Shown: in pieces, positions 1 to 64,000 of the stretch
Layout: every line of letters begins with the position of its first letter
Position numbering within the stretch: the first letter of the stretch is position 1
Assembly: GCA_030145305.1 (NCBI GenBank)
Contig: JAQYVX010000012.1
Coordinates: forward strand, 1 to 64,000
From: Halarcobacter sp.
GTDB lineage: Bacteria > Campylobacterota > Campylobacteria > Campylobacterales > Arcobacteraceae
DNA length: 64,000 nt
Direction: 5' to 3'
Notes under the pieces: generated by a model
The model's database searches: none
What the model was told of the DNA's origin: nothing
Seen by the model: the letters and a program-made list of their open reading frames with translations, nothing else
Position numbers and translations under genes: made by a program

Positions 1-57
1 CTCACACTCTCTCCATCTAACTCTCGTTTGATGTCGTTCGTCTGTTTTTGGACGGGA

Positions 58-86
58 ATTATAATAGATTTCTCCCCCCTTGTCAA
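58..86 (-). promoter_or_regulatory. Consensus sigma-70 promoter, probably of a stable RNA operon
   Basis: On the minus strand there is a perfect -35 TTGACA (81-86), a 17-nt spacer and a perfect -10 TATAAT (58-63). A GC-rich discriminator (TCCCGTCC) follows, and a very AT-rich stretch lies upstream. Perfect hexamers with a GC-rich discriminator are typical of stringently controlled rRNA and tRNA promoters. The transcript would run leftward out of the window, so the gene it serves is not visible; an rRNA operon is my inference. Confidence 0.75.
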
Positions 87-293
87 GGATTTATTCTTTC
101 ATTCTGCTTAAATTTTGAATTTTATGGAGTTTGTGATGTTTTTGAGTAATAAAATGCCATTTTATAGCTATATTTCTAGATGAAAACTTTTTTATACTAT
201 CTTTTTTGTAAATAAAAAATATAAAATGATTTCTTTGATATATGTTTGTGAAGATAATTTAGAAGAATTAAAAGTTTAAATATAGTGAGGTAC
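87..293. other. AT-rich intergenic region without a gene
   Basis: I see no open reading frame, tRNA or strong hairpin here. It lies upstream of the left-edge promoter and could act as an UP element or spacer, but nothing specific can be shown. Confidence 0.4.
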
Positions 294-329
294 ATAGCAA
301 TTCCTATCAAAAATAGAAGAAATTGCTAT
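294..329 (-). terminator. Hairpin downstream of mtn
   Basis: Arms ATAGCAATT (294-302) and AATTGCTAT (321-329) are perfectly complementary, and a short inner CTAT/ATAG pair lies in the loop. It sits just after the mtn stop codon on the minus strand. No clear U-tract follows, so termination is plausible but not certain. Confidence 0.4.
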
Positions 330-341
330 ATTATAGAATAA

Positions 342-1037
342 TTATTTATTTAACTTATCAACTATTTTTATAAGATATTCAGCCGAATTCTTTGCAGATG
401 ATTTTAAAAATTCATCAAAATCAAAACCTGCATCCATATCAGCCGTATCAGAAATGGCTCTTAAGATAAAGAAAGGAACATTTAAAGCATCACATACTAC
501 TGCAACTGATGCCCCTTCCATTTCCAAAGCATCAGCTTTAAAAACTTCTTCTATAAACTTCTTTCTTTCTTTAGAGTGTACAAACTGATCACCTGTAGCA
601 ATAATACCTTCTAAAACAGAAATATTATTTTCATTTGCAGTTTCAACAGCAATTGTTCTAAGTTCTTTTGATGTTTCTACAAAAACAGCACCTTCTGGTA
701 CATATCCATGAGGATGCCCAAAAGCTGTAATATCTAAATCATGTTGACAAAGTTTATTTGCAATAATTAAATCACCAATTTTTAAGTTTGAGTTTATTCC
801 ACCTGCAACACCAGAAAATAAAAGTGTATCACATCCAAATTTTTGAATAAGAGTACTTGCCGTTAAACTTGCAAATACCTTTCCTATTTTTGAATAAGCT
901 ACAACAATTTCCAATCCATTATAAGTTAACTCATAGTATTTATTTTTTGCATACTCTGTAACTTTTACATTTTCAAAATGAGATAATAGAGGTTCAATTT
1001 CCTCTTCCATTGCTCCCATTATTGCCAATTTAACCAT
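342..1037 (-). CDS. mtn: 5'-methylthioadenosine/S-adenosylhomocysteine nucleosidase
   Basis: Cleaves adenine from methylthioadenosine and S-adenosylhomocysteine (and, in Campylobacterota, often 6-amino-6-deoxyfutalosine for menaquinone synthesis). The 231-residue protein has the PNP/MTAN fold signatures: the N-terminal MGAMEEEIEPL stretch, SGVAGGI, ATGDQF, the EMEGASVA ribose-binding motif and ISDTAD near the C-terminus with the catalytic Asp. Length is normal for the family. It overlaps the end of fabD by 8 nt on the same strand, so the two are probably translationally coupled. Confidence 0.93.
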   Translation of the reverse strand: MVKLAIMGAMEEEIEPLLSHFENVKVTEYAKNKYYELTYNGLEIVVAYSKIGKVFASLTASTLIQKFGCDTLLFSGVAGGINSNLKIGDLIIANKLCQHDLDITAFGHPHGYVPEGAVFVETSKELRTIAVETANENNISVLEGIIATGDQFVHSKERKKFIEEVFKADALEMEGASVAVVCDALNVPFFILRAISDTADMDAGFDFDEFLKSSAKNSAEYLIKIVDKLNK

Positions 1038-1962
1038 TTAATTCTCCAATAACTTTTTCTAAAGATGCAAAATCACTAACATTTACAGTTGGTGTTCCTT
1101 TGCATATTTTTCTATTTAAGCCTTTTAAAACTGCTCCATTACCAAACTCAATAAACATATCAATTTTATCTGCATTTGAGGCAATTGATTGTTTATATTT
1201 TACAGGAGAAGTAAGCTGAGAAGATAAAAGCTCTATTGCCTCATCTTTTGTAGTATATTTTTCGGCTGTTACATTTGAAATCACAGCTTCAAATTCATCT
1301 TTTAAATATTCTTCTAAATATGGTTTTAAATTTTCAACCGCAGCTGTTAAAAGTTCACAATGAGAAGCAACTGACATATCAAGAACTATTGCTCGTTTTG
1401 CACCTGCTTCTTTAAAAGTGTCAACTAAACTTTCTAAATCAGCTTTAATACCTGCAAGAACTAATTGCCCATCCATATTATAGTTTGCTGGCCAAACTTG
1501 TTTTCCTAAATCTCTTTGCTCTTTACAAATAGCCTCAACAGCCTTATCATCCATTCCAACTAAAGCTAACATTCCAGCTCCAGCTCCTGAACAAGCATCA
1601 GTCATAAATAAACCTCTTTTATGAACTAATTCAATTGCATCTAAGTAATCAATTGCACCAGCTGCTACTAAGGCTGAAAATTCACCTAAAGAGTGCCCAA
1701 GTAAAAATTCTGCTTTTACATCAATTTTTTCTTTAAAAATTGCATTTGCTATTGAGCTTACTAATAGTATTGCAGGTTGTGTATATTCTGTTTTTCCTAA
1801 ATTATCGTTCTCTTGAAATAAGAGCTCCTCAAAATTGATATTTAATCTTTTACTCGCATTTGAAATCATCTCTTTTGCAATATCACTATTTTCAAAAAAA
1901 TCTTTTCCCATGCCAAGAGATTGACTTCCTTGTCCCGGGAAGATAAAAGCAACTTTCTTCAT
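1030..1962 (-). CDS. fabD: Malonyl-CoA:acyl carrier protein transacylase
   Basis: Transfers malonyl groups from CoA to ACP to start fatty-acid elongation. The 310-residue protein has the N-terminal FPGQGSQ motif, the nucleophile elbow GHSLGE with Ser91, and a downstream SVASHCELL segment supplying the catalytic His. These are the standard FabD features at standard length. It is transcribed with the overlapping mtn gene and is separated from slyD upstream by a strong terminator, so fabD-mtn forms its own unit. Confidence 0.95.
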   Translation of the reverse strand: MKKVAFIFPGQGSQSLGMGKDFFENSDIAKEMISNASKRLNINFEELLFQENDNLGKTEYTQPAILLVSSIANAIFKEKIDVKAEFLLGHSLGEFSALVAAGAIDYLDAIELVHKRGLFMTDACSGAGAGMLALVGMDDKAVEAICKEQRDLGKQVWPANYNMDGQLVLAGIKADLESLVDTFKEAGAKRAIVLDMSVASHCELLTAAVENLKPYLEEYLKDEFEAVISNVTAEKYTTKDEAIELLSSQLTSPVKYKQSIASNADKIDMFIEFGNGAVLKGLNRKICKGTPTVNVSDFASLEKVIGELNG

Positions 1963-2036
1963 ATTTATTCACCTTTTAATAAATTCTAGTTTTAATTTTG
2001 AGCAGTATTATACTCTTTTTACATAGTTTTTAAAAT

Positions 2037-2071
2037 AAAAAAGCCCAAGAGCGTAGACTCTTGGGCTTTTT
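2037..2071 (-). terminator. Rho-independent terminator of slyD
   Basis: A perfect stem GCCCAAGAG (2043-2051) / CTCTTGGGC (2058-2066) has a 6-nt loop and is flanked by A-runs and T-runs on both sides. On the minus strand it follows slyD and ends in TTTTTT, so it should close the Tol-Pal/slyD transcription unit before fabD. Its symmetry makes it potentially bidirectional. Confidence 0.85.
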
Positions 2072-2117
2072 GTGTGTTATTGTAGTTATTAAATATAATA
2101 TTTAATCAATAAGTATT

Positions 2118-2132
2118 TTCGCAGCCTGCGAA
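2118..2132. repeat. Short perfect palindrome after slyD
   Basis: TTCGCAG and CTGCGAA flank a single base, directly downstream of the slyD stop codon. There is no U-tract. It may stabilise the mRNA 3' end ahead of the terminator at 2037-2071; its function is unknown. Confidence 0.35.
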
Positions 2133-2139
2133 CTATTAA

Positions 2140-2697
2140 TTAACAACCACAACCACCATGCGATTTGGCAGGTTGCTCAGATCCACAAGAACCTTCATCG
2201 TTCCCTTGACCTCCACAACATCCGCCACCACCCATAGCAGCCATTCCACCTACAACACCAGTTTGAATTTCTTCTTCTGTTGCATCTCTTAGTGAAAGAA
2301 TTGTTACTGAAAACATTAAAGTTTTTCCAGCCATTGGATGATTATAATCAATTGTTACTTCTTCATCAGTAAAACTTTTAACATTTACTTGTACAGTTTC
2401 ACCTTGCTCACCTGTTCCGTATAAAGTCATACCTTCAGTTAACTCAATACCTGCAAATTGTTCTCTTGGTAAAACTTGCATAGCTTCTTCAGAAAATTCA
2501 CCATATGCATCAGCTGGTTGAACTAGAACGTCAGCTTTATCATTTTCAGCCATTTCAATAACTTTTGATTCTAAGCCTGGAATAATTTGACCTTTTCCTG
2601 AGATAAATTCTAGTGGAGCTCCACCAACATTTGAGTCAAGTTGCTCACCTGTATTTGCATCTTTTAAATTGTATTCAATACCTATAACTTTTGACAT
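2140..2697 (-). CDS. slyD: SlyD-like FKBP-type peptidyl-prolyl isomerase
   Basis: Cytoplasmic prolyl isomerase and chaperone that also handles nickel and other metals, for example in hydrogenase maturation. The 185-residue protein has the split FKBP domain of SlyD (about 1-70 and 118-145, including HPMAGKTLMFSV) with the insert-in-flap chaperone domain between. A metal-binding tail rich in Cys, His and Gly (about 150-185, with GGGGCCGGQG and HGGCGC) follows. There is no signal peptide. It follows cpoB by 17 nt on the same strand and is probably the last gene of the tol-pal unit. Confidence 0.92.
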   Translation of the reverse strand: MSKVIGIEYNLKDANTGEQLDSNVGGAPLEFISGKGQIIPGLESKVIEMAENDKADVLVQPADAYGEFSEEAMQVLPREQFAGIELTEGMTLYGTGEQGETVQVNVKSFTDEEVTIDYNHPMAGKTLMFSVTILSLRDATEEEIQTGVVGGMAAMGGGGCCGGQGNDEGSCGSEQPAKSHGGCGC

Positions 2698-2714
2698 TTG
2701 TTTCCTTTTAATTT

Positions 2715-3686
2715 TTATTGTATATTTGATAAGTTATTTGTAGCAGTTTTAGCTTCTTTTGAATCTGGATAGATATCAATTAAAGAGCTATAAAAATTTG
2801 CTGCATTAGAAAAATCTTTTGTTTTTTCAAAAGATATTGCACTATGAAGTAAAAGCTTTGGCATATATGAAGCTTTATCATAAAGCATTGCTGAAGTTTT
2901 AAAATATCTTATCGCATCATCATATTTTTTTCTATAATACCAAATTTCACCCAAATAATAATTGCTTTCAGCAGGCTTATAATTCGCAGCTATTAATCCT
3001 TCAAACATAGGAATAGCTTTTGTAAAATAATCCTTTTTAAACAATCTGATTGCTTCTTCTAAGATAGCACTCTTATCAGCTTTGGATGATACAATATTTG
3101 TTTTAGTATTTGTTTTAGTTTTAACACTAGTTTTAACATCTAAAGTTTTTTTTAGTGCTTCAAATTCATTTCTTGTAATGAACTGATTCATATTAGACTT
3201 AAATTCTTTTTCTGAAATATATGATTTATTAATTGTATTTGTAGTTTTAGAAAGTTTTGAAATTGCTGTTTTTAAACTTGTCATATTTTTCGTAAATTCT
3301 TCTTGCATAGATAAAATTTGTGAAGTTACATTTTTCAAATTTTCAATATCAGTTGAATGTTTTTCCGTTAATGTAGAATTTTCTTCAACTTTTTTAATAA
3401 TTTCATTTAATTTTAAAACTGACTCATTCAATTTTTGAGAATCACCTTCGTATATTGACTCTAAGCCATCAATTCTTTCATTAATTGATTCAAGATTATA
3501 TTTAACACCTTTAACTTTAGAGTCAATATTTACTAAGGTCTTTTTATTATCTAAAATATTTTTTTCTGCAGAATTTAATCCATATGGATTTTTTGCATTT
3601 ATATCGCCAGCACCAAAAGCTGAAATTTCTTCAGCTACAGATAAGGTGCTAGCAATTATTAAAGTAGATATTATTAATTTATTCAT
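2715..3686 (-). CDS. cpoB: Tol-Pal system protein CpoB/YbgF, TPR family
   Basis: Periplasmic partner of the Tol-Pal complex that coordinates outer-membrane constriction with peptidoglycan synthesis at division. The 323-residue protein starts with a signal peptide (about 1-23), then a long Lys/Glu/Asn-rich coiled coil (about 30-190) and C-terminal TPR repeats (about 203-320) of the YbgF type (FKKDYFTKAIPMFEGLI; YYLGEIWYYRKKYDDAIRYF). The coiled coil is longer than in the E. coli protein. It lies 5 nt after pal on the same strand, the usual place for cpoB. Confidence 0.88.
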   Translation of the reverse strand: MNKLIISTLIIASTLSVAEEISAFGAGDINAKNPYGLNSAEKNILDNKKTLVNIDSKVKGVKYNLESINERIDGLESIYEGDSQKLNESVLKLNEIIKKVEENSTLTEKHSTDIENLKNVTSQILSMQEEFTKNMTSLKTAISKLSKTTNTINKSYISEKEFKSNMNQFITRNEFEALKKTLDVKTSVKTKTNTKTNIVSSKADKSAILEEAIRLFKKDYFTKAIPMFEGLIAANYKPAESNYYLGEIWYYRKKYDDAIRYFKTSAMLYDKASYMPKLLLHSAISFEKTKDFSNAANFYSSLIDIYPDSKEAKTATNNLSNIQ

Positions 3687-3691
3687 ATAAA

Positions 3692-4243
3692 TTATTTAAC
3701 TAACTTATGCTCTGATCTTCTATTTTTTTGCCAGCAAGTAGCATTTTTATCAGTACACATTGGATTACTTTCACCAAAACTAACTACTGATATATTTTGT
3801 GCAGCAATTCCATCCATTACTAAAGTATCTTTAACAACTTTAGCTCTTTTTAAACCTAATGCGTAATTATACTCATCAGTTCCCCACTCATCACAGTTAC
3901 CTTCAACTTTAATTGTAGTTCCTGATTGAACAGCTGATAATTTATCTGCATTTGATTTAGCAACAGTTTTCATATTATTATTTAAATTATACTTGTCAAA
4001 TCCAAAGTAAATATTTTCAATAAGTACTTTTTCACCATTGATCATGTAATAATACCCATTTTCAGCTCTTTCAAGTAATTCATCATTTATTACTACTTGC
4101 TCTTCTTGAACTTCTGCTACTTGCTCTAATGTAGACTCAGAAGTTTTTGCTTCTTCTGGACTTGTTATTTCCACTTCTTTTTGACTACAACCAGTAAATA
4201 ATACTGCTGCAATTAAAAAAGTATAAATACTTAATTTTTTCAT
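3692..4243 (-). CDS. pal: Peptidoglycan-associated lipoprotein Pal
   Basis: Outer-membrane lipoprotein that binds peptidoglycan and TolB. The 183-residue protein has a lipobox ending LFTGC with the lipidated Cys19, an acidic Glu-rich linker (about 20-60) and a C-terminal OmpA-like domain (about 75-183). That domain carries the diaminopimelate-binding GNCDEWGTDEYN stretch and the LGLKRAKVVKD helix. It sits between tolB and cpoB on the same strand. Confidence 0.93.
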   Translation of the reverse strand: MKKLSIYTFLIAAVLFTGCSQKEVEITSPEEAKTSESTLEQVAEVQEEQVVINDELLERAENGYYYMINGEKVLIENIYFGFDKYNLNNNMKTVAKSNADKLSAVQSGTTIKVEGNCDEWGTDEYNYALGLKRAKVVKDTLVMDGIAAQNISVVSFGESNPMCTDKNATCWQKNRRSEHKLVK

Positions 4244-4320
4244 GATTAGCTTCCTTGTTAAAATTTTATAGATTTTACTAAATTTAAACTTAATCGCTAA
4301 TTACGACTAAGTATTTAATC

Positions 4321-5598
4321 TTACCAATCTAAAGACTGTATTTTTCCACTCTTTAAAGGAAAAAGAAAAGATTTAGAGTAATTTAGTCTTATAATTCCAA
4401 TTGAACTTTTATTGTTTAATGTTTTTAAAAAAATTATAGATTCTCCATCTTTTGAAAACTTTGGAAACTGATTAGTTCCATTTGAAGTAAGTCTTTTAAG
4501 AAAATCACTTTTAGTAGACATTAAATACAAGTTAAAAGTATAAGTTCCAAATTCATTATCTCTGTCTCTACTTGTGTAGACAACAAAATCTTTATGAGTA
4601 GTTGCAGAGGAATTATTATTCCCATGAAAAACTAATCTTTCAACTCCTCTATTTCCTATTTTTTTAGCAAAAATATTTGGATGTTGTAATCTGTCTGAAA
4701 CAAAAACAATTTTAGAATCATTTTCAACAAAATGTGCACCAACGTCAATACCTTTATAATTAGTAAGTCTAACTTTTGATTTTCTTTTTGTATCGTAAAG
4801 ATAAATATCTGGTTGAAACTCCGGTGATGCAGTAATTAAAACTTTTGTACCATCATCATTTACATCTGAAGCTACTAACATACCTTCACTTTTCATAATC
4901 GTTTCTTTTTTTCTAGTATAAATATTTCTTTTGATCAATGTCGGAATCCCAGTATCATAAGTAGTATAATAAAAACTTTCTTGTTTTTTATCTGCCCATT
5001 TAGGGAATATATTCAATCCACCTTTAATAACTGTTTGCTGAAAAGTCAAAGTGTAGTCTGCAATAATAATATCTGCTTTTTTTGCATCTTTATATTGTGA
5101 GAAAATGACAAATTTATCCATCCAATCAATTGAAGGAGCTTTTAAATGTTTATTAATTGATATCGCAATTCTATGTGCTAAAAATGGATATCTTTCTTCT
5201 TTTGAAGTTGTAAAACTTCTATTAAAAACCAATTGTTTAGAATTTATATCAAAAAGCTTCACCATAACTGAATAAGCACCAAAGCCAGTAACTTGAGAAT
5301 CAATGTTTAAAAATAAGTCTGTTCCTTTGTTTGATAAAGCTAATAAATTTGGGATAGAATTATATGCAACAATTAAAGAAGTATCTACTACTTCAAAATG
5401 TCCGCTTACTTGTAAATCCTTTGATATCATATCTCTTACTTTTGAAGTAAGTTCTTTTTTCATTGCATTTGGGGCAAGACCTATTTCAATTTTTGGTAGA
5501 TTATTAGATTTTTTTATAATGTCAAGTTCAGCATCCGCTGCAAATGTAAAACTTGCAAAACTTGTTAAGATAAAAATTAGTGTTAGTATTTTTTTCAT
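4321..5598 (-). CDS. tolB: Tol-Pal translocation protein TolB
   Basis: Periplasmic protein that links Pal with TolA. The 425-residue protein has a signal peptide ending near AAD at about residue 20, an N-terminal alpha/beta domain (about 25-160) and a C-terminal six-bladed beta-propeller (about 190-420). Several WD40-like/PD40 segments are visible, such as VLITASPEFQPDIYLYD, IVFVSDRLQHPNIFAK and NQFPKFSKDGESIIFLK. The gene lies 3 nt after the TonB/TolA-like gene and 77 nt before pal, in the conserved tol order. Confidence 0.92.
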   Translation of the reverse strand: MKKILTLIFILTSFASFTFAADAELDIIKKSNNLPKIEIGLAPNAMKKELTSKVRDMISKDLQVSGHFEVVDTSLIVAYNSIPNLLALSNKGTDLFLNIDSQVTGFGAYSVMVKLFDINSKQLVFNRSFTTSKEERYPFLAHRIAISINKHLKAPSIDWMDKFVIFSQYKDAKKADIIIADYTLTFQQTVIKGGLNIFPKWADKKQESFYYTTYDTGIPTLIKRNIYTRKKETIMKSEGMLVASDVNDDGTKVLITASPEFQPDIYLYDTKRKSKVRLTNYKGIDVGAHFVENDSKIVFVSDRLQHPNIFAKKIGNRGVERLVFHGNNNSSATTHKDFVVYTSRDRDNEFGTYTFNLYLMSTKSDFLKRLTSNGTNQFPKFSKDGESIIFLKTLNNKSSIGIIRLNYSKSFLFPLKSGKIQSLDW

Positions 5599-5601
5599 TT
5601 A

Positions 5602-6336
5602 TCAACCTTCTGATTTAAAGTTTATTATAATATCGACTTTTGTGTTAATTTTATGTGTAGGGAAGTTCTCATTTTTCTGAGATTCTAAAAACTCTTTTAA
5701 TGATTCATCAAATCTTTCATCTTTTGAATATTTAATTATACGATAATCAAAAGTTCCATCATTTGTAATTATTACAAGAACTTTTACTTCTAAACCCTCT
5801 ATAAGAAGTCTAGGATTCCATCTTTCCCAAAGTATTTGCTTTATTTTTGAAAAATATTCATGTTCTTCACCTGAGCCACTTGCTTGTGTTTTAGGCATAT
5901 TAGTAGTAGTTTTAACGTCACTTAAAAGTTTAGAAACTGATGAATTATCTGTTTTCTTTTGTTTTTCAAATTTAGATCTAAATCTACTTGGATCAAGCGA
6001 TTCTTTTGCAGTATTTACATCTTTTAGGGGAATAACTTTTGCTTTTGTCTTTACATTTGCAAATAGTGATTTAAAGTTAGTACTTTTTTTATCTGCTTTT
6101 GAAGTTGATTTTTTAACTATTTTTTGTTCTTTTTCAGTAGTTTTTTTTGCAACTTGTTTTTTACTTGATTTAGTTGAAATTAATTCTAGTTCTAAAACTG
6201 TTGTTTTTGCTGAATCAAATTTTTTAGGTTTGGGAGCATTAATATACATTAAAAATGTAATAATAATAGCAAGATAAAGACTAACAGATAAAAAACCTGA
6301 TAAATAAAAGTACGATTTTTCTTGCATAATTGTCAA
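5602..6336 (-). CDS. TonB/TolA-family energy-transducing protein
   Basis: Spans the periplasm to carry energy from the TolQR motor to the outer membrane. The 244-residue protein has one N-terminal transmembrane helix (about 13-33), a Lys/Thr/Ser-rich linker (about 45-150) and a C-terminal TonB/TolA-like domain (about 155-244, with WERWNPRLLIEGLEVKVLVI). Its start overlaps the stop of tolR, and it is followed by tolB, so a TolA role is the best reading. Sequence alone cannot separate TolA from TonB here. Confidence 0.8.
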   Translation of the reverse strand: MTIMQEKSYFYLSGFLSVSLYLAIIITFLMYINAPKPKKFDSAKTTVLELELISTKSSKKQVAKKTTEKEQKIVKKSTSKADKKSTNFKSLFANVKTKAKVIPLKDVNTAKESLDPSRFRSKFEKQKKTDNSSVSKLLSDVKTTTNMPKTQASGSGEEHEYFSKIKQILWERWNPRLLIEGLEVKVLVIITNDGTFDYRIIKYSKDERFDESLKEFLESQKNENFPTHKINTKVDIIINFKSEG

Positions 6337-6719
6337 TCAGTTATAAGTGCTACTTTTAAAAAACCAGCCTCTTTTACTGATTTTAATACATGCATAATAT
6401 CATCATATATCAAAGTTTTTTCAGCTCTTATATGAATAGGAGTTTTTCTATCTTTTTCTTTTGAATATAATACAAAGTTATCTGCAAAGTTATCTAATTC
6501 ATATTTCTTTTTATTTATCCTAACTATTCTATCTTTAGTAATAATTATATCAATTTTTTTTACTGCTTGAATTTGTTGTGTAGCACTTCCTTTAGGAAGA
6601 TTGATAGGCTCTTCAAATTCAATAACAGGAGCTGTTACCATTAGAATAGCTAAAAGTACAAGCATAATATCAACTAAAGGAGTAATATTTAAATCAGGTT
6701 TTTGATTATAATCAAACAT
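6333..6719 (-). CDS. tolR: TolR/ExbD-family biopolymer transport protein
   Basis: Proton-channel partner of TolQ in the inner-membrane motor. The 128-residue protein has the family signature NITPLVDIMLVLLAILMVT in its single transmembrane helix (about 11-32), with the conserved Asp of PLVD that relays protons, and a periplasmic C-terminal domain. It lies 2 nt after tolQ and overlaps the following TonB/TolA gene. Position upstream of tolB favours TolR over ExbD. Confidence 0.87.
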   Translation of the reverse strand: MFDYNQKPDLNITPLVDIMLVLLAILMVTAPVIEFEEPINLPKGSATQQIQAVKKIDIIITKDRIVRINKKKYELDNFADNFVLYSKEKDRKTPIHIRAEKTLIYDDIMHVLKSVKEAGFLKVALITD

Positions 6720-6721
6720 GT

Positions 6722-7282
6722 TTATCCTTTAGCTATTAAAATTTCTGATTGTGCCTTCAAATAAGTATTTAACTCAAAAACTTTTCTTGTTAAAATTTGA
6801 TGAAAAGTATAAGCAAATATAGCTACAAAAATACCAGCTGCAGTTGCAACTAATGCTTCTGAAATAGCTGGAGCAATAACTGAAAAGCCAACTTTAGAAT
6901 GAGATGAAAATTTTGCAAAAGATTCCAAAATACCAACAACTGTTCCAAAAAGTCCTATAAAAGGAGAAGTTGAAGCAATAATTGACATCCATGAAATTCC
7001 TACACTTGCATCTTTTATTATATTTAACTCACAAGCATGTAATATCTCTTTTCTATTAGAATTACTAGCACATTTATAAAGTGCAGATAAAGGACTAATT
7101 GAAGAATCTCTTGAAGTTAAAGCATCTAAGGATTTTTTTTCATTGAAAATTGAAGAATTTAAAGATAAATATCTATATATAAATATCCAAAAAACTAATA
7201 CTAAGTAAAATGACAGCGACAATAACACTAAAAATGTTATTGCACTACCATTGCTTAAATAATTTAAAGCTGTATCAATCAT
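6722..7282 (-). CDS. tolQ: TolQ/ExbB-family proton channel protein
   Basis: Inner-membrane channel subunit of the Tol motor. The 186-residue protein has three hydrophobic segments (about 15-37, 95-120 and 140-162). The MotA/TolQ/ExbB signature is visible in ISWMSIIASTSPFIGLFGTVVGI and ISEALVATAAGIFVAIFA. It starts 9 nt after atpC on the same strand, so the Tol genes may be transcribed from the ATP synthase operon. Confidence 0.88.
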   Translation of the reverse strand: MIDTALNYLSNGSAITFLVLLSLSFYLVLVFWIFIYRYLSLNSSIFNEKKSLDALTSRDSSISPLSALYKCASNSNRKEILHACELNIIKDASVGISWMSIIASTSPFIGLFGTVVGILESFAKFSSHSKVGFSVIAPAISEALVATAAGIFVAIFAYTFHQILTRKVFELNTYLKAQSEILIAKG

Positions 7283-7291
7283 TTCTTGATT

Positions 7292-7669
7292 TTAAGAGAA
7301 TGAATTAATTCTAGCTTCTACTGCTGCTAATGATACATTTGCATCTTTAACAGAGTTAACTAAATCTTTTGCAGCTTCAATATTTTTAGCGATTTCAGAA
7401 TCTGCTCCTGATGTAAGGGCAACTGCTCCATCTACTAAAACATCCACAGAGCTTTCAGAAACTTTTACATGTCCCCAATTAATAGCTACTGCTTCAGTTG
7501 AATCTGCTTTTTCTATAATAATTACGCCAACTGTTAATGATGAAACTAAAGATGCGTGTCCTGGAAGAACACCGAACTCTCCTTCTTTACCTGGGAGAGT
7601 TACAGTTTTTACGTCATCACTAAAAATCTGACCATTTGGTGCAACTATCGATAATCTTAATGTATCCAT
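7292..7669 (-). CDS. atpC: ATP synthase F1 epsilon subunit
   Basis: Central-stalk subunit that couples and inhibits F1. The 125-residue protein shows the N-terminal beta-sandwich motifs LSIVAPNGQIFSDDVKTVTLPG and GEFGVLPGHA and a C-terminal helical region. It is the last gene of the atp block and lies 14 nt after atpD. Confidence 0.95.
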   Translation of the reverse strand: MDTLRLSIVAPNGQIFSDDVKTVTLPGKEGEFGVLPGHASLVSSLTVGVIIIEKADSTEAVAINWGHVKVSESSVDVLVDGAVALTSGADSEIAKNIEAAKDLVNSVKDANVSLAAVEARINSFS

Positions 7670-7683
7670 AAAGCCGCCTTTAA

Positions 7684-9096
<1,413 letters not shown>

Positions 9097-9984
9097 TTAT
9101 TTTAATGATTCAACACCACTGATAATTTCTATCAGTTCTGTTGTAATTGCAGCTTGTCTAGCTTTGTTATATTCTACTGTTAAACTATTAACTTTTTCTT
9201 TTGCATTTTTAGTTGCAGCATCCATAGCTTGCATTCTTGCAGAATGCTCAGCAGCTAATGAATCAATTAGCGAATAATATATATTGAAATCAATATATTT
9301 ATTTGTTAATTCAGTTAATACCTCTTCGTCATCATCTGGTTCAATCTCTAGCATAGAAGTTTCAGTTTCACTAACTTCAACATCTTCCAAGCTAATTGGT
9401 AACAATTCTCTAACTCTAATTTCTTGAGTTAGCATGTTTAAAAATCCATTATAAATTAATACAACTTTGTCAGTTGTGCCTTTTTGGAAATCTTCAACAA
9501 CTTCATTAATAAAGTCAGCTGCCCTATCATACTCAGGTGCAGAAGATAAATCAGAAACAGCTTGTGCTAAATCAACATTTTGGAAGTTAAAGTAATCAAC
9601 ACCTTTTCTTCCAGCTGCTCTATATCTTACAGTTACACCTTTAGCTTCATACTCAGCTGCTAACTTAATAACAGTTTTGATTGTTGCCATGTTAAATCCA
9701 CCACAAAGACCTTTGTCAGCAGTTACAAAAACAAGATCAACTGTTCTTGGATTATCATTTTGAAGGAAAGCTTTATTTGTATTTCCACCATCTTGAATTT
9801 TGCTAACTCTATTTGCTATTTCTGAAAGAACATCATTAATCTTTCTTGCATAACTTCTCGCTTGCTCAGACAATTGTCTAGTACGAGTAAGTTTTGCAGA
9901 AGAAACTAATTTCATAGCATTAGTAGTCTTTTGTGTGTTTTTAACACTTCCTATTTTTAATTTAATCTCTTTTAAGTTAGCCAT
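9097..9984 (-). CDS. atpG: ATP synthase F1 gamma subunit
   Basis: Rotary shaft of F1. The 295-residue protein has the conserved N-terminal helix (IKLKIGSVKNTQKTTNAMK), the FVTADKGLCGGFN motif and the C-terminal helix (HSARMQAMDAATKNAKE, NKARQAAITTELIEI). It is 9 nt downstream of atpA in the same operon. Confidence 0.97.
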   Translation of the reverse strand: MANLKEIKLKIGSVKNTQKTTNAMKLVSSAKLTRTRQLSEQARSYARKINDVLSEIANRVSKIQDGGNTNKAFLQNDNPRTVDLVFVTADKGLCGGFNMATIKTVIKLAAEYEAKGVTVRYRAAGRKGVDYFNFQNVDLAQAVSDLSSAPEYDRAADFINEVVEDFQKGTTDKVVLIYNGFLNMLTQEIRVRELLPISLEDVEVSETETSMLEIEPDDDEEVLTELTNKYIDFNIYYSLIDSLAAEHSARMQAMDAATKNAKEKVNSLTVEYNKARQAAITTELIEIISGVESLK

Positions 9985-9993
9985 AGACTATCC

Positions 9994-11511
9994 TTATTTT
10001 GCACTAAAAACAGTTTTAAACTCTTCTAAAGCAGCTTTTAATGCTGTTTCTGTTTCTTCATCTAATTTTTTCTTAGATTTAATTGAATCAAGAATATTTG
10101 AATATTTTTGCTCAATAAATGGGTGTAACTCAGATTCAAATCTAACTACATCTTCAATAGCTACATCTTCTAAATAACCTTTTGTTCCAGCATAAATAAT
10201 AACAACTTGTTTTTCAATAACTAAAGGTTGATTAACACCTTGTTTAAGTACTTCAACCATTCTTTGACCAAGTTCTAGTTCTTTTCTTGTACTTTCGTCA
10301 AGATCAGATGCGAACTGTGCAAATGCTTCAAGTTCTCTAAATTGTGCAAGTGACAATTTTAATGTACCAGCAACTTGTTTAGTTGCCTTAATTTGTGCAG
10401 CACCACCAACTCTTGATACTGAAAGACCTACATTAATTGCTGGTCTAATACCTGAGTTAAAAAGGTTAGTTTCTAAGAAGATTTGACCATCTGTAATAGA
10501 AATAACATTTGTTGGAATATATGCAGCAACGTCTCCTGCTTGTGTCTCAATAATTGGTAAAGCAGTCATTGATCCAGCACCTAATGCGTCAGATAATTTC
10601 GCAGCTCTTTCTAATAATCTTGAGTGTAGGTAGAATACATCCCCTGGGAATGCTTCTCGACCCGGAGGACGTCTAAGTAATAATGACATTTCTCTATAAG
10701 CAACGGCATGTTTCGTTAAATCATCATAAATGATTAAAACGTGTTTACCATTATCTCTAAAGTATTCACCAATTGTAACACCAACATATGGAGCTAAGAA
10801 TTGTAACGCAGGTGAATCAGCTGCACCAGCATTTACAACAATAGAGTAATCCATTGCACCAGCTTCTTCTAATGTTCTTACAACAGAAGCAACATTTGAA
10901 GCTTTTTGACCGATTGCAACATAAATACAAATTACATCTTCAGTTTTTTGGTTAAGTATTGTGTCAATAGCAACAGTAGTTTTACCAGTTTGTCTATCTC
11001 CAATAATAAGCTCTCTTTGACCTCGTCCGATTGGAACAAGTGCATCAATTGCTTTAATACCAGTTTGTAATGGTTCATGTACTGATTTTCTAGCCATGAT
11101 TCCAGGTGCTTTTTCTTCAACAAATTTATAGTCAGCTGCTTCAATAGCACCTTTACCATCAATTGCTTCACCTAGACCATTAACAACACGACCTATCATA
11201 CCTTCGCCAACTGGAGTTTCTAAAAGTTTACCAAGTCTTTTACAAGAAGTACCTTCTCTAAGACCCTCACCTTTACCAAGTACAACTACACCAACTGTAG
11301 CTTCCTCTAAGTTTGAAGCAAGACCTTTCTCACCATTCTCAAACTCAACAATTTCCCCAGCCATAACATTTTTTAGACCGTAAACTTGAGCAATACCATC
11401 TGCATAAGAAATGATTTTACCTGTTTCGTTAACATCTACATTTAATTCAAAGTTATCAATTCTTTCTTTTATGATCGAACTGATTTCATCAGCTTGAATT
11501 TTTGCACCCAT
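9994..11511 (-). CDS. atpA: ATP synthase F1 alpha subunit
   Basis: Non-catalytic nucleotide-binding subunit of F1. The 505-residue protein has the P-loop GDRQTGKT (about 170), the [19 protein letters not shown] region and the signature [14 protein letters not shown]. Length is standard. It is preceded by atpH and followed by atpG. Confidence 0.98.
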
Positions 11512-11532
11512 TCAATTTCTCCTTTGTAAGTT

Positions 11533-12063
11533 CTAAACTGCTTTTAAAATATGATTAATCATTTGTGACTTAAGTCTCTGTTTTGAGAATGAAATCTCAA
11601 CGCCAAGACTATCTATATCAACTTTGATACCATCATAATCACAAACATTTTGTGATAGTGATAACTTAACATCAAATTTTTTACTAAATTGATCTTCAAT
11701 TGAAGATACATACTTAGCTTTTAATTCTTTGTTTGTGTATACTACACCCGTATATGTATTATTCATTCTAGATATTTGACCCTCTAATACTTTTACTATA
11801 TCAGGGATTAAATCAATTCTTTTTTTAGTCCCTAGTAATTTAATTAGATTTTTTAATTCATCACTACAATTTTCTACAAATGAAATAATCAACTCAACTT
11901 TACTACTATTATCAACTTCAGATGAAGAGATTATAGAAATAAATTTTTCTTCTTTAAATGCAGAAGAGATAGTTTTTAAATCATTGTAAACAGCTGTAGC
12001 AGAATTTAAGTCTCTACCATCTAATAATGCTTTTACGTATCTTTTTGCTATTAAATCTTTCAT
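11533..12063 (-). CDS. atpH: ATP synthase F1 delta subunit
   Basis: Joins F1 to the peripheral stalk. The 176-residue protein has the OSCP/delta fold pattern: an N-terminal helical domain beginning IAKRYVKALLD and a C-terminal SLGVEISFSKQRLKSQM stretch corresponding to the family C-terminal motif. It follows atpF directly, with the stop and start codons overlapping. Confidence 0.93.
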   Translation of the reverse strand: MKDLIAKRYVKALLDGRDLNSATAVYNDLKTISSAFKEEKFISIISSSEVDNSSKVELIISFVENCSDELKNLIKLLGTKKRIDLIPDIVKVLEGQISRMNNTYTGVVYTNKELKAKYVSSIEDQFSKKFDVKLSLSQNVCDYDGIKVDIDSLGVEISFSKQRLKSQMINHILKAV

Positions 12064-12581
12064 TATGCAACCTTCTTAACTACGATGTTTACTAATTCAT
12101 CTTGAGTTAAAGAAACATTTTCTGAACTTAATAACTCTTCAAGTACTTCAGAAACAACTTGTCTCTTAGCTTTTGAAGTTTCTACTTTGATTTTATCATC
12201 AAAGCCTTTGTCTAAGTTTGCGATTTCAGCGTCAACTGATTCAAGAACTTTTCTTTTAATTGAATCAATATCATTCTTCGCAGCTTCAACAATTTCAGCT
12301 GCAAGAGTTTTTGCTTCTTCTAATTTTTTAGCAGCATCATCGACTTTATCTTGTGAAGCTTTTAAAGTATCTTCTACTTTATCAAGTTCAGCTTGAATAG
12401 AAGCAGTTCTTTCTGCAAAAAATGCTTTAATTTTATCAGCAAGTAAATACCATAAAATTCCAGCAAAAATTATAAAGTTAACGGTTCTTTCAACTATATC
12501 ATAGTTTGTTTCCGCACCTTCACTACTAGCAAGTAACGCCAACGGAGCTAAAGCTAATCCAAGTATTAATATTTTTTTCAA
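12063..12581 (-). CDS. atpF: ATP synthase F0 subunit b
   Basis: Peripheral stalk subunit. The 172-residue protein has an N-terminal signal-like hydrophobic stretch (1-18), then a transmembrane helix (about 30-47, VNFIIFAGILWYLLADKI) and a long charged coiled-coil helix. A second b-type gene precedes it, as is usual in Campylobacterota. Subunits a and c are not in this window. Confidence 0.92.
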   Translation of the reverse strand: MKKILILGLALAPLALLASSEGAETNYDIVERTVNFIIFAGILWYLLADKIKAFFAERTASIQAELDKVEDTLKASQDKVDDAAKKLEEAKTLAAEIVEAAKNDIDSIKRKVLESVDAEIANLDKGFDDKIKVETSKAKRQVVSEVLEELLSSENVSLTQDELVNIVVKKVA

Positions 12582-12594
12582 CCCTACCCTCCTA

Positions 12595-13017
12595 TTAAAT
12601 CGAGCTAATTTTAGCTTTTAAGCTCTCATTATATTGAGGCATTGCAGCTACTAATGTTTCTTTTAAAGCTTTTGTCTCTGCTTCTAACTCTTTTATAAAG
12701 TTAAGAGATTTTGCTTCCAATTTATCTTTAGCATTTGCAAGTTTAGCATCAGCCACTTCTTTGCTTTCAGTATATGCTTGTTCTCTAAGAGCAGCAGCCT
12801 CTTTTTTAGCTTCAGCAATAATATTATTTGCTTCTTCTAATTTACCATTTACATCCGCACCGTTTGATTGAGCGTTTGCTAAATCATTTTTAATTGATTC
12901 CGCTCTATCATCCATATGCTTTAATAAAGGCACAAATAGACAACTGTTCAGTCTAGCAACAACTAAAAGAAAGATGATTGCTGAACTAAGCAATAATACA
13001 GGACTTATGTCTAACAT
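12595..13017 (-). CDS. atpF': ATP synthase F0 subunit b'
   Basis: Second b-type peripheral stalk subunit. The 140-residue protein has an N-terminal transmembrane helix (about 5-25), the segment FVPLLKHMDDRAESIKNDL and an Ala/Glu/Lys-rich coiled coil to the C-terminus. It is the first gene of the atp operon, 103 nt after parB. Confidence 0.9.
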   Translation of the reverse strand: MLDISPVLLLSSAIIFLLVVARLNSCLFVPLLKHMDDRAESIKNDLANAQSNGADVNGKLEEANNIIAEAKKEAAALREQAYTESKEVADAKLANAKDKLEAKSLNFIKELEAETKALKETLVAAMPQYNESLKAKISSI

Positions 13018-13078
13018 TCATTCCTCCATATTTTTTACAGTTTAGTTTGACTAAAACTACTAAATTTTATCAAAAAAT

Positions 13079-13084
13079 ATTATA
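13079..13084 (-). promoter_or_regulatory. Candidate -10 element upstream of the atp operon
   Basis: A TATAAT hexamer lies on the minus strand in the 103-nt gap between parB and atpF'. No convincing -35 is present, which is common in Campylobacterota. This is a weak call based on the -10 alone. Confidence 0.35.
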
Positions 13085-13120
13085 ATATTCTATTAAACTG
13101 AGTAATTTAGGAAAAGAATT

Positions 13121-13993
13121 TTAAAAAGTGTTACTAAAGTAATTAGAAATCTTCTTTATATCTTCTTGTGAGGTAATTTCAATCTTAAAATAGTTCTTTT
13201 CTGCTTTTACTTTCAAATCACTTTTTTTAAGATTTTCTATTGCTGATTCTAAAGGTTTAAAATCATAATTTGTATCTTTTGGTTTTAGAAGTTTTTTTTC
13301 ATTTTTAGCATCAGAAGCTTTGAGTTTTCTTACAAGTGTTTCAGTTTCTCTTACTGACAACTTTTGTCCAATGATTGAATCTACTACACGTCTTTGAAGC
13401 TCATCATCTAGGCCTAACATTACTTTTCCATGTCCTGCAGAAATCTTTTCATTTGCAAGCAATTGTTGTACATACGAAGATAATTGTAACAGCCTTAAAG
13501 TATTTGTAATTGAAGTTCTTGATTTAAAAACTTTTTTCGATAATTCATCATGAGTTATAGTATGTTCATTAATCAATTGAGCATAAGAATATGCTAATTC
13601 AATAATATTTAAATCATCTCTTTGAATGTTTTCAATTAAGGCTAATTCTCTTAACTTAAATTCATCCATATCAACAACAATGGCTTTAATTGAATCTAAT
13701 TTTGCAAGTTTATGAGCTCTTAATCTTCTCTCACCTGCAATTAAAATATAAGCGCCTTTACCATCTTCGATTACTGTAACAGGTTGGAGTAATCCATGTA
13801 CCACAATTGATTCACTAAGTTCCCTTAACTTATCCTCATCAAAAATCTTTCTAGGTTGATTTGGGTTAGGTTTTATTGAATTAATATCTAATTCAAGAAT
13901 ACTATTTGAATTTAGTTTATTATCTGAATTTGAATTACTATATGCCGTCTCTACTTCGCCTAAAAGTTCACCAAGTCCTCTACCTAAAGCCAT
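13121..13993 (-). CDS. parB: Chromosome partitioning protein ParB
   Basis: Binds centromere-like parS sites and loads SMC; a CTPase in this family. The 290-residue protein has the ParB N-domain (about 32-125, with NPNQPRKIFDEDKLREL and the CTP-binding GERRLRAHK box), the HTH (ALIENIQRDDLNIIELA through FKSRTSITNTLRLLQL) and a C-terminal dimerisation region. It lies 24 nt after parA on the same strand. I did not find a parS-like palindrome in the window by eye. Confidence 0.95.
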   Translation of the reverse strand: MALGRGLGELLGEVETAYSNSNSDNKLNSNSILELDINSIKPNPNQPRKIFDEDKLRELSESIVVHGLLQPVTVIEDGKGAYILIAGERRLRAHKLAKLDSIKAIVVDMDEFKLRELALIENIQRDDLNIIELAYSYAQLINEHTITHDELSKKVFKSRTSITNTLRLLQLSSYVQQLLANEKISAGHGKVMLGLDDELQRRVVDSIIGQKLSVRETETLVRKLKASDAKNEKKLLKPKDTNYDFKPLESAIENLKKSDLKVKAEKNYFKIEITSQEDIKKISNYFSNTF

Positions 13994-14017
13994 TTAAAAT
14001 CCTAATAGTTATTTTTA

Positions 14018-14797
14018 TTAACCTGCAATTGCACGTGCTAAGTTTGTGTATGCTTTTGTTCCAATTGCTGACGCATCATAAAGCATAATTGGTTTCCCAA
14101 AACTTGGAGATTCTGCAAGTTTTACATTTCTAGGAATTACAACATATGAAGAATCATCTACTTTAAATAATTTACTTTCAAAATGTTGTGCTAAATCTGC
14201 AAAAACTTGTTTTGACAAATTATTTTGAGAGCTGTACATTGTAGGTAAGAAACCTCTAATTTGTAATTGCCTGTTAATCGTTTGTTTTACAAGTTTGATT
14301 GTATTTAATAATTGAGCTAAACCTTCTAATGCAAAGAATTCACACTGAATTGGAATAAGAACTGAATTTGCAGCACTTAATGTATTAATTGTAATTGGTC
14401 CAAGAGCCGGAGGAGAATCAATAATAATATAATCATAATCTTTTTTAATAGGATCAATTTTTCTTTTTAAAACTAACTCTCTATCTTTTGTATTTTTATA
14501 AAATTCTTTTTCAATACCTACAAGACCAATATTTGATGGGGCTACTTTTAAATTTTCAATTTCTGAATCTAAGATAATTTCACTTAATTCTTTGGTTCCT
14601 AACATTACATGGTAAATATTATATTCATAAGTATCTCTATGAAAGCCTAATGATGTAGTCGCATTTGCTTGAGGGTCAGCGTCTATTAAAAGAACTCTTT
14701 TACCTTCAAGGGCTAATGCTGCACTTAAATTTACTGCGGTTGTAGTTTTACCTACTCCACCCTTTTGATTTGCTATTGCAATTACCTCTGTCATCAT
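14018..14797 (-). CDS. parA: Chromosome partitioning ATPase ParA/Soj
   Basis: Deviant Walker ATPase that works with ParB in chromosome segregation. The 259-residue protein starts MMTEVIAIANQKGGVGKTTTAVNL-like; the deviant P-loop KGGVGKTT (about 11-18), RVLLIDADPQAN and YIIIDSPPALG (Walker B) are clear. It overlaps birA by 4 nt and is followed by parB. Confidence 0.96.
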   Translation of the reverse strand: MMTEVIAIANQKGGVGKTTTAVNLSAALALEGKRVLLIDADPQANATTSLGFHRDTYEYNIYHVMLGTKELSEIILDSEIENLKVAPSNIGLVGIEKEFYKNTKDRELVLKRKIDPIKKDYDYIIIDSPPALGPITINTLSAANSVLIPIQCEFFALEGLAQLLNTIKLVKQTINRQLQIRGFLPTMYSSQNNLSKQVFADLAQHFESKLFKVDDSSYVVIPRNVKLAESPSFGKPIMLYDASAIGTKAYTNLARAIAG

Positions 14798-15429
14798 CTT
14801 AAACTAAAAACCTTTTTATTATCAATTTTTATAGAACCATCGTCATTTAAGATGGCATTTTGTAATGAAATTTTTGTATTTTCTATTGTAGTTTTATATT
14901 TTTTACTTCTTAGGAATTCTACCTTAAATTGACTAAAAATTTGCTTCCAAGAAATATCTTTCTTTAAGTTTTCAAAATATAATTCTAGAATAATTTTTGA
15001 ATCAATATTAATATCTAGTTTTCCAAAATCATTATCCACTTCGACTAAATTTAATCCAATGCCACAAAAAATTAAATCTCTTGTGGCTGTTGTAATAGTA
15101 CCACCTATTTTTTTCTCATCAATATAAAAATCATTTGGCCATTTTAGCCATACTTTGGAGCCTTTAGAAGCTAAAACAGTCTTCAAAATATACGAAAAAT
15201 AAATTGAAGCACTTTGAAGTTCTAAATCTTTTGGTAAATCTTTTTTTTGTAAAACAAAAGAGAAAAAAAGATTTCCTTTTTTCCCTTGCCATTTATTTCC
15301 CCTACTCCCAGTTCCATTTGTCTGATATGAAGTTGCTATACAAAGTGGATAAGTATAAGTTTCATTTTTTATAAGTTCTTTTAAATACTTGTGTGTAGAA
15401 TCTATTTCATCTAATGTAATTATTTTCAT
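14794..15429 (-). CDS. birA: Biotin--[acetyl-CoA-carboxylase] ligase, catalytic-domain only
   Basis: Attaches biotin to the biotin carboxyl carrier protein. The 211-residue protein shows STHKYLKELI, the biotin/AMP-binding GTGSRGNKWQ loop and WLKWPNDFYI. It lacks the N-terminal winged-helix repressor domain of E. coli BirA, so it is an enzyme only. It overlaps parA downstream. A TATAAT lies only 5 nt upstream of the ATG with no Shine-Dalgarno, suggesting a leaderless transcript. Confidence 0.9.
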   Translation of the reverse strand: MKIITLDEIDSTHKYLKELIKNETYTYPLCIATSYQTNGTGSRGNKWQGKKGNLFFSFVLQKKDLPKDLELQSASIYFSYILKTVLASKGSKVWLKWPNDFYIDEKKIGGTITTATRDLIFCGIGLNLVEVDNDFGKLDINIDSKIILELYFENLKKDISWKQIFSQFKVEFLRSKKYKTTIENTKISLQNAILNDDGSIKIDNKKVFSLR

Positions 15430-15434
15430 ACGCG

Positions 15435-15440
15435 ATTATA
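15435..15440 (-). promoter_or_regulatory. -10 element abutting the birA start
   Basis: TATAAT on the minus strand is separated from the birA ATG by only CGCGT. Normal -10 to +1 spacing would place the transcription start at or next to the A of ATG, so the mRNA would have almost no leader. Confidence 0.45.
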
Positions 15441-15493
15441 TCTTAAGGATATTCAAGAATAAATTAAATATAATCTTAATAAAAGGGAAAAAG

Positions 15494-16387
15494 TTGTTAG
15501 ATCCAGTTTTACCAATTGCATTATACTTAGGTTTTGGATATATATTCAAAATCTTATTTAAAGATAACTCTAAAGAATTAGTAGAATTTGTAATATACTT
15601 TTCACTTCCAGCAATTGTTTTTGCAAAGATTTATCCACTTGAATTAACTTATGAAACATTAGAATTAGTTTTCATGTTTAATACTTTTATATTACTTAAT
15701 TTATTGCTAGCTTTTATAATTGGTAGATTTTTAAAACTTGACAAAAAAACATTAGCAACATTTGTAATCATTGCAACTTTTGGAAACACTTCTTTTATTG
15801 GACTTTCTTATATTGATAGTTTTTATGGTCAAGATTATGTTGTTTATGCTCTTATTTATGATTTATTTGGCTCTTTCTTATTACTTGTTACTCTTGGTAT
15901 GGTAATAATAAATTGGGGAAGTGGGCAACATGTAAACTTTAAAAGTATTTTCAAAAGCGTATTGTACTTTCCCCCTATAATTATGTTCTTTATAACAGTA
16001 TTTGCAAAATTAGTTGAAGTTCCTACTTTTTTAATTAACACAACTGAAACACTTGGAAGTACTTTAGTTCCAATTGCTATGATTGCAATTGGTATGAAAC
16101 TAGAATTAAAAAATATCTTTTATAAACTAAAAATTACAAGCATAGCAATTTTAATTAAAATGCTTATTGTCCCTATACTCGTATTAATTGCATTTTCAAT
16201 TTTTTATAATCTTGATGACACTTGGAGTAAAACTACAATCTTAGAAGTTGCAATGCCTCCTATGACAATGGCTGTTGTTTTAGCAATAAAAGGTGGGTTA
16301 GATGAAAGACTAGCAATAAATGCTTTAGTTATTGGTGTTTTATTATCTTTATTAAGTGTTACAGGTTTTTATTATTACTTAGCTTGA
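15494..16387 (+). CDS. AEC-family transporter (auxin efflux carrier type permease)
   Basis: Predicted inner-membrane permease of the AEC/BART type; bacterial members move organic acids such as malate or malonate. I chose the TTG at 15494, which has AAAAGGG about 6 nt upstream and gives 297 residues beginning LDPVLPIALYLGFGYIF. Upstream in-frame codons lie inside the divergent birA gene. About ten hydrophobic segments fill the protein, with the two five-helix repeats typical of the family. Substrate is unknown. It converges with the histidine kinase gene, overlapping it by 13 nt. Confidence 0.82.
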   Translation: MLDPVLPIALYLGFGYIFKILFKDNSKELVEFVIYFSLPAIVFAKIYPLELTYETLELVFMFNTFILLNLLLAFIIGRFLKLDKKTLATFVIIATFGNTSFIGLSYIDSFYGQDYVVYALIYDLFGSFLLLVTLGMVIINWGSGQHVNFKSIFKSVLYFPPIIMFFITVFAKLVEVPTFLINTTETLGSTLVPIAMIAIGMKLELKNIFYKLKITSIAILIKMLIVPILVLIAFSIFYNLDDTWSKTTILEVAMPPMTMAVVLAIKGGLDERLAINALVIGVLLSLLSVTGFYYYLA

Positions 16388-17760
16388 TTACAAAGAATTC
16401 TTATAGTAAAAACTGAACATTTGTAATATTTATTCTTATACATAATATTTTCATTATTAACCTCAATCAGACCTTTTAAATGCTCTTCAATAATCTGCTT
16501 TGTCATATACAAGCCAATACCTGTACCACCTTTATCTTCTTTAGTAGTAAAGTTTTGATCAAATATCTTTGAGACTATTGACTTATCAATACCTCCAGCA
16601 TTATCTTTTATTTTTAGTACTGCAACATTCTCTTCTTTTTTAAGTTCTACAAAAATAACTCTACAATCTTCTTCTATAGAATTTTCTTCTATAGCATCTC
16701 TTGCATTATGAAGTATATTTAATATGGATTGTTTTAACTCATTTTCATAAGCATAAATATGAATTGACTCATCTAAATCGCAAATTATATTAATAAAACT
16801 ATCAGAAAGAGATGCTTGAATAATTCCTAAGGAAGATTCAATACTTTTTGAAAAAGCAAAATTGCATTTTTCTTTATCAGCTTTATAAAAATTTCTAAAA
16901 TCATCTATAGTTTGAGATAAATGTTGAGTAGTATTAACTATTCTATTTAATGAGGTTATCGTTTCCTCTTTATTATAATTGCCTATTTCAATATTAAAAT
17001 TAAGCCCACTTGCAATTGTACTTATAGCACTAAGAGGTTGCCTCCACTGATGAGCAATATTTCCTATCATTTCTCCCATAGAAACAAGTTTTGATTGATG
17101 ATATATAATTGAGGATTTTTTTTGGCTTATTTTAACTTCTTCACAAACTTTTTCTTTTAACTCTTCATTACTTTTTTCTAACTCTAGATTTAGTTTTTTT
17201 AATTTTTCTATATCATTTTGAGCTTTTGTTATTGTCAATCCTATAAAAGAACAGACCATAGTAAGTATTTCTTGATCTTTTGAAGTAAATTTAACTAAAT
17301 TTCCATTTACAGATTTGTTTAGAAGCTGAATAACACCAATAGCGTTTTGTTCAAAAGGATGAATAATGGGAGCGGTTATTATTGATTTAGTTCTATAATT
17401 AAAGTTTTTGTCAAACTCTTTAGCTCCAAGAAAATTATATTCTTCTGATTCATAAATATCATCAATAGTTATAACTTTTCTACTAACAAAAGATTTAACG
17501 GCAAGATATTTTTCTTGTTCAGCTAAAGGGAGTTTTAGATCTTTAAGTGCATGAAATTGCCTATAAACATTTTCATATGAAATACTATCATTTTGAAAAA
17601 TATTAAAGGATAAAAAATCACCTTCATTCATATAAATACTACCAGCTTCAGCATTTAATATATTTCTTGATTGATTTAATATTTCATTAAGGAGAATATC
17701 AAAATCACTTATATTAAATAGTTTAGGATCACAAATATGGTATAAGTCTTCTTCATGCAT
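16375..17760 (-). CDS. Orphan GAF-domain sensor histidine kinase
   Basis: Probable cytoplasmic sensor kinase. The 461-residue protein has a GAF domain (about 20-180), a coiled coil (about 183-222), an H-box MIGNIAHQWRQPLSA with phospho-acceptor His237 and a C-terminal HATPase domain (NILHNARDAIEEN N-box, IKDNAGGID G1, GGTGIGLYM G2). No transmembrane helix or adjacent response regulator is seen. It follows fmt by 40 nt on the same strand. The signal sensed is unknown. Confidence 0.85.
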   Translation of the reverse strand: MHEEDLYHICDPKLFNISDFDILLNEILNQSRNILNAEAGSIYMNEGDFLSFNIFQNDSISYENVYRQFHALKDLKLPLAEQEKYLAVKSFVSRKVITIDDIYESEEYNFLGAKEFDKNFNYRTKSIITAPIIHPFEQNAIGVIQLLNKSVNGNLVKFTSKDQEILTMVCSFIGLTITKAQNDIEKLKKLNLELEKSNEELKEKVCEEVKISQKKSSIIYHQSKLVSMGEMIGNIAHQWRQPLSAISTIASGLNFNIEIGNYNKEETITSLNRIVNTTQHLSQTIDDFRNFYKADKEKCNFAFSKSIESSLGIIQASLSDSFINIICDLDESIHIYAYENELKQSILNILHNARDAIEENSIEEDCRVIFVELKKEENVAVLKIKDNAGGIDKSIVSKIFDQNFTTKEDKGGTGIGLYMTKQIIEEHLKGLIEVNNENIMYKNKYYKCSVFTIRILCNQAK

Positions 17761-17800
17761 ATTATATTCACTTATGATTATTTCATAATATTATAGCGTA

Positions 17801-18721
17801 TTATATTAAAATATCTCTTCTTTGTAATCTTTGTCCTCTAATATAATCACTTGAAGATACAGCTTTTTTTGAAGGAGATTGAAGAGTTTTTATTTTTAAA
17901 CTCCCCTTTAAACATCCAATAGTAAGGCCTGTTTCATCAAAATCTAAAATTTCACCTTCTTTATTTTCTGAAAAGTTTTCTAAAAGAGTAATATCTCTTA
18001 ATTTTAAACCTTCATGTAAAAATACTCCAGGCCAATAAGAGTAAGCTTTATATTTTAAGTAAAGTTTTTTTGCACTTGTAAAATCAACTTCTCCATACTC
18101 TTTTTTAATTTTTTTACAAAAAGAAACTAATGAATTATTTTGCTTTTTAGGTTTTATATTTTCAAAATTATCTAAAGTTGTAATTGTAAGTTTTGCTGCA
18201 ATTTCTGAAAGTTTAGAAAAAGCTTCCGAAACTTCCATATCAGAAGTAATTTTTAAGTACTGTAACCCTAAAATATCACCTGAATCTAAGCCTTCTTCCA
18301 TTAGCATTGAAGTTACACCTGTAAATTCATCATCATTTAAAAGTGATTCTTGAATAGGACTAGCTCCTCTATATTTTGGAAGAAGTGAAGCATGGAGATT
18401 TATACATGGGGCAATATCTAAAATCTCACGAGGTAAGATTTGTCCATAAGCTGCGACAATAATAAAATCTGGATTTAAATCTTCAATTTGTTTTTTAGCT
18501 TCAGGGTTTCCTCTTAATTTTTCTGGTTGGAAAATAGGAAAAGTTAAATTATTATTTAAGCAAAACTGCTTTATATGAGGTGCGGTTATGAGTTGTTTTC
18601 TTCCAACTGGTTTATCAGGTTGAGTAAAAAGACCAACTATTGTATAAGAACTATTTAAAATCTCTTCAAATATTTTTGTTGCGTAATCTGGGGTTCCCAT
18701 AAATAATATTTTTTTACTCAT
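17801..18721 (-). CDS. fmt: Methionyl-tRNA formyltransferase
   Basis: Formylates initiator Met-tRNA. The 306-residue protein has the formyl-transferase N-domain (ILFMGTPDYA at the start, AAYGQILPREIL, the catalytic stretch INLHASLLPKYRGASPIQ and DSGDIL) and a C-terminal tRNA-binding OB domain. A clear AAAGG Shine-Dalgarno precedes the ATG. It lies between proB and the histidine kinase. Confidence 0.95.
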   Translation of the reverse strand: MSKKILFMGTPDYATKIFEEILNSSYTIVGLFTQPDKPVGRKQLITAPHIKQFCLNNNLTFPIFQPEKLRGNPEAKKQIEDLNPDFIIVAAYGQILPREILDIAPCINLHASLLPKYRGASPIQESLLNDDEFTGVTSMLMEEGLDSGDILGLQYLKITSDMEVSEAFSKLSEIAAKLTITTLDNFENIKPKKQNNSLVSFCKKIKKEYGEVDFTSAKKLYLKYKAYSYWPGVFLHEGLKLRDITLLENFSENKEGEILDFDETGLTIGCLKGSLKIKTLQSPSKKAVSSSDYIRGQRLQRRDILI

Positions 18722-18771
18722 TTCTTTACCTTTTAAATGTCTTAGATAGAAGTAATCTTATCTTTAATAAT

Positions 18772-19536
18772 TTATTTTTTAAATAGAGTTCCATTTTTAT
18801 GATTTCCATGAACTAAAAAATCACAAGCATTTGTTAAGTCAAATCCAGAACTTAAATACATCATTTTATTTCTTTTTAATAAAAAATTTGCAGCTTTTAA
18901 TTTTGTCACTATTCCACCTGTTGCAAATTCTGAATTTGGTGTGTGTTTCATTTCAAGCTCCTCTGGCTCTAAAGAAGTCACAAGATGTCTCATCTTTGCA
19001 TTAGGATTTTCATGTGGATTTGAATCATATAAGCCATCCACATCTGAGAGTATAGCTAAAAGATCTGCACCAAAATAATATGCAGCATGTGCTGCTAATT
19101 GGTCGTTATCTCCAAAAAGAAGCTCTTCATTTGCAATAACATCATTTTCATTTAAAATTGGAACAATATTATTACTTAATAAGATTTCCATAATACCTTT
19201 TGCATTTGCTGATCTTTTTCTTGAGTCAAAATCTTCTGCAACTAAAAGCATTTGAGCACATTTTAAACCATGGTCTCTAAATCTTTTTTTATAATGTTTC
19301 ATTAATAAAGGTTGCCCAATTGCTGCTAAAGCTTGTCTATTTAAAACTTTTTTCTTATCTAAATTAATTATGGTGTTTCCAGCAGACACTGCTCCTGAAG
19401 ACACTAAAATAACTTCTAATTTTTTTTCATTTTTTAATCTTGCAATTAAATCTACCAAATTATTAAGTCTTCTTACTGCTAAAAGATTATCTTCTCTTAA
19501 TACAGCACTTCCAACTTTTATAACAATTCGTTTCAT
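18772..19536 (-). CDS. proB: Glutamate 5-kinase, without PUA domain
   Basis: First step of proline synthesis from glutamate. The 254-residue protein covers only the amino-acid kinase domain: VIKVGSAVL at the N-terminus, [29 protein letters not shown] and [12 protein letters not shown]. The C-terminal PUA domain of the E. coli enzyme is missing, as is common in Campylobacterota. It overlaps the obgE stop codon. Confidence 0.93.
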
Positions 19537-20627
19537 TTCTTTGTTTGTCCTATTAATTCATATAAAGCATATGTAATTGGTGTAGTATTCATATGTGTTA
19601 CAGATGAAATTGGTAATATGAAAAATGGTTTTGTTTCGTCAAATCTATTAAACGTTAAATCTTGAACATAATAAGGAAAATCTTTTTTAATTCCAAATTC
19701 ATTTGAAGTTGAAGGTTCTAATCCTAATTCTTTAATAAATGCTTTGATATCTGCTTCAATATCTTCACCATAATAAGCATCAGTTTTAGTTAAAGCAATC
19801 GCAAAATTTCTTTGACTTAATTCACTTGAAAACTTTTTAACTTCTTCTTTTAATACTTCATATTGTTCCATAGTTGTTCTATAGTTAGCAATATCAATCA
19901 TAAATAAAAGTGTTTTTGTTCTTTCAATATGTTTTAAAAATTCTAATCCTAAACCTCTTCCTTCACTAGCCCCATCAATGATTCCAGGAATATCTGCCAT
20001 TACAAAAGAGTTATAATCACCTACATCAACAACTCCTAATTTTGGAGTTAAAGTTGTAAATTCATAATTTGCAATTTCTGGTTCTGCATTTGATGTTGTT
20101 GAAATAAGAGTTGATTTTCCTACATTTGGATATCCAACAAGTCCAACATCTGCAATTAGTTTAAGTTCTAATCTTATTTTCTGACTAATTCCTGGAAGTC
20201 CTGGTTGAAAATAAGTTGGTCTTTGATTTCTTGAATTTTTAAAATGAACGTTTCCTAGTCCACCTTTTCCACCTTCTAAGAAAAGTTCTGTTTGACCTTC
20301 TTCTAAAAGATCTAATAAAACTTCGTTAGTTTCATCATCAATTACTTGAGTTCCAGGAGGAACAGTTAAAATATATGCAGGAGCTGATTTTCCTGTTTTA
20401 GTTCTACCCATACCTTGAGTACCGTTTTCGGCCTTAATAATATGTCTACCTTTGAACCATGAAAGTGTATCTGTATTGTTATCTACTTTAAAGTAAATAT
20501 CTCCACCTTTTCCACCATCACCACCATCAGGTCCACCTTTTACAACAAACTTCTCTCTTCTAAACGAAGCACAACCTTGTCCACCTTTTCCTGATGATAC
20601 AGTAAATTTAACACTATCTACAAACAC
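19533..20627 (-). CDS. obgE: Obg-family GTPase ObgE/CgtA
   Basis: Essential ribosome-associated GTPase. The 364-residue protein has the glycine-rich Obg fold (1 to about 157, with [14 protein letters not shown] and [12 protein letters not shown]), then the G domain with P-loop GYPNVGKST, the switch region, DIPGI and TKTDAY as the G4 motif. It lies downstream of rpmA across a hairpin and overlaps proB. Confidence 0.97.
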
Positions 20628-20644
20628 TATTATCTCCTAAAACT

Positions 20645-20680
20645 AAAAAAGGGTGTAGGCAAAAAGCACTACACCCTTTT
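20645..20680 (-). terminator. Terminator or attenuator between rpmA and obgE
   Basis: The stem GGGTGTAG (20651-20658) / CTACACCC (20669-20676), extended by A/T pairs, has a 10-nt loop. On the minus strand it follows rpmA and ends in TTTTTT, only about 20 nt before the obgE start. It should reduce obgE-proB-fmt expression relative to the two ribosomal protein genes. Confidence 0.8.
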
Positions 20681-20702
20681 AGAAATTTAATTAAAATTAA
20701 AT

Positions 20703-20957
20703 TTATGAAGCGTAAACTGATACTTTTTTTCTTTTTTTATCTTTTACTTCAAATTTAACTACACCATCAATTAATGCAAAAATAGTGTGGTCTTTTCCAA
20801 TACCTACGTTTTGTCCAACATGAACTTTAGTTCCTCTTTGTCTAACAATGATGTTTCCAGCTCTTACAACTTCTCCACCAAATTTTTTAACTCCAAGTCT
20901 TTTCCCAGCTGAATCTCTATTATTCTGTGTAGAACCTTGCCCTTTCTTATGTGCCAT
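20703..20957 (-). CDS. rpmA: 50S ribosomal protein L27
   Basis: Ribosomal protein near the peptidyl-transferase centre. The 84-residue protein begins [18 protein letters not shown] and contains [21 protein letters not shown], the L27 signature. It has no cleavable N-terminal extension of the Gram-positive type. It is 10 nt after rplU. Confidence 0.98.
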
Positions 20958-20967
20958 TCTATGCTCC

Positions 20968-21285
20968 TTATGCTGCTATTTTAGTAATTCTAATTTTAGT
21001 GAAGCTTTTTCTGAAACCTCTTTTTAACTTAGAATCTTTTCTTCTTCTTTTTTTGTAAATGATAACTTTTTTATCTCTATTTACACCTGTTCCATCTAAA
21101 ACAACTTCAGCTTCCACTTTTGCAGTAGAAACAGCATCACCAGTTTTAAGCTCACCATCGTTTATTGCTAAAACATCAGTAAGTTCAAGAGTTTCTTTAG
21201 CAGCTTTTCCAGTATAATCAATATCTAAGATATCACCCTCAGTTACTTTATACTGCTTACCACCACACTTAATAATTGCGTACAT
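20968..21285 (-). CDS. rplU: 50S ribosomal protein L21
   Basis: Ribosomal protein that binds 23S rRNA. The 105-residue protein begins [18 protein letters not shown], has the [20 protein letters not shown] basic segment and ends FTKIRITKI. It is the first gene of the rplU-rpmA unit. The roughly 120-nt leader upstream holds no gene. Confidence 0.97.
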
Positions 21286-21404
21286 ATTTAATCCTCTAAT
21301 TTATCAATCTTTTATTAACTTATTTATTCTAACGGGACGAAATGTTAGCTAAGTTTTGTTTAAACTTTCTTTAAGTGAATAATACTTTTAAAGAAATCTT
21401 AGAA

Positions 21405-21788
21405 TTAATAGAAATCTTTTGGAGATGCTATTGCATCCATAACAACCATTGAACCCATTGGTAATCTACTAGCTTCAATTGTAGTTCTAGCTGGTTTATG
21501 CTCACCAAAAGCTTCTGCAAATAGTACATTTACAACGCCAAAGTCATCCATATTTTCTAAATAAACATTTACTTTTACAACTGCATCTAAGCCACTTTTT
21601 GCATCTTCTAACAATATTTTTAAGTTTTCTAAAACTTGTCTTGTTTGTTTTTTAATATCTCTTTCCACAATTTTCCCATCTATTGTTAAAGGTATTTGTG
21701 CTGAAGTATAAATAAAGCCATTTGCTCTAGTTGCTTGTGAATACGGTCCAATTGCTTCTGGTAAATTTTTACTTTCTAATAATTCCAT
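21405..21788 (-). CDS. ridA: RidA-family reactive imine/enamine deaminase
   Basis: Hydrolyses 2-aminoacrylate and related reactive enamines to 2-keto acids. The 127-residue protein shows the family start AIGPYSQATRANGFIYTSAQIPL, VNVYLENMDDF and the C-terminal PARTTIEASRLPMGSMVVMDAIA, with the conserved Arg of PARTTIE that binds the carboxylate. It stands alone between rplU and dnaG. Confidence 0.93.
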   Translation of the reverse strand: MELLESKNLPEAIGPYSQATRANGFIYTSAQIPLTIDGKIVERDIKKQTRQVLENLKILLEDAKSGLDAVVKVNVYLENMDDFGVVNVLFAEAFGEHKPARTTIEASRLPMGSMVVMDAIASPKDFY

Positions 21789-21865
21789 TCTTAGTTCCTT
21801 ACAAAATGTCCCACATTTAGGGAAGTTTATTCAATTTTTAAATTTTGATTATTTTACAAAAAACA

Positions 21866-23503
21866 TTATAAATTATAACTTACTAACTTGCCAAGTTTTA
21901 ACTGATATATATTATCTTTTATTTTTCTAAGTAAATTTGCTTTTTCTTTAAAAGCTAATCCTTGGTCATATTGAACACTTCTTAACTTATTTGCATAGAA
22001 CTTTCTAAGTAAGACTAATAACTCTTGTTTTAGTCTTTCATCATCATAAACTTCAAGTTTATCATTTATTAAAATACCATTAAAACTTTGATTATTTATA
22101 TCACTTATTAAAAGTTCAAATTCATCTCTATGATGTTCAAACATTGTTGAATCAATAATATCAAGAACTGAATCCAATCTTTGAGGTTTTTCTAAAATTG
22201 ATCTAATGATACAAAGCTCACCAATATCTATTTTTTTAAGATTAACTTCATTTTTTCTTACAACATCAGTACTACTTTTTACTAAATTTTCTCTAATATT
22301 TAATTTTTGAGCAAGGTATCTTTTATATTCATCTTGATATATTATTCCTAATGATTTTAAATAATCATTAGCTTCAATAAGCGCTTTTTGCTTTTGACTT
22401 GGATTATTTATATCATATTTAGAAACTATATAATCAATTGAAAAAGAGATAAAAGCTTGGGGTGAGTCAAAAATATTATTAAGTTCTTCTATTTTTCCCT
22501 CTTTTACCATATCTGCTGGATCTTTACCTTCATCAAATATAATAACTCCACCTTCAAACTCTCCTTGAGAAAGCATAACAGAAGCCTTAAATGCTGCGGT
22601 TAAACCTGCTTTGTCTCCATCGTAGGCTACAATTACTTTAGGTTCTCCTCTACGTAAAAGAGGTAGATGTTCTTGGGTTAATGCAGTTCCTAAAGTGGCA
22701 ACTGCTGTATTAAATCCTGCTTGATGAAGCATTATTACATCCAAATAACCCTCGGTTACTATTATTCTATTTTTTTTATATATATTTTCTTTTGCTAAGT
22801 TATATCCATAAAGAAGTTTTGATTTATTAAATATTTTTGTTTGGGGAGAATTTACATATTTTGCATTATGTCCTGTAATTGTTCTTCCTCCAAAACCCAC
22901 AATTTTCCCATTTAGTGAATATATAGGAAAAGTAATTCTTTCTATAAATCTTGAATAAAGACCACTTTGTCCGGTATCAATAACTCCTAATTCTTTAGCA
23001 TCTGCCAAATTATAATAATTATTTTTTAGAAAATTAATTGTGTCGTTAGAAGTTGGAGCATAACCAATTTCAAATTTTTCAATAGAAAATTCTGAAATTC
23101 CACGTGAAGCTATATACTCTTTTGCAATATTATTATTTACAAAAAGCTTTTGATAATATTTATTTACTTCTTCGAGTACTTTTATATCTTGTTTTTTTTG
23201 ATTGTTATTATTATCATATTCTAAATTTACACTATGCATTGAAGCTAGTTTTTCTAAGGTTTCTGGGTATGAAAGTTTTTCATATTCCATTACAAACTTA
23301 ATAGCATCTCCACCTACTCCACATCCAAAACAATGGTATATTTGCTTAGCTGGACTTACAACAAAAGAGGGAGTTTCTTCTCCATGAAAGGGACAACAAG
23401 CTTTAAAATTTGCTCCACTTTTTTTTAGTTCAATAAATTGAGATACTACATCAACAACATCAAGGTGGTTTTTAAGATTTTCTATGGATTCTTTTGTAAT
23501 CAT
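21866..23503 (-). CDS. dnaG: DNA primase
   Basis: Makes RNA primers for replication. The 545-residue protein has the N-terminal CHC2 zinc domain (CCPFHGEETPSF and HCFGCG, about 36-65), the primase core (KIVGFGGR) and TOPRIM motifs (VTEGYLDVI, VAYDGDKAG). The C-terminal helicase-binding part is shorter than in E. coli, normal for Campylobacterota. There is no Shine-Dalgarno; a TATAAT 6 nt upstream of the ATG suggests a leaderless mRNA. Confidence 0.95.
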   Translation of the reverse strand: MITKESIENLKNHLDVVDVVSQFIELKKSGANFKACCPFHGEETPSFVVSPAKQIYHCFGCGVGGDAIKFVMEYEKLSYPETLEKLASMHSVNLEYDNNNNQKKQDIKVLEEVNKYYQKLFVNNNIAKEYIASRGISEFSIEKFEIGYAPTSNDTINFLKNNYYNLADAKELGVIDTGQSGLYSRFIERITFPIYSLNGKIVGFGGRTITGHNAKYVNSPQTKIFNKSKLLYGYNLAKENIYKKNRIIVTEGYLDVIMLHQAGFNTAVATLGTALTQEHLPLLRRGEPKVIVAYDGDKAGLTAAFKASVMLSQGEFEGGVIIFDEGKDPADMVKEGKIEELNNIFDSPQAFISFSIDYIVSKYDINNPSQKQKALIEANDYLKSLGIIYQDEYKRYLAQKLNIRENLVKSSTDVVRKNEVNLKKIDIGELCIIRSILEKPQRLDSVLDIIDSTMFEHHRDEFELLISDINNQSFNGILINDKLEVYDDERLKQELLVLLRKFYANKLRSVQYDQGLAFKEKANLLRKIKDNIYQLKLGKLVSYNL

Positions 23504-23509
23504 TTTGCG

Positions 23510-23515
23510 ATTATA
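23510..23515 (-). promoter_or_regulatory. -10 element abutting the dnaG start
   Basis: TATAAT on the minus strand, followed by CGCAAA and then the dnaG ATG. Normal spacing puts the transcription start at the ATG, which explains the missing ribosome binding site. Confidence 0.45.
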
Positions 23516-23586
23516 GCTAAATTTTATTATATTGTATGGCCATTTATGTTATATTAAATTTTAAAATTATATAAACAAGGTTTTTT

Positions 23587-24636
23587 TTGGATAGTTTAAC
23601 CTTAGAATACAGAGACCCACTTTTTGGTATTATTGTATTTTTCGCACTAATATTTGTCATATCATTTCTAACTTACTCTTTTAGTGCATATAAAGAAAAG
23701 CGTGCAAGAAGAGATTATAGAAAACTTTTAAAGAGATTTGAAATTGGGAAGTTAAAAGAAGAAGACTATGTTCATTTATATAAAACTTATAACCTACCTT
23801 TTGATTCAATAATACTTTTAGCTTCAACTTTTGTACATAAAGGGAATTACTCTAAGGCAATATCTGTTTATATTACACTTTTAGAACATGTAACAGATAG
23901 AATTAAAAAAGAAGAACTACTTGAACTTTTAGGAACAACTTATTTTAAAGGTGGCTTTTTACAAAGATCTAGAGAAATATTTATAAGAATTTTAAAATTT
24001 TCTCCAAGAAATACAAAAGCTTTAAAACATCTACTTATTATAAATGAAAAACTTAAAGAGTATAAAAATGCTAGTGAGATTATATCTTGCCTTGATGAAA
24101 TAGGAATAGATACTAAAAACGATAAAGTATTTATTCAAACTCTTAGTATTATAAATGATCCAATAGAGTCATATGAGAAAAAAAGTGAAAAACTTTATAA
24201 AGTATTTAAAGAAAATCCACTTGTTCAAAGACTAGTTGCAAAATTTTATTTACAATACAACAAAGATTTTTTCTGGGAACATGTAAATGAATTTGATTTT
24301 AAAAAACTCGTTGATATAATGTGGTATTTAAATTTTGAGGATATTGATTTTGAAAAAATTTTAGAAAATCAATTTTTAAATGAATTATATAATGCAAAGG
24401 GATATTTAAAAACAATAAAACATAGTGATGACTTTGTTTTTGATATTCTAATAGCATTAAATGGACATGAACATAAAATCCCTGCAACTGTAGACTTTGA
24501 ATTTATATGTTCATCTTGTAAGCATCTTCATCCTATTTTTGATACGAGATGTCCTCACTGTCAAAATATATTAACCTTTGATGTAAAATATAATTTAACA
24601 AGAGATTTAATTGAGAGAAATCAATCTTTACAATAA
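23587..24636 (+). CDS. LapB-like TPR protein with C-terminal zinc ribbon
   Basis: Membrane-anchored TPR protein of about 349 residues. I place the start at the TTG at 23587, with AAGG 6 nt upstream. One transmembrane helix (about 12-33) is followed by a basic stretch, TPR-like helices (about 75-230) and a C-terminal rubredoxin-like metal site with CSSC (about 310) and CPHC (about 325). This architecture resembles E. coli LapB/YciM, which controls LpxC turnover through FtsH, but the similarity is architectural and function here is not shown. Its place between dnaG and rnc is the conserved Campylobacterota arrangement. Confidence 0.7.
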   Translation: MDSLTLEYRDPLFGIIVFFALIFVISFLTYSFSAYKEKRARRDYRKLLKRFEIGKLKEEDYVHLYKTYNLPFDSIILLASTFVHKGNYSKAISVYITLLEHVTDRIKKEELLELLGTTYFKGGFLQRSREIFIRILKFSPRNTKALKHLLIINEKLKEYKNASEIISCLDEIGIDTKNDKVFIQTLSIINDPIESYEKKSEKLYKVFKENPLVQRLVAKFYLQYNKDFFWEHVNEFDFKKLVDIMWYLNFEDIDFEKILENQFLNELYNAKGYLKTIKHSDDFVFDILIALNGHEHKIPATVDFEFICSSCKHLHPIFDTRCPHCQNILTFDVKYNLTRDLIERNQSLQ

Positions 24637-24725
24637 TGCTTTTTCCATAAAACTAGAAGAAAAATGAAAATCATGAGCAAGATATTGAAGTTTCACAAAA
24701 AAATAACAAAAGTGAATGATAAAAA

Positions 24726-24803
24726 GCTAATCTAAGACATAAGCATAATAAAAGATGTGATATACTTGCACGAACAAAAAAAGAAAAATTAAAAGGAGAA
24801 TAG
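24726..24803 (+). pseudogene. rnhA: 3' remnant of ribonuclease HI gene
   Basis: These 26 codons encode ANLRHKHNKRCDILARTKKE and a few more residues, ending in TAG one base before the rnc ATG. H-x-x-N-x-R-C-D-x-L-A-R is the characteristic C-terminus of RNase HI. The same frame is closed immediately upstream by TGA and TAA, and no RNase HI catalytic region is present. From memory, related Campylobacterota carry an intact rnhA at this place between the TPR gene and rnc. The stretch also supplies the rnc Shine-Dalgarno (AAAAGGAG), which could explain why it survived. Confidence 0.7.
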
Positions 24804-24804
24804 A

Positions 24805-25485
24805 ATGAGTGATTATTCTAAATTAGAAGAGTGTTTGGATTATCAGTTTAGAAATAAAGACCTGATAATCGAAGCACTAACACACAAAAGTTATAAGAAG
24901 CCTTATAACAACGAAAGATTAGAGTTTTTAGGGGATGCAGTTTTAAACCTTATTGTTGGGGAATATTTATATACAAAATTTCCAGAATCAAATGAAGGTG
25001 ATTTATCAAAAATCAGAGCATCTTTAGTAAATGAAACAGGTTTTACAAAATTGGCTAATGAAATAAAACTAGGTGACTATATTTTTATTTCAAATGCAGA
25101 AGAAAGAAATAAAGGAAGAACTAAAGCTTCTATTTTATCTGATGCCTTTGAAGCAATTATGGGAGCTGTTTATTTAGAATCAGGACTTGAAGTTTTAAAA
25201 CCAATTATTTTGAAGCTTCTGGAACGATCATATGACAAAATAACTCTTGATGTATTATTTAGTGATTATAAAACAGCTTTACAAGAAGTAACGCAAGCAG
25301 AATTTGGAACAATTCCTGAGTATAAAATAGAGGCTGCATACGGGCCTGATCATAAAAAAGAGTTTGAAGTTTCAATTTGGATTGATGATAAAACATATGG
25401 AAAAGCTATTGGAAAAAGTAAAAAACTTGCACAGCAAGCAGTAGCTAAAATTGCAATTGATATATTAAAAGGCGAAAAAAAGTAA
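24805..25485 (+). CDS. rnc: Ribonuclease III
   Basis: Cleaves double-stranded RNA in rRNA and mRNA processing. The 226-residue protein has the catalytic signature [14 protein letters not shown] (about 36-49), the second metal-ligand region [14 protein letters not shown] and a C-terminal double-stranded RNA-binding domain (about 155-225, ending [16 protein letters not shown]). A strong AAAAGGAG precedes the ATG. Confidence 0.96.
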
Positions 25486-25514
25486 TAAAAGTGAATTAAT
25501 TCACTTTTATTACT
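25481..25514 (+). terminator. Perfect 34-bp palindrome after rnc
   Basis: The 17-nt arms at 25481-25497 and 25498-25514 are exact reverse complements with no spacer. The structure overlaps the rnc stop codon and lies before aroC. A strong U-tract is absent, so it may be a terminator, an RNA-stability element or an RNase III site. Confidence 0.5.
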
Positions 25515-25556
25515 CTATAAAGCACAAATTATATGCCATAAGGTATTGGAGGAAGA

Positions 25557-26630
25557 ATGAATAGTTTTGGTTATAAATTTAAATTTACAACTTTTGGAGA
25601 GAGCCATGGAAAGGCTTTAGGTTGTTTAGTTGATGGAGTTCCAGCTGGAATAAAAATTGATGAAGAATTTATTCAAAATGAAATGAATAGAAGAAAACCT
25701 GGTAAAAATGCCTATGCAACAGCTAGAAATGAAGGTGATAAGATTGAGATTTTGAGTGGAGTTTTTGAAGGGCTTACAACTGGAACTCCAATTTCAATGG
25801 TCATTTTTAATGAAAATCAAAAAAGCAAAGATTATACAAAAATAAAAGATCTTTTTAGACCTGGACATGCTGACTTTACGTATTTTCATAAATATGGAGT
25901 TAGAGATTATAGAGGTGGAGGAAGAAGTAGTGCTAGAGAAACCGCAGCTAGAGTAGCAGCTGGTTCTATTGCAAAACTTATGCTAAATGAACTTGGAATA
26001 GAAATTCAAAGTGGTATTTGCGAAATTGATGGTATTAAATCTTCACAGATTGATTTTGAATTTGCAAAAACTTCTGAAATTTTTTCTTTGGATAAAAATA
26101 AAGAACAATTTCAAAAAGATGCAATTTTGGAAGCAAAAAGTAAACATAATTCTGTTGGTGGAGTTGCACTAGTAAATGTAAAAAATTGCCCTATTGGACT
26201 TGGCGAACCACTTTATTTTAAACTTGATGCACAAATTGCAAATGCTATGATGAGTATAAATGCAGTTAAAGCTGTAGAGATTGGTGATGGCATTGAATCT
26301 GTTTCAAAAAAAGGTCAAGAAAACAATGATGAGATTAGAAAAGATGGCTTTAAAACAAATCATAGTGGTGGAATTTTAGGTGGAATTTCTAATGGCGATG
26401 AAATAAATGTAAAAGTTTATTTTAAACCTACTCCTTCAATCTTTATAAAGCAAGAAACTGTTGATACAAATGACAAAGAAGTAGATTGTGAATTAAAAGG
26501 AAGACATGATCCTTGTGTTGCAATTAGAGGTTCTGTAGTTGCAGAATCCATGATGGCTTTAGTGCTTGCAGATATGGCATTACTTAATATGAGTAGTAAA
26601 ATTGAAAATATTAAAAAAGTTTATAATTAA
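25557..26630 (+). CDS. aroC: Chorismate synthase
   Basis: Last step of the shikimate pathway, FMN dependent. The 357-residue protein has the signatures [18 protein letters not shown] (near the N-terminus), [21 protein letters not shown] and RGRHDPC-like [12 protein letters not shown] near the C-terminus. A GGAGGAAG Shine-Dalgarno precedes the ATG. Confidence 0.97.
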
Positions 26631-26706
26631 TTAGTAAAACTTACTTAATCTAAAGTAATTTTTTGTAGAATTCATTTGTTCTTTACTTTGGTTAAGTTGA
26701 AAGAAT

Positions 26707-26735
26707 AAAGCGGAACTTTTGTTCCGCTTTTTTTT
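26707..26735. terminator. Bidirectional terminator between aroC and the NifX-like gene
   Basis: AAAGCGGAAC (26707-26716) and GTTCCGCTTT (26721-26730) form a perfect 10-bp stem with a TTTT loop, followed by T-tracts. It lies between convergent genes and overlaps the stop codon of the minus-strand gene. Confidence 0.85.
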
Positions 26736-27072
26736 AATCTATTTTTGTTAGTTTATCTTGTACAAAATCGCTAAATGTGTGCAATACATTTTTGTGTTCT
26801 GCTGCTCTATAAACAGAAATTCCACCTTCATGAAGTTTATTTAAAGGTAAACACTCACCATCTGGTGAAATTAAAACTTTGTAATTATTATTTTTGCAAG
26901 TTTCAAGTATTGTATCTTTAGAATGGATATATGGATTATCTATTGTTTCAACATCTATTATATTTTGTCCATGAACATTTAAAATTGTTAAATAATCTGA
27001 TTTATCAAAAGATGCTTCAACATCTGAAATATAACTCAGTTTTTCATTAGTGGGAAATACTATTCTTATCAT
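26734..27072 (-). CDS. NifX/NifB-type dinitrogenase iron-molybdenum cofactor domain protein
   Basis: Small 112-residue protein matching the RNase H-fold domain that binds metal clusters in NifX, NafY and NifB C-termini: IRIVFPTN at the start, a central IDNPYIHSKD and a C-terminal LHEGGISVYRA. No nitrogenase genes are in the window, so the partner and cargo are unknown. It has a strong GGAGG Shine-Dalgarno and is transcribed away from a DUF134 regulator across a repeat-rich intergenic region. DUF134 and NifX domains often occur together. Confidence 0.75.
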   Translation of the reverse strand: MIRIVFPTNEKLSYISDVEASFDKSDYLTILNVHGQNIIDVETIDNPYIHSKDTILETCKNNNYKVLISPDGECLPLNKLHEGGISVYRAAEHKNVLHTFSDFVQDKLTKID

Positions 27073-27119
27073 AGCCCCTCCTTTTATTAAGTAAGATTCT
27101 GATTTTCTAAATAAATTTT

Positions 27120-27208
27120 AAATGTCAGTTTTCAATTAGGATGAGTGAAAAAAGTAATTACTAGGGAAAAGACAATTATGTATTTAATCCTAATATAAAC
27201 TGACATTT
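27120..27208. repeat. Nested long inverted repeat in the NifX-like/DUF134 intergenic region
   Basis: The outer arms AAATGTCAGTTT (27120-27131) and AAACTGACATTT (27197-27208) are exact complements. Inner arms TTAGGAT (27136-27142) and ATCCTAA (27187-27193) nest within them. The span between the divergent genes suggests an operator or a large RNA/DNA hairpin rather than a terminator. Confidence 0.6.
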
Positions 27209-27344
27209 GAAAATATGTTATGTTAAAGCTAAAATAATATATTTATATGTACAATACGAAAACCAAATGGTTCGCATAAAATCATATAAAGCTATTGCTT
27301 TTGAACATATGTCAGAAGTATAACTACATATTGAGCATATGTCA
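27207..27344 (+). promoter_or_regulatory. Three copies of a TTGAACATATGTCA-like motif upstream of DUF134
   Basis: TTGAACATATGTCA (27301-27314) and TTGAGCATATGTCA (27331-27344) differ at one base and are exactly 30 bp apart, about three helical turns. A more diverged copy, TTGAAAATATGTTA, lies at 27207-27220 at the end of the long inverted repeat. This looks like a set of binding sites for one regulator on the same face of the DNA. The DUF134 HTH protein encoded just downstream is the obvious candidate, by inference. Confidence 0.5.
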
Positions 27345-27399
27345 AGTATTATTTACCTAATATGTGGTAAAATTTATTATATTAACAATAAGGTTATTA

Positions 27400-27990
27400 A
27401 TGGCAAGAGAAAAACTTCAAAGAAAACTTGAACTAAAGCCGGTATCAAAGTATTTTGGTCCTAAAGATATCACTGCAACACATGATGTAATTTTATTGCA
27501 TGAAGAACTTGAAGCAATACATTTAATGGATTCATTTTGTATGTATCAAGAAGATGCTGCAAAAAAAATGAATGTATCAAGAGCTACATTTGCTAGAATA
27601 ATAAAAAGTGCTAGAAAAAAAATATCACTTGCTTTAATTACAGGAAGCAATATAAAAGTACATGAAATTAAAAATGAATTTCGTGTTGCTATTTGCTCAA
27701 GTAGTAATTCAACACTTGAATATGCTAATGCAGAAGCAAAATATATTTGGATCTTTTTTATAAAAGATTATAAATTAAAATCTTCAAATTGTATAAATAA
27801 TCCTATGTATCAAAATAAAGATGAAGCAGCTTGTAATATTTTACCTGAGGTATTATATGATTTTACAACAAACTATTTTATTATCAAAAATATTGATTAT
27901 GATTTAAAAATTTCTTTGATTGCAAAAGGTATTTACCCTATTTTACAAGAAGAAATAACAAAAGATACTTTAGTAGATATTTTTCAATAG
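27400..27990 (+). CDS. DUF134 HTH protein with degenerate NifX-like C-terminal domain
   Basis: Putative DNA-binding regulator. I prefer the ATG at 27400, with AAGG 7 nt upstream, giving 196 residues beginning MAREKLQRKLELKPVSKYF. Residues about 1-90 match DUF134, with a helix-turn-helix MYQEDAAKKMNVSRATFARII. Residues about 95-196 (FRVAICSSSNSTLEYANAEA, CINNPMYQNKDEAA, LIAKGIYPIL) follow the NifX domain pattern, as in the neighbouring gene, but without obvious metal-binding motifs. It may be a metal- or cluster-responsive regulator of itself and the divergent gene. Confidence 0.68.
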   Translation: MAREKLQRKLELKPVSKYFGPKDITATHDVILLHEELEAIHLMDSFCMYQEDAAKKMNVSRATFARIIKSARKKISLALITGSNIKVHEIKNEFRVAICSSSNSTLEYANAEAKYIWIFFIKDYKLKSSNCINNPMYQNKDEAACNILPEVLYDFTTNYFIIKNIDYDLKISLIAKGIYPILQEEITKDTLVDIFQ

Positions 27991-28016
27991 AAACTTAAAA
28001 GTTTCTATTGAATTTT
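27983..28016 (+). terminator. Terminator of the DUF134 gene
   Basis: TTCAATAGAAAC (27983-27994) and GTTTCTATTGAA (28001-28012) form a 12-bp stem with a 6-nt loop, followed by TTTT. It overlaps the stop codon. Confidence 0.75.
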
Positions 28017-28040
28017 AATTCTAGTCTTACAAAACTTATC

Positions 28041-28892
28041 TTAAAGTTCTGATTTTAACTCTTCTAATCTTGCAATTCTATCTTCAGTTGTAGGATGTGT
28101 TCTAAATAAAGATCCAAATGATGATTTTAAGCCTGAAAAAGGATTGATAATAAACATATGTGCTGTTTGTTCTGTTGCATTATGAATTTGATTTCCATTT
28201 CTAGCATATCTTTCTAATTTTGATAATGCACTTTGCAAACCAGAGGCATCACCTGTCATTCGTGCAGCTCCTTCATCAGCCATAAACTCTCTACTTCTGC
28301 TAACGGTCATTTGTATTAAAGAGGCCGCTAAAGGGAGTAAGATTGCCATTAAAATCATTACGATTGGATTATTTCCACCTTGTCTATTATTTCCTCCAAA
28401 CATTGCAGAAAACTGCATCATATTTGCAATCATTGCAATTGCTCCTGCAAAAACAGCTGCTATTGTCCCAACTAAAATATCATAATGCTTTACATGAGAT
28501 AATTCATGAGCAATCACTCCTTCTAGTTCTTTTTCATTTAGCATTTCATATAAACCCATAGTAACAGCCACTGCTGCATTTTCATGGTTTCTTCCTGTTG
28601 CAAAAGCATTTGGAGTATGATCTGGTATTAAATAGACTTTAGGCATAGGAAGTCCTGCTTTTTTTACTAGCTTTTGTGTAATAATATAAACAGGATGTCT
28701 TTTATCTTCAATTGGTGTTGCATTATATTGTTTCAATACTTGTTTATCTGAATAATAATAGGCATAAAAATTCATACCACCTGCTATTAAAAATGCAATT
28801 AGCATTCCGCTTGTTCCTCCAAAACTGAAACCTATAAATACAAATAGAACAGTTAGGAGGCTTAATAAAAATATAGTTTTTACTTGTTCCAT
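28041..28892 (-). CDS. htpX: Membrane zinc metalloprotease HtpX
   Basis: Inner-membrane M48 protease for quality control of membrane proteins. The 283-residue protein has two N-terminal transmembrane helices (about 7-45), the zinc motif [10 protein letters not shown] (HEXXH, about 130), two further hydrophobic segments and the third zinc-ligand region [11 protein letters not shown]. It stands alone with a terminator of the convergent gene on its 3' side. Confidence 0.95.
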
Positions 28893-28943
28893 ATTTATCC
28901 TTTATTTTTTAATTTTATTATAAATCTTATACTAATTTTACAA

Positions 28944-29858
28944 TTAAATTCTATTTAAAATCGATGCTTCTGGGTACAAAACTTTTGCACTTGGTGTAGA
29001 TTTTGAAGTTGTTTCTAAATGTACATCTTGATCATCAAAGAAAATATCAGCTCCAAAAGCTTTTACAACCTCATATTTATCAACTCCACCCAAAAAGAAA
29101 GATTCATCAAGTCTTACATTCCATTGATTTAAAGTTCTAATTACTCTTTCATGAGCAGGAGAATTTCGTGCAGTTATTAAAGCTGTTCTAATTGGCGTTT
29201 GTTCTTCTGGATATTTTGCTTGAATATTAGAAATAACTCTTAAAAGTTTTGCAAAAGGTCCTGATTTTAATGATTTTTTTGCATTTTGCTTTTCATAATC
29301 TAAAAAGGCCTCAAGACCTTGCGTTTTATATATTATTTCCGATTCTTCTGAAAATAAAACAGCATCTCCATCAAAAGCAATTTTTACTTGATTTGATATT
29401 TCATTCACAGCTTCACTATATGGTAAAATCCTAGCTGCTGCAATTCCCTCGTTTATTGCATTTTGAACATCAGATTCATTTGCTGATAAAAATAAATCTA
29501 CTTTAAAAGGCTTTAGATATTTTGAAATATCATTCCCTCCACTCCAAGCAGAACGAGCAATATCTAATTCATATTTTTCAATTGATTTTGTAATTCTTAA
29601 GCTTGTGGCTGCATTATTTCTTGACATAATAATAACTTCAACTTGTTTTTCACTTGGAAAATCATCATTTATTCTAAGAAGATTTTTTACAAGTCTGAAT
29701 CCTGTACCTTTATCAATTAGAGTATCTTCATTTTCTATTTGGTGTTTATAATATTCATCTACACCTTTATCTTCAAAAATTTTATTTTCATCTTCTAAGT
29801 TAAATAGTGCTCTTGATGAAATTGCTATTACTAATTTTTTTTCTAAATCGTATCCCAA
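28944..29858 (-). CDS. Cytosolic 5'-nucleotidase, NT5C1-like family
   Basis: Predicted nucleoside monophosphate 5'-nucleotidase of the family related to animal cytosolic nucleotidase I. The 304-residue protein shows the family segments LVIAISSRALFNLEDEN, GTGFRLVKNLL, VEVIIMSRN, LFLSANESDVQ and a late ADIFFDDQDVH with metal-binding Asp residues. The substrate is not defined by sequence. It is a single gene between htpX and the divergent sixA-like gene. Confidence 0.8.
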   Translation of the reverse strand: MGYDLEKKLVIAISSRALFNLEDENKIFEDKGVDEYYKHQIENEDTLIDKGTGFRLVKNLLRINDDFPSEKQVEVIIMSRNNAATSLRITKSIEKYELDIARSAWSGGNDISKYLKPFKVDLFLSANESDVQNAINEGIAAARILPYSEAVNEISNQVKIAFDGDAVLFSEESEIIYKTQGLEAFLDYEKQNAKKSLKSGPFAKLLRVISNIQAKYPEEQTPIRTALITARNSPAHERVIRTLNQWNVRLDESFFLGGVDKYEVVKAFGADIFFDDQDVHLETTSKSTPSAKVLYPEASILNRI

Positions 29859-30030
29859 CTTATATCCCTTGATTATTTCGTATATTTAATTAAGCTTATT
29901 ATACAAAAAAAGGTATAGTTTTGTATATTTAAAAAAGAATTAGTAAAAAATATATAAAATACTGTAAGTTTTATTTTTTTTCAAGCTAAATGCTTTTAGA
30001 ATTTGTTAATAAATTAAAAATTGGAATTAT

Positions 30031-30507
30031 ATGAAAACACTATATATTTTAAGACATGCACAAAAAGATGAATCGAATCCTGAACAATATGATTATGATG
30101 TACCTTTAACAAAAAAAGGAGAACAAGATTCAGAAGCTTTAGGAGATAAATTAAAAGAGAAGAAAATTCTTCCTGATTTAATAGTTTCAAGCCCAGCGAT
30201 TAGAGCTAGACAAACTGCTGAAATAGTAGCTTCACTTATTGGATATAAAAAAGGTGTTATGTATAATGAAGTTATATATCAAGCTTTTTTACATGAAATT
30301 ATTGAATCTATAACATACACTTTTGATACTATAGATTCTTTAATGGTAGTAGGACACAATCCATCTTTAACTGCACTTGCTATTACTTACGCTGGTTTAA
30401 AAGAAGAGATGCCGATGGCTTCACTTGTAAAAATAGATTTTGATTGTGACTCTTGGACTTCAATTGACAAATCAAATGCAAAGTTAGCAGAGTATATAAA
30501 GCTTTAA
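30031..30507 (+). CDS. SixA-like phosphohistidine phosphatase
   Basis: Histidine phosphatase superfamily protein of 158 residues. The catalytic RHG-type motif appears as LRHAQKDE near the N-terminus, followed by DVPLTKKGEQDSEALG, SSPAIRARQTAEI and a second catalytic His in VVGHNPSLT. This is the small SixA architecture; SixA dephosphorylates histidine phosphotransfer proteins in E. coli, but the target here is unknown. Its 3' end overlaps the convergent BaiN-like gene by 4 nt. Confidence 0.82.
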   Translation: MKTLYILRHAQKDESNPEQYDYDVPLTKKGEQDSEALGDKLKEKKILPDLIVSSPAIRARQTAEIVASLIGYKKGVMYNEVIYQAFLHEIIESITYTFDTIDSLMVVGHNPSLTALAITYAGLKEEMPMASLVKIDFDCDSWTSIDKSNAKLAEYIKL

Positions 30508-31745
30508 TTTAAAAGCTGCCCTGCTAAATTTCCACTTGAGAAGGACCATTGCAAATTGTAACCACCGCAAGGTCCATCTAAATCTACAACTTCACCACAA
30601 AAATATAAACCTTCTATGATTTTACTTTGCATTGTTTTTGGATTTATTTCTTTTAGTGAAACTCCCCCTCTTGTAATCATAGCTTTTTCAAAACCTACAT
30701 GATCAACAATTGTTAAAGGAGTTGATACAATTATTTTTACAAGTTTTTCTCTTGTTTGTCCATTTAAATCTTTGAATCTTTTTGTAGAATCTGCTAAAAC
30801 AAGATTACATAACTCTTTTATCACAGAATTTGGAAGTAAAGAAGCTAAAACTTCTTCAATATTTGCATTTGCATTTTCTTCTTTTTTTGTAAATGTTTTT
30901 ATATAAGAATAAATTTCCTCTTCATTTTTTCCTTTTACAAGGTTCATTAAAATAGGAACTTCTTCATATTGTTCTAAAAAAGGAGTAATTTCTCTTGAAA
31001 AATCTAATACAACAGGGCCTCTTATTCCTTTTACTGTAAAAATTAAATCTCCTACAGCTTTAAGTTTCTTGGCCTTTTTTAAATCAATTTTTAGCTCCGC
31101 TTTGGCAATAGTATCAGCTTTACAGTTTGCGACCCATTTTTCTTTTGTAATCAAAGGAAGCATTGCAGGATAAAGACTTGTAACTTTGTGCCCTAAAGAT
31201 TTAGCAAAAGAATATCCATCTCCGTTTGCTCCAAGCATTGAATAACCTAAACCACCTGTAGCAATTATTACATTTGAAGAATAAAACTCTTCATTTTCAC
31301 TTTTAAGTCCAAGTATTTTTTCATCTTTACATAAAATATCTGTAATTTTTGTAGAATATTTTATATCTATTTTTTGATTAACTAATTCATCTGCTAATGC
31401 TTTTATAATAGTTGAAGAACTATGACTTATTGGAAAAATTCTAAATCCATCGGGAATATGGGTTTCAACTCCAATATTATTTAAAAATTCAATTAATTTT
31501 TTATAATCAAATTTTTCTAAAGCATCACTCATAAAACGGCCATTTTTCCCAAAAGAATTCATGAAGTCTTCATTTGAAAGAGTATTACTAAGATTACATT
31601 TACCGCCACCTGTAGCTTTTAGCTTTGGGCCTAACTTAGCTTGTTGTTCGCATAGTAAGACCTTTTTACCCGCTCTTGCTGCAATAATTGCTGATATCAT
31701 TCCAGCAGCGCCCGAGCCTACTACTATTAGATCATAGTTATTCAT
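30504..31745 (-). CDS. HI0933/BaiN-family FAD-dependent oxidoreductase
   Basis: Flavoprotein of 413 residues with N-terminal FAD-binding GSGAAGMISAIIAARAGKK, the LKATGGGKCNLSN motif and C-terminal GPCGGYNLQWSFSSG, all typical of the HI0933 family. Members are annotated as aminoacetone oxidase or BaiN-like bile-acid reductases, but the physiological substrate is generally unknown. It lies 9 nt after mnmE on the same strand. Confidence 0.82.
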   Translation of the reverse strand: MNNYDLIVVGSGAAGMISAIIAARAGKKVLLCEQQAKLGPKLKATGGGKCNLSNTLSNEDFMNSFGKNGRFMSDALEKFDYKKLIEFLNNIGVETHIPDGFRIFPISHSSSTIIKALADELVNQKIDIKYSTKITDILCKDEKILGLKSENEEFYSSNVIIATGGLGYSMLGANGDGYSFAKSLGHKVTSLYPAMLPLITKEKWVANCKADTIAKAELKIDLKKAKKLKAVGDLIFTVKGIRGPVVLDFSREITPFLEQYEEVPILMNLVKGKNEEEIYSYIKTFTKKEENANANIEEVLASLLPNSVIKELCNLVLADSTKRFKDLNGQTREKLVKIIVSTPLTIVDHVGFEKAMITRGGVSLKEINPKTMQSKIIEGLYFCGEVVDLDGPCGGYNLQWSFSSGNLAGQLLN

Positions 31746-31754
31746 TAGTAGAGT

Positions 31755-33095
31755 CTATTTCCCTAAACAAAAAGAACCAAACATAACATCTAACATTTGG
31801 TCATTTTCATATGGTCTTGTAATATTTGAGATATTTTCTAATGCTTCTTGAATATGATGAGCAAAGAATTCTAACTCTCCTGTTTTAAGTGGAAAGCTTG
31901 ATTCATTTATATGAAAAAGTGTTTTATCAACTGCATCCACTTGCCTAGTAGAAATAAGTGTCATATCATCGCTATGTGTATTAGAATCAAGTAATTCTTC
32001 AAGTTTAGAAATCAAAGGATTAATAGTCTCTTTTGTACTTAATTCTATAAAATCTTCAAGTCTACTTTTATCAAATTTATTTTCTAAATCAGTTTTATTT
32101 AAAATTTTTATAATTTCTTTTTCTTTATTTTCTTCCAAAATTCCAAGAATCTTTTCATCTTCTTGGTCTAGAGGTTTATTGTTATCAAACAATGTAATTA
32201 CAATATCAGCTTCATTTACAGCAGTTATTGATTTTTCTATTCCTATTTGCTCAATTACATCACTAGCTTCTCTAATACCTGCTGTATCTACTATTTTTAT
32301 AATATGCGTTCCAATTTTTACAGATTCTTCAATTGTATCTCTTGTAGTCCCTGCAATATCAGAAATAATTGCCCTATCAAAATTTAGTAGTTTATTTAAA
32401 AGTGAAGATTTTCCAACATTTGGTTTTCCAATAATTGCTACTTTGAAACCTTCTATTAAGCCTTCTCTTCTTTTACTTGCATTTAAAGTATCACTTAATT
32501 TAACTTTTATTTTTTCTAGTTTATTTTCAATTTGTTCAAAAATATCACTTGGTAAATCATCTTCGGCATAATCAATACTAACCTCAGTATAAGCTAACAT
32601 AAAAAGTAAATCTTCTCTTATATCATTTACAAAAGAACTTAGTTCACCTTTTAATTGTCTTGCTAATAATTTAACAGCATCTTCACTTCTAGCTTCAATT
32701 ATTTTTGAAATTGCTTCTGCTTTTGTTAAATCAATTTTTCCATTTAAAAAAGCTCGTTTCGAAAACTCGCCTGGTTGAGCAGTTCTAGCTCCAAGTTTTA
32801 TAACTTCTCGCATAATGATATTTGAAATTGCAATTCCACCATGACATTGAAATTCAACTATATCTTCACCTGTAAAAGAAAAAGGATTTTTAAAATATAT
32901 TAATAAAGCTTCATCAATAATTTCATCATCAGAATTATAAATAGAAGAAAGAGTAGCTAATCGCGGTTTTAAGTCTTGTCTTTTTGAAAGTTTAAGAGCA
33001 ATGGATAAAGCCTGTTTACCACTAACTCTTATAATAGATATTGAACCAATTCCATTGGCTGTAGCAATTGCTACAATTGTATTATCATCTAACAA
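31755..33095 (-). CDS. mnmE: tRNA uridine-5-carboxymethylaminomethyl modification GTPase
   Basis: With MnmG, modifies the wobble uridine of several tRNAs. The 446-residue protein has the N-terminal folate-binding domain (TIVAIATANGIGSISIIRVSG, CHGGIA), a G domain with P-loop GKPNVGKSSL (about 223), DTAGIR and NKTD, and ends in the catalytic FCLGK box. It lies 2 nt after jag. Confidence 0.97.
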   Translation of the reverse strand: MLDDNTIVAIATANGIGSISIIRVSGKQALSIALKLSKRQDLKPRLATLSSIYNSDDEIIDEALLIYFKNPFSFTGEDIVEFQCHGGIAISNIIMREVIKLGARTAQPGEFSKRAFLNGKIDLTKAEAISKIIEARSEDAVKLLARQLKGELSSFVNDIREDLLFMLAYTEVSIDYAEDDLPSDIFEQIENKLEKIKVKLSDTLNASKRREGLIEGFKVAIIGKPNVGKSSLLNKLLNFDRAIISDIAGTTRDTIEESVKIGTHIIKIVDTAGIREASDVIEQIGIEKSITAVNEADIVITLFDNNKPLDQEDEKILGILEENKEKEIIKILNKTDLENKFDKSRLEDFIELSTKETINPLISKLEELLDSNTHSDDMTLISTRQVDAVDKTLFHINESSFPLKTGELEFFAHHIQEALENISNITRPYENDQMLDVMFGSFCLGK

Positions 33096-33097
33096 TT

Positions 33098-34018
33098 TTA
33101 TTGCTCTTTACTTCTGTACTCATTTACAAGTACATATTTATCCCCTCTAACATTTGTCTTAACAGCAACATATTTCTCCGGGAACTCTTCTCTTAATTTT
33201 TTTAAAGCAATATGCACTAAAATCCCATCAAGAGGTTTTGTTTTAAAGCTTCCTTTTTCTTTAATAGCTTCAATAACAGGATTTAAATAAGTATGAATTG
33301 AAGCTTCTTGGTTTTTCAAAAACTCAGCTACTTCAAGTCTTAGCATTAAACCATATTTTTCATTTATCCAATTAAATAAAATATATGAAAGTGCTTTATA
33401 TCTATATCCTTCTTTTCCAATTAAAAGAGCAGAATCTTCTCCTGCAAATTCAATATAAAGTGTATTCTCATCAAAGAAATCAACTTTGATTTCATCAATT
33501 ACATAACAAGTATCTTTAAATAAAGATTTTAAGCCAAGATTTACTTCAGCTAGAATTTCTTCTTTATTTTTTTTCACTACTATTTGAGCAATCTCTTTTT
33601 GTGATTTTGATTCGCTATAAAAATTATCAAAAATCTTTTCTTTTGAATTTATTTTTGGAACTTCACTTAATTTAGGTTCTCTTTTTCTTTTTTCCGTTCT
33701 TTTTTCTGAAGCTTTCTTTTTTCTATTTTTTTGTTCATCTCTTCTATTAGAATCTTCTATTTTTTTAGAAACTTCTTCTATTTGAATATCTTTTTTCTTA
33801 AATTTTTGTTCTTTTGTATCTCTGTTATTTTGTCTATTATCTCTTCTATTAGTTCTTTTAGGAGAGGCAGAAATAATTATATTTTTCTTACCAAAACCTA
33901 AAAAGCCTTTGCTTGCTTGTTGAACAATCTCAATATCTAATTGAGTGATCGAACAAGCAAACTCAAGTGTAGCTAACTCATAAACTTCTTCTAGACTTTT
34001 TGCTTCGAACTTTTTCAT
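33098..34018 (-). CDS. jag: Jag/KhpB-like RNA-binding protein
   Basis: Predicted RNA-binding protein associated with YidC. I chose the ATG at 34018, with AGGGAG 6 nt upstream, over an earlier in-frame start that overlaps yidC; this gives 306 residues beginning MKKFEAKSLEEVYELA. It has the Jag N-terminal domain (about 1-50), a long Lys/Arg/Glu-rich linker (about 60-140), a KH-like domain (about 165-230) and a C-terminal R3H-like domain (LREEFPEKYVAVKTNV). It sits between yidC and mnmE, the usual order. Confidence 0.88.
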   Translation of the reverse strand: MKKFEAKSLEEVYELATLEFACSITQLDIEIVQQASKGFLGFGKKNIIISASPKRTNRRDNRQNNRDTKEQKFKKKDIQIEEVSKKIEDSNRRDEQKNRKKKASEKRTEKRKREPKLSEVPKINSKEKIFDNFYSESKSQKEIAQIVVKKNKEEILAEVNLGLKSLFKDTCYVIDEIKVDFFDENTLYIEFAGEDSALLIGKEGYRYKALSYILFNWINEKYGLMLRLEVAEFLKNQEASIHTYLNPVIEAIKEKGSFKTKPLDGILVHIALKKLREEFPEKYVAVKTNVRGDKYVLVNEYRSKEQ

Positions 34019-34028
34019 AATAGTCTCC

Positions 34029-35648
34029 CTATTTTTTAGCAGCTCTTTGTCTCTCAAACACTTTGTTAATATATTGTTGTTGAGAAATTGTGAATACGTT
34101 GTTTATAAACCAGTATAAAGTTAATCCTGCTGGGAACCATAAGAAGAAGAAAGTAAATACGATAGGTAGCATTTGGAAAATTTTCTTTTGCATCTCATCT
34201 TGCATTGTATTTGGAGTGATTTTTTGTTGTAAGAACATTGAAGCACCCATTAAAATTGGTAATACAAAATAAGGATCCATTTCAGCTAAATCATGAATCC
34301 ATAGAATCCACTCAGCACCTTTTAACTCAATTGAGTTAAGTAATACTCGATAAATAGCAAAGAATACAGGAATTTGTAAAACTAGTGGTAAACATCCACC
34401 CATAGGATTTGCACCATGTTTTTTATAAAGTTCCATCATATGAGCAGATTGTTTTTGCTTATCATCTTTATATTTAGCTTGAATTTCTTTCATTTTAGGA
34501 GCTAAATCTTTTAGCTTTTGCATAGAAACCATACCTTTGTATGATAATGGGTATAAAATTAATTTAATTAATACAGTTAAAATAACAATTGTCCAACCCC
34601 AGTTTCCAATATAACTTTGTAAAAATTGTAAGAATAAAAACATTGGTTTTGCAATAAATGTAAACCAACCATATTCAATAACATCTGTAAGTTCTGGATT
34701 TAGTCCTTCTAAAACTTTAAACTCTTTTGGTCCCATGTAACCTGAAAAAGATAAAGTATTTGTTCCATGAATGAAACCTTGAGGGTTATTTTCATTATCA
34801 GGCATTAAAGAAATTTGTAAAGTTTTATCAAAGTTATAAATTACTGTTGCGTAATATCTATCAAAACTAGAAACAAATTTTGCACCTGTGTATGATTTAG
34901 TTTTATCTAAATCACCATCAGTTGTTAAATCCATTGTATTATCACTAAGTTTTACATAAACTCCATGATCAGCATACATATCAACTAAGATATTTGGTCT
35001 AAAACCATTTGTTACGAAAAATTGCTCATTACTTGTTGAATTAATTTCTAAATCATAGTGACCGTTTGGATAAACTGTGAAATTTTTAATTAGAGTAACA
35101 CCTGTTAAATTTTGAGTTAAAGTAAATTTTTGAATATCTTTTCTTGCATCTACAGTTTCTTCTGTTGAGACATAAGATACTTTAAATGCTTCATTATTTA
35201 CTTTTGCATTAGCAAATCTAACTTCTAAAGGTCTTAATTGATTTGATTCAAATAGTTTAAATCTATTTCCATCTTCATCTTTATATTTTTCTTCAAGTAA
35301 TGTTACTTGTGCAACTCTACCTAATTTATCAATTTGAATAATATTTCTTGATGTTGTAATTGTAGTGATAATTTCACTTGCAGAAACTGTTTTTGTAGAT
35401 AAAGCTGAAATAGACTTCGTCATATCACCTTGAGACATTGGCATTTGTCCAACTTCACCTGCGTTTGCAGATGCTATATCAGGAGCTTTATTTTGCGCTT
35501 CTTGTTTCGCAATTTCTTGTTGTTTTAACTTTTCCTCTTGTTGAGGCTTCAATACTAAAAATTCATAAGCTATAAAAAATGCAAACACTACTAGTGTCAT
35601 TATTAGCATTCTTTTTTGCATACCTTTGTCTTGGTTCATATTATTCAT
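34029..35648 (-). CDS. yidC: Membrane protein insertase YidC
   Basis: Inserts and folds inner-membrane proteins. The 539-residue protein has an N-terminal transmembrane anchor (about 13-31), a large periplasmic domain (about 60-330) and the conserved C-terminal core with five hydrophobic segments, including GNWGWTIVILTVLIKLILYPL and GGCLPLVLQIPVFFAIYRVL. Order rpmH-rnpA-yidD-yidC-jag-mnmE is conserved. Start overlaps the yidD end by 8 nt. Confidence 0.97.
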   Translation of the reverse strand: MNNMNQDKGMQKRMLIMTLVVFAFFIAYEFLVLKPQQEEKLKQQEIAKQEAQNKAPDIASANAGEVGQMPMSQGDMTKSISALSTKTVSASEIITTITTSRNIIQIDKLGRVAQVTLLEEKYKDEDGNRFKLFESNQLRPLEVRFANAKVNNEAFKVSYVSTEETVDARKDIQKFTLTQNLTGVTLIKNFTVYPNGHYDLEINSTSNEQFFVTNGFRPNILVDMYADHGVYVKLSDNTMDLTTDGDLDKTKSYTGAKFVSSFDRYYATVIYNFDKTLQISLMPDNENNPQGFIHGTNTLSFSGYMGPKEFKVLEGLNPELTDVIEYGWFTFIAKPMFLFLQFLQSYIGNWGWTIVILTVLIKLILYPLSYKGMVSMQKLKDLAPKMKEIQAKYKDDKQKQSAHMMELYKKHGANPMGGCLPLVLQIPVFFAIYRVLLNSIELKGAEWILWIHDLAEMDPYFVLPILMGASMFLQQKITPNTMQDEMQKKIFQMLPIVFTFFFLWFPAGLTLYWFINNVFTISQQQYINKVFERQRAAKK

Positions 35649-35973
35649 TATTCTTCTTCCACTCCCGATTTTTTACTATGAGGTATTTATTATCTCGTAT
35701 TGGGATGAACCAATATTTGATTTTAATTTTTTTGAAATTGATATTATTATGCGTCACAATTTTAACTATTGGATAATCAAATCCACCAGGAAAAAGTTGA
35801 TTACATTTTAATATGCGTGTTATTGTAAAATAAATTGCCTTAAAAAAAGTATTATTCTCTAATTGCCATAAGGCATAACTTGAACAAGTTGGGTAATATC
35901 TACATGATCCAAAGGAGATTACAGTTAAGTAACGTTGATAAAATTTGATTAAATATTTTAACAAGAAATTCAT
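35641..35973 (-). CDS. yidD: Membrane protein insertion efficiency factor YidD
   Basis: Small membrane-associated protein that assists YidC. The 110-residue protein has the DUF37 signature CRYYPTCSSYALWQLE (about 23-38) after an amphipathic YLIKFYQRYLTV helix, then LFPGGFDYP. Its start codon overlaps the rnpA stop (ATGA). Confidence 0.92.
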   Translation of the reverse strand: MNFLLKYLIKFYQRYLTVISFGSCRYYPTCSSYALWQLENNTFFKAIYFTITRILKCNQLFPGGFDYPIVKIVTHNNINFKKIKIKYWFIPIRDNKYLIVKNREWKKNNE

Positions 35974-36308
35974 TTTTTAAGTAATTCAAGTTTTTTCATT
36001 GCATACTTGAAATCATTTTCTAGTTCTTTTGGGCTTTTTTCAAATATATTTTGTTTTGCAACAAAAATATATTTTCCACTTTTTATTTTACTTTGATAGT
36101 TAAGAATAAGAGCTCTAAGTCTTCTTTTAGCTCTTGCTCTTTTTACAGCATTCCCTACTTTTTTTGAAGCAACAAATGCTAACTGTACATTTTCATCAGA
36201 CGTAAAAAAAGCGACAAATGAGTGGGTATGCCACTTCTTGCCGCTTTTATAAAGTTGATTGAAATCTTTTGAATTGTTAAGACGGTGGTCTTTACTTAGA
36301 TAGCTAAT
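35970..36308 (-). CDS. rnpA: Ribonuclease P protein component, apparent ATT start
   Basis: Protein cofactor of RNase P. The reading frame translates [20 protein letters not shown] after the first codon, then the core signature [15 protein letters not shown] (RNR motif) and ends KKLELLKK. It is closed upstream by TAG at 36315-36317, and no ATG, GTG or TTG occurs before the conserved RLNNSKDF region. The only plausible initiator is ATT at 36306-36308, with AAGG 9 nt upstream inside rpmH. This gives 112 residues, normal for RnpA. It overlaps rpmH by 13 nt and yidD by 4 nt. Confidence 0.88.
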
Positions 36309-36430
36309 CTCTTTCTACCTTTAGCTCTTCTTGCTTTAATAACTTTTCTACCGTTTTTAGTCTTCATTCTGATTCTAAAACCGTGCGTTCTTTTTCTTGG
36401 CGTGTTATGTGGTTGATATGTTCTTTTCAT
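36296..36430 (-). CDS. rpmH: 50S ribosomal protein L34
   Basis: Small basic ribosomal protein of 44 residues: [19 protein letters not shown] at the start, then [20 protein letters not shown], the standard L34 sequence. It is the first gene of the rpmH-rnpA-yidD-yidC unit and overlaps rnpA. A -10 TATAAT lies about 38 nt upstream. Confidence 0.97.
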
Positions 36431-36467
36431 ATTCTTTTAGTTCCTCTATTCACAAATTAAGTCGCGT

Positions 36468-36473
36468 ATTATA
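36468..36473 (-). promoter_or_regulatory. -10 element of the rpmH operon
   Basis: TATAAT on the minus strand followed by a GC-rich ACGCGAC discriminator, in the 101-nt gap after clpB. No clear -35. Its position fits transcription of rpmH onward. Confidence 0.5.
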
Positions 36474-36531
36474 TTTAAAGAAGTCTTAAATTTTGTTTAG
36501 TTTAAGCCTCTTTTGTAAAGTAAAACTCAAA

Positions 36532-39108
36532 TTAGCTAATATTTGCAATAACTTCGCCGTTTATAACATCGAATTCTACTTTTGAACCTTCTAGTATTTT
36601 ATCTTCTAAAATTAAATCGGCTAATCTATCTTCAACAATTTCATAAATTGCTCTTTTTAATGGTCTTGCTCCATATACGGGATCAAAGCCTGCACTTGCA
36701 ATATACTCTTTTGCATTTTGTGTTAAAGAAATACTTATATCTTTTTCTTCAACTCTTTCTTTTATATTGTCAAACATTATATCTACTATATTTGTTATGG
36801 CTTCTAGTCCTAATTGCTCAAAAATTACAATATCATCAAGTCTATTTATGAATTCAGGTCTAAAATATGCTTTTAAATCATTTAAAACTTCTTTTCTTCT
36901 TTGCTCTTTATCTTCTATTTCAATAATTTTTGCACTTCCAATATTTGAAGTTAAAATTATAATTGTATTTTTAAAATCAACTGTAACACCTTTGTTATCT
37001 GTTAATCTTCCATCATCTAAAACTTGTAATAATATATTAAAAACATCAGGATGTGCTTTTTCAATCTCATCAAAAAGTATTACTGAGTAAGGTTTTCTTC
37101 TAACAGTTTCAGTTAATTGTCCTCCTTCATCATATCCTACATAACCAGGTGCTGCTCCAATAAGACGTGAAACTGCGTGTTTTTCCATATATTCACTCAT
37201 ATCAAATCTTATAAGTGATTTTGCATCATCAAATAAAAATTTCGCAAGTGTTTTAGCACTTTGTGTTTTACCAACTCCTGTTGGTCCTAAAAACATAAAA
37301 GAACCAATTGGTCTTGAATCTTCTGATAATCCTGCTTTATTTCTTTTAATAGCTCTTGAAATTGCTTTTAAAGCTTCATCTTGACCTACTACATCTTGTT
37401 TTAAAACAGATTCAACTTTTAATACTCTCTCTTTTTCTGAATCCATCATTTTATTAATAGGAATTCCTGTCCATCTTGATACTATACTTGCAATTGCATC
37501 TTCATCAACAGAATTTCTTAAAAGAGTCCCTTGTTCTTGCATTCTGTCCCATTTTTGGGAATTCTCTTTTATTTTCATTTCTAAACTTGGAATTTCACCA
37601 TATTCTATAGAAGCTGCTTCCTCAAATTTTGACTCTCTTTTTGCTCTTTCTGCTTTTGTTTTAAGTTCATCAATTTTTGCTTTTAATTCACTTTGGGCAT
37701 TAAAAGTTTCTTTTTCATTTTGAAATCTAGCTTCTAAGTTTTGCTTTTCTTCATTTTTATTAGCTAGTTCTTTCTCAATTTCATCTAATCTATCTTCATT
37801 TTTCTTAGATTTTTCCATTTTAAGAGCTTCTTTTTCAACATTTATTGTTTGAATCTCTCTTTTAATAATTGAAAGTATTGTTGGTTCTGATTCTATTTGC
37901 ATTTTAAGTTCAGCTGCTGCTTCATCAATTAAATCAATAGCTTTATCAGGTAAAAATCTATCTGCAATATATCTATTAGAAAGTTTTGCTGCTGCTATTA
38001 AAGCTGAATCATTTATTGTTACATTATGATGGGTTTCAAGTTTTTGCTTAATCCCTCTTAATATTTGTAAAGCTTCATTTACACTTGGTTCATTTACATT
38101 TACAGGCTGAAACCTTCTTTGCATAGCGGTATCTTTTTCAAAATATTTTCTATACTCTTTAAGTGTAGTAGCCCCTATTGTATGTAACTCTCCACGAGCA
38201 AGACTTGGCTTTAGAATATTTGCAGCATCCATAGAACCCTCACTAGCCCCTGCTCCAATTATTGTGTGAATTTCATCAATAAATAAAATTATATTTCCAG
38301 CTTTTTTTACCTCATCAATGACAGCTTTTAATCTCTCTTCAAATTCACCTCTATATTTTGCACCTGCTATTAAAGCACTCATATCAAGGGTTACAACTCT
38401 TTTATTTTGTAAAGAAGTTGGAACATCTTTATTTACAATTCTTTGTGCAAGGCCTTCTGCTATTGCTGTTTTACCAGTTCCTGGTTCTCCTAATAAAATA
38501 GGATTGTTTTTTGTTTTTCTAATTAAAATTTGCATCATTCTATTGATTTGTTCATCTCGTCCTATTACTGGATCTAATTCCCCATCAATAGCCATTTTGT
38601 TTAAATCAATTCCATATTTTCCTAAAGCTTCCAAATTTTCATCAGCACTTGCACTATCAATTGTACTTCCTGCTCTCATAGCTTCAAGCTCTTTTGTTGC
38701 CTCTCTTAAATCTATGTATTTGCCTAAGACTTCTTTTAACTCTTTTGAATCAAAATTTGCCACAAGCCAAGAATCAATAGCAATAAACTTATCTCCTTGT
38801 TTTGCGGCTTGTCCTTCTGCTTTTTCTAAACTTCGAATTAAGTTTTTAGATAGTTTGATATTCTCTTTTGTAACAGAAGATACAGAAGGAAGTTTTTGGG
38901 CATAAGATTTTGCTTCTAATTCTATTGCTGCTTTATTTATATTCATTTTATTTAATAATTGATTTAATACTGAATTAGTATTTGTAAGCATAGCCCACAA
39001 TAAATGTATAATTTCTACTTCTTGGTTTTTATTATGCATTGCTAAGGCAAGAGAAGAATCTATTGTCTCAGTTACTTGATTTGTTAGTTTTTCAAATAAT
39101 TTATTCAT
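36532..39108 (-). CDS. clpB: ATP-dependent disaggregase ClpB
   Basis: Heat-shock AAA+ chaperone that dissolves aggregates with DnaK. I chose the ATG at 39108, preceded by AAAGGAG with 8-nt spacing, over a GTG within the Shine-Dalgarno; this gives 858 residues. Visible parts are the N-domain (about 1-140), AAA1 with GEPGTGKT and [14 protein letters not shown]-like Walker B, a coiled-coil M-domain (about 405-525) and AAA2 with GPTGVGKT and [13 protein letters not shown]. The promoter has two heat-shock operator candidates. Confidence 0.97.
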
Positions 39109-39110
39109 TT

Positions 39111-39137
39111 TTAGCACTCCTTTGGTTTAATTGCTAA
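39111..39137 (-). promoter_or_regulatory. CIRCE-like HrcA operator in the clpB leader
   Basis: TTAGCACTC (39111-39119), a 9-nt spacer and AATTGCTAA (39129-39137). The CIRCE consensus is TTAGCACTC-N9-GAGTGCTAA; the left half is perfect and the right half matches 7 of 9. It covers the clpB Shine-Dalgarno and leader. Confidence 0.6.
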
Positions 39138-39141
39138 CAAA

Positions 39142-39171
39142 ATTATAGCACCTTGAGTCTATATTTGTCAA
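39142..39171 (-). promoter_or_regulatory. Promoter of clpB
   Basis: On the minus strand a perfect -35 TTGACA (39166-39171), an 18-nt spacer and a perfect -10 TATAAT (39142-39147). Such a strong promoter for a heat-shock gene implies repression at normal temperature, in line with the overlapping operator candidates. Confidence 0.75.
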
Positions 39172-39172
39172 G
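39152..39172 (-). promoter_or_regulatory. HAIR-like HspR operator overlapping the clpB promoter
   Basis: CTTGAGT (39152-39158), a 7-nt spacer and TGTCAAG (39166-39172). The HAIR consensus is CTTGAGT-N7-ACTCAAG; the left half is perfect and the right half matches 5 of 7. It covers the -35 hexamer and most of the spacer, so binding would block RNA polymerase. Confidence 0.55.
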
Positions 39173-39241
39173 TGTTTTACAAAAAGATAATCAAAAAGTA
39201 ATAAATTATATATTATAATTGCAAATATATTAGGAGTTTTT

Positions 39242-39805
39242 ATGTTATGTGGAATAGATGAAGCAGGCCGAGGGCCTTTAGCTGGGCCTCTTGTAGTTGC
39301 AGGAGCAATAATAAAAGAATCAATTACAGGATTAAATGACTCAAAAGTATTAAGTGAAAAAAAGAGAGAACTCTTATTTGATAAAATAAAAGAAAACTGT
39401 GATTACCATATTGTCTTTGTTGATGCACAAACTATTGATGAAAAAGGTTTATCAGTATGTCTTAAAAATTCTATTACTGAAATCATGCAAACACTTAATA
39501 AAAAAGCAAATGAATTTTTAATGGATGGAAATACTTCTTTTGGAATACAAACTTTACAGCACAAAATAAAAGCTGATGCCACAGTACAAGAAGTTAGTGC
39601 AGCATCAATATTAGCAAAAGTTAGTCGAGATAGATATATGTGTGAAATTGCTGGAAAATATCCAAATTATAATTTTGAGAAACACAAGGGTTATGGAACA
39701 AAAGCTCATGTGGAAAAAATTAAATTATTTGGAAGATGTGAACTTCACCGTAAATCATTTAAACTAAAAGCCCTTGATGAAGTAAATCAAGGAACTCTTT
39801 TTTAG
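39242..39805 (+). CDS. rnhB: Ribonuclease HII
   Basis: Removes ribonucleotides from DNA. The 187-residue protein has the catalytic GIDEAGRGPLAGP (Asp and Glu near residues 5-6), LNDSKVLSEKKRE, the central Asp of KADATVQEVSAASILAKVSRD and HKGYGTKAH. With rnhA reduced to a remnant at 24726-24803, this may be the only RNase H, unless another copy lies elsewhere. Confidence 0.95.
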   Translation: MLCGIDEAGRGPLAGPLVVAGAIIKESITGLNDSKVLSEKKRELLFDKIKENCDYHIVFVDAQTIDEKGLSVCLKNSITEIMQTLNKKANEFLMDGNTSFGIQTLQHKIKADATVQEVSAASILAKVSRDRYMCEIAGKYPNYNFEKHKGYGTKAHVEKIKLFGRCELHRKSFKLKALDEVNQGTLF

Positions 39806-39821
39806 TTTTTCACTTATATTT

Positions 39822-40310
39822 TTATTTTTTGTTAAACTCTTCTAAGATATTTTTGTAATCAATTTTATCTATGCTCTTTTCATAATGAGTAATTATCTCT
39901 TTTGGCATAACTATAGAACCAATTCTTGAAAATTGTATTCTTATTGAATTACATAAATCAGAGCCATTACTTCCTGAGTGAGTTGCAAGTTGTATTTTTT
40001 TTAATAAAAAGGCACTTAAATAATCTTCTCTAAATCTTGAAGCCCAAGCTAAAAAATTTGCAAAGATTGGTGGAATTGAATAGTTATATTCTGGATTAAC
40101 AAAAATAATACCTTCAGCTTCTTTTATCTCTTGAAGAAGTGGTTTTATTATAGAAGGGACTGTTCTATCTTTTTTACTATCAAATAGAGGTAACTCTAAT
40201 TCTACTAAATTAATTAGTTTTGTTTGTTTATTCATTAAAGTAAGTTCATTTTGTAAAAACTTTGCTAATTGTAAATTATCATTTATACTTGAAACAAATA
40301 TTAAAATCAT
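39822..40310 (-). CDS. NADPH-dependent FMN reductase family protein
   Basis: Flavodoxin-like reductase of 162 residues with LIFVSSINDNLQLAKFL at the N-terminus and the family motif IIFVNPEYNYSIPPIFANFLAW (about 74-95). It probably reduces FMN or quinones with NAD(P)H. It lies 11 nt after the iclR gene and is likely cotranscribed with it. It might supply reducing power to, or protect from products of, the oxygenases of the neighbouring cluster; that link is inference. Confidence 0.7.
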   Translation of the reverse strand: MILIFVSSINDNLQLAKFLQNELTLMNKQTKLINLVELELPLFDSKKDRTVPSIIKPLLQEIKEAEGIIFVNPEYNYSIPPIFANFLAWASRFREDYLSAFLLKKIQLATHSGSNGSDLCNSIRIQFSRIGSIVMPKEIITHYEKSIDKIDYKNILEEFNKK

Positions 40311-40321
40311 TTTCTCTCTTT

Positions 40322-41023
40322 TTAGAATTTGAAACTTTTACTCAAAGATAACATTTTATCTTCAATAAGAGTCATTTTTTGTTCATTGTATCTAGCAAGG
40401 GGCATTGAAACTCCAATAGCCGCAATCATTTTGCCACTTTTGTCAAAAATAGGCATTGATACACATCTTACACCTAATATAAACTCTTCATTATCGTAAG
40501 CTAAACCTTTTAACTTAATTTTTTCTATCTCTTTTTTTAAAACTTCTTTATCAGTAATTGTGTATTTTGTATACTCATGTAATACAATAGAATCAATACT
40601 AATTAAATCATAAGCAATAAAAAGTTTTCCTAAAGATGTTGAATGAATTGAATCAACCATTTCATCTTTTGCCTCAACACTTAATGAGTGATTAGGTTTT
40701 AAGCTATCTATAAAAACTAACTTATTATTCTCTAGTCTTACTAAATAAGTTATTTCATCGGAAATTTTAAATATTTCTTCTAATAAAGGTTGAGCCTTTT
40801 CTTTGATAATTGCATTTTGATTATATTCTACTAATTTACTTAAACATATATTTTTAGAATCTTTTTCATAATAAATAAATCCTCTTAATTCTAAGACCTT
40901 AAGAATTCGAGAAACAGAACTTTTATCCATATAGATGTTCTTGACAATTGCATCTGCTGTTATTTTTCCAGATGTGTTCATAATATATTGTAAGACTAAA
41001 AGTCCTTTATTTAAAGATTTAAT
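40322..41023 (-). CDS. IclR-family transcriptional regulator, apparent ATT start
   Basis: Likely regulator of the adjacent catabolic cluster. The first ATG in frame (40981) would cut off helix 1 of the winged helix. The frame continues upstream as KSLNKGLLVLQYIMNTSGKI, the usual IclR N-terminus, and ATT at 41021-41023 sits 6 nt after a perfect AAGGA. No ATG, GTG or TTG exists between the upstream stop and 40981. With this start the protein has 233 residues: HTH (about 1-65, with YMDKSSVSRILKVLELRGFI) and effector domain (about 75-233, with IHSTSLGKLFIAYD). Confidence 0.8.
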   Translation of the reverse strand: MKSLNKGLLVLQYIMNTSGKITADAIVKNIYMDKSSVSRILKVLELRGFIYYEKDSKNICLSKLVEYNQNAIIKEKAQPLLEEIFKISDEITYLVRLENNKLVFIDSLKPNHSLSVEAKDEMVDSIHSTSLGKLFIAYDLISIDSIVLHEYTKYTITDKEVLKKEIEKIKLKGLAYDNEEFILGVRCVSMPIFDKSGKMIAAIGVSMPLARYNEQKMTLIEDKMLSLSKSFKF

Positions 41024-41127
41024 AAGAGATCCTTCTTTGATAATTTTTTTGATAATTATAACGTAAATTCATAAATCTATTATTTAATAAAATATTAAAA
41101 AAATAAATTCAATAAGTGAAACATAAG

Positions 41128-41166
41128 TAAAAAATAAGGATTATTATTTTATAAAATAATCCTTAT
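41128..41166 (-). terminator. Terminator of the minus-strand redox arm
   Basis: ATAAGGATTATT (41134-41145) and AATAATCCTTAT (41155-41166) form a 12-bp stem; on the minus strand a TTTTTT run follows. It ends the operon of the flavin monooxygenase, SDR and FAD oxidoreductase before iclR. The remaining intergenic sequence (41024-41248) holds no gene. Confidence 0.75.
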
Positions 41167-41248
41167 AATAGAAGTCACATTTCACTTAAAAATGTAATTT
41201 TTACTACAAAAATCAACAAACTTATCAAATATCTAAAAAGGATTCCTT

Positions 41249-42832
41249 TTATTTTAATTTTTCGTAAATATGTACTCCACTTCCTGCTCCAAGACCAGGT
41301 CCAGGATGGGTAGAAGCACCAATATGAAATAAATTTCGGTAAGGTGTTTCATGATTTTTTGTACCTTTTAAAGGTCTAAATAAAAGATATTGTTCAAGTT
41401 CACATTCACCTGAATAAGGATCACCTTTTTCAAGATTAATATTTGTATCATATAAATCTTTTGGAGAAATTATCTCTTTATAAATAATATTCTCTTTTAA
41501 AGCAGGTAGGTGTTTGCTTATTAAATTAATTATTCTATTAGAATATGCTTCTTTTAATTCTTCACTCCAACCTTCTTTTATTAATTCATTTAATTCATTT
41601 GCACTATCCAAAGTTGGGAAATATGGAGTTTCAGGAAGTTGTATCCATAAAACAGATTTACCATCTTTAACTCTTGAAGGATCACTATTACTAGGTTGAG
41701 CAATACAAATTGTTGGATTAGTAGGAAGAGCTCCCCTACTTGCTTCATTAATTGCTTTTGAAACTGCATCTATTCCATCTGTTATGTGAATATACCCCAC
41801 TTCATTAAGAGAACTATCTTTCCAAGATGTTTTTTCTTTTAAGATAAGATGAATTTGCATATTTCCTTTACTATTAAACTTAAACTCTTTAGCCTGTTTA
41901 TAAATAATAGGATTTTTCTCTCTTTGGTTTTTTAAAAGTTTTCCATATAAGGCATTGGGTGTAACATTTGCTATAATATTTTTTCCATTATAAATCACAT
42001 TATCTTTTGTTTTTACCCCAAGGGCTATATTATCTTTTGAAATAATTTCAACCACATCTTTATTAATTGAAAATTCTCCACCATTTTTTTCTATTATAGC
42101 CTGCAAAGCTTCTACTATTTTATAACTCCCACCTTTTATAAAAGGTGTTCCAACAAACTCCAAAGTAAAACATATGATTTTAGACATCAAAGCTGAAAAA
42201 GGACTATGTACACTAAGTCCTGTATGTAAAACCCAAGGTGCTAAAGTAGCTTTGAGTAAAGGAGATTTTATTTGAGTCTCTATTTGAGATGAAATAGTAG
42301 GCAAATACTCACCTATATCATCAATACTATTTTTTATGCCATTTTTAAATAAATGTTTTGCCATATATATAAGAAAACTTTTAGTACGAATTTCTGAAGA
42401 TAAAAGAGTAAATAAAAAATCTGCATTTTTTTCAACAAACTGTAAATATTTATTATATGTATCCCCGTCCCCTGGCATTAATTTATTTAAATTTTCAATA
42501 TTTTTTGCTCTATCTTTATAAAGAATAAAAGATTCTCCACTGTTTAAAATAGTTGCAGTTGGCTTATCATTTGATATAAATTCAATACCTTCTTTTTCCA
42601 AATCTTCAGCTAATAATTCATATGCTTTAGATGTTAAAAGTAGTGGGTAAGCTGTAGAAAAAAGATCAATAATACAATTTTCCACTTCTTTACTTTTAAT
42701 ACACCCACCAATATAATCAGAACGCTCAAGCAGGAGAACTTTTTTGCCACTTTTTGCTAAAAGTGCTGCTCCTACTAAAGAGTTAATACCACTTCCTATA
42801 AAAATATTATCATAGTATTTATTTGTCTTCAT
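41249..42832 (-). CDS. Phytoene-desaturase-like FAD-dependent oxidoreductase
   Basis: Predicted flavin oxidoreductase of 527 residues with an N-terminal FAD site (IFIGSGINSLVGAALLAKSGKK, then LLLERSDYIGG) and a C-terminal FAD motif GASTHPGPGLGAGSGVHIYE, as in the CrtI/PYROXD2-like amine-oxidase superfamily. No carotenoid genes are nearby. It lies 3 nt after the SDR gene in the same operon, so a role in oxidising an intermediate of the aromatic cluster is more likely than carotenoid synthesis. The substrate is unknown. Confidence 0.7.
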   Translation of the reverse strand: MKTNKYYDNIFIGSGINSLVGAALLAKSGKKVLLLERSDYIGGCIKSKEVENCIIDLFSTAYPLLLTSKAYELLAEDLEKEGIEFISNDKPTATILNSGESFILYKDRAKNIENLNKLMPGDGDTYNKYLQFVEKNADFLFTLLSSEIRTKSFLIYMAKHLFKNGIKNSIDDIGEYLPTISSQIETQIKSPLLKATLAPWVLHTGLSVHSPFSALMSKIICFTLEFVGTPFIKGGSYKIVEALQAIIEKNGGEFSINKDVVEIISKDNIALGVKTKDNVIYNGKNIIANVTPNALYGKLLKNQREKNPIIYKQAKEFKFNSKGNMQIHLILKEKTSWKDSSLNEVGYIHITDGIDAVSKAINEASRGALPTNPTICIAQPSNSDPSRVKDGKSVLWIQLPETPYFPTLDSANELNELIKEGWSEELKEAYSNRIINLISKHLPALKENIIYKEIISPKDLYDTNINLEKGDPYSGECELEQYLLFRPLKGTKNHETPYRNLFHIGASTHPGPGLGAGSGVHIYEKLK

Positions 42833-42835
42833 AAT

Positions 42836-43627
42836 TTAGCCTTCTGAAAGTAGTCTCATAAGAGGATCTTTTCTCTCAGGTCCTAAAATACTATACCCTC
42901 CATCTACGTTAAGTTTTGCACCTGTGATGTATGAAGCTTTTGAAGAAGCTATAAAGACTACTGTATTTGCAACTTCTTCAGGATTTGCAACTCTTCCTAC
43001 TAGATTATAAGCAGCTGTTGTTTTATTTGCATGTTCTTGATTATTTTCAGTCAAACCATTAAAAGGAGCTGACCAGATATGTCCTAATCTTAAATGATTT
43101 ACTCGAATTCCATCTTCTGAATAATCTAAAGCTTGAGATGAAGAAAGATGTTCCATTGCAGCTTTTGCTACAGGATAAGCCCATCTTCCTACATGAGCAG
43201 TTGTTCCTGAAATTGAACCAATATTGACAATATTTCCCTTTGATTCTTTTAAATAAGGTCGTAACTTTTCACCTAAAATTGCAGCTGAAACAACATTTAT
43301 ATTAAGTGTTTCAAGCCAAGTTTCTCTATTTGTAGCAGATCCTTCATCCCCATATGAACACGCATTATTTACTAAAATATCAATTTTTCCATACATAGTT
43401 ATAGTTTTATTTATTAGATTATCTAACTGTTCATCTTTTCCAATATCAGTTTGAAAAAATTTACAATTATCACCTAAAAGTTTTACAGCATATTCTCCAG
43501 CTTCATTACTTCGTGCAGCAATAACAACTTTTGCTCCAGCTTCAATTAAAGCTTTTGAAATACTCAAACCTATTGAAGCAGCTCCACCTGTAATAATTAC
43601 AACTTTACCTTCTAATTCAACATTCAT
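42836..43627 (-). CDS. Short-chain dehydrogenase/reductase
   Basis: Classical SDR of 263 residues: cofactor motif TGGAASIG (13-20), NNAC (87-90), active-site Ser near 138-140, and YPVAK with Tyr151 and Lys155, then a C-terminal NVDGGYSI. NAD(H) or NADP(H) preference is not certain. It lies between the flavin monooxygenase and the FAD oxidoreductase. By analogy with indole oxidation clusters, where an SDR oxidises the dihydrodiol or hydroxyindole, it might act after the monooxygenase; this is inference. Confidence 0.78.
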   Translation of the reverse strand: MNVELEGKVVIITGGAASIGLSISKALIEAGAKVVIAARSNEAGEYAVKLLGDNCKFFQTDIGKDEQLDNLINKTITMYGKIDILVNNACSYGDEGSATNRETWLETLNINVVSAAILGEKLRPYLKESKGNIVNIGSISGTTAHVGRWAYPVAKAAMEHLSSSQALDYSEDGIRVNHLRLGHIWSAPFNGLTENNQEHANKTTAAYNLVGRVANPEEVANTVVFIASSKASYITGAKLNVDGGYSILGPERKDPLMRLLSEG

Positions 43628-43661
43628 ATAAGATCCTTTTTTATTTTATATTCTATTTATC

Positions 43662-45158
43662 TTAAGATGCAAAATAATATTTTGATCTTTCTTCTTTAAA
43701 TATTTTTATTTTGCTTTTAATAATTTTATTATAAGCCAAAGGTGATGGAGGTAAATTCCACTGATTGAATCGTTCAAAAGTACTTAAATTTGTCCCCATA
43801 TCTTCACATAAATCATCAATATGATGAAAAGTAAATGGAATAATATTTGTACCTCTAGAGTTTTTACCATTTGTTCTTTCTTTTGACCAAGCTAATCTTT
43901 CATCCGTATCTTTTCTAAGTTTATCATCAAGTGGTAAGATAAAACCTTTTGTAAAGTACTCAGCTATCCAAAGTGCTCCAATTTCTGAACTTGTTGGACA
44001 GAAAAATGAAGAATGATAACCATTAAAAGACATATTTTTAATTCCAATTGGAATTTGATTTTTATATAATAAATAATCCCCATTTTCATCATATAACTTT
44101 TCTTGTAGCCTTTCTTCCATAAAAGGAACAACTTGTTGCCATCCTGTTCCACAGATAATTATATCTGTATCAATAACTTGTCCATTTTTAAGATAAGCTT
44201 TTTTAGGTTCAAGTTTTATTATTTCAGATTTTTCAAAATTAATTTCACCTGATCTAATTTTATCAAAGTGACCATCAGTATATAAACTAATATTTGAAGT
44301 TGCAATTGCTTCAAAACTTTTTTCAGGCTGTAACTTTGGTAATTTTTTTAGTTTTAATTTTCTTCCAACAAACCCTTCAACTCTATTAAGTAAAAAGTTT
44401 CTTACGCCTACCCCAGGTCCATGTAAAAACTTTGCAAAACCTGAAAGTGTCTTATACTTCATAAGGTTTTCACCCATTCTTGTTAAAAATAGATATTTAA
44501 AGTTTACACCAAAAACATATTTAGGAAGTTTCCAAACAACACTTCTTGCAACTTGTGTTAACTTATTTGTAATAGGAGCAATTGCATTCGCAACATCACA
44601 AGAAGACTTACCAAAACCTATAACAATTATATCTTTGCCTCTAGCATCTTCTTTATTAGTAAATTCAGAAGTATGACAAACTCTTCCTCCATTTTCTACA
44701 AACTCTTCGATTCCTTTATATTTTGGAATACTAGGAGTGCTAAAAATTCCATTACAAATAACAAGATAATCAAACTTTTCTGTATGAATAACTCCATCTT
44801 CTGACTTTGACTCAACAATCCAAGTATCATCACTTTCTTGTTTTGTACTTATAACAGTAGTATTAAACTTAATCAAGGGACGTAATTTTTGTTGATTGAT
44901 ATACTCTTCAAAATACTCTTGTACTTGTTCACCTTTTGGCCATTCAGGATGGCTTTTTAAAGGTGCTAAATCAGAAAGATGATAAGTATCTCTTGTATTT
45001 TGGGTACCTAAGCCAGGATACCTTCTACATGAAGCCCATACCCCACCTGCCTCTTTTTCTTTTTCATAAACTTGTACTTCAAACCCATATTGTTTAAAAA
45101 CATTTGCCGTTGAAATTCCTGAAAATCCTGCTCCAATTATACATGTCTTCTTGCTCAT
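43662..45158 (-). CDS. Flavin-containing monooxygenase (FMO/BVMO type)
   Basis: Predicted class B flavin monooxygenase of 498 residues. It has the FAD motif GAGFSG (9-14), an FMO-type box NGGRVCHTSEF (GxxxHxxxF, about 157-166) and the NADPH Rossmann motif GFGKSS (181-186), then a late ICGTGW. Such enzymes add one oxygen from O2 to N, S or carbonyl substrates, and some bacterial ones oxidise indole. It is the first gene of the minus-strand arm and is divergent from the cyclase operon across a palindromic site. Confidence 0.78.
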   Translation of the reverse strand: MSKKTCIIGAGFSGISTANVFKQYGFEVQVYEKEKEAGGVWASCRRYPGLGTQNTRDTYHLSDLAPLKSHPEWPKGEQVQEYFEEYINQQKLRPLIKFNTTVISTKQESDDTWIVESKSEDGVIHTEKFDYLVICNGIFSTPSIPKYKGIEEFVENGGRVCHTSEFTNKEDARGKDIIVIGFGKSSCDVANAIAPITNKLTQVARSVVWKLPKYVFGVNFKYLFLTRMGENLMKYKTLSGFAKFLHGPGVGVRNFLLNRVEGFVGRKLKLKKLPKLQPEKSFEAIATSNISLYTDGHFDKIRSGEINFEKSEIIKLEPKKAYLKNGQVIDTDIIICGTGWQQVVPFMEERLQEKLYDENGDYLLYKNQIPIGIKNMSFNGYHSSFFCPTSSEIGALWIAEYFTKGFILPLDDKLRKDTDERLAWSKERTNGKNSRGTNIIPFTFHHIDDLCEDMGTNLSTFERFNQWNLPPSPLAYNKIIKSKIKIFKEERSKYYFAS

Positions 45159-45223
45159 ACGTATCCTTTTATAAAAATATAATCACAGTATAAATAATAA
45201 AAACTTAATTCAAACTTAACCAA

Positions 45224-45255
45224 AGCTTAATTTTGAGAATTCTCCAATTTAAGCT
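45224..45255. promoter_or_regulatory. 32-bp near-palindromic operator candidate between divergent operons
   Basis: The arms AGCTTAATTTTGAGAA (45224-45239) and TTCTCCAATTTAAGCT (45240-45255) match as inverted repeats at 14 of 16 positions, with the perfect core GAGAATTCTC at 45235-45244. It lies 66 nt from the flavin monooxygenase start and 69 nt from the cyclase start. A shared operator for the IclR regulator is the natural guess, not proven. Confidence 0.6.
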
Positions 45256-45324
45256 ATATTTAATTTAAAATCAGTTTTAATTAGCTGGAAGAAAGATAAT
45301 TATAGATTAATATAAAGGCAAAAC

Positions 45325-46113
45325 ATGAGTATATTATTAGATTTAGTTACAAATATAAAAAAACAAAGTATTGAAGTTATTGATTTAACACATACTTTAA
45401 GTGAGAATTTTCCAGCATTAGTGTTGCCATCAGAATTTGGTCAAGTTGCAGCTTTTAAAAAAGAAGAAGTTTCAAGGTATGATGAAAGAGGTGCAGCATG
45501 GTATTGGAATAATTTTACTGTTGGTGAACATTTTGGAACACATTTTGATGCCCCAGCACATTGGATTACAGGAAAAAATTGTAAGAATGGCACAGTAGAT
45601 ACAATTGGCGTTGAAAACTTTATAGGTGCTGCTAATATTATAGATGCCTCTAAAGAGTGTCAAGAAAATCCTGATTTTGTTTTAGATGTTGAATTTATCA
45701 AAGCTTGGGAAAAAAAGCATGGAGAAATTGAAGCAAAAACTTGGGTTATATTAAGAAGTGATTGGTACAAAAAAGATTTTGAAAAAGACTTTATAAATAT
45801 AGATGAAAATGGTTTATGTCATACACCAGGTCCTAATAAAGAAGCTATTGAATATTTAATCAAAAAAGATGTCTTAGGTTATGGATGTGAAACTATAAAT
45901 ACAGATGCTGGACTAAGTTTTACTTGGGAGTTTCAATTACCTTGTCATAACTTAATGCAAGGTGCTGGTAAATATGGTTTGCAATGCCTTAGAAATCTTG
46001 ACAAACTTCCAGCTAAAGGCAGTGTTATTATAGCAAGTCCTTTAAAAATTGAAGATGGTTCAGGTAGTCCGCTTCGTGTAATTGCCTTAGTAGAAAATAC
46101 TAATAAAGGTTAA
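45325..46113 (+). CDS. Cyclase-family hydrolase, isatin hydrolase/kynurenine formamidase type
   Basis: Metal-dependent amidohydrolase of 262 residues with the family motif HFGTHFDAPAHW, giving His69, His73, Asp75 and His79 as metal and catalytic residues. Characterised relatives are kynurenine formamidase KynB and isatin hydrolase, which opens the lactam ring of isatin to isatinate. The following genes encode a 2-oxoacid oxidoreductase and an aroyl-CoA hydroxylase, which would accept isatinate and anthraniloyl-CoA, so isatin hydrolysis is the reading I favour. It is the first gene of the plus-strand operon, with 3 nt to the next. Confidence 0.75.
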   Translation: MSILLDLVTNIKKQSIEVIDLTHTLSENFPALVLPSEFGQVAAFKKEEVSRYDERGAAWYWNNFTVGEHFGTHFDAPAHWITGKNCKNGTVDTIGVENFIGAANIIDASKECQENPDFVLDVEFIKAWEKKHGEIEAKTWVILRSDWYKKDFEKDFINIDENGLCHTPGPNKEAIEYLIKKDVLGYGCETINTDAGLSFTWEFQLPCHNLMQGAGKYGLQCLRNLDKLPAKGSVIIASPLKIEDGSGSPLRVIALVENTNKG

Positions 46114-46116
46114 GAC

Positions 46117-48267
46117 ATGGCAGAAAAGTCTTTTAAAAAAGAGGTTGAAGCTTTACGTATAGAAGCTGGTAAAACTTTTCATGGAGAAGGAATACTAGCT
46201 GTAACTAAAGCTTTATTAGAATCAGGTGTTTCTTATATTGGAGGATATCAAGGTTCTCCAATATCACATTTAATGGATGTTTTCTCAGATGCAAAACCTC
46301 TTTTAGATGAACTTAACATATACTTTGAGGAAAGTGCTTCAGAAGCAACTGCTGCTGCTATGTTAAGTGCTTCTGTTATGTTTCCTGTGCGTGGTGCAGT
46401 TACTTGGAAATCTACAGTTGGAACAAATGTAGCTTCTGATGCTTTATCAAATCTTGCATCAGGAGGTGTTTTAGGTGGGGCTTTAATTATTGTTGGAGAA
46501 GATTATGGTGAAGGTTCATCAATTATGCAAGAGAGAACTCATGCCTTTGCTATGAAATCTCAAATCTGGCTATTTGACCCCAGACCAAATCTTCCTTCAA
46601 TAGTTGCAGGGGCAAAAAAAGCTTTTGAATTATCAGAAGCTAGTAGTACACCTGTCATTTTCCAAATGAGAGTTCGTTCATGTCATTTACATGGGGAATT
46701 TATTACAGCAGAAAATCAAAAACCAAAAATGACCATGCAAGATTGTTTAAACAACCCTAAAAGAGATTTAAATAGAATTGTTTTACCTCCTGCTTCATTT
46801 GTACATGAAAAAGAAAAAGAAGAAAAACGTTTACCTGCTGCTATTAAATTTATTAAAGAAGAAAAAATAAATGAATTTTTCAAATCTTCACAAAATAGTG
46901 AAAAGGTAGGAATTATTGTACAAGGTGGTTTATATAACAATTTAAATAGAGCTTTATTGTTAAATGATTTAAGTGATAACTTTGGTGAAACAAAGATAGA
47001 TACTTATGTTCTTAATATTACATATCCTTTAATTAATGATGAAATAGTTGAATTTTGTAAAACAAAAGAACATGTATTAATTATTGAAGAAGGTCAACCT
47101 AATTATATTGAACAAAATATTAGTTTAATACTTGCCAAAAATGATATTAGAACAAAAATGTATGGGAAAGACATTTTACCATATTCAGGGGAATACAGTA
47201 CACAAATAATAGAAAAAGGACTTAAGAAATTCTTAGATAAAAGTTCTTTCACTCAAATAAAAACACTAAGTAATTTTACAGTTGCTCCTTTACAAACAGC
47301 TCCTTTAAGCTTAAATAATGTTCCTGCAAGACCAGCTGGATTTTGTATAGGATGTCCAGAAAGACCAATTTTTGCAGCCCTTAAACTAGTACAAGGAAGA
47401 ATAGGAGAGCATTATATTAGTTCTGATATTGGATGTAACCTTTTCTCAATTTTACCTCCTTTTAATATTGGAGCTACAACTATGGGATATGGACTATCTT
47501 CTGCATCAAGTGCTGCTTTTAGTAAAACGGGAACAGGCAAAAACGATAAAAGAGCTATTTCAATTATGGGAGATGGTGGTTTTTGGCACAATGGCTTAAC
47601 AACTGGGATTACAAATGCCGTATATAACAAATCTGATTCAGTTATTGTAATTATAGATAATTATTATGCTGCTGCAACTGGTGGACAAGACTTACCTTCT
47701 TCAAGAGTATTTAATCCTTTTAGAAAAACGAATAATTCAATTGAGAAAGCTGTTAAAGCAGTTGGCGTTAAATGGATAAGAACTACAGATGATACATATG
47801 ATGTTAGTAAATTAGTAAAAATTTTCAATGAAGCTTTGACTACAGAAGAAAAAGGTCCAAAGATTATTATTGCTAGTAGTGAATGTATGCTTAATAAGCA
47901 ACGTCGTGAAAAGCCTATTGTGAAAGAACAGATAAAACAAAAAGTAAGAGTTCTACAAGAAAAATTTGGAGTAGATTCTGAAATTTGTACAGGTGATCAT
48001 GAATGTATTAGACTTTCAGGTTGCCCTTCTCTTACTTTAACTTATAGTGATAATTTTTTAAGAGATGATCCAATTGCAAAAATTGATAATGATTGTGTTG
48101 CTTGTGGAAATTGTGGAGAAGTTGCAGAAGAAGCAATTTTATGTCCTTCTTTTTACAAAGCTCAAATTATAAAAAACCCTAACTTCTTTGATAGGTTTTT
48201 TCATAGTTTTAGTAATTCAATAAAAAATTACTTATTAAATAAAAAAGAAAAAAAGGTTTACGCATGA
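46117..48267 (+). CDS. Indolepyruvate:ferredoxin oxidoreductase alpha-like subunit, TPP and Fe-S
   Basis: TPP-dependent 2-oxoacid:acceptor oxidoreductase subunit of 716 residues. It has the pyrimidine-binding domain (about 15-200), the TPP site beginning GDGGFWHNGL (about 485) with a later IIDNYYAAATGG, and a C-terminal ferredoxin-like cluster CVACGNCGEVAEEAILCPS (about 658-676), preceded by CTGDHECIRLSGCP. Such enzymes decarboxylate arylpyruvates or arylglyoxylates and form a CoA thioester. In this operon isatinate (2-aminophenylglyoxylate) would give anthraniloyl-CoA; this substrate is inferred. It overlaps the next gene by 4 nt. Confidence 0.82.
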   Translation: MAEKSFKKEVEALRIEAGKTFHGEGILAVTKALLESGVSYIGGYQGSPISHLMDVFSDAKPLLDELNIYFEESASEATAAAMLSASVMFPVRGAVTWKSTVGTNVASDALSNLASGGVLGGALIIVGEDYGEGSSIMQERTHAFAMKSQIWLFDPRPNLPSIVAGAKKAFELSEASSTPVIFQMRVRSCHLHGEFITAENQKPKMTMQDCLNNPKRDLNRIVLPPASFVHEKEKEEKRLPAAIKFIKEEKINEFFKSSQNSEKVGIIVQGGLYNNLNRALLLNDLSDNFGETKIDTYVLNITYPLINDEIVEFCKTKEHVLIIEEGQPNYIEQNISLILAKNDIRTKMYGKDILPYSGEYSTQIIEKGLKKFLDKSSFTQIKTLSNFTVAPLQTAPLSLNNVPARPAGFCIGCPERPIFAALKLVQGRIGEHYISSDIGCNLFSILPPFNIGATTMGYGLSSASSAAFSKTGTGKNDKRAISIMGDGGFWHNGLTTGITNAVYNKSDSVIVIIDNYYAAATGGQDLPSSRVFNPFRKTNNSIEKAVKAVGVKWIRTTDDTYDVSKLVKIFNEALTTEEKGPKIIIASSECMLNKQRREKPIVKEQIKQKVRVLQEKFGVDSEICTGDHECIRLSGCPSLTLTYSDNFLRDDPIAKIDNDCVACGNCGEVAEEAILCPSFYKAQIIKNPNFFDRFFHSFSNSIKNYLLNKKEKKVYA

Positions 48268-49796
48268 AAAAAGTAGAACCTATAAAAATAGCACTTCTTG
48301 CAGTAGGTGGAGATGGTGGTTCAGTTTTTACTTCTTGGTGTGTTAATCTAGCTAAAAACTGTGGTTATTTTGCATCTAGTACATCAATTGCAGGGGTTGC
48401 ACAAAGAACTGGTTCTACATTATATTATTTAGAACTACTTCCACAAATTGAAATTAAAAAAAGAGATAAGACTCCTGTTTTATCACAAATGCCAGTGCCA
48501 GGATATGTTGATATTGTTATAGCAACGGAGATAGTTGAAATTGGACGGGCACTTAATAGAGGTTTGATTAGTGAAAATACTACGGTGGTTTTTTCTTCTC
48601 ATAGAAATTTGGCAATTTCTGAAAAGTCATCAAGTGCAGATGAAATAATTGATGCAAAAACAATTATTGAAGAAGTAGAAAAACATACAAAAAGCAAAAT
48701 TATATATGCAAATTTTAAGAAAATTGCAAAAAAGAATGGAAGCGTAATTTCATCATCATTATTAGGAGCACTTAGTGCTAGCCAAGCACTTCCTTTTTCA
48801 AAAGAAAATTTTGAAAAAGTTATTATTGATGACAAAATTGGAGTAGAAAATTCTATTAGATCTTTTAGAGAAGCTTACGATGAGGTAAAAAATGAAAATA
48901 AAAGTGAAGAAATAGATACGGGCTTAGAAAAAGCAAAATTAAAAACAATTAATAAGAATTCGACTAATAAAGAAGTTCAAAAATTTGTAAAAAGAATAGA
49001 GCATTATGACAAGAGTTTACATGATATTGCGTATTTAGGAGTTATGCATACGAGTAATTGGCATGACCATAAATGGGGTAATTATTATTTAGATGAGTTA
49101 GAAAAAATTATAAAACTAGACAAAAAAGAGAAGAATTTTTCTCTTAGTTATAACTATGCTAAATATTTAAGTACTGCATTGAGTTATGATGATTTAATCT
49201 TTGTTTCTTCTATTAAAACTAGTAAAAAAAGGTTAAAAGAAGTAAGAGAACAAGTTGAAGCTAAAGAGAATGAGTTAGTTGAAGTTTTAGATTTTTTACA
49301 TCCTGGGTTCGAAGAATTTTGTGGTTTTATGCCAAAAGGCTTAGGATCTAAAATAAGTAAAAGCAACAAATTTAAAAACTTTTTTACAAAATATTTAGAT
49401 AGAGATAGAAGAATGAAAAGTACAAACTTATTTAACTTTTTAATTCTATATTTTGTTGGAACTCTTAAAAACTGGAGATTAAAAAGTTTTAGACATTTTG
49501 AAGAGATGGAAAATGTTGATTTTTGGAATAAAAAAATTAAAAAACTTTTAGAGACTAATTATGAGCTAGCTGTTTTAGTAGTACAAAGTTATAGAGTAAA
49601 AAAAGGTTATGGAGATACTTTTCATAGATCTCAATCAAAATTTAAAATCTTACTTGATTTAGCGGATGAAATAAAAAATGATTTAAATGCTGTACCTATT
49701 TTTCAAGAAGCATATGAAATAGCTTTGAAGAATCCCGAAGTTAGTGCGCTTAAAAAAGAAATTCAATATATCATAAAAAATAAAAAGGAATTATAA
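48264..49796 (+). CDS. Indolepyruvate oxidoreductase beta-like subunit with extended C-terminus
   Basis: Gamma-type domain of 2-oxoacid:acceptor oxidoreductases (about 1-190: ALLAVGGDGGSVFTSWCVNL at the start, GVAQRTGSTLYYLELLP, VDIVIATEIVEIGRALNRG). A long, mostly helical C-terminal extension (about 230-510) follows, as in the roughly 500-residue beta family that carries DUF6537. Classical IorB is only about 200 residues. It partners the upstream alpha-like subunit; stop and start overlap on both sides, indicating a coupled operon. Confidence 0.8.
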   Translation: MKKVEPIKIALLAVGGDGGSVFTSWCVNLAKNCGYFASSTSIAGVAQRTGSTLYYLELLPQIEIKKRDKTPVLSQMPVPGYVDIVIATEIVEIGRALNRGLISENTTVVFSSHRNLAISEKSSSADEIIDAKTIIEEVEKHTKSKIIYANFKKIAKKNGSVISSSLLGALSASQALPFSKENFEKVIIDDKIGVENSIRSFREAYDEVKNENKSEEIDTGLEKAKLKTINKNSTNKEVQKFVKRIEHYDKSLHDIAYLGVMHTSNWHDHKWGNYYLDELEKIIKLDKKEKNFSLSYNYAKYLSTALSYDDLIFVSSIKTSKKRLKEVREQVEAKENELVEVLDFLHPGFEEFCGFMPKGLGSKISKSNKFKNFFTKYLDRDRRMKSTNLFNFLILYFVGTLKNWRLKSFRHFEEMENVDFWNKKIKKLLETNYELAVLVVQSYRVKKGYGDTFHRSQSKFKILLDLADEIKNDLNAVPIFQEAYEIALKNPEVSALKKEIQYIIKNKKEL

Positions 49797-50818
49797 TGGA
49801 AGATTTACAAAAATTTAAAGTTGCGTCAGTTCAAGATGCACCAGTTTTTTTAGACAAAACTGCTACAACAAAAAAAGCCTGTGGATTAATTGAAAAAGCT
49901 GCTTCAAATGGTGCAAATCTTGTTGCCTTTCCAGAAGTTTTTTTAGCTGGTTATCCATATTGGAATTGGATTATGACTCCTGTTCAAGGAAGTGCTTGGT
50001 TTGAAAAATTATACAAAGCTTCCGTAGATGTTCCAGGGCCTGAAGTTACTGCTTTATGTCAAGCAGCAAAAGAAAACAATATTTTTGTTGTTATGGGAAT
50101 AAATGAAAGAGATGAACACTCAATTGGAACAATATATAACACTTTATTAGTAATTGATAATGAAGGTAACCTTATAGGTAAACATAGAAAATTAGTTCCA
50201 ACTTGGGCTGAAAAACTAACTTGGACGGGAGGTAATGGTTCAAGTCTAAATGTTTATAAAACCAAAACTATTGGAAATCTAGGAGTTTTAGCTTGTGGAG
50301 AGAACACTAACACTTTAGCTAGATTTGCACTTTTAGCTCAAGGAGAAAATCTTCATATTGCAAATTATATTTCACTTCCTGTAGCCCCGGAAGGTTACGA
50401 TATGGCTGAAGCTATAAAAATCCGATCAATGGCTCATTCTTTTGAAGGGAAAGTTTTCACAATTGTATCTTGTTCAACTATAAGTGAAGAAATCATTGAA
50501 ATTATGGGGGAGGAAATACCAAATGCAAAAGAGTTGTTAACAAGAAAAAACAGTGCTTATAGTGGAATAATTGGGCCTGATGGTAGAGAGGTTTCTAAAC
50601 CTTTGATTGATGAAGTTGGTATTGTTTATGCAGAAGTTGATTTAAATAAATGTATTCAAGCAAAACAAATGCACGATATTTTAGGTCATTATAATCGTTT
50701 TGATGTTTTTAATTTAACTCTTGATAAAAGAGATAAAAGTCCTTTAGAGATTATTCAAAATACTCCTAAAGCAAAAGACGATAACGATAGTGACGAAATA
50801 GTTCAAGAACAAATTTAA
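49796..50818 (+). CDS. Nitrilase-superfamily carbon-nitrogen hydrolase
   Basis: Cytoplasmic C-N hydrolase of 340 residues with catalytic triad Glu47 (FPEVFLAGYPYWNW), Lys132 (KHRKLVPTWAEKLTW) and Cys167 (ACGEN). The motif context is that of true nitrilases (aryl or arylaliphatic nitriles to acids) more than of amidases. Two roles fit: making an aryl acid such as indoleacetate from a nitrile, or, if it acts as an amidase, releasing ammonia from maleamate after ring cleavage. It sits between the oxidoreductase and dioxygenase genes. Confidence 0.8.
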   Translation: MEDLQKFKVASVQDAPVFLDKTATTKKACGLIEKAASNGANLVAFPEVFLAGYPYWNWIMTPVQGSAWFEKLYKASVDVPGPEVTALCQAAKENNIFVVMGINERDEHSIGTIYNTLLVIDNEGNLIGKHRKLVPTWAEKLTWTGGNGSSLNVYKTKTIGNLGVLACGENTNTLARFALLAQGENLHIANYISLPVAPEGYDMAEAIKIRSMAHSFEGKVFTIVSCSTISEEIIEIMGEEIPNAKELLTRKNSAYSGIIGPDGREVSKPLIDEVGIVYAEVDLNKCIQAKQMHDILGHYNRFDVFNLTLDKRDKSPLEIIQNTPKAKDDNDSDEIVQEQI

Positions 50819-50843
50819 AATCAAATTAAAAAAGGAGAAGAAA

Positions 50844-51992
50844 ATGGAAAAGAAAGCTGAAGATAATTTTGAAGACCAATATGGTAGAGCTGGGGTTAGG
50901 GATACTCCACAATTATTAGAATATTACTCAAAACTAAAAGCCTTAAATACAGATGCTTTATGGACTATTGCAAATGCTATTGAGCCTTGGGAACCAAAAC
51001 CAACTTCAATTCCTATGCTTTGGAAATATAAAGATTTAAGAGAATTAGTTATTCAATCAGCTGATTTAGTAAAACCTGAGGAAGCAGGAAGAAGAGTTGT
51101 TTATTTTGCAAATAAAGGAAGAACTGAAACAGGGGCTTGTGTAGGTTGGCTTTATTCAGGTTTACAAACAATGAGACCAGGTGAATTTACTCCTGCTCAT
51201 AGACATATGGCTTCTGCTTTACGTTTTATTATGGAAGGTAAAGGTGCTTACACTGTTGTTAATGGTCATAAAATTGACTTAAATGCAAGGGATTTTGTTA
51301 TTACTCCAAATGATTGTTGGCATGACCATGGGGTTTATGAAGATGGGGAACAATGTATTTGGCAAGATGGTTTAGATATTCCATTAATGAATACACTTGA
51401 TTGTAACTTTTATGATGTTTATCCAAAACCAGCACAAAGTGCAAAATATCCTCTTAATGATATGCCTTTGTCTCATGCAGGTAGTGGAGTTTTACCAGAT
51501 AAATTAAATTGGGAAAATGACTATTCTCCTATTATGAGATTTAGTTTTGAGAATACATATAATGCACTAAAAGATTTAGACAAAGTTTCTAAAGGTGATA
51601 AATATGGTGGTCATACGGTTAGATATATAAACCCTACAAATGGTGGACATGTAATGGCTACGATGGGTGGCTATATGCAAATGTTAAGAAACTCTGAAAG
51701 TACTACAAGTTATAGAAGAACGGGAAGTTATGTTTTTCAAGTAGCTAAAGGAAAAGGTTATTCAATTATAGGCGGAAAACGTTTTGATTGGGAAGAAAAA
51801 GATGTTTTTGTAATTCCATCTTGGACATTCTTTACACATCATAATCTTGATGATAATGATGATGCCTGTCTTTTCTGTTTTAATGATTTACCAATAATGG
51901 AAAAACTTGGTTTGTATTTTGAAGAGAGTTATGCTGAATATGAAGAAGCATTAAAAAAAGGTTATAAGTCAAGCTACCAAGGTAGAGACTAA
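50844..51992 (+). CDS. Gentisate 1,2-dioxygenase-like ring-cleaving cupin
   Basis: Bicupin iron dioxygenase of 382 residues. The first cupin carries PAHRHMASALRFIMEGKGAYT and TPNDCWHDHG, giving Fe ligands His119, His121 and His160; the second cupin (about 265-360) lacks this set. This is the gentisate dioxygenase layout and normal length. Family members open gentisate, 5-substituted salicylates or related 2,5-substituted benzoates between C1 and C2. With a 2-amino group at that position the product would be an amide. A GGAGAAG Shine-Dalgarno precedes the start. Confidence 0.85.
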   Translation: MEKKAEDNFEDQYGRAGVRDTPQLLEYYSKLKALNTDALWTIANAIEPWEPKPTSIPMLWKYKDLRELVIQSADLVKPEEAGRRVVYFANKGRTETGACVGWLYSGLQTMRPGEFTPAHRHMASALRFIMEGKGAYTVVNGHKIDLNARDFVITPNDCWHDHGVYEDGEQCIWQDGLDIPLMNTLDCNFYDVYPKPAQSAKYPLNDMPLSHAGSGVLPDKLNWENDYSPIMRFSFENTYNALKDLDKVSKGDKYGGHTVRYINPTNGGHVMATMGGYMQMLRNSESTTSYRRTGSYVFQVAKGKGYSIIGGKRFDWEEKDVFVIPSWTFFTHHNLDDNDDACLFCFNDLPIMEKLGLYFEESYAEYEEALKKGYKSSYQGRD

Positions 51993-52028
51993 AAAATAAA
52001 ATTTAAATAAAAATAAAGGATAATAATT

Positions 52029-52958
52029 ATGAAATTAGTAACATTTTCGAGAAATAATATGGATTTAAGAGTTGGAGCTATAGTAGAAGATACAATAGTT
52101 GATTTAGCAGTTTTAGCACAAAGAAATGGCGAGTATTTACCAAGTACGATGCTTGAGTTTATTGAACAATCTCCAACTTCATTAGAAGTTGCAAATAACT
52201 TAATTTCTAAAGGTAACTTTGGTTCAGGTGTTGCGTTTTTTAAAGAGAATGTAAAAATTCATGCTCCTATTCCAAAACCAAAAAAGAATATTTTTGGAAT
52301 TGGGCTAAATTATCATAAACATATTGCAGAATCTGCAAAAAGTTTAGATACAAAAGATGAAGTTCCAAGTGAAATTGTAATTTTTTCTAAGCCACCTAGT
52401 ACAGTTTGTGGTTATGGTGATGCTATTGAGCATAATAGTAATATTACACAAAAATTAGATTGGGAAGTTGAGCTTGGTGTGATTATTGGAAAAGCTGGTA
52501 AAAAAGTAGATAAAAAAGATGCTTATAAACATATTTTTGGATACACAGTTATTATTGATGTAAGTGCACGTGATTGTAGAAGAAGTGGACAATGGATTGT
52601 ATCAAAAGGACAAGATACTTTTGCACCAATGGGACCTTGTATTGTTACTGCTGATGAGATTGAAGATCCACATAATTTAAATTTATGGTTAACTAAAAAT
52701 GGAGAAATGAAGCAAGAAGACAATACAAAAAATATGGTTTTTAAAATTGATGAAATTATTTCTGATTTAAGTACTGTAATGAGTTTAGATGCTGGGGATA
52801 TTATTGCAAGTGGAACTCCTTCAGGTGTTGGTGCTGGAATGGATCCTCAAGAATGGATGTGGCCAGGTGATGTGATTGAAGCTGGAGTTGAAAATGTTGG
52901 TAGATTATATAACCCAGTTGTAGATGTTACGAACAAAAAAAATATCTTAGAAGACTAG
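52029..52958 (+). CDS. Fumarylacetoacetate hydrolase-family acylpyruvate hydrolase
   Basis: C-C bond hydrolase of 309 residues with N-terminal domain (about 1-75) and catalytic FAH domain: FGIGLNYHKHIAES, DWEVELGVIIGKAGK with acidic metal ligands, FGYTVIIDVSARD and ASGTPSGVGAG. After gentisate-type cleavage it would split the acylpyruvate product (maleylpyruvate or its amide) into pyruvate and maleate or maleamate. No maleylpyruvate isomerase is seen, which supports a direct hydrolytic route. Confidence 0.85.
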   Translation: MKLVTFSRNNMDLRVGAIVEDTIVDLAVLAQRNGEYLPSTMLEFIEQSPTSLEVANNLISKGNFGSGVAFFKENVKIHAPIPKPKKNIFGIGLNYHKHIAESAKSLDTKDEVPSEIVIFSKPPSTVCGYGDAIEHNSNITQKLDWEVELGVIIGKAGKKVDKKDAYKHIFGYTVIIDVSARDCRRSGQWIVSKGQDTFAPMGPCIVTADEIEDPHNLNLWLTKNGEMKQEDNTKNMVFKIDEIISDLSTVMSLDAGDIIASGTPSGVGAGMDPQEWMWPGDVIEAGVENVGRLYNPVVDVTNKKNILED

Positions 52959-52966
52959 GCTTTATT

Positions 52967-53722
52967 ATGAAAAAGAGAACTTACAGAATAGGACAGATTG
53001 TACCTAGTTCTAATACAACAATGGAGACTGAAATTCCAGCTATGCTTTTAAAAAGACAGGAAACACAGCCTGAAAAATTCACTTTCCATTCAAGTAGAAT
53101 GAGAATGAAACATGTAACAAAAGAAGAGTTACAAAAAATGGATTGTGACTCTGGACGTTGTGCTTTAGAATTAAGTGATGCAAGAGTTGATGTAATGGGT
53201 TATGCTTGTTTAGTAGCAATCATGAGTATGGGTAATTCATATCATAGAGTATCTGAAAAAAATCTTCATGCTCTTACAGTTGAAAATGGCTATCCAACAC
53301 CCATTGTTTCAAGTGCTGGAGCTTTAGTTCAAGGGCTTAAAGCAATGGGGGCAAAAAAAGTATCAATTTTAACTCCATATATGAAACCTTTAACACAATT
53401 AGTAGTTGATTATATAGAAAATGAAGGTATTACAGTACATGATTCACACTCATTAGAGATAAGTGATAATTTAGAAGTTGGGGCACAAGATTCTTTGGCC
53501 CCTTCAAAATTATATAAAAATCTAGATACAACAGGAGTTGATTGTGTAGTTTTATCAGCTTGTGTACAAATGCCATCTTTAGAATCAGTTCAAATAGTAG
53601 AAGATGAATTAGGTATTCCAGTTATAACAGCTGCGGTTGCAACAACATATAGAATGTTAAAAGAGTTAAACTTAGATACAAAGATACCTGGTTTTGGCGA
53701 ATTATTAAGTGGTAAATACTAA
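52967..53722 (+). CDS. Maleate cis-trans isomerase
   Basis: Asp/Glu racemase superfamily enzyme of 251 residues with the two catalytic cysteines of maleate isomerase: Cys81 (MGYACLVAIMSMG) and Cys199 (LSACVQMPS), plus the N-terminal VPSSNTTMETEIP substrate loop. It would convert maleate to fumarate for the TCA cycle. Its presence right after the FAH hydrolase strongly suggests that maleate is released by the pathway. A relative such as arylmalonate decarboxylase is less likely given the paired cysteines. Confidence 0.85.
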   Translation: MKKRTYRIGQIVPSSNTTMETEIPAMLLKRQETQPEKFTFHSSRMRMKHVTKEELQKMDCDSGRCALELSDARVDVMGYACLVAIMSMGNSYHRVSEKNLHALTVENGYPTPIVSSAGALVQGLKAMGAKKVSILTPYMKPLTQLVVDYIENEGITVHDSHSLEISDNLEVGAQDSLAPSKLYKNLDTTGVDCVVLSACVQMPSLESVQIVEDELGIPVITAAVATTYRMLKELNLDTKIPGFGELLSGKY

Positions 53723-53752
53723 GAAATATCAAGTAAATATTAAGGAACTAAG

Positions 53753-55717
53753 ATGAAAAGAATTGTTTGTATGGGCGGAGGACCTGCTGGACTTTATTAT
53801 GGATTGTTACACAAAAAGAATAATCCAAAAGATGAAGTTACTATTATAGATAGAAATTTACCAAATAGTACTTTTGGATGGGGAGTAGTATTTTCAGATG
53901 TTACAATGCAAAATCTATATAAAGTGGATGAGAAATCAGCACAAATTATTAATGACGCATTAAATCATTGGGAAGATATTGAATGTTTTTTCCAAGGAGA
54001 GAAACATCGTTCAACAGGACATGGGTTTATTGGTATTGGAAGATTAAAACTTTTAAATATTTTACAAGAAAGAGCGGCAGAACTTGGCGTTACTCTTGTT
54101 TATGATAAAAAATTCACAAATGATGAAGATATTGTAAAAGAATACAATCCTGACTTAATTATAGCAGCTGATGGACTTAATAGTATTGTAAGAGAAAAAT
54201 ATGAAGATGATTTTGATGTAGATATTGATATGCGAAGCTGTAGATTTACTTGGTTAGGGACGCATAAACTTTTTGATGCATTTACTTTTATTTTTGAAAA
54301 GACTAAATTTGGTTGGATGAGTGTTCACGCTTATAAGTTTGATGAGAATACTTCTACTTTTATTGTTGAGATGAAAGAAGAGGACTGGTATAAAGCAGGA
54401 CTTGATAAAATGAGTCAAGAAGAAGCAATTGCATTTTGTGAAGATGTTTTTAAAGACTATCTAGACAGTAATAAATTAATGACTAATGCCAAACATTTAA
54501 GAGGTTCAGCAAATTGGATTAAATTTCCACGAATAATCTGTAATAAATGGAATACATATAAACAATATGGAGATAAAAAAATACCATTAGTTTTAATGGG
54601 TGATTCATCCCATACAGCACACTTTTCAATAGGTTCAGGTACAAAACTAGCTCTAGAAGATGCTATTTGTTTTGATAGATTATATGCTGAATGCGAAGGT
54701 AACTTAGAAAAAGTTTTTGAAAAATATGAGAAAGAAAGAAGAATTGAAGTAGCAAGAATCAAAAACTCTGCTAGAAATTCTACTTGGTGGTTTGAACAAG
54801 TAAAACTTCATGAAGAATTAGATCCTTTAGTATATTATTATTCAATGCTTACAAGATCGCAAAGAATATCACATGAAAATTTATACTTAAGAGATAAAAA
54901 GTTTATTACAAACTTTGAAAATAAATTAACAAATGGAAAACTTCCTGTTGAAGATAGTTTAACAATTTCTAATATAAAACTTGAAAATCGTTATGTTCTA
55001 GATTCGAATGTAAGTCAAAAACAACTTAATACAGGAGCTGGTCTTATTCTAAGCTCTGCTTTTGATGTATCTTCACATATAGATATTTCAAAAGATTATG
55101 ATATTAAAGCATTACAAGAATCAGGTTCTAAAATAGCTATTACTTTAACAGCAACACAAAATAAATCTAATGATGACATAATTTTAGATTTTGAAAAAAA
55201 TGCAATAATATCTGAAAAAGATGGTGCAGATTTTATTTCTATAGATTGTGCCTCTAATGTTTTAGGTAAATTAGTAAATGATAGTGACTATGTACTTGCG
55301 ATTAAAGTTATAAATAGACTTCAAAATGCAGTTAAAATTCCTTTGATGATAAAAATAAATGCATCAAATTGGGATACAGATGTTGCTGATATTGGTGATG
55401 TTATATCTTTTGTAAAAGAGTTAAAAAAAGCTAATATAAATTTAGTAATAGTAAGTTCTGGTGCATATAGTGATAAGAATATGGATAAAAGGTCTTTAGG
55501 AAGAGTTTATAATGGTTGTTTTAGTGATGAAATTAAGAATTCACTTAATATTAGTGTGATTTGTATAGGTAATATCTCTAGTTTAGATGAAGCCAACTCA
55601 TTAATAGCAGCAGCTAGAGCAGATTTAGTTGCAATTGATCATAAAACAATCACTAATAATTCTTTTAAAGAACAAGTTACTTTAATAAGAGAAAATAGAA
55701 ATTTAATTAAGGAATGA
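53753..55717 (+). CDS. Salicylyl-/anthraniloyl-CoA 5-hydroxylase-like flavin monooxygenase with degenerate OYE domain
   Basis: Flavoprotein of 654 residues. Residues 1 to about 380 form an FAD aromatic hydroxylase (CMGGGPAGLYYGLLHKKNNP, GWGVVFSD, GDSSHTAHFSIGSGTKLALED), as in bifunctional salicylyl-CoA 5-hydroxylases and 2-aminobenzoyl-CoA monooxygenases. Residues about 400-654 resemble an old yellow enzyme barrel (IKINASNWD, IVSSGAY, CIGNISSLDEANSLIAAARADLVA). This part is about 100 residues short and I cannot see its catalytic His/Tyr motif, so reductase activity is doubtful. It would hydroxylate the aroyl-CoA at C5. Confidence 0.82.
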   Translation: MKRIVCMGGGPAGLYYGLLHKKNNPKDEVTIIDRNLPNSTFGWGVVFSDVTMQNLYKVDEKSAQIINDALNHWEDIECFFQGEKHRSTGHGFIGIGRLKLLNILQERAAELGVTLVYDKKFTNDEDIVKEYNPDLIIAADGLNSIVREKYEDDFDVDIDMRSCRFTWLGTHKLFDAFTFIFEKTKFGWMSVHAYKFDENTSTFIVEMKEEDWYKAGLDKMSQEEAIAFCEDVFKDYLDSNKLMTNAKHLRGSANWIKFPRIICNKWNTYKQYGDKKIPLVLMGDSSHTAHFSIGSGTKLALEDAICFDRLYAECEGNLEKVFEKYEKERRIEVARIKNSARNSTWWFEQVKLHEELDPLVYYYSMLTRSQRISHENLYLRDKKFITNFENKLTNGKLPVEDSLTISNIKLENRYVLDSNVSQKQLNTGAGLILSSAFDVSSHIDISKDYDIKALQESGSKIAITLTATQNKSNDDIILDFEKNAIISEKDGADFISIDCASNVLGKLVNDSDYVLAIKVINRLQNAVKIPLMIKINASNWDTDVADIGDVISFVKELKKANINLVIVSSGAYSDKNMDKRSLGRVYNGCFSDEIKNSLNISVICIGNISSLDEANSLIAAARADLVAIDHKTITNNSFKEQVTLIRENRNLIKE

Positions 55718-55720
55718 AAA

Positions 55721-56143
55721 TTGAAATTTATAATTGATGACAAAGTAAAATTTAAACATTGTGATACAGCTGGGATTGTTTTTTATCCTAGATATTTTGA
55801 AATGCTAAATGATACTATTGAAGATTGGTTTGAAGTTTTAGGATTGCCTTTTTGTGAGTTGCACTCATCAAATACAGGAGTTCCTATGGTAAATATTGAG
55901 TGTAACTTTAAAAAACCAAGTTATTTAGGGGATGTACTCAAAAAAGAGCTAAGCATAATAAAACTTGGAAAAAGTTCTTGTACTCTAAAAATTGAGTTTA
56001 TTGGGAAAAAAGATGAAAGTTTAAGGGTAGAGTTTTTTTGTACTATTGTAAATATAGACCTTGCAAAAAAGACCTCAAGCTTTTGGAGTGATGAAATTAA
56101 AAATAAAATGAATAAATACTTACAAAATAAGGAAGAAAAATGA
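55721..56143 (+). CDS. 4-hydroxybenzoyl-CoA thioesterase-family hot-dog thioesterase
   Basis: Aroyl-CoA thioesterase of 140 residues starting at TTG (55721), with AAGGA 7 nt upstream. The motif FKHCDTAGIVFYPRYFEM contains the catalytic Asp15 of the 4HBT family, and the rest fits one hot-dog domain. It follows the aroyl-CoA hydroxylase by 3 nt, so it probably releases the free hydroxylated acid (gentisate or 5-hydroxyanthranilate) for the cupin dioxygenase. Its stop overlaps the porin start. Confidence 0.85.
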   Translation: MKFIIDDKVKFKHCDTAGIVFYPRYFEMLNDTIEDWFEVLGLPFCELHSSNTGVPMVNIECNFKKPSYLGDVLKKELSIIKLGKSSCTLKIEFIGKKDESLRVEFFCTIVNIDLAKKTSSFWSDEIKNKMNKYLQNKEEK

Positions 56144-57345
56144 AAAAGTTTACAACATTAAGTCTAGTTGCTTCAGTTGCGTTAAGTACGTCTTTGTATG
56201 CAGATACTTTATCAGAAGCATTCGCAAATTCAAAATTTAAAGGTGAATTGAAAACTGTTTATACAAAATCAAACTTTGATCCAGGCACACCTTCTTTACC
56301 TGCAAATGAAGATGATAGTGTTCTTGCAGTGGGGGGAAGTTTAAATGTTATCACTGGAAGTTTTTACGGACTAAAATTAGGTGGAACATTTCAAGCTTCA
56401 TCTGTAGTATCAGATACAGACCATAATGGAATTTTTGCAAATGATATGGATGTTTCCGGTGCAGTTTTATCAGAATCATACCTTGACTATTCACTTTCAA
56501 AAACAAATTTAAAAATAGGTAGACAATTTATTTTTACTCCACTTTTAAGTAGTTCTATTGATGGTAAATCATCTGAATCTATTATTAAAGATTCATTTGA
56601 AGCATATATCCTATCAAATACTGATATTCCTAATACTACCTTAGTTGCAGGATACGTCGATAAATATCAAGGAAAAACCAACGGAGATAGAGATGTTTCA
56701 AAATTTAATGATTTTCAAGATGGAGCATATACACTTTATGTAAAAAATACATCTATTAAAAATTTAACACTACAAGCCCAATATTTAGATGAAGATGGGG
56801 TTACTAATGCTACAGATAAAAATGCATTCTATTTTCAAGCTGATTATGCGCTAGGTGCTCATTTATTATCTGCACAATATTTAAGTTCTGAAGATAAAAC
56901 ACAAGCTTCAGATGCTCAAGATGGTACTATGTACGGGCTAAAAGCAATGGGTCCTTTAGGTATTGATAAATTAGGATACATTGTTGCTTTCAATTCAAGT
57001 ACAGATAAAAAAGCACCTGTATATACAGGAGCAGGAGCAGGTACAAGTGATACTCCATTTACAGCAATTCCTGTTAATGGTGGAGGAATTTCAACAAGAG
57101 CAGATACTGATACATTAGTTGGTGGAATTATTGTTCCAATAGCAGGAACAACAACAATCCCTTATGTAGGGAAATCATTTTCATCAACTCATCCCTTAGG
57201 TGATGTAACAGCAATGGGTGCTATGTTTATGTATCCAGTAAATAAAAATTTCTCAATCAAAGTAAATTTTGAACATGTTTCAATTGAAAAGATTGCTAAA
57301 GAAAATGCAGATACTGCAAGAATATATCTGTCATATAAGTTTTAG
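56140..57345 (+). CDS. Outer-membrane porin, probably substrate uptake
   Basis: Beta-barrel porin of 401 residues with a signal peptide cleaved after about residue 21 (SLYA|DTLSEAF), alternating beta-strand sequence and a C-terminal Phe (IYLSYKF), the signal for the BAM complex. It resembles OprD-type or epsilonproteobacterial porins. It overlaps the thioesterase stop codon and closes the operon, so it likely lets the aromatic substrate through the outer membrane; specificity is unknown. Confidence 0.78.
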   Translation: MKKFTTLSLVASVALSTSLYADTLSEAFANSKFKGELKTVYTKSNFDPGTPSLPANEDDSVLAVGGSLNVITGSFYGLKLGGTFQASSVVSDTDHNGIFANDMDVSGAVLSESYLDYSLSKTNLKIGRQFIFTPLLSSSIDGKSSESIIKDSFEAYILSNTDIPNTTLVAGYVDKYQGKTNGDRDVSKFNDFQDGAYTLYVKNTSIKNLTLQAQYLDEDGVTNATDKNAFYFQADYALGAHLLSAQYLSSEDKTQASDAQDGTMYGLKAMGPLGIDKLGYIVAFNSSTDKKAPVYTGAGAGTSDTPFTAIPVNGGGISTRADTDTLVGGIIVPIAGTTTIPYVGKSFSSTHPLGDVTAMGAMFMYPVNKNFSIKVNFEHVSIEKIAKENADTARIYLSYKF

Positions 57346-57359
57346 AAAGTAAAAGTAAA

Positions 57360-57403
57360 AACCACGAGAAAAATCTAAATTAGAGATTTATTAGCTCGTG
57401 GTT
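57360..57403 (+). terminator. Terminator of the catabolic operon
   Basis: AACCACGAG (57360-57368) and CTCGTGGTT (57395-57403) form a 9-bp outer stem enclosing a smaller AATCT/AGATT stem, just after the porin. The following sequence is only moderately T-rich. Confidence 0.55.
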
Positions 57404-57445
57404 AATACTTACATACACTTAAAATAATAAGCTAAGAGAAGTCAC

Positions 57446-57760
57446 CTATTTTGAAACTTCTCCAATTTTGTCTTCAACTGATTTTACCTTTTCTTCAAGC
57501 CTATTTTCATGACCCTCTCTAATATCAAAAGTAAGTGCTGCATAAACTCTTTTAGAACCTATTTCTTCAAGTTTTTCATAACACTTTGATACTAAGTTTA
57601 AAGCTTCTGACATTTTATTTGTTTCAATAACTGTAGACATTGCTGTTAATTTATATCTATAACCACTTTCTTTAATTACTTTTATTATTTGCGAAACTTC
57701 TTCACTTTTACTTTGACCATGATCTGTTGGAAACATAGCCATATTTAATAAAACTGACAT
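57446..57760 (-). CDS. MTH1187/YkoF-type thiamine-binding protein
   Basis: Small protein of 104 residues with the UPF0045 pattern: LLNMAMFPTDHG at the start, KESGYRYKLTAMSTVIET and a late VYAALTFDIREGHEN. Family members bind thiamine or its pyrimidine. It lies just beyond the catabolic operon on the opposite strand. A link to TPP supply for the IorA-like enzyme, or to the NMT1-type sensor at 61244-63838, is possible but speculative. No TPP riboswitch is visible upstream. Confidence 0.75.
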   Translation of the reverse strand: MSVLLNMAMFPTDHGQSKSEEVSQIIKVIKESGYRYKLTAMSTVIETNKMSEALNLVSKCYEKLEEIGSKRVYAALTFDIREGHENRLEEKVKSVEDKIGEVSK

Positions 57761-57817
57761 TTAAACTCCTAATTTTTTCTACTTCTTTTTCTATTCATTT
57801 TCTCACTTTTACTTATT

Positions 57818-58219
57818 CTACTCTTTATCAAGCCCATCAACAATAATTGCGCCCATTGAAGCTGGCATGGATATTACTATTACTCGTTTTATTGCAATTA
57901 TTGTATCAGTTAATAAAGGCAATTTATCAATTGAAAATAAAATTAATGATACAACTAAAAATGCGATTAGGTAAGCAATAAAAACTCTAAAAACAAAAGC
58001 ACATAGTTTATATTTTATATTCCCTTGAAATATACTTTGATAGGTATAAAAAGCTAAAAAACAAATGGATAAAAATAAAAGCGAAGATAAATTAATTAAG
58101 GGCAAGGTTTCACTTAATCTCCAAGCTTCTTCTGAAAATGATATTGGAATTGCTAAAGCAAAAGAGCCTATTGTTATTTGACTTGCATCTTCTAAATTAA
58201 AGCTTAGACTATTTCTCAT
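57818..58219 (-). CDS. DUF2391-like small integral membrane protein
   Basis: Membrane protein of 133 residues with four hydrophobic segments (about 15-30, 40-60, 75-98, 110-127). I prefer the ATG at 58219, with GAGG 9 nt upstream, over an upstream TTG that overlaps that site. The N-terminal segment ITIGSFALAIPISFSEEAW resembles the DUF2391/TIGR02587 family. Function is unknown, and neighbours give no clear hint. Confidence 0.55.
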   Translation of the reverse strand: MRNSLSFNLEDASQITIGSFALAIPISFSEEAWRLSETLPLINLSSLLFLSICFLAFYTYQSIFQGNIKYKLCAFVFRVFIAYLIAFLVVSLILFSIDKLPLLTDTIIAIKRVIVISMPASMGAIIVDGLDKE

Positions 58220-58275
58220 TTGTATATACCTCAATTTTATTTTTACAATTTTTTTACATTTTGTATAAAAATAAT

Positions 58276-58427
58276 CTTTTAACTAATTTTTTATATATGA
58301 ATTGTTTATAGTCGTGAGTTTAACTAAATATATATCAAAATGATATTAGTTAAAAGAATAGTCAATATTATTAAAAAAAATTAATGTCATTTTTACATAA
58401 TTTTTGATAATATTTACAAGTTTAACT
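58276..58427. repeat. Four TTTAACTA-type motifs upstream of a small gene
   Basis: CTTTTAACTAAT (58276-58287) and its exact reverse complement ATTAGTTAAAAG (58345-58356) flank a third copy, TTTAACTAA (58319-58327); a fourth, TTTAACTA, is at 58420-58427 just before the ribosome binding site at 58446. The region between the divergent genes (58220-58445) otherwise holds no gene. It looks like a multi-site operator. Confidence 0.45.
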
Positions 58428-58445
58428 ATTAAAAAAAGGAGCAAT

Positions 58446-58784
58446 ATGCAATTAGATATATCACCTGAGGTTTTGTTATCACAACTTGGATATGCAAAAA
58501 GTGATTCTTCACTAAAACAAGCCGAACAAGTTATGAATCAAACAAAAGATTTCAGTAAATTTTCTAAACATATAATTAGTTTAAATGACCATTTAAAAAA
58601 AATGAATGCTTATGTTACATTGTCTAATTCATCTGATTACTTAAAAATCAAATGTGATGAAAATGATGCAAATGAGATAATCGAAGAGTTCCATCATGAG
58701 GTTTCAATTTGGGCAGATAAATATAATATTGATTTACAAAAACTTGATAATAAACTTGTATATTACATACTAGGCGCAAATTAA
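58446..58784 (+). CDS. Small protein of unknown function
   Basis: I chose the ATG at 58446 because AAAAAGGAG lies directly upstream. It gives 112 residues starting MQLDISPEVLLSQLGYAKSD, acidic and predicted mostly helical, with no signal peptide, transmembrane segment or cysteine-rich motif. I do not recognise the family. It is single, preceded by repeated TTTAACTA motifs and followed by a strong palindromic terminator, so it seems a separately regulated unit. Confidence 0.65.
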   Translation: MQLDISPEVLLSQLGYAKSDSSLKQAEQVMNQTKDFSKFSKHIISLNDHLKKMNAYVTLSNSSDYLKIKCDENDANEIIEEFHHEVSIWADKYNIDLQKLDNKLVYYILGAN

Positions 58785-58785
58785 A

Positions 58786-58817
58786 TTATAAAGATATCTT
58801 TTAAGATATCTTTATAA
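58786..58817. terminator. Bidirectional terminator between the small gene and msrBA
   Basis: The 15-nt arms at 58786-58800 and 58803-58817 are exact reverse complements with a 2-nt spacer (core AAGATATCTT repeated). It lies between convergent genes. Confidence 0.7.
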
Positions 58818-58822
58818 CAAAC

Positions 58823-59680
58823 TTACTTAAAAATTTTTCTATATGTGTGGCAGTATGGAGTTTTTCCAGTTCTTTTATAATAATCTTGATGATACTCTTC
58901 AGCTTCATAAAATGTAGAAGCTTCATGTAAAGAAGTTGCAACTTTATAATTCATATCTTCTAACTCATCTACAAGTTCAAGTGCAGCTGTTTTTTGGACA
59001 TCACATAAGTAAAAAATTGCAGAAAGATATTGATTTCCGATATCTGGACCTTGTCCATCAACTTGTGAAAAGTTGTGAATTTCAAAAAATAACTTAGCTA
59101 ATTCTCTAAAAGATACTTGGCACTCATCATATTCAACTCTTACAACTTCAAGATGTCCTGTTCTACCAGTAGAAACGGCCTGATAATCAGGATTTTCAGT
59201 ATGTCCACCCATATATCCAGAAACTGCTGAATGGACGCCTTTAAGGTTTTTAAAATGATGCTCTACTCCCCAAAAGCATCCAGCTGCAAAATATGCAAAG
59301 CCATGTTTCTCACAACAATTTTCAATACTTTTAAAAGTTAAAGAAGTAGAGTTTACACAATGTCTTATATTCTTATCAGTAAAGCCCTCATTTTCAAATA
59401 CATGTCCTAAATGAGCATTACAATTTGAGCAAACTACTTCAACTCTTCTTCCATCTTTATCTGTAACTTTTTTAATCGCACCATCAATTTCATCATCAAA
59501 ACTAGGCCAGCCACAACCAGAACTAAATTTGTTTTCAGATTTATAAAGTATAGAATCACATTTTTTACACTTATAAACACCTTTTTCATAGAAATCATTA
59601 TATTTTCCAGAAAAAGGTTTTTCTGTTCCTTTTTGCTCAATTACATAGGCCTCTTCAGGAGTTAGTTCATTAAAATTCAT
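58823..59680 (-). CDS. msrBA: Bifunctional methionine sulfoxide reductase, MsrB-MsrA fusion
   Basis: Repairs both stereoisomers of methionine sulfoxide. The 285-residue protein has an N-terminal MsrB domain (about 1-120) with zinc cysteines CKKC and CSNC, SGCGWPSF and the catalytic RHCVNSTSL. A C-terminal MsrA domain (about 125-285) with the catalytic GCFWGVEHHF and GHLEVVRVEYD follows. There is no signal peptide, so it is cytoplasmic. The order is B then A. Confidence 0.95.
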   Translation of the reverse strand: MNFNELTPEEAYVIEQKGTEKPFSGKYNDFYEKGVYKCKKCDSILYKSENKFSSGCGWPSFDDEIDGAIKKVTDKDGRRVEVVCSNCNAHLGHVFENEGFTDKNIRHCVNSTSLTFKSIENCCEKHGFAYFAAGCFWGVEHHFKNLKGVHSAVSGYMGGHTENPDYQAVSTGRTGHLEVVRVEYDECQVSFRELAKLFFEIHNFSQVDGQGPDIGNQYLSAIFYLCDVQKTAALELVDELEDMNYKVATSLHEASTFYEAEEYHQDYYKRTGKTPYCHTYRKIFK

Positions 59681-59814
59681 ATTTGCCTCAATGTTAAATT
59701 ATTAGGGAATGTTATCTAAAGAATAAAAGCTAGTGATTAAAATAAAAAATAACTAATTTCCTTTAGTTTCTTTTAAATATATTTAGTCTAAAAGCTTATA
59801 GAAATCTTTATCTA

Positions 59815-60429
59815 CTATTGAACTTCAAATCTTTGTTCTAGTAAAACTTTTCCTTTTTCTAATATTTTTCCTACAAAAATATCACCTGTGTTAAACTCAC
59901 CAACACCTTTAGGCGTTCCACTCATTAAAATATCTCCATCTTCAAAAGAAGAAAAAGTTAAAAGTTCATCTATAATCTCTTGTGGCTTGTTAATCATAAG
60001 TTCAACTCCACCTTTTTGCTTAAGCTCATTATTAATATATAATTCTACTTCCAAATCTTTAATATTTGAATTAAAACTTACAAACTTTGAGAATACAGCA
60101 GCTGCATTAAAACATTTTGCTCTTTCCCAAGGAAGTCCTTTTTTCTTTAATTTACTTTGAACTTCTCTTAAAGTTAAATCAAGTCCAAATCCTACTGCGT
60201 TTATTTTATTTTCTTCTATTAAAAAAGAGATTTCAGCTTCATAATGACAAGATCTATTTCCTTTTGGAAAAACTAAAGTATTACTAATAGAAGAGTTTGG
60301 TTTAAAAAAGAAAACTGGTTCTTCTGGAGTCTCATTATTTAACTCAGCTATATGTTCTGCATAATTTCTTCCAATACATACAACTTTTGAAGGAAATATT
60401 TCTCTATCATTTATTATTATTGCATTCAC
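59815..60429 (-). CDS. Small FAH-family hydrolase, FAHD1-like
   Basis: Single-domain fumarylacetoacetate hydrolase-family protein of 204 residues: VVCIGRNYAEHIAEL, FFFKPNSSI, CHYEAEISFLIEENK with acidic metal ligands, and SGTPKGVGEFNTGD. Relatives act as acylpyruvases or oxaloacetate decarboxylases. It is distinct from the operon copy at 52029-52958 in lacking the N-terminal domain, and it is separated from it, so it is probably housekeeping. Confidence 0.8.
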   Translation of the reverse strand: MNAIIINDREIFPSKVVCIGRNYAEHIAELNNETPEEPVFFFKPNSSISNTLVFPKGNRSCHYEAEISFLIEENKINAVGFGLDLTLREVQSKLKKKGLPWERAKCFNAAAVFSKFVSFNSNIKDLEVELYINNELKQKGGVELMINKPQEIIDELLTFSSFEDGDILMSGTPKGVGEFNTGDIFVGKILEKGKVLLEQRFEVQ

Positions 60430-60445
60430 TATAATACCTTTTAAA

Positions 60446-60483
60446 AAATTTCATAATGATACACTAACAAAGATATGAAATTT
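60446..60483 (-). terminator. Weak terminator after the NUDIX gene
   Basis: AAATTTCAT (60446-60454) and ATGAAATTT (60475-60483) form a 9-bp stem with a 20-nt loop; on the minus strand it runs into TTTTTT. The large AT-only stem makes this uncertain. Confidence 0.4.
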
Positions 60484-60535
60484 CTAAAAATACTTTGTAT
60501 AGGAAGTTAAGTAAACATTGATAAAGTTAATAGTT

Positions 60536-61189
60536 TTAATACTTCTTCAATAAATCATTTATAATAACAGCAGTAAGTCCCCAAATAACTTCATTATCAT
60601 ATTTATAAACCCAAACTTTGTGACGCTTATGTCCCCAAGGTTTATGATAAGTTTGAGGAAGACCTAATTCTTCAACAGGGAAATGAACTTCTTTTTCCCC
60701 ATTTTCATCTACAGTAAAAGGATGGACTTCATATTTTAAAGTATATTCTTCAGGTGCATTTTCTTTAAAAAATCTTAAAGGAATAAGAATTGTTCTTTCA
60801 ACTTCATTTTTATCAATTATCATCTTGTCAATAGCTTCTTTTTTTATAACACCAACAAAAGGTTCAATAACCGCACCAATTGGAGCTACATAAGTATCTA
60901 ATTGGCCTAATATCTTTATATCTTTTTTCTTGATTCCTAATTCTTCTTTTGTTTCTCTAAGAGCTGTATGCATAAAAGATTTATCACAATCTTCATATCC
61001 ACCTCCTGGAAAACAAATATCTCCACCTTGTCTTATATGAGCAGCTCTTTTTTGAAATAATAAATAGTATTCTTTATCTATTTTTATAAGTGGAACTAAA
61101 ACCGCCGAATTGAAATATCTATCTCTTCCCATAACATTAACATCTAGGGGTAAATTTTTTATAAATTGTTTAAATTGTTTTTTATTCAT
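60536..61189 (-). CDS. NUDIX hydrolase, CoA pyrophosphatase type
   Basis: NUDIX protein of 217 residues with the CoA-pyrophosphatase signature: LLFQKRAAHIRQGGDICFPG preceding the Nudix box GGYEDCDKSFMHTALRETKEELGI. It would cleave CoA or other CoA species to phosphopantetheine and 3',5'-ADP. It stands alone on the minus strand. The assignment to the CoA subgroup is by motif, not by experiment. Confidence 0.82.
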   Translation of the reverse strand: MNKKQFKQFIKNLPLDVNVMGRDRYFNSAVLVPLIKIDKEYYLLFQKRAAHIRQGGDICFPGGGYEDCDKSFMHTALRETKEELGIKKKDIKILGQLDTYVAPIGAVIEPFVGVIKKEAIDKMIIDKNEVERTILIPLRFFKENAPEEYTLKYEVHPFTVDENGEKEVHFPVEELGLPQTYHKPWGHKRHKVWVYKYDNEVIWGLTAVIINDLLKKY

Positions 61190-61243
61190 ATTCGCTTTTC
61201 TGTATATTATTAATTTAGTATAACAAACTTTGAGTTAATGTCA

Positions 61244-63838
61244 CTATATTTCAATTGTAATTGTAGTTAAAGTACCTTTGTAAGTTTTTCCTTCATACTC
61301 AAAACTAGTGTTCTTTGTATCAATTTCCCCATCCATATGTTTTGATAATATCTCTTGACACATAAAAAGTCCTATGCCTGTACCATGATATTCATGCTTT
61401 GTTGTGAAATATGGTTCATATATTTTTGATAAAACACTATCTGATATTCCACCAGCGTTATCTTTTATTTCAATAATTAAAGTTTTTGCAACTTTTTTTG
61501 CATCAATAAAAATAAATCGTTCTTCTTCTTTATTTAAATCAAAAGCTTCTCTTGAATTATTCAAAATATTAATTAAGATTTGCATCAATTCACTTTCATA
61601 AGATATTATTTCCACATCAACTATATTTTCTATAATATTTATTTTTCCATTAGATCTGTTATAATCAAAAACTTTTAATGTCTTTTCTATAACATTCTTA
61701 CTGCTAAGTAAGTCTTTACGACTACTAGATTTGAAAAAATTCATAAGTGAATTAATAGTATTTGAAAGATCAGCAGAGGTTTGAACAATTAAAGTTAAGG
61801 TTTCATCTAAAAATTTATCATCAATATGCCCTTTTAAATCTTTTTGTAATTTCAAGCCACTAGCTCCTGTTGAAATTATAGATAAAGGTTGTCTCCATTG
61901 ATGAGCAATATTTTGAATCATTTCACCCATTGCTACCATTTTTGCCTGTTTTGTTAAAAGTATATCTTTTCTTAGATTTTCAGAAACTTCTTTTTCAACT
62001 TTTTTTTCAAGTTCATTATTAACCTTTTGTAAAGCTAAGGTCTTTTCTTCCACTTTTTCTTTTAGTGTTTTATTCATATTTTTTAATACTTTTTGTCGAT
62101 ATAAAACAGCTAATATAATTATTAAAAAGATAAAACCAAACTTATATAAAGTTTTGTAATCAAACTCTTTTTTATACTCTATCACTGACCATTTTTGAGT
62201 AATGTTGTCAGTTTCATTTTTTGTTATACTTGAAATACTTTTATTTATTATAGAGAGTAATATTTTGTCATTTTTTGCAACTGCAATTGAAATAGGTAAA
62301 GAGTAGTCTAGTTTTCCTGAAATTTTTAATTTTCCTAAGTAATTACTTTGAATCCTTGTAACAGTAGAATGTAATAAATCAGTATATGCAAAAACTTCTG
62401 AATCTATAACTTTTTGAAAAGCCTCTTCGGGATTTTTCATTTCTACAAACTTAGAATTAGGATAATTCTTTTTTAATAATTTAGAGTATGGATATTTAGT
62501 AGAAATAGCAATTTCTTTCTCTTTTAAACTTGAAATATCATCTATAAAACTAGCATCAGGTGAAGTAACTAAAGCAAAAGAGATGCTAGTATATGGTTTT
62601 GACAAATTTACATACTCTTTACTTTCATCATTTTCACTAAAAGAAGAAATAATTTCACATTTACCATTTTTTAAAAACTCTAAAGACTCATCAAAAGTTT
62701 TTGTTTTGATAAATTTATAATCTAATTTTGATTTTTCTGAAAATAATTTTATATAATCTGAACCTGCACCTTCAAATACTCCATTTTGAATAAAACTATA
62801 AGGCTTTAAATCAGGAACAACACACATTTTAATTTCTTTTTTATTAAGAATATACTCTTTTTCATCTTTTGAAAAATCTATTTTTCCAATAATATTTTTA
62901 TATAAAACAAACTTATTTAAGTCTATTTTTGTAGGAGCTAAACCCATTACATTATATAAATCAAAAATTCTTTGAATTTTTTCTGGTTTAATTTCACCTA
63001 AATTATTCGAATCTGTATAAGATAACTTTTTTAAAACTTTTCCCTCAAAAATCAAAGCATCTAAAGGTATATTTTGACTGTTGTAATTTTCATACATATA
63101 AGTTGCTGTTTCTTCAATATTAGAATAAGCATATTCCCAACCTCTTATAGAAGCTTCTTTAAAAGCTAAAACTGTAGACAAATCATTTTTTATTTTATCT
63201 TCATGCGTAAATAAAAAATCACTATACATATCAAAACCATAATCGTGTGGACTAAATACATTATATTCAATACCAAGTTTTTCTAAATCAAAAGGAGTTT
63301 TTGATAAATATGCTGAGATTATATCTGTCTTATTATTTACTAAATCCATAATATCATGGCTATGTTTTATAAAATTTAAATCTCTAAGATTCATTCCTTT
63401 TGAAAGAATCATTGATTTAATTGATACTTCACTAGCATCATCTATTGTAGTCATTATTCTTTTTTTAAGGAAATCTTGAATTTTATTAATATTAGATTCT
63501 TTTTTAGCAAGAAGTACAAGTGGTGATTCTTGAAAAAGAGCATATAAAGCTACAAGCTTTTTGCCTGCAACTCTTTGTAAAATTAATGTTTCTCTACCTA
63601 CTCCAAAGTCTACTTTTTTTTCATCAACTTCTGATGAAACATCAAGACCAAAAGTAAAAGGCCTAATTTCTACATCAAGACCATACTTTTCATAAAAACC
63701 CTTCTGTTTTGCCATATAATAACCAGCAAATTGGAATTGATCAAACCAAGAAAGTTGTATTGTTACTTTTTTTAATTCTTTTGCAAGAAGAGTCGCTGGT
63801 AATAAAAACATTATTAATAAAAGTAAACACTTCTTCAT
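61244..63838 (-). CDS. Hybrid NMT1/THI5 and SBP3 periplasmic-binding sensor histidine kinase
   Basis: Orphan transmembrane sensor kinase of 864 residues. A signal peptide (1-19) precedes an NMT1/THI5-like binding domain (about 22-315, QLSWFDQFQFAGYYMAKQKG), the fold that binds thiamine pyrimidine and similar nitrogenous ligands. A bacterial extracellular type 3 domain (about 335-555) follows, then one transmembrane helix (566-580), a coiled coil and a kinase with H-box AHQWRQPLS (His646), N-box NILNNSREAF and GTGIGLFM. No response regulator is adjacent. A CCAAGG Shine-Dalgarno precedes the ATG. Confidence 0.85.
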   Translation of the reverse strand: MKKCLLLLIMFLLPATLLAKELKKVTIQLSWFDQFQFAGYYMAKQKGFYEKYGLDVEIRPFTFGLDVSSEVDEKKVDFGVGRETLILQRVAGKKLVALYALFQESPLVLLAKKESNINKIQDFLKKRIMTTIDDASEVSIKSMILSKGMNLRDLNFIKHSHDIMDLVNNKTDIISAYLSKTPFDLEKLGIEYNVFSPHDYGFDMYSDFLFTHEDKIKNDLSTVLAFKEASIRGWEYAYSNIEETATYMYENYNSQNIPLDALIFEGKVLKKLSYTDSNNLGEIKPEKIQRIFDLYNVMGLAPTKIDLNKFVLYKNIIGKIDFSKDEKEYILNKKEIKMCVVPDLKPYSFIQNGVFEGAGSDYIKLFSEKSKLDYKFIKTKTFDESLEFLKNGKCEIISSFSENDESKEYVNLSKPYTSISFALVTSPDASFIDDISSLKEKEIAISTKYPYSKLLKKNYPNSKFVEMKNPEEAFQKVIDSEVFAYTDLLHSTVTRIQSNYLGKLKISGKLDYSLPISIAVAKNDKILLSIINKSISSITKNETDNITQKWSVIEYKKEFDYKTLYKFGFIFLIIILAVLYRQKVLKNMNKTLKEKVEEKTLALQKVNNELEKKVEKEVSENLRKDILLTKQAKMVAMGEMIQNIAHQWRQPLSIISTGASGLKLQKDLKGHIDDKFLDETLTLIVQTSADLSNTINSLMNFFKSSSRKDLLSSKNVIEKTLKVFDYNRSNGKINIIENIVDVEIISYESELMQILINILNNSREAFDLNKEEERFIFIDAKKVAKTLIIEIKDNAGGISDSVLSKIYEPYFTTKHEYHGTGIGLFMCQEILSKHMDGEIDTKNTSFEYEGKTYKGTLTTITIEI

Positions 63839-63894
63839 GTATAACCTTGGTATGATATTTCAATAAAAGAATAACTAAAGATAAATAAAAAAAT

Positions 63895-63924
63895 AATGAA
63901 TGTTACTTTTTTGTAACATTCATT
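63895..63924 (-). terminator. Terminator of purH
   Basis: AATGAATGTTAC (63895-63906) and GTAACATTCATT (63913-63924) form a perfect 12-bp stem with a T6 loop; on the minus strand a T-rich run follows. It lies just after the purH stop. Confidence 0.8.
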
Positions 63925-63932
63925 TATTTAGA

Positions 63933-64000
63933 TTAATGTAAGAAGTGTCTTTTCCCTGAGAAGTATAAAGCCATTCCAAATTCATTAGCGGCATCTATAA
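63933..64000 (-). CDS. purH: 3' end of purH (AICAR formyltransferase/IMP cyclohydrolase), partial
   Basis: The last 22 codons of a minus-strand gene are present, reading IDAANEFGMALYFSGKRHFL and His before TAA. This matches the C-terminus of PurH, which typically ends in a pattern like IDAADE-x-G-x-A-x-x-x-T-G-x-RHFRH. The rest lies beyond the right edge. Identification rests on this short tail only. Confidence 0.75.
   Translation of the reverse strand, partial: IDAANEFGMALYFSGKRHFLH

Follow-up and report, generated by a model that had tools for sequence, protein, structure and literature searches.

A putative CoA-acylating isatinate oxidoreductase in a probable indole- or isatin-degrading gene cluster of Halarcobacter sp.

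Introduction

How might an aromatic acid reach its CoA thioester in a gene cluster that encodes an aroyl-CoA hydroxylase and a thioesterase and no CoA ligase? The question is raised by a 64-kb stretch of Halarcobacter sp. DNA (contig JAQYVX010000012.1, positions 1 to 64,000; hereafter the window), in which a first-pass annotation proposed that a two-subunit 2-oxoacid oxidoreductase stands in for the usual aryl-CoA ligase. The cluster appears to be horizontally acquired and probably degrades indole (or isatin) via isatin. Judging from sequence, we consider it probable that the IorAB-like pair oxidatively decarboxylates isatinate to anthraniloyl-CoA.

Results and Discussion

The IorA-like (IadA) subunit of 716 aa (46117..48267, forward strand) and the IorB-like (IadB) subunit of 510 aa (48264..49796, forward strand) are encoded by ORFs overlapping by 4 bp. 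Profile scores and domains confirmed the annotated pair. IorA scored 298.5 bits against TIGR03336 (indolepyruvate ferredoxin oxidoreductase alpha, an equivalog), under the curated cut-off of 650.9 bits, and is thus a relative of classical IorA, not classical IorA itself. IorB matched NF006179/PRK08312 (indolepyruvate oxidoreductase subunit beta) at 477.6 bits over residues 2–504, above the cut-off of 348. IorA contains a TPP-binding domain (PF02775, 62.8 bits, residues 451–584) with its GDG...DN motif, and a ferredoxin-type Fe-S site reading C-x2-D-x2-C. IorB carries a POR domain (PF01558, 37.6 bits, residues 15–205) followed by DUF6537 (253–462). A TPP-binding domain in one subunit and a POR-gamma domain place the pair in the 2-oxoacid:acceptor oxidoreductase superfamily.

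A sequence search of solved structures with IorA and IorB gave no close match. The predicted IorB fold, from an alignment built from genome loci only, comprises a POR-gamma domain (residues 6–211), which aligns with 3on3 at Z 20.1 over 162 residues, and a C-terminal helical portion of ~280 residues, for which a fold search with the whole protein as query returned no clear solved-structure match. This extra domain had been singled out as absent from classical IorB. It is real, but it is the catalogued DUF6537 and is ordinary in the subfamily rather than peculiar to this cluster: at 85 of 89 loci the match to IorB spans 430 of its residues or more, and similarity to the fused IOR family PRK13030 extends into the domain.

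An isatin hydrolase gene (45325..46113, forward strand; isatin to isatinate) ends 3 bp before iorA inside one tightly packed gene run. Its product scored 333 bits to a solved isatin hydrolase, PDB 5nmp, and carries the metal motif H69-x3-H73-x-D75-x3-H79 (HFGTHFDAPAH at 69–79), in agreement with the Mn-site residues of isatin hydrolase (PMC6117287). The comparison covered the 80 most similar relatives, which are not independent of one another; among the 55 with full flanks, 44 had isatin hydrolase no more than 10 kb from iorA, and 11 had none nearby. It stood immediately 5' of iorA on the same strand in about a dozen loci. Among 120 randomly sampled Burkholderiales genomes only two isatin hydrolases were found, each ~10 kb from an iorA, and three of the five genomes with iorA at a minimum of ~57% identity were without isatin hydrolase.

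The nearest named families to the pair are indolepyruvate oxidoreductases, and a broader paralogous clade at ~50–55% identity has no isatin hydrolase nearby. Both observations would suit an ordinary indolepyruvate or arylpyruvate oxidoreductase of aromatic amino acid breakdown, standing next to isatin hydrolase incidentally. We regard this as very unlikely, given that IorA lies far under the classical indolepyruvate level (298 against 651 bits), that the operon in the window includes no aminotransferase, and that the adjacency to isatin hydrolase recurs in three proteobacterial classes (alpha, beta and gamma), in one actinobacterium and in the present genome.

Downstream, a 654-aa protein of the anthraniloyl-CoA/salicylyl-CoA 5-hydroxylase family (53753..55717, forward strand) scored 640 bits to NF006101 (bifunctional salicylyl-CoA 5-hydroxylase/oxidoreductase), under the cut-off of 1078. 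Alignment with longer homologues (~770 aa) showed its C-terminal OYE (reductase) half to be strongly shrunken. The OYE half is retained in the full-length hydroxylases of loci L011, L052 and L072, and the ring-cleavage route therefore does not depend on the shortened form seen in the window. The next gene encodes a 4HBT-type thioesterase (55721..56143, forward strand; 4HBT_2, 47 bits), proposed to hydrolyse 5-hydroxyanthraniloyl-CoA. A full-length 5-hydroxylase homologue was found somewhere in the genome in 49 of 50 genomes with IorAB and isatin hydrolase, and in 14 of the 120 random Burkholderiales genomes. Within the latter sample the hydroxylase occurred in 8/15 genomes with iorA versus 6/105 others (p=1.6e-5, ignoring relatedness).

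As the first-pass annotation had it, the cluster has no CoA ligase: the 64-kb window contains no AMP-binding protein at all. It had also called for a search outside the window, and the whole genome encodes five such proteins, none of which looks dedicated to the pathway or is near the anthranilate/benzoate-type ligase of a Tsukamurella cluster (identity at most 26–27%); they have other assignments or belong to the core of the genus. The best candidate, L001, is the one benzoate-CoA-ligase-like protein of the genome. It is a ligase-CitE fusion and a genus core gene, present in 12/12 sampled genus relatives, all of them from the group in which no isatin hydrolase or IorB was found. A second protein is a carnitine-type ligase, and a third adjoins a glycosyltransferase-like gene.

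Relatives gave a mixed picture. Among 36 genomes with IorAB and isatin hydrolase that were checked for the usual ligase, nine were without it, and eight of these nine retain the 5-hydroxylase. The remaining 27 have both the hydroxylase and a ligase of the anthranilate/benzoate type, which makes "replace" too strong as a general rule. Conversion of isatinate to anthraniloyl-CoA is backed by gene order, broad conservation, the isatin hydrolase itself, the lack of a dedicated ligase and genome-wide co-occurrence with the hydroxylase. Loci L011 (Caballeronia), L052 (Pseudomonas gessardii) and L072 (Novosphingobium) combine genes for isatin hydrolase, IorAB, thioesterase, 5-hydroxylase, cupin and FAH with no ligase gene; a search for AMP-binding motifs at these three loci, run with a positive control, found none.

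The ligases of the 27 relatives, together with L001 here, would fit a scheme in which CoA is attached at a later stage. IorAB acting without CoA, some other enzyme or a spontaneous reaction would turn isatinate into free anthranilate or 2-aminobenzaldehyde, from which a ligase encoded elsewhere would make anthraniloyl-CoA. When Variovorax carries iadC-K2 but no iadAB, it produces anthranilate and C7H7NO builds up (PMC12633357), which indicates that isatinate can reach anthranilate by another way. Such a detour nevertheless seems quite unlikely: L001 is core to a group lacking isatin hydrolase and IorB, none of the remaining AMP-binding proteins is close to the anthranilate/benzoate type, and eight relatives keep the hydroxylase but have no such ligase. 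Direct formation of anthraniloyl-CoA by the pair remains our preferred reading.

Between iorB and the hydroxylase gene, four forward-strand genes could make up a lower pathway. They encode a nitrilase-superfamily hydrolase (49796..50818; CN_hydrolase, 137 bits), a putative maleamate (or maleamylpyruvate) amidase; a gentisate-1,2-dioxygenase-like bicupin (50844..51992), a candidate 5-hydroxyanthranilate 1,2-dioxygenase, with 307 bits to TIGR02272 (gentisate 1,2-dioxygenase), under the cut-off of 442, and 486 bits to PDB 3bu7; a FAH-family hydrolase (52029..52958; FAA_hydrolase, 221 bits), proposed to yield maleamate and pyruvate; and a NicE-like maleate cis-trans isomerase (52967..53722; maleate to fumarate), which matches PDB 4fq7 full length (residues 4–251, 332 bits). 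Maleate isomerases of this kind act after maleamate hydrolysis in nicotinate breakdown. Formation of an amide and of maleate would best account for the nitrilase-family gene and the isomerase, and a route from 5-hydroxyanthranilate through maleamylpyruvate, maleamate plus pyruvate, and maleate to fumarate would explain the presence of both.

The cupin's closest relatives are gentisate dioxygenases, the PDB relatives of the nitrilase-family protein act on nitriles or cyanide, and for Nocardia it has been suggested that anthranilate passes through 5-hydroxyanthranilate to gentisate (PMC4539516). The amino group might accordingly be lost before ring cleavage, with the lower pathway running via gentisate and the nitrilase-family protein being a true nitrilase with another role. 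We consider this unlikely. The cluster encodes no deaminase, and the isomerase is nearest to the maleate type. The nitrilase-family gene is conserved with the cupin, FAH and maleate isomerase genes in L011, L012, L013 and L058, and its product shares the signature CGENTNTLAR with the cluster homologues, the active cysteine standing in CGEN as against CWEN in an ordinary relative from L072. A gentisate route would affect just the lower half of the pathway and could coexist with anthraniloyl-CoA formation by IorAB.

The divergent reverse-strand genes may supply isatin. A flavin-containing monooxygenase (43662..45158; Pfam FMO-like, 102 bits; 41% to its Tsukamurella neighbour) is proposed to hydroxylate indole, and an SDR dehydrogenase (42836..43627; NF006121, 296 bits; 39% to the Tsukamurella cluster's SDR) to oxidize dioxindole to isatin. 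They are followed by a FAD-dependent oxidoreductase of the amine-oxidase/phytoene-desaturase type (41249..42832; Pfam Amino_oxidase), which recurs beside isatin hydrolase in 21 of 55 full-flank loci, an IclR-family protein (40322..40981; Pfam IclR_C, 107 bits) that is likely the regulator of the cluster, and an NADPH-dependent FMN reductase family protein (39822..40310; Pfam FMN_red, 67 bits), a possible flavin supply. An OprD-like outer-membrane porin (56140..57345, forward strand; Pfam OprD, 21.6 bits, below the cut-off of 25) may serve uptake. A search for tryptophanase, as an intracellular indole source, gave weak beta-eliminating-lyase matches only.

Outside the isatin hydrolase and maleate isomerase families, we infer the substrates given here, as we do the electron acceptor and the steps from indole to isatin. 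In the proposed pathway, isatin hydrolase would open isatin to isatinate (2-aminophenylglyoxylate), which TPP- and Fe-S-dependent IorAB would convert with CoA to anthraniloyl-CoA, releasing CO2 and reducing the acceptor, with no ATP spent. Hydroxylation by the flavin enzyme would then give 5-hydroxyanthraniloyl-CoA, and the thioesterase would release 5-hydroxyanthranilate. Cleavage of the ring beside the amino group by the cupin would leave the nitrogen as a carboxamide (maleamylpyruvate). The FAH hydrolase would split this into maleamate and pyruvate, the nitrilase-family enzyme would hydrolyse maleamate to maleate and ammonia, and maleate isomerase would deliver fumarate.

A wider reading, whose chances we judge to be even, is that IadA/IadB and the window pair form a widespread aerobic CoA-acylating isatinate:acceptor oxidoreductase that bypasses free anthranilate and ATP and feeds an undescribed 5-hydroxyanthranilate/maleamate route to fumarate, its modified (possibly Asp-ligated) Fe-S site and DUF6537 suiting the enzyme to oxygen. 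A search of open-licence papers found no description of oxidative decarboxylation of isatinate to anthraniloyl-CoA. If the pair does act in this way, IadA/IadB, which are exclusive markers of an auxin-degradation locus of plant-root bacteria, would gain a reaction, and there would be candidate genes for the anthranilate/indole "gentisate" route, long reported with no genes attached (PMC6221969). It would also mean that bacteria of several phyla gain a CoA thioester aerobically by oxidative decarboxylation of an arylglyoxylate and not by an ATP-dependent ligase.

Comparison with known systems

IadA/IadB (IotA/IorB) are markers of the iad auxin-degradation loci of Variovorax, Achromobacter and Bradyrhizobium (PMC9613470), which share with the window a two-subunit oxidoreductase of this subfamily near an isatin hydrolase-like gene. 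The first-pass annotation had noted neither this correspondence nor the complete lower pathway that the other genes suggest. The upstream iad set (Rieske oxygenase iadCDE, ligase iadF and thiolase iadG) is missing from the window, which has the FMO/SDR set instead. In a FastTree of IorA with 97 rows, the window sequence, on a long branch, fell with support 98 into a set of 69 rows, among them the Achromobacter and Bradyrhizobium iad members; Variovorax members lay elsewhere, apart from a five-row paralogue clade. A strain restored with iadC-K2, a set that by name excludes iadA/iadB, shows a strong build-up of C8H7NO3, a formula that matches isatinate (PMC12633357). The "iadA/iadB" of Pseudomonas LY1 were dropped as evidence for the pair, as PMC8383072 mentions no such oxidoreductase.

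Classical indolepyruvate:ferredoxin oxidoreductase IorAB (TIGR03336/TIGR03334) has the TPP, POR-gamma and Fe-S domains in common with the window pair. The latter differs in its low score, an N-terminal extension, insertions, the added DUF6537, and C-x2-D-x2-C in place of C-x2-C-x2-C at the Fe-S site. Phenylglyoxylate:NAD+ oxidoreductase of Azoarcus/Aromatoleum, a five-subunit enzyme of anaerobic phenylalanine metabolism, would match in chemistry when set against the pair by description (arylglyoxylate + CoA to aroyl-CoA + CO2), but differs in gene make-up and substrate.

The 2-aminobenzoyl-CoA monooxygenase/reductase pathway of Azoarcus evansii also passes anthraniloyl-CoA to a flavin hydroxylase of the same kind, and 5-hydroxyanthraniloyl-CoA is formed there under NADH limitation (PMC4539516, PMC3534580). 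In that pathway an AMP-forming ligase supplies the thioester, and after reduction the product is handed to beta-oxidation enzymes (PMC4539516, PMC3534580), whereas in the window cluster a thioesterase and a ring-cleaving cupin would follow hydroxylation.

Gene cluster and candidate function

Contig C8 of a 3.03-Mb genome (77 contigs) carries the window. Judging by its genes and base composition, the organism is probably a member of the Campylobacterota of the Arcobacter kind. A + strand run (45325-57345), in which neighbouring genes lie -4 to 36 bp apart, encodes in order isatin hydrolase, IorA (46117-48267), IorB (48264-49796), a nitrilase-family hydrolase, a gentisate-dioxygenase-like bicupin, an FAH hydrolase, maleate isomerase, the 5-hydroxylase, a thioesterase and a porin. 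Diverging from it on the - strand are FMO, SDR, FAD oxidoreductase, IclR regulator and FMN reductase genes. The IorA/IorB-like pair reported in the first-pass annotation is indeed present with no CoA ligase in the cluster. The pair is likely a CoA-thioester-forming 2-oxoacid oxidoreductase that takes the ligase's place, converting isatinate to anthraniloyl-CoA. No description of this reaction was found in the open-licence papers searched. IorB and isatin hydrolase had no counterpart in 99 other sampled genomes of the same order, and the cluster was therefore most likely gained by horizontal transfer. A second FAH-family gene lies nearby (59815-60429), about 30% similar to the cluster FAH over part of its length.

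Co-occurrence with hydroxylase and ligase

If IorAB makes anthraniloyl-CoA, the genome should also encode an enzyme using it, and this prediction was tested. A full-length 5-hydroxylase homologue (47-78% identity) was encoded somewhere in 49 of 50 genomes carrying IorAB and isatin hydrolase, compared with 14 of 120 random Burkholderiales genomes. Within the latter it was enriched among iorA carriers (8/15 vs 6/105 others). Because these sets are phylogenetically non-independent and the 50 genomes are drawn from several orders, p values are indicative only. A ligase (E <= 1e-90) was present in 27 of 36 genomes, and eight of the nine ligase-free genomes still had the hydroxylase. Many bacteria thus have the pair together with a ligase, and some, the window's genome included, have the pair alone; the proposal that it replaces the ligase fits the latter, but is no rule. 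The window's genome encodes five AMP-binding proteins, all of them distant (26-27% identity at most) from the Tsukamurella cluster's ligase of the anthranilate/benzoate type. One of the five (L001 1405-3924, G000:C60) has a benzoate-CoA-ligase-like domain fused to a CitE-like domain, is conserved in the genus and adjoins another CitE-like gene.

Isatinic acid is an observed intermediate. IadA/IadB, named IotA/IorB, are exclusive markers of iad (PMC9613470). Anthranilate can form without the pair, since an iadC-K2 region lacking iadA and iadB reached it (2025 preprint, PMC12633357). Strong build-up of C8H7NO3 and C7H7NO occurred only in strains overexpressing iadC-K2 (PMC12633357); this is consistent with a missing isatinate-consuming enzyme, but overexpression explains it too.

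Relatives and their neighbourhoods

A scan of species genomes gave at least 591 relatives. Among the best 80, which were kept, 55 loci had full 10-kb flanks; isatin hydrolase occurred in 44 and 5-hydroxylase in 19. A phytoene-desaturase/amine-oxidase-type FAD oxidoreductase (window 41249-42832; loci L040, L047, L083 and others) adjoined isatin hydrolase in 21 of the 55. The genes that supply the pathway upstream were of three kinds. Some loci have the iad auxin genes, Tsukamurella (L014) shares an FMO/SDR set with the window, and the remainder have other or unknown suppliers. A set with cupin and FAH but no ligase recurred in Caballeronia (L011), Pseudomonas gessardii (L052) and Novosphingobium (L072). 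In the IorA tree (FastTree only) the window fell, on a long branch, within isatin-hydrolase-associated groups. A separate clade of about 50-55% identity (L114, L115, L117, L118) was without isatin hydrolase. In this clade, two tandem IorA paralogues (about 50% identity) occur in Burkholderiales (L115 1610-5876; G205:C61 40929-45160). Since a 50% 5-hydroxylase homologue is encoded in several genomes of the clade, the same entry may be open to other arylglyoxylates or arylpyruvates.

Proposed lower pathway

On chemical grounds we infer a lower route that accounts for each conserved gene. If the 5-hydroxyanthranilate ring were opened between C1 and C2, the carbon that bears the amino group would become a carboxamide. 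Hydrolytic cleavage by FAH would then release maleamate, an amidase would turn maleamate into maleate, and the isomerase would turn maleate into fumarate. Such a route would explain the presence of the nitrilase-family protein (active-site signature CGENTNTLAR), the maleate isomerase and a cupin scoring below the gentisate cut-off. The window cupin (50844-51992) reads YRR at residue 290 of its second site, vs HRH in the Ruegeria protein, and has probably lost this iron site. The Ruegeria pomeroyi cupin, from the same cluster type (L013 4569-5693), agrees in the stretches compared with PDB 3bu7, 'gentisate 1,2-dioxygenase', and appears to be that protein; its natural substrate may be 5-hydroxyanthranilate.

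The window 5-hydroxylase (53753-55717) has 654 aa vs about 770 in relatives, and several OYE-half blocks are missing. This reduced half is consistent with release of aromatic 5-hydroxyanthraniloyl-CoA, a product of 2-aminobenzoyl-CoA monooxygenase/reductase under limiting NADH (PMC3534580).

Comparison with classical IorA/IorB

Both the TPP and POR-gamma domains of the pair are intact. IorB belongs to PRK08312 (478 bits). Its additional domain, flagged earlier as absent from classical IorB, does exist (DUF6537), but is general throughout the subfamily and partially homologous to the fused IOR family, hence nothing special. IorA scores 298 of 651 bits to the classical IorA family, making it a relative and not a member. 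In the window IorA, Asp627 replaces the second Cys of the first ferredoxin-type site, which might mean an altered cluster or altered oxygen tolerance. Whereas a classical IorA of Acetoanaerobium has C-x2-C-x2-C at this site, C-x2-D-x2-C stands there in 89 of 89 loci.
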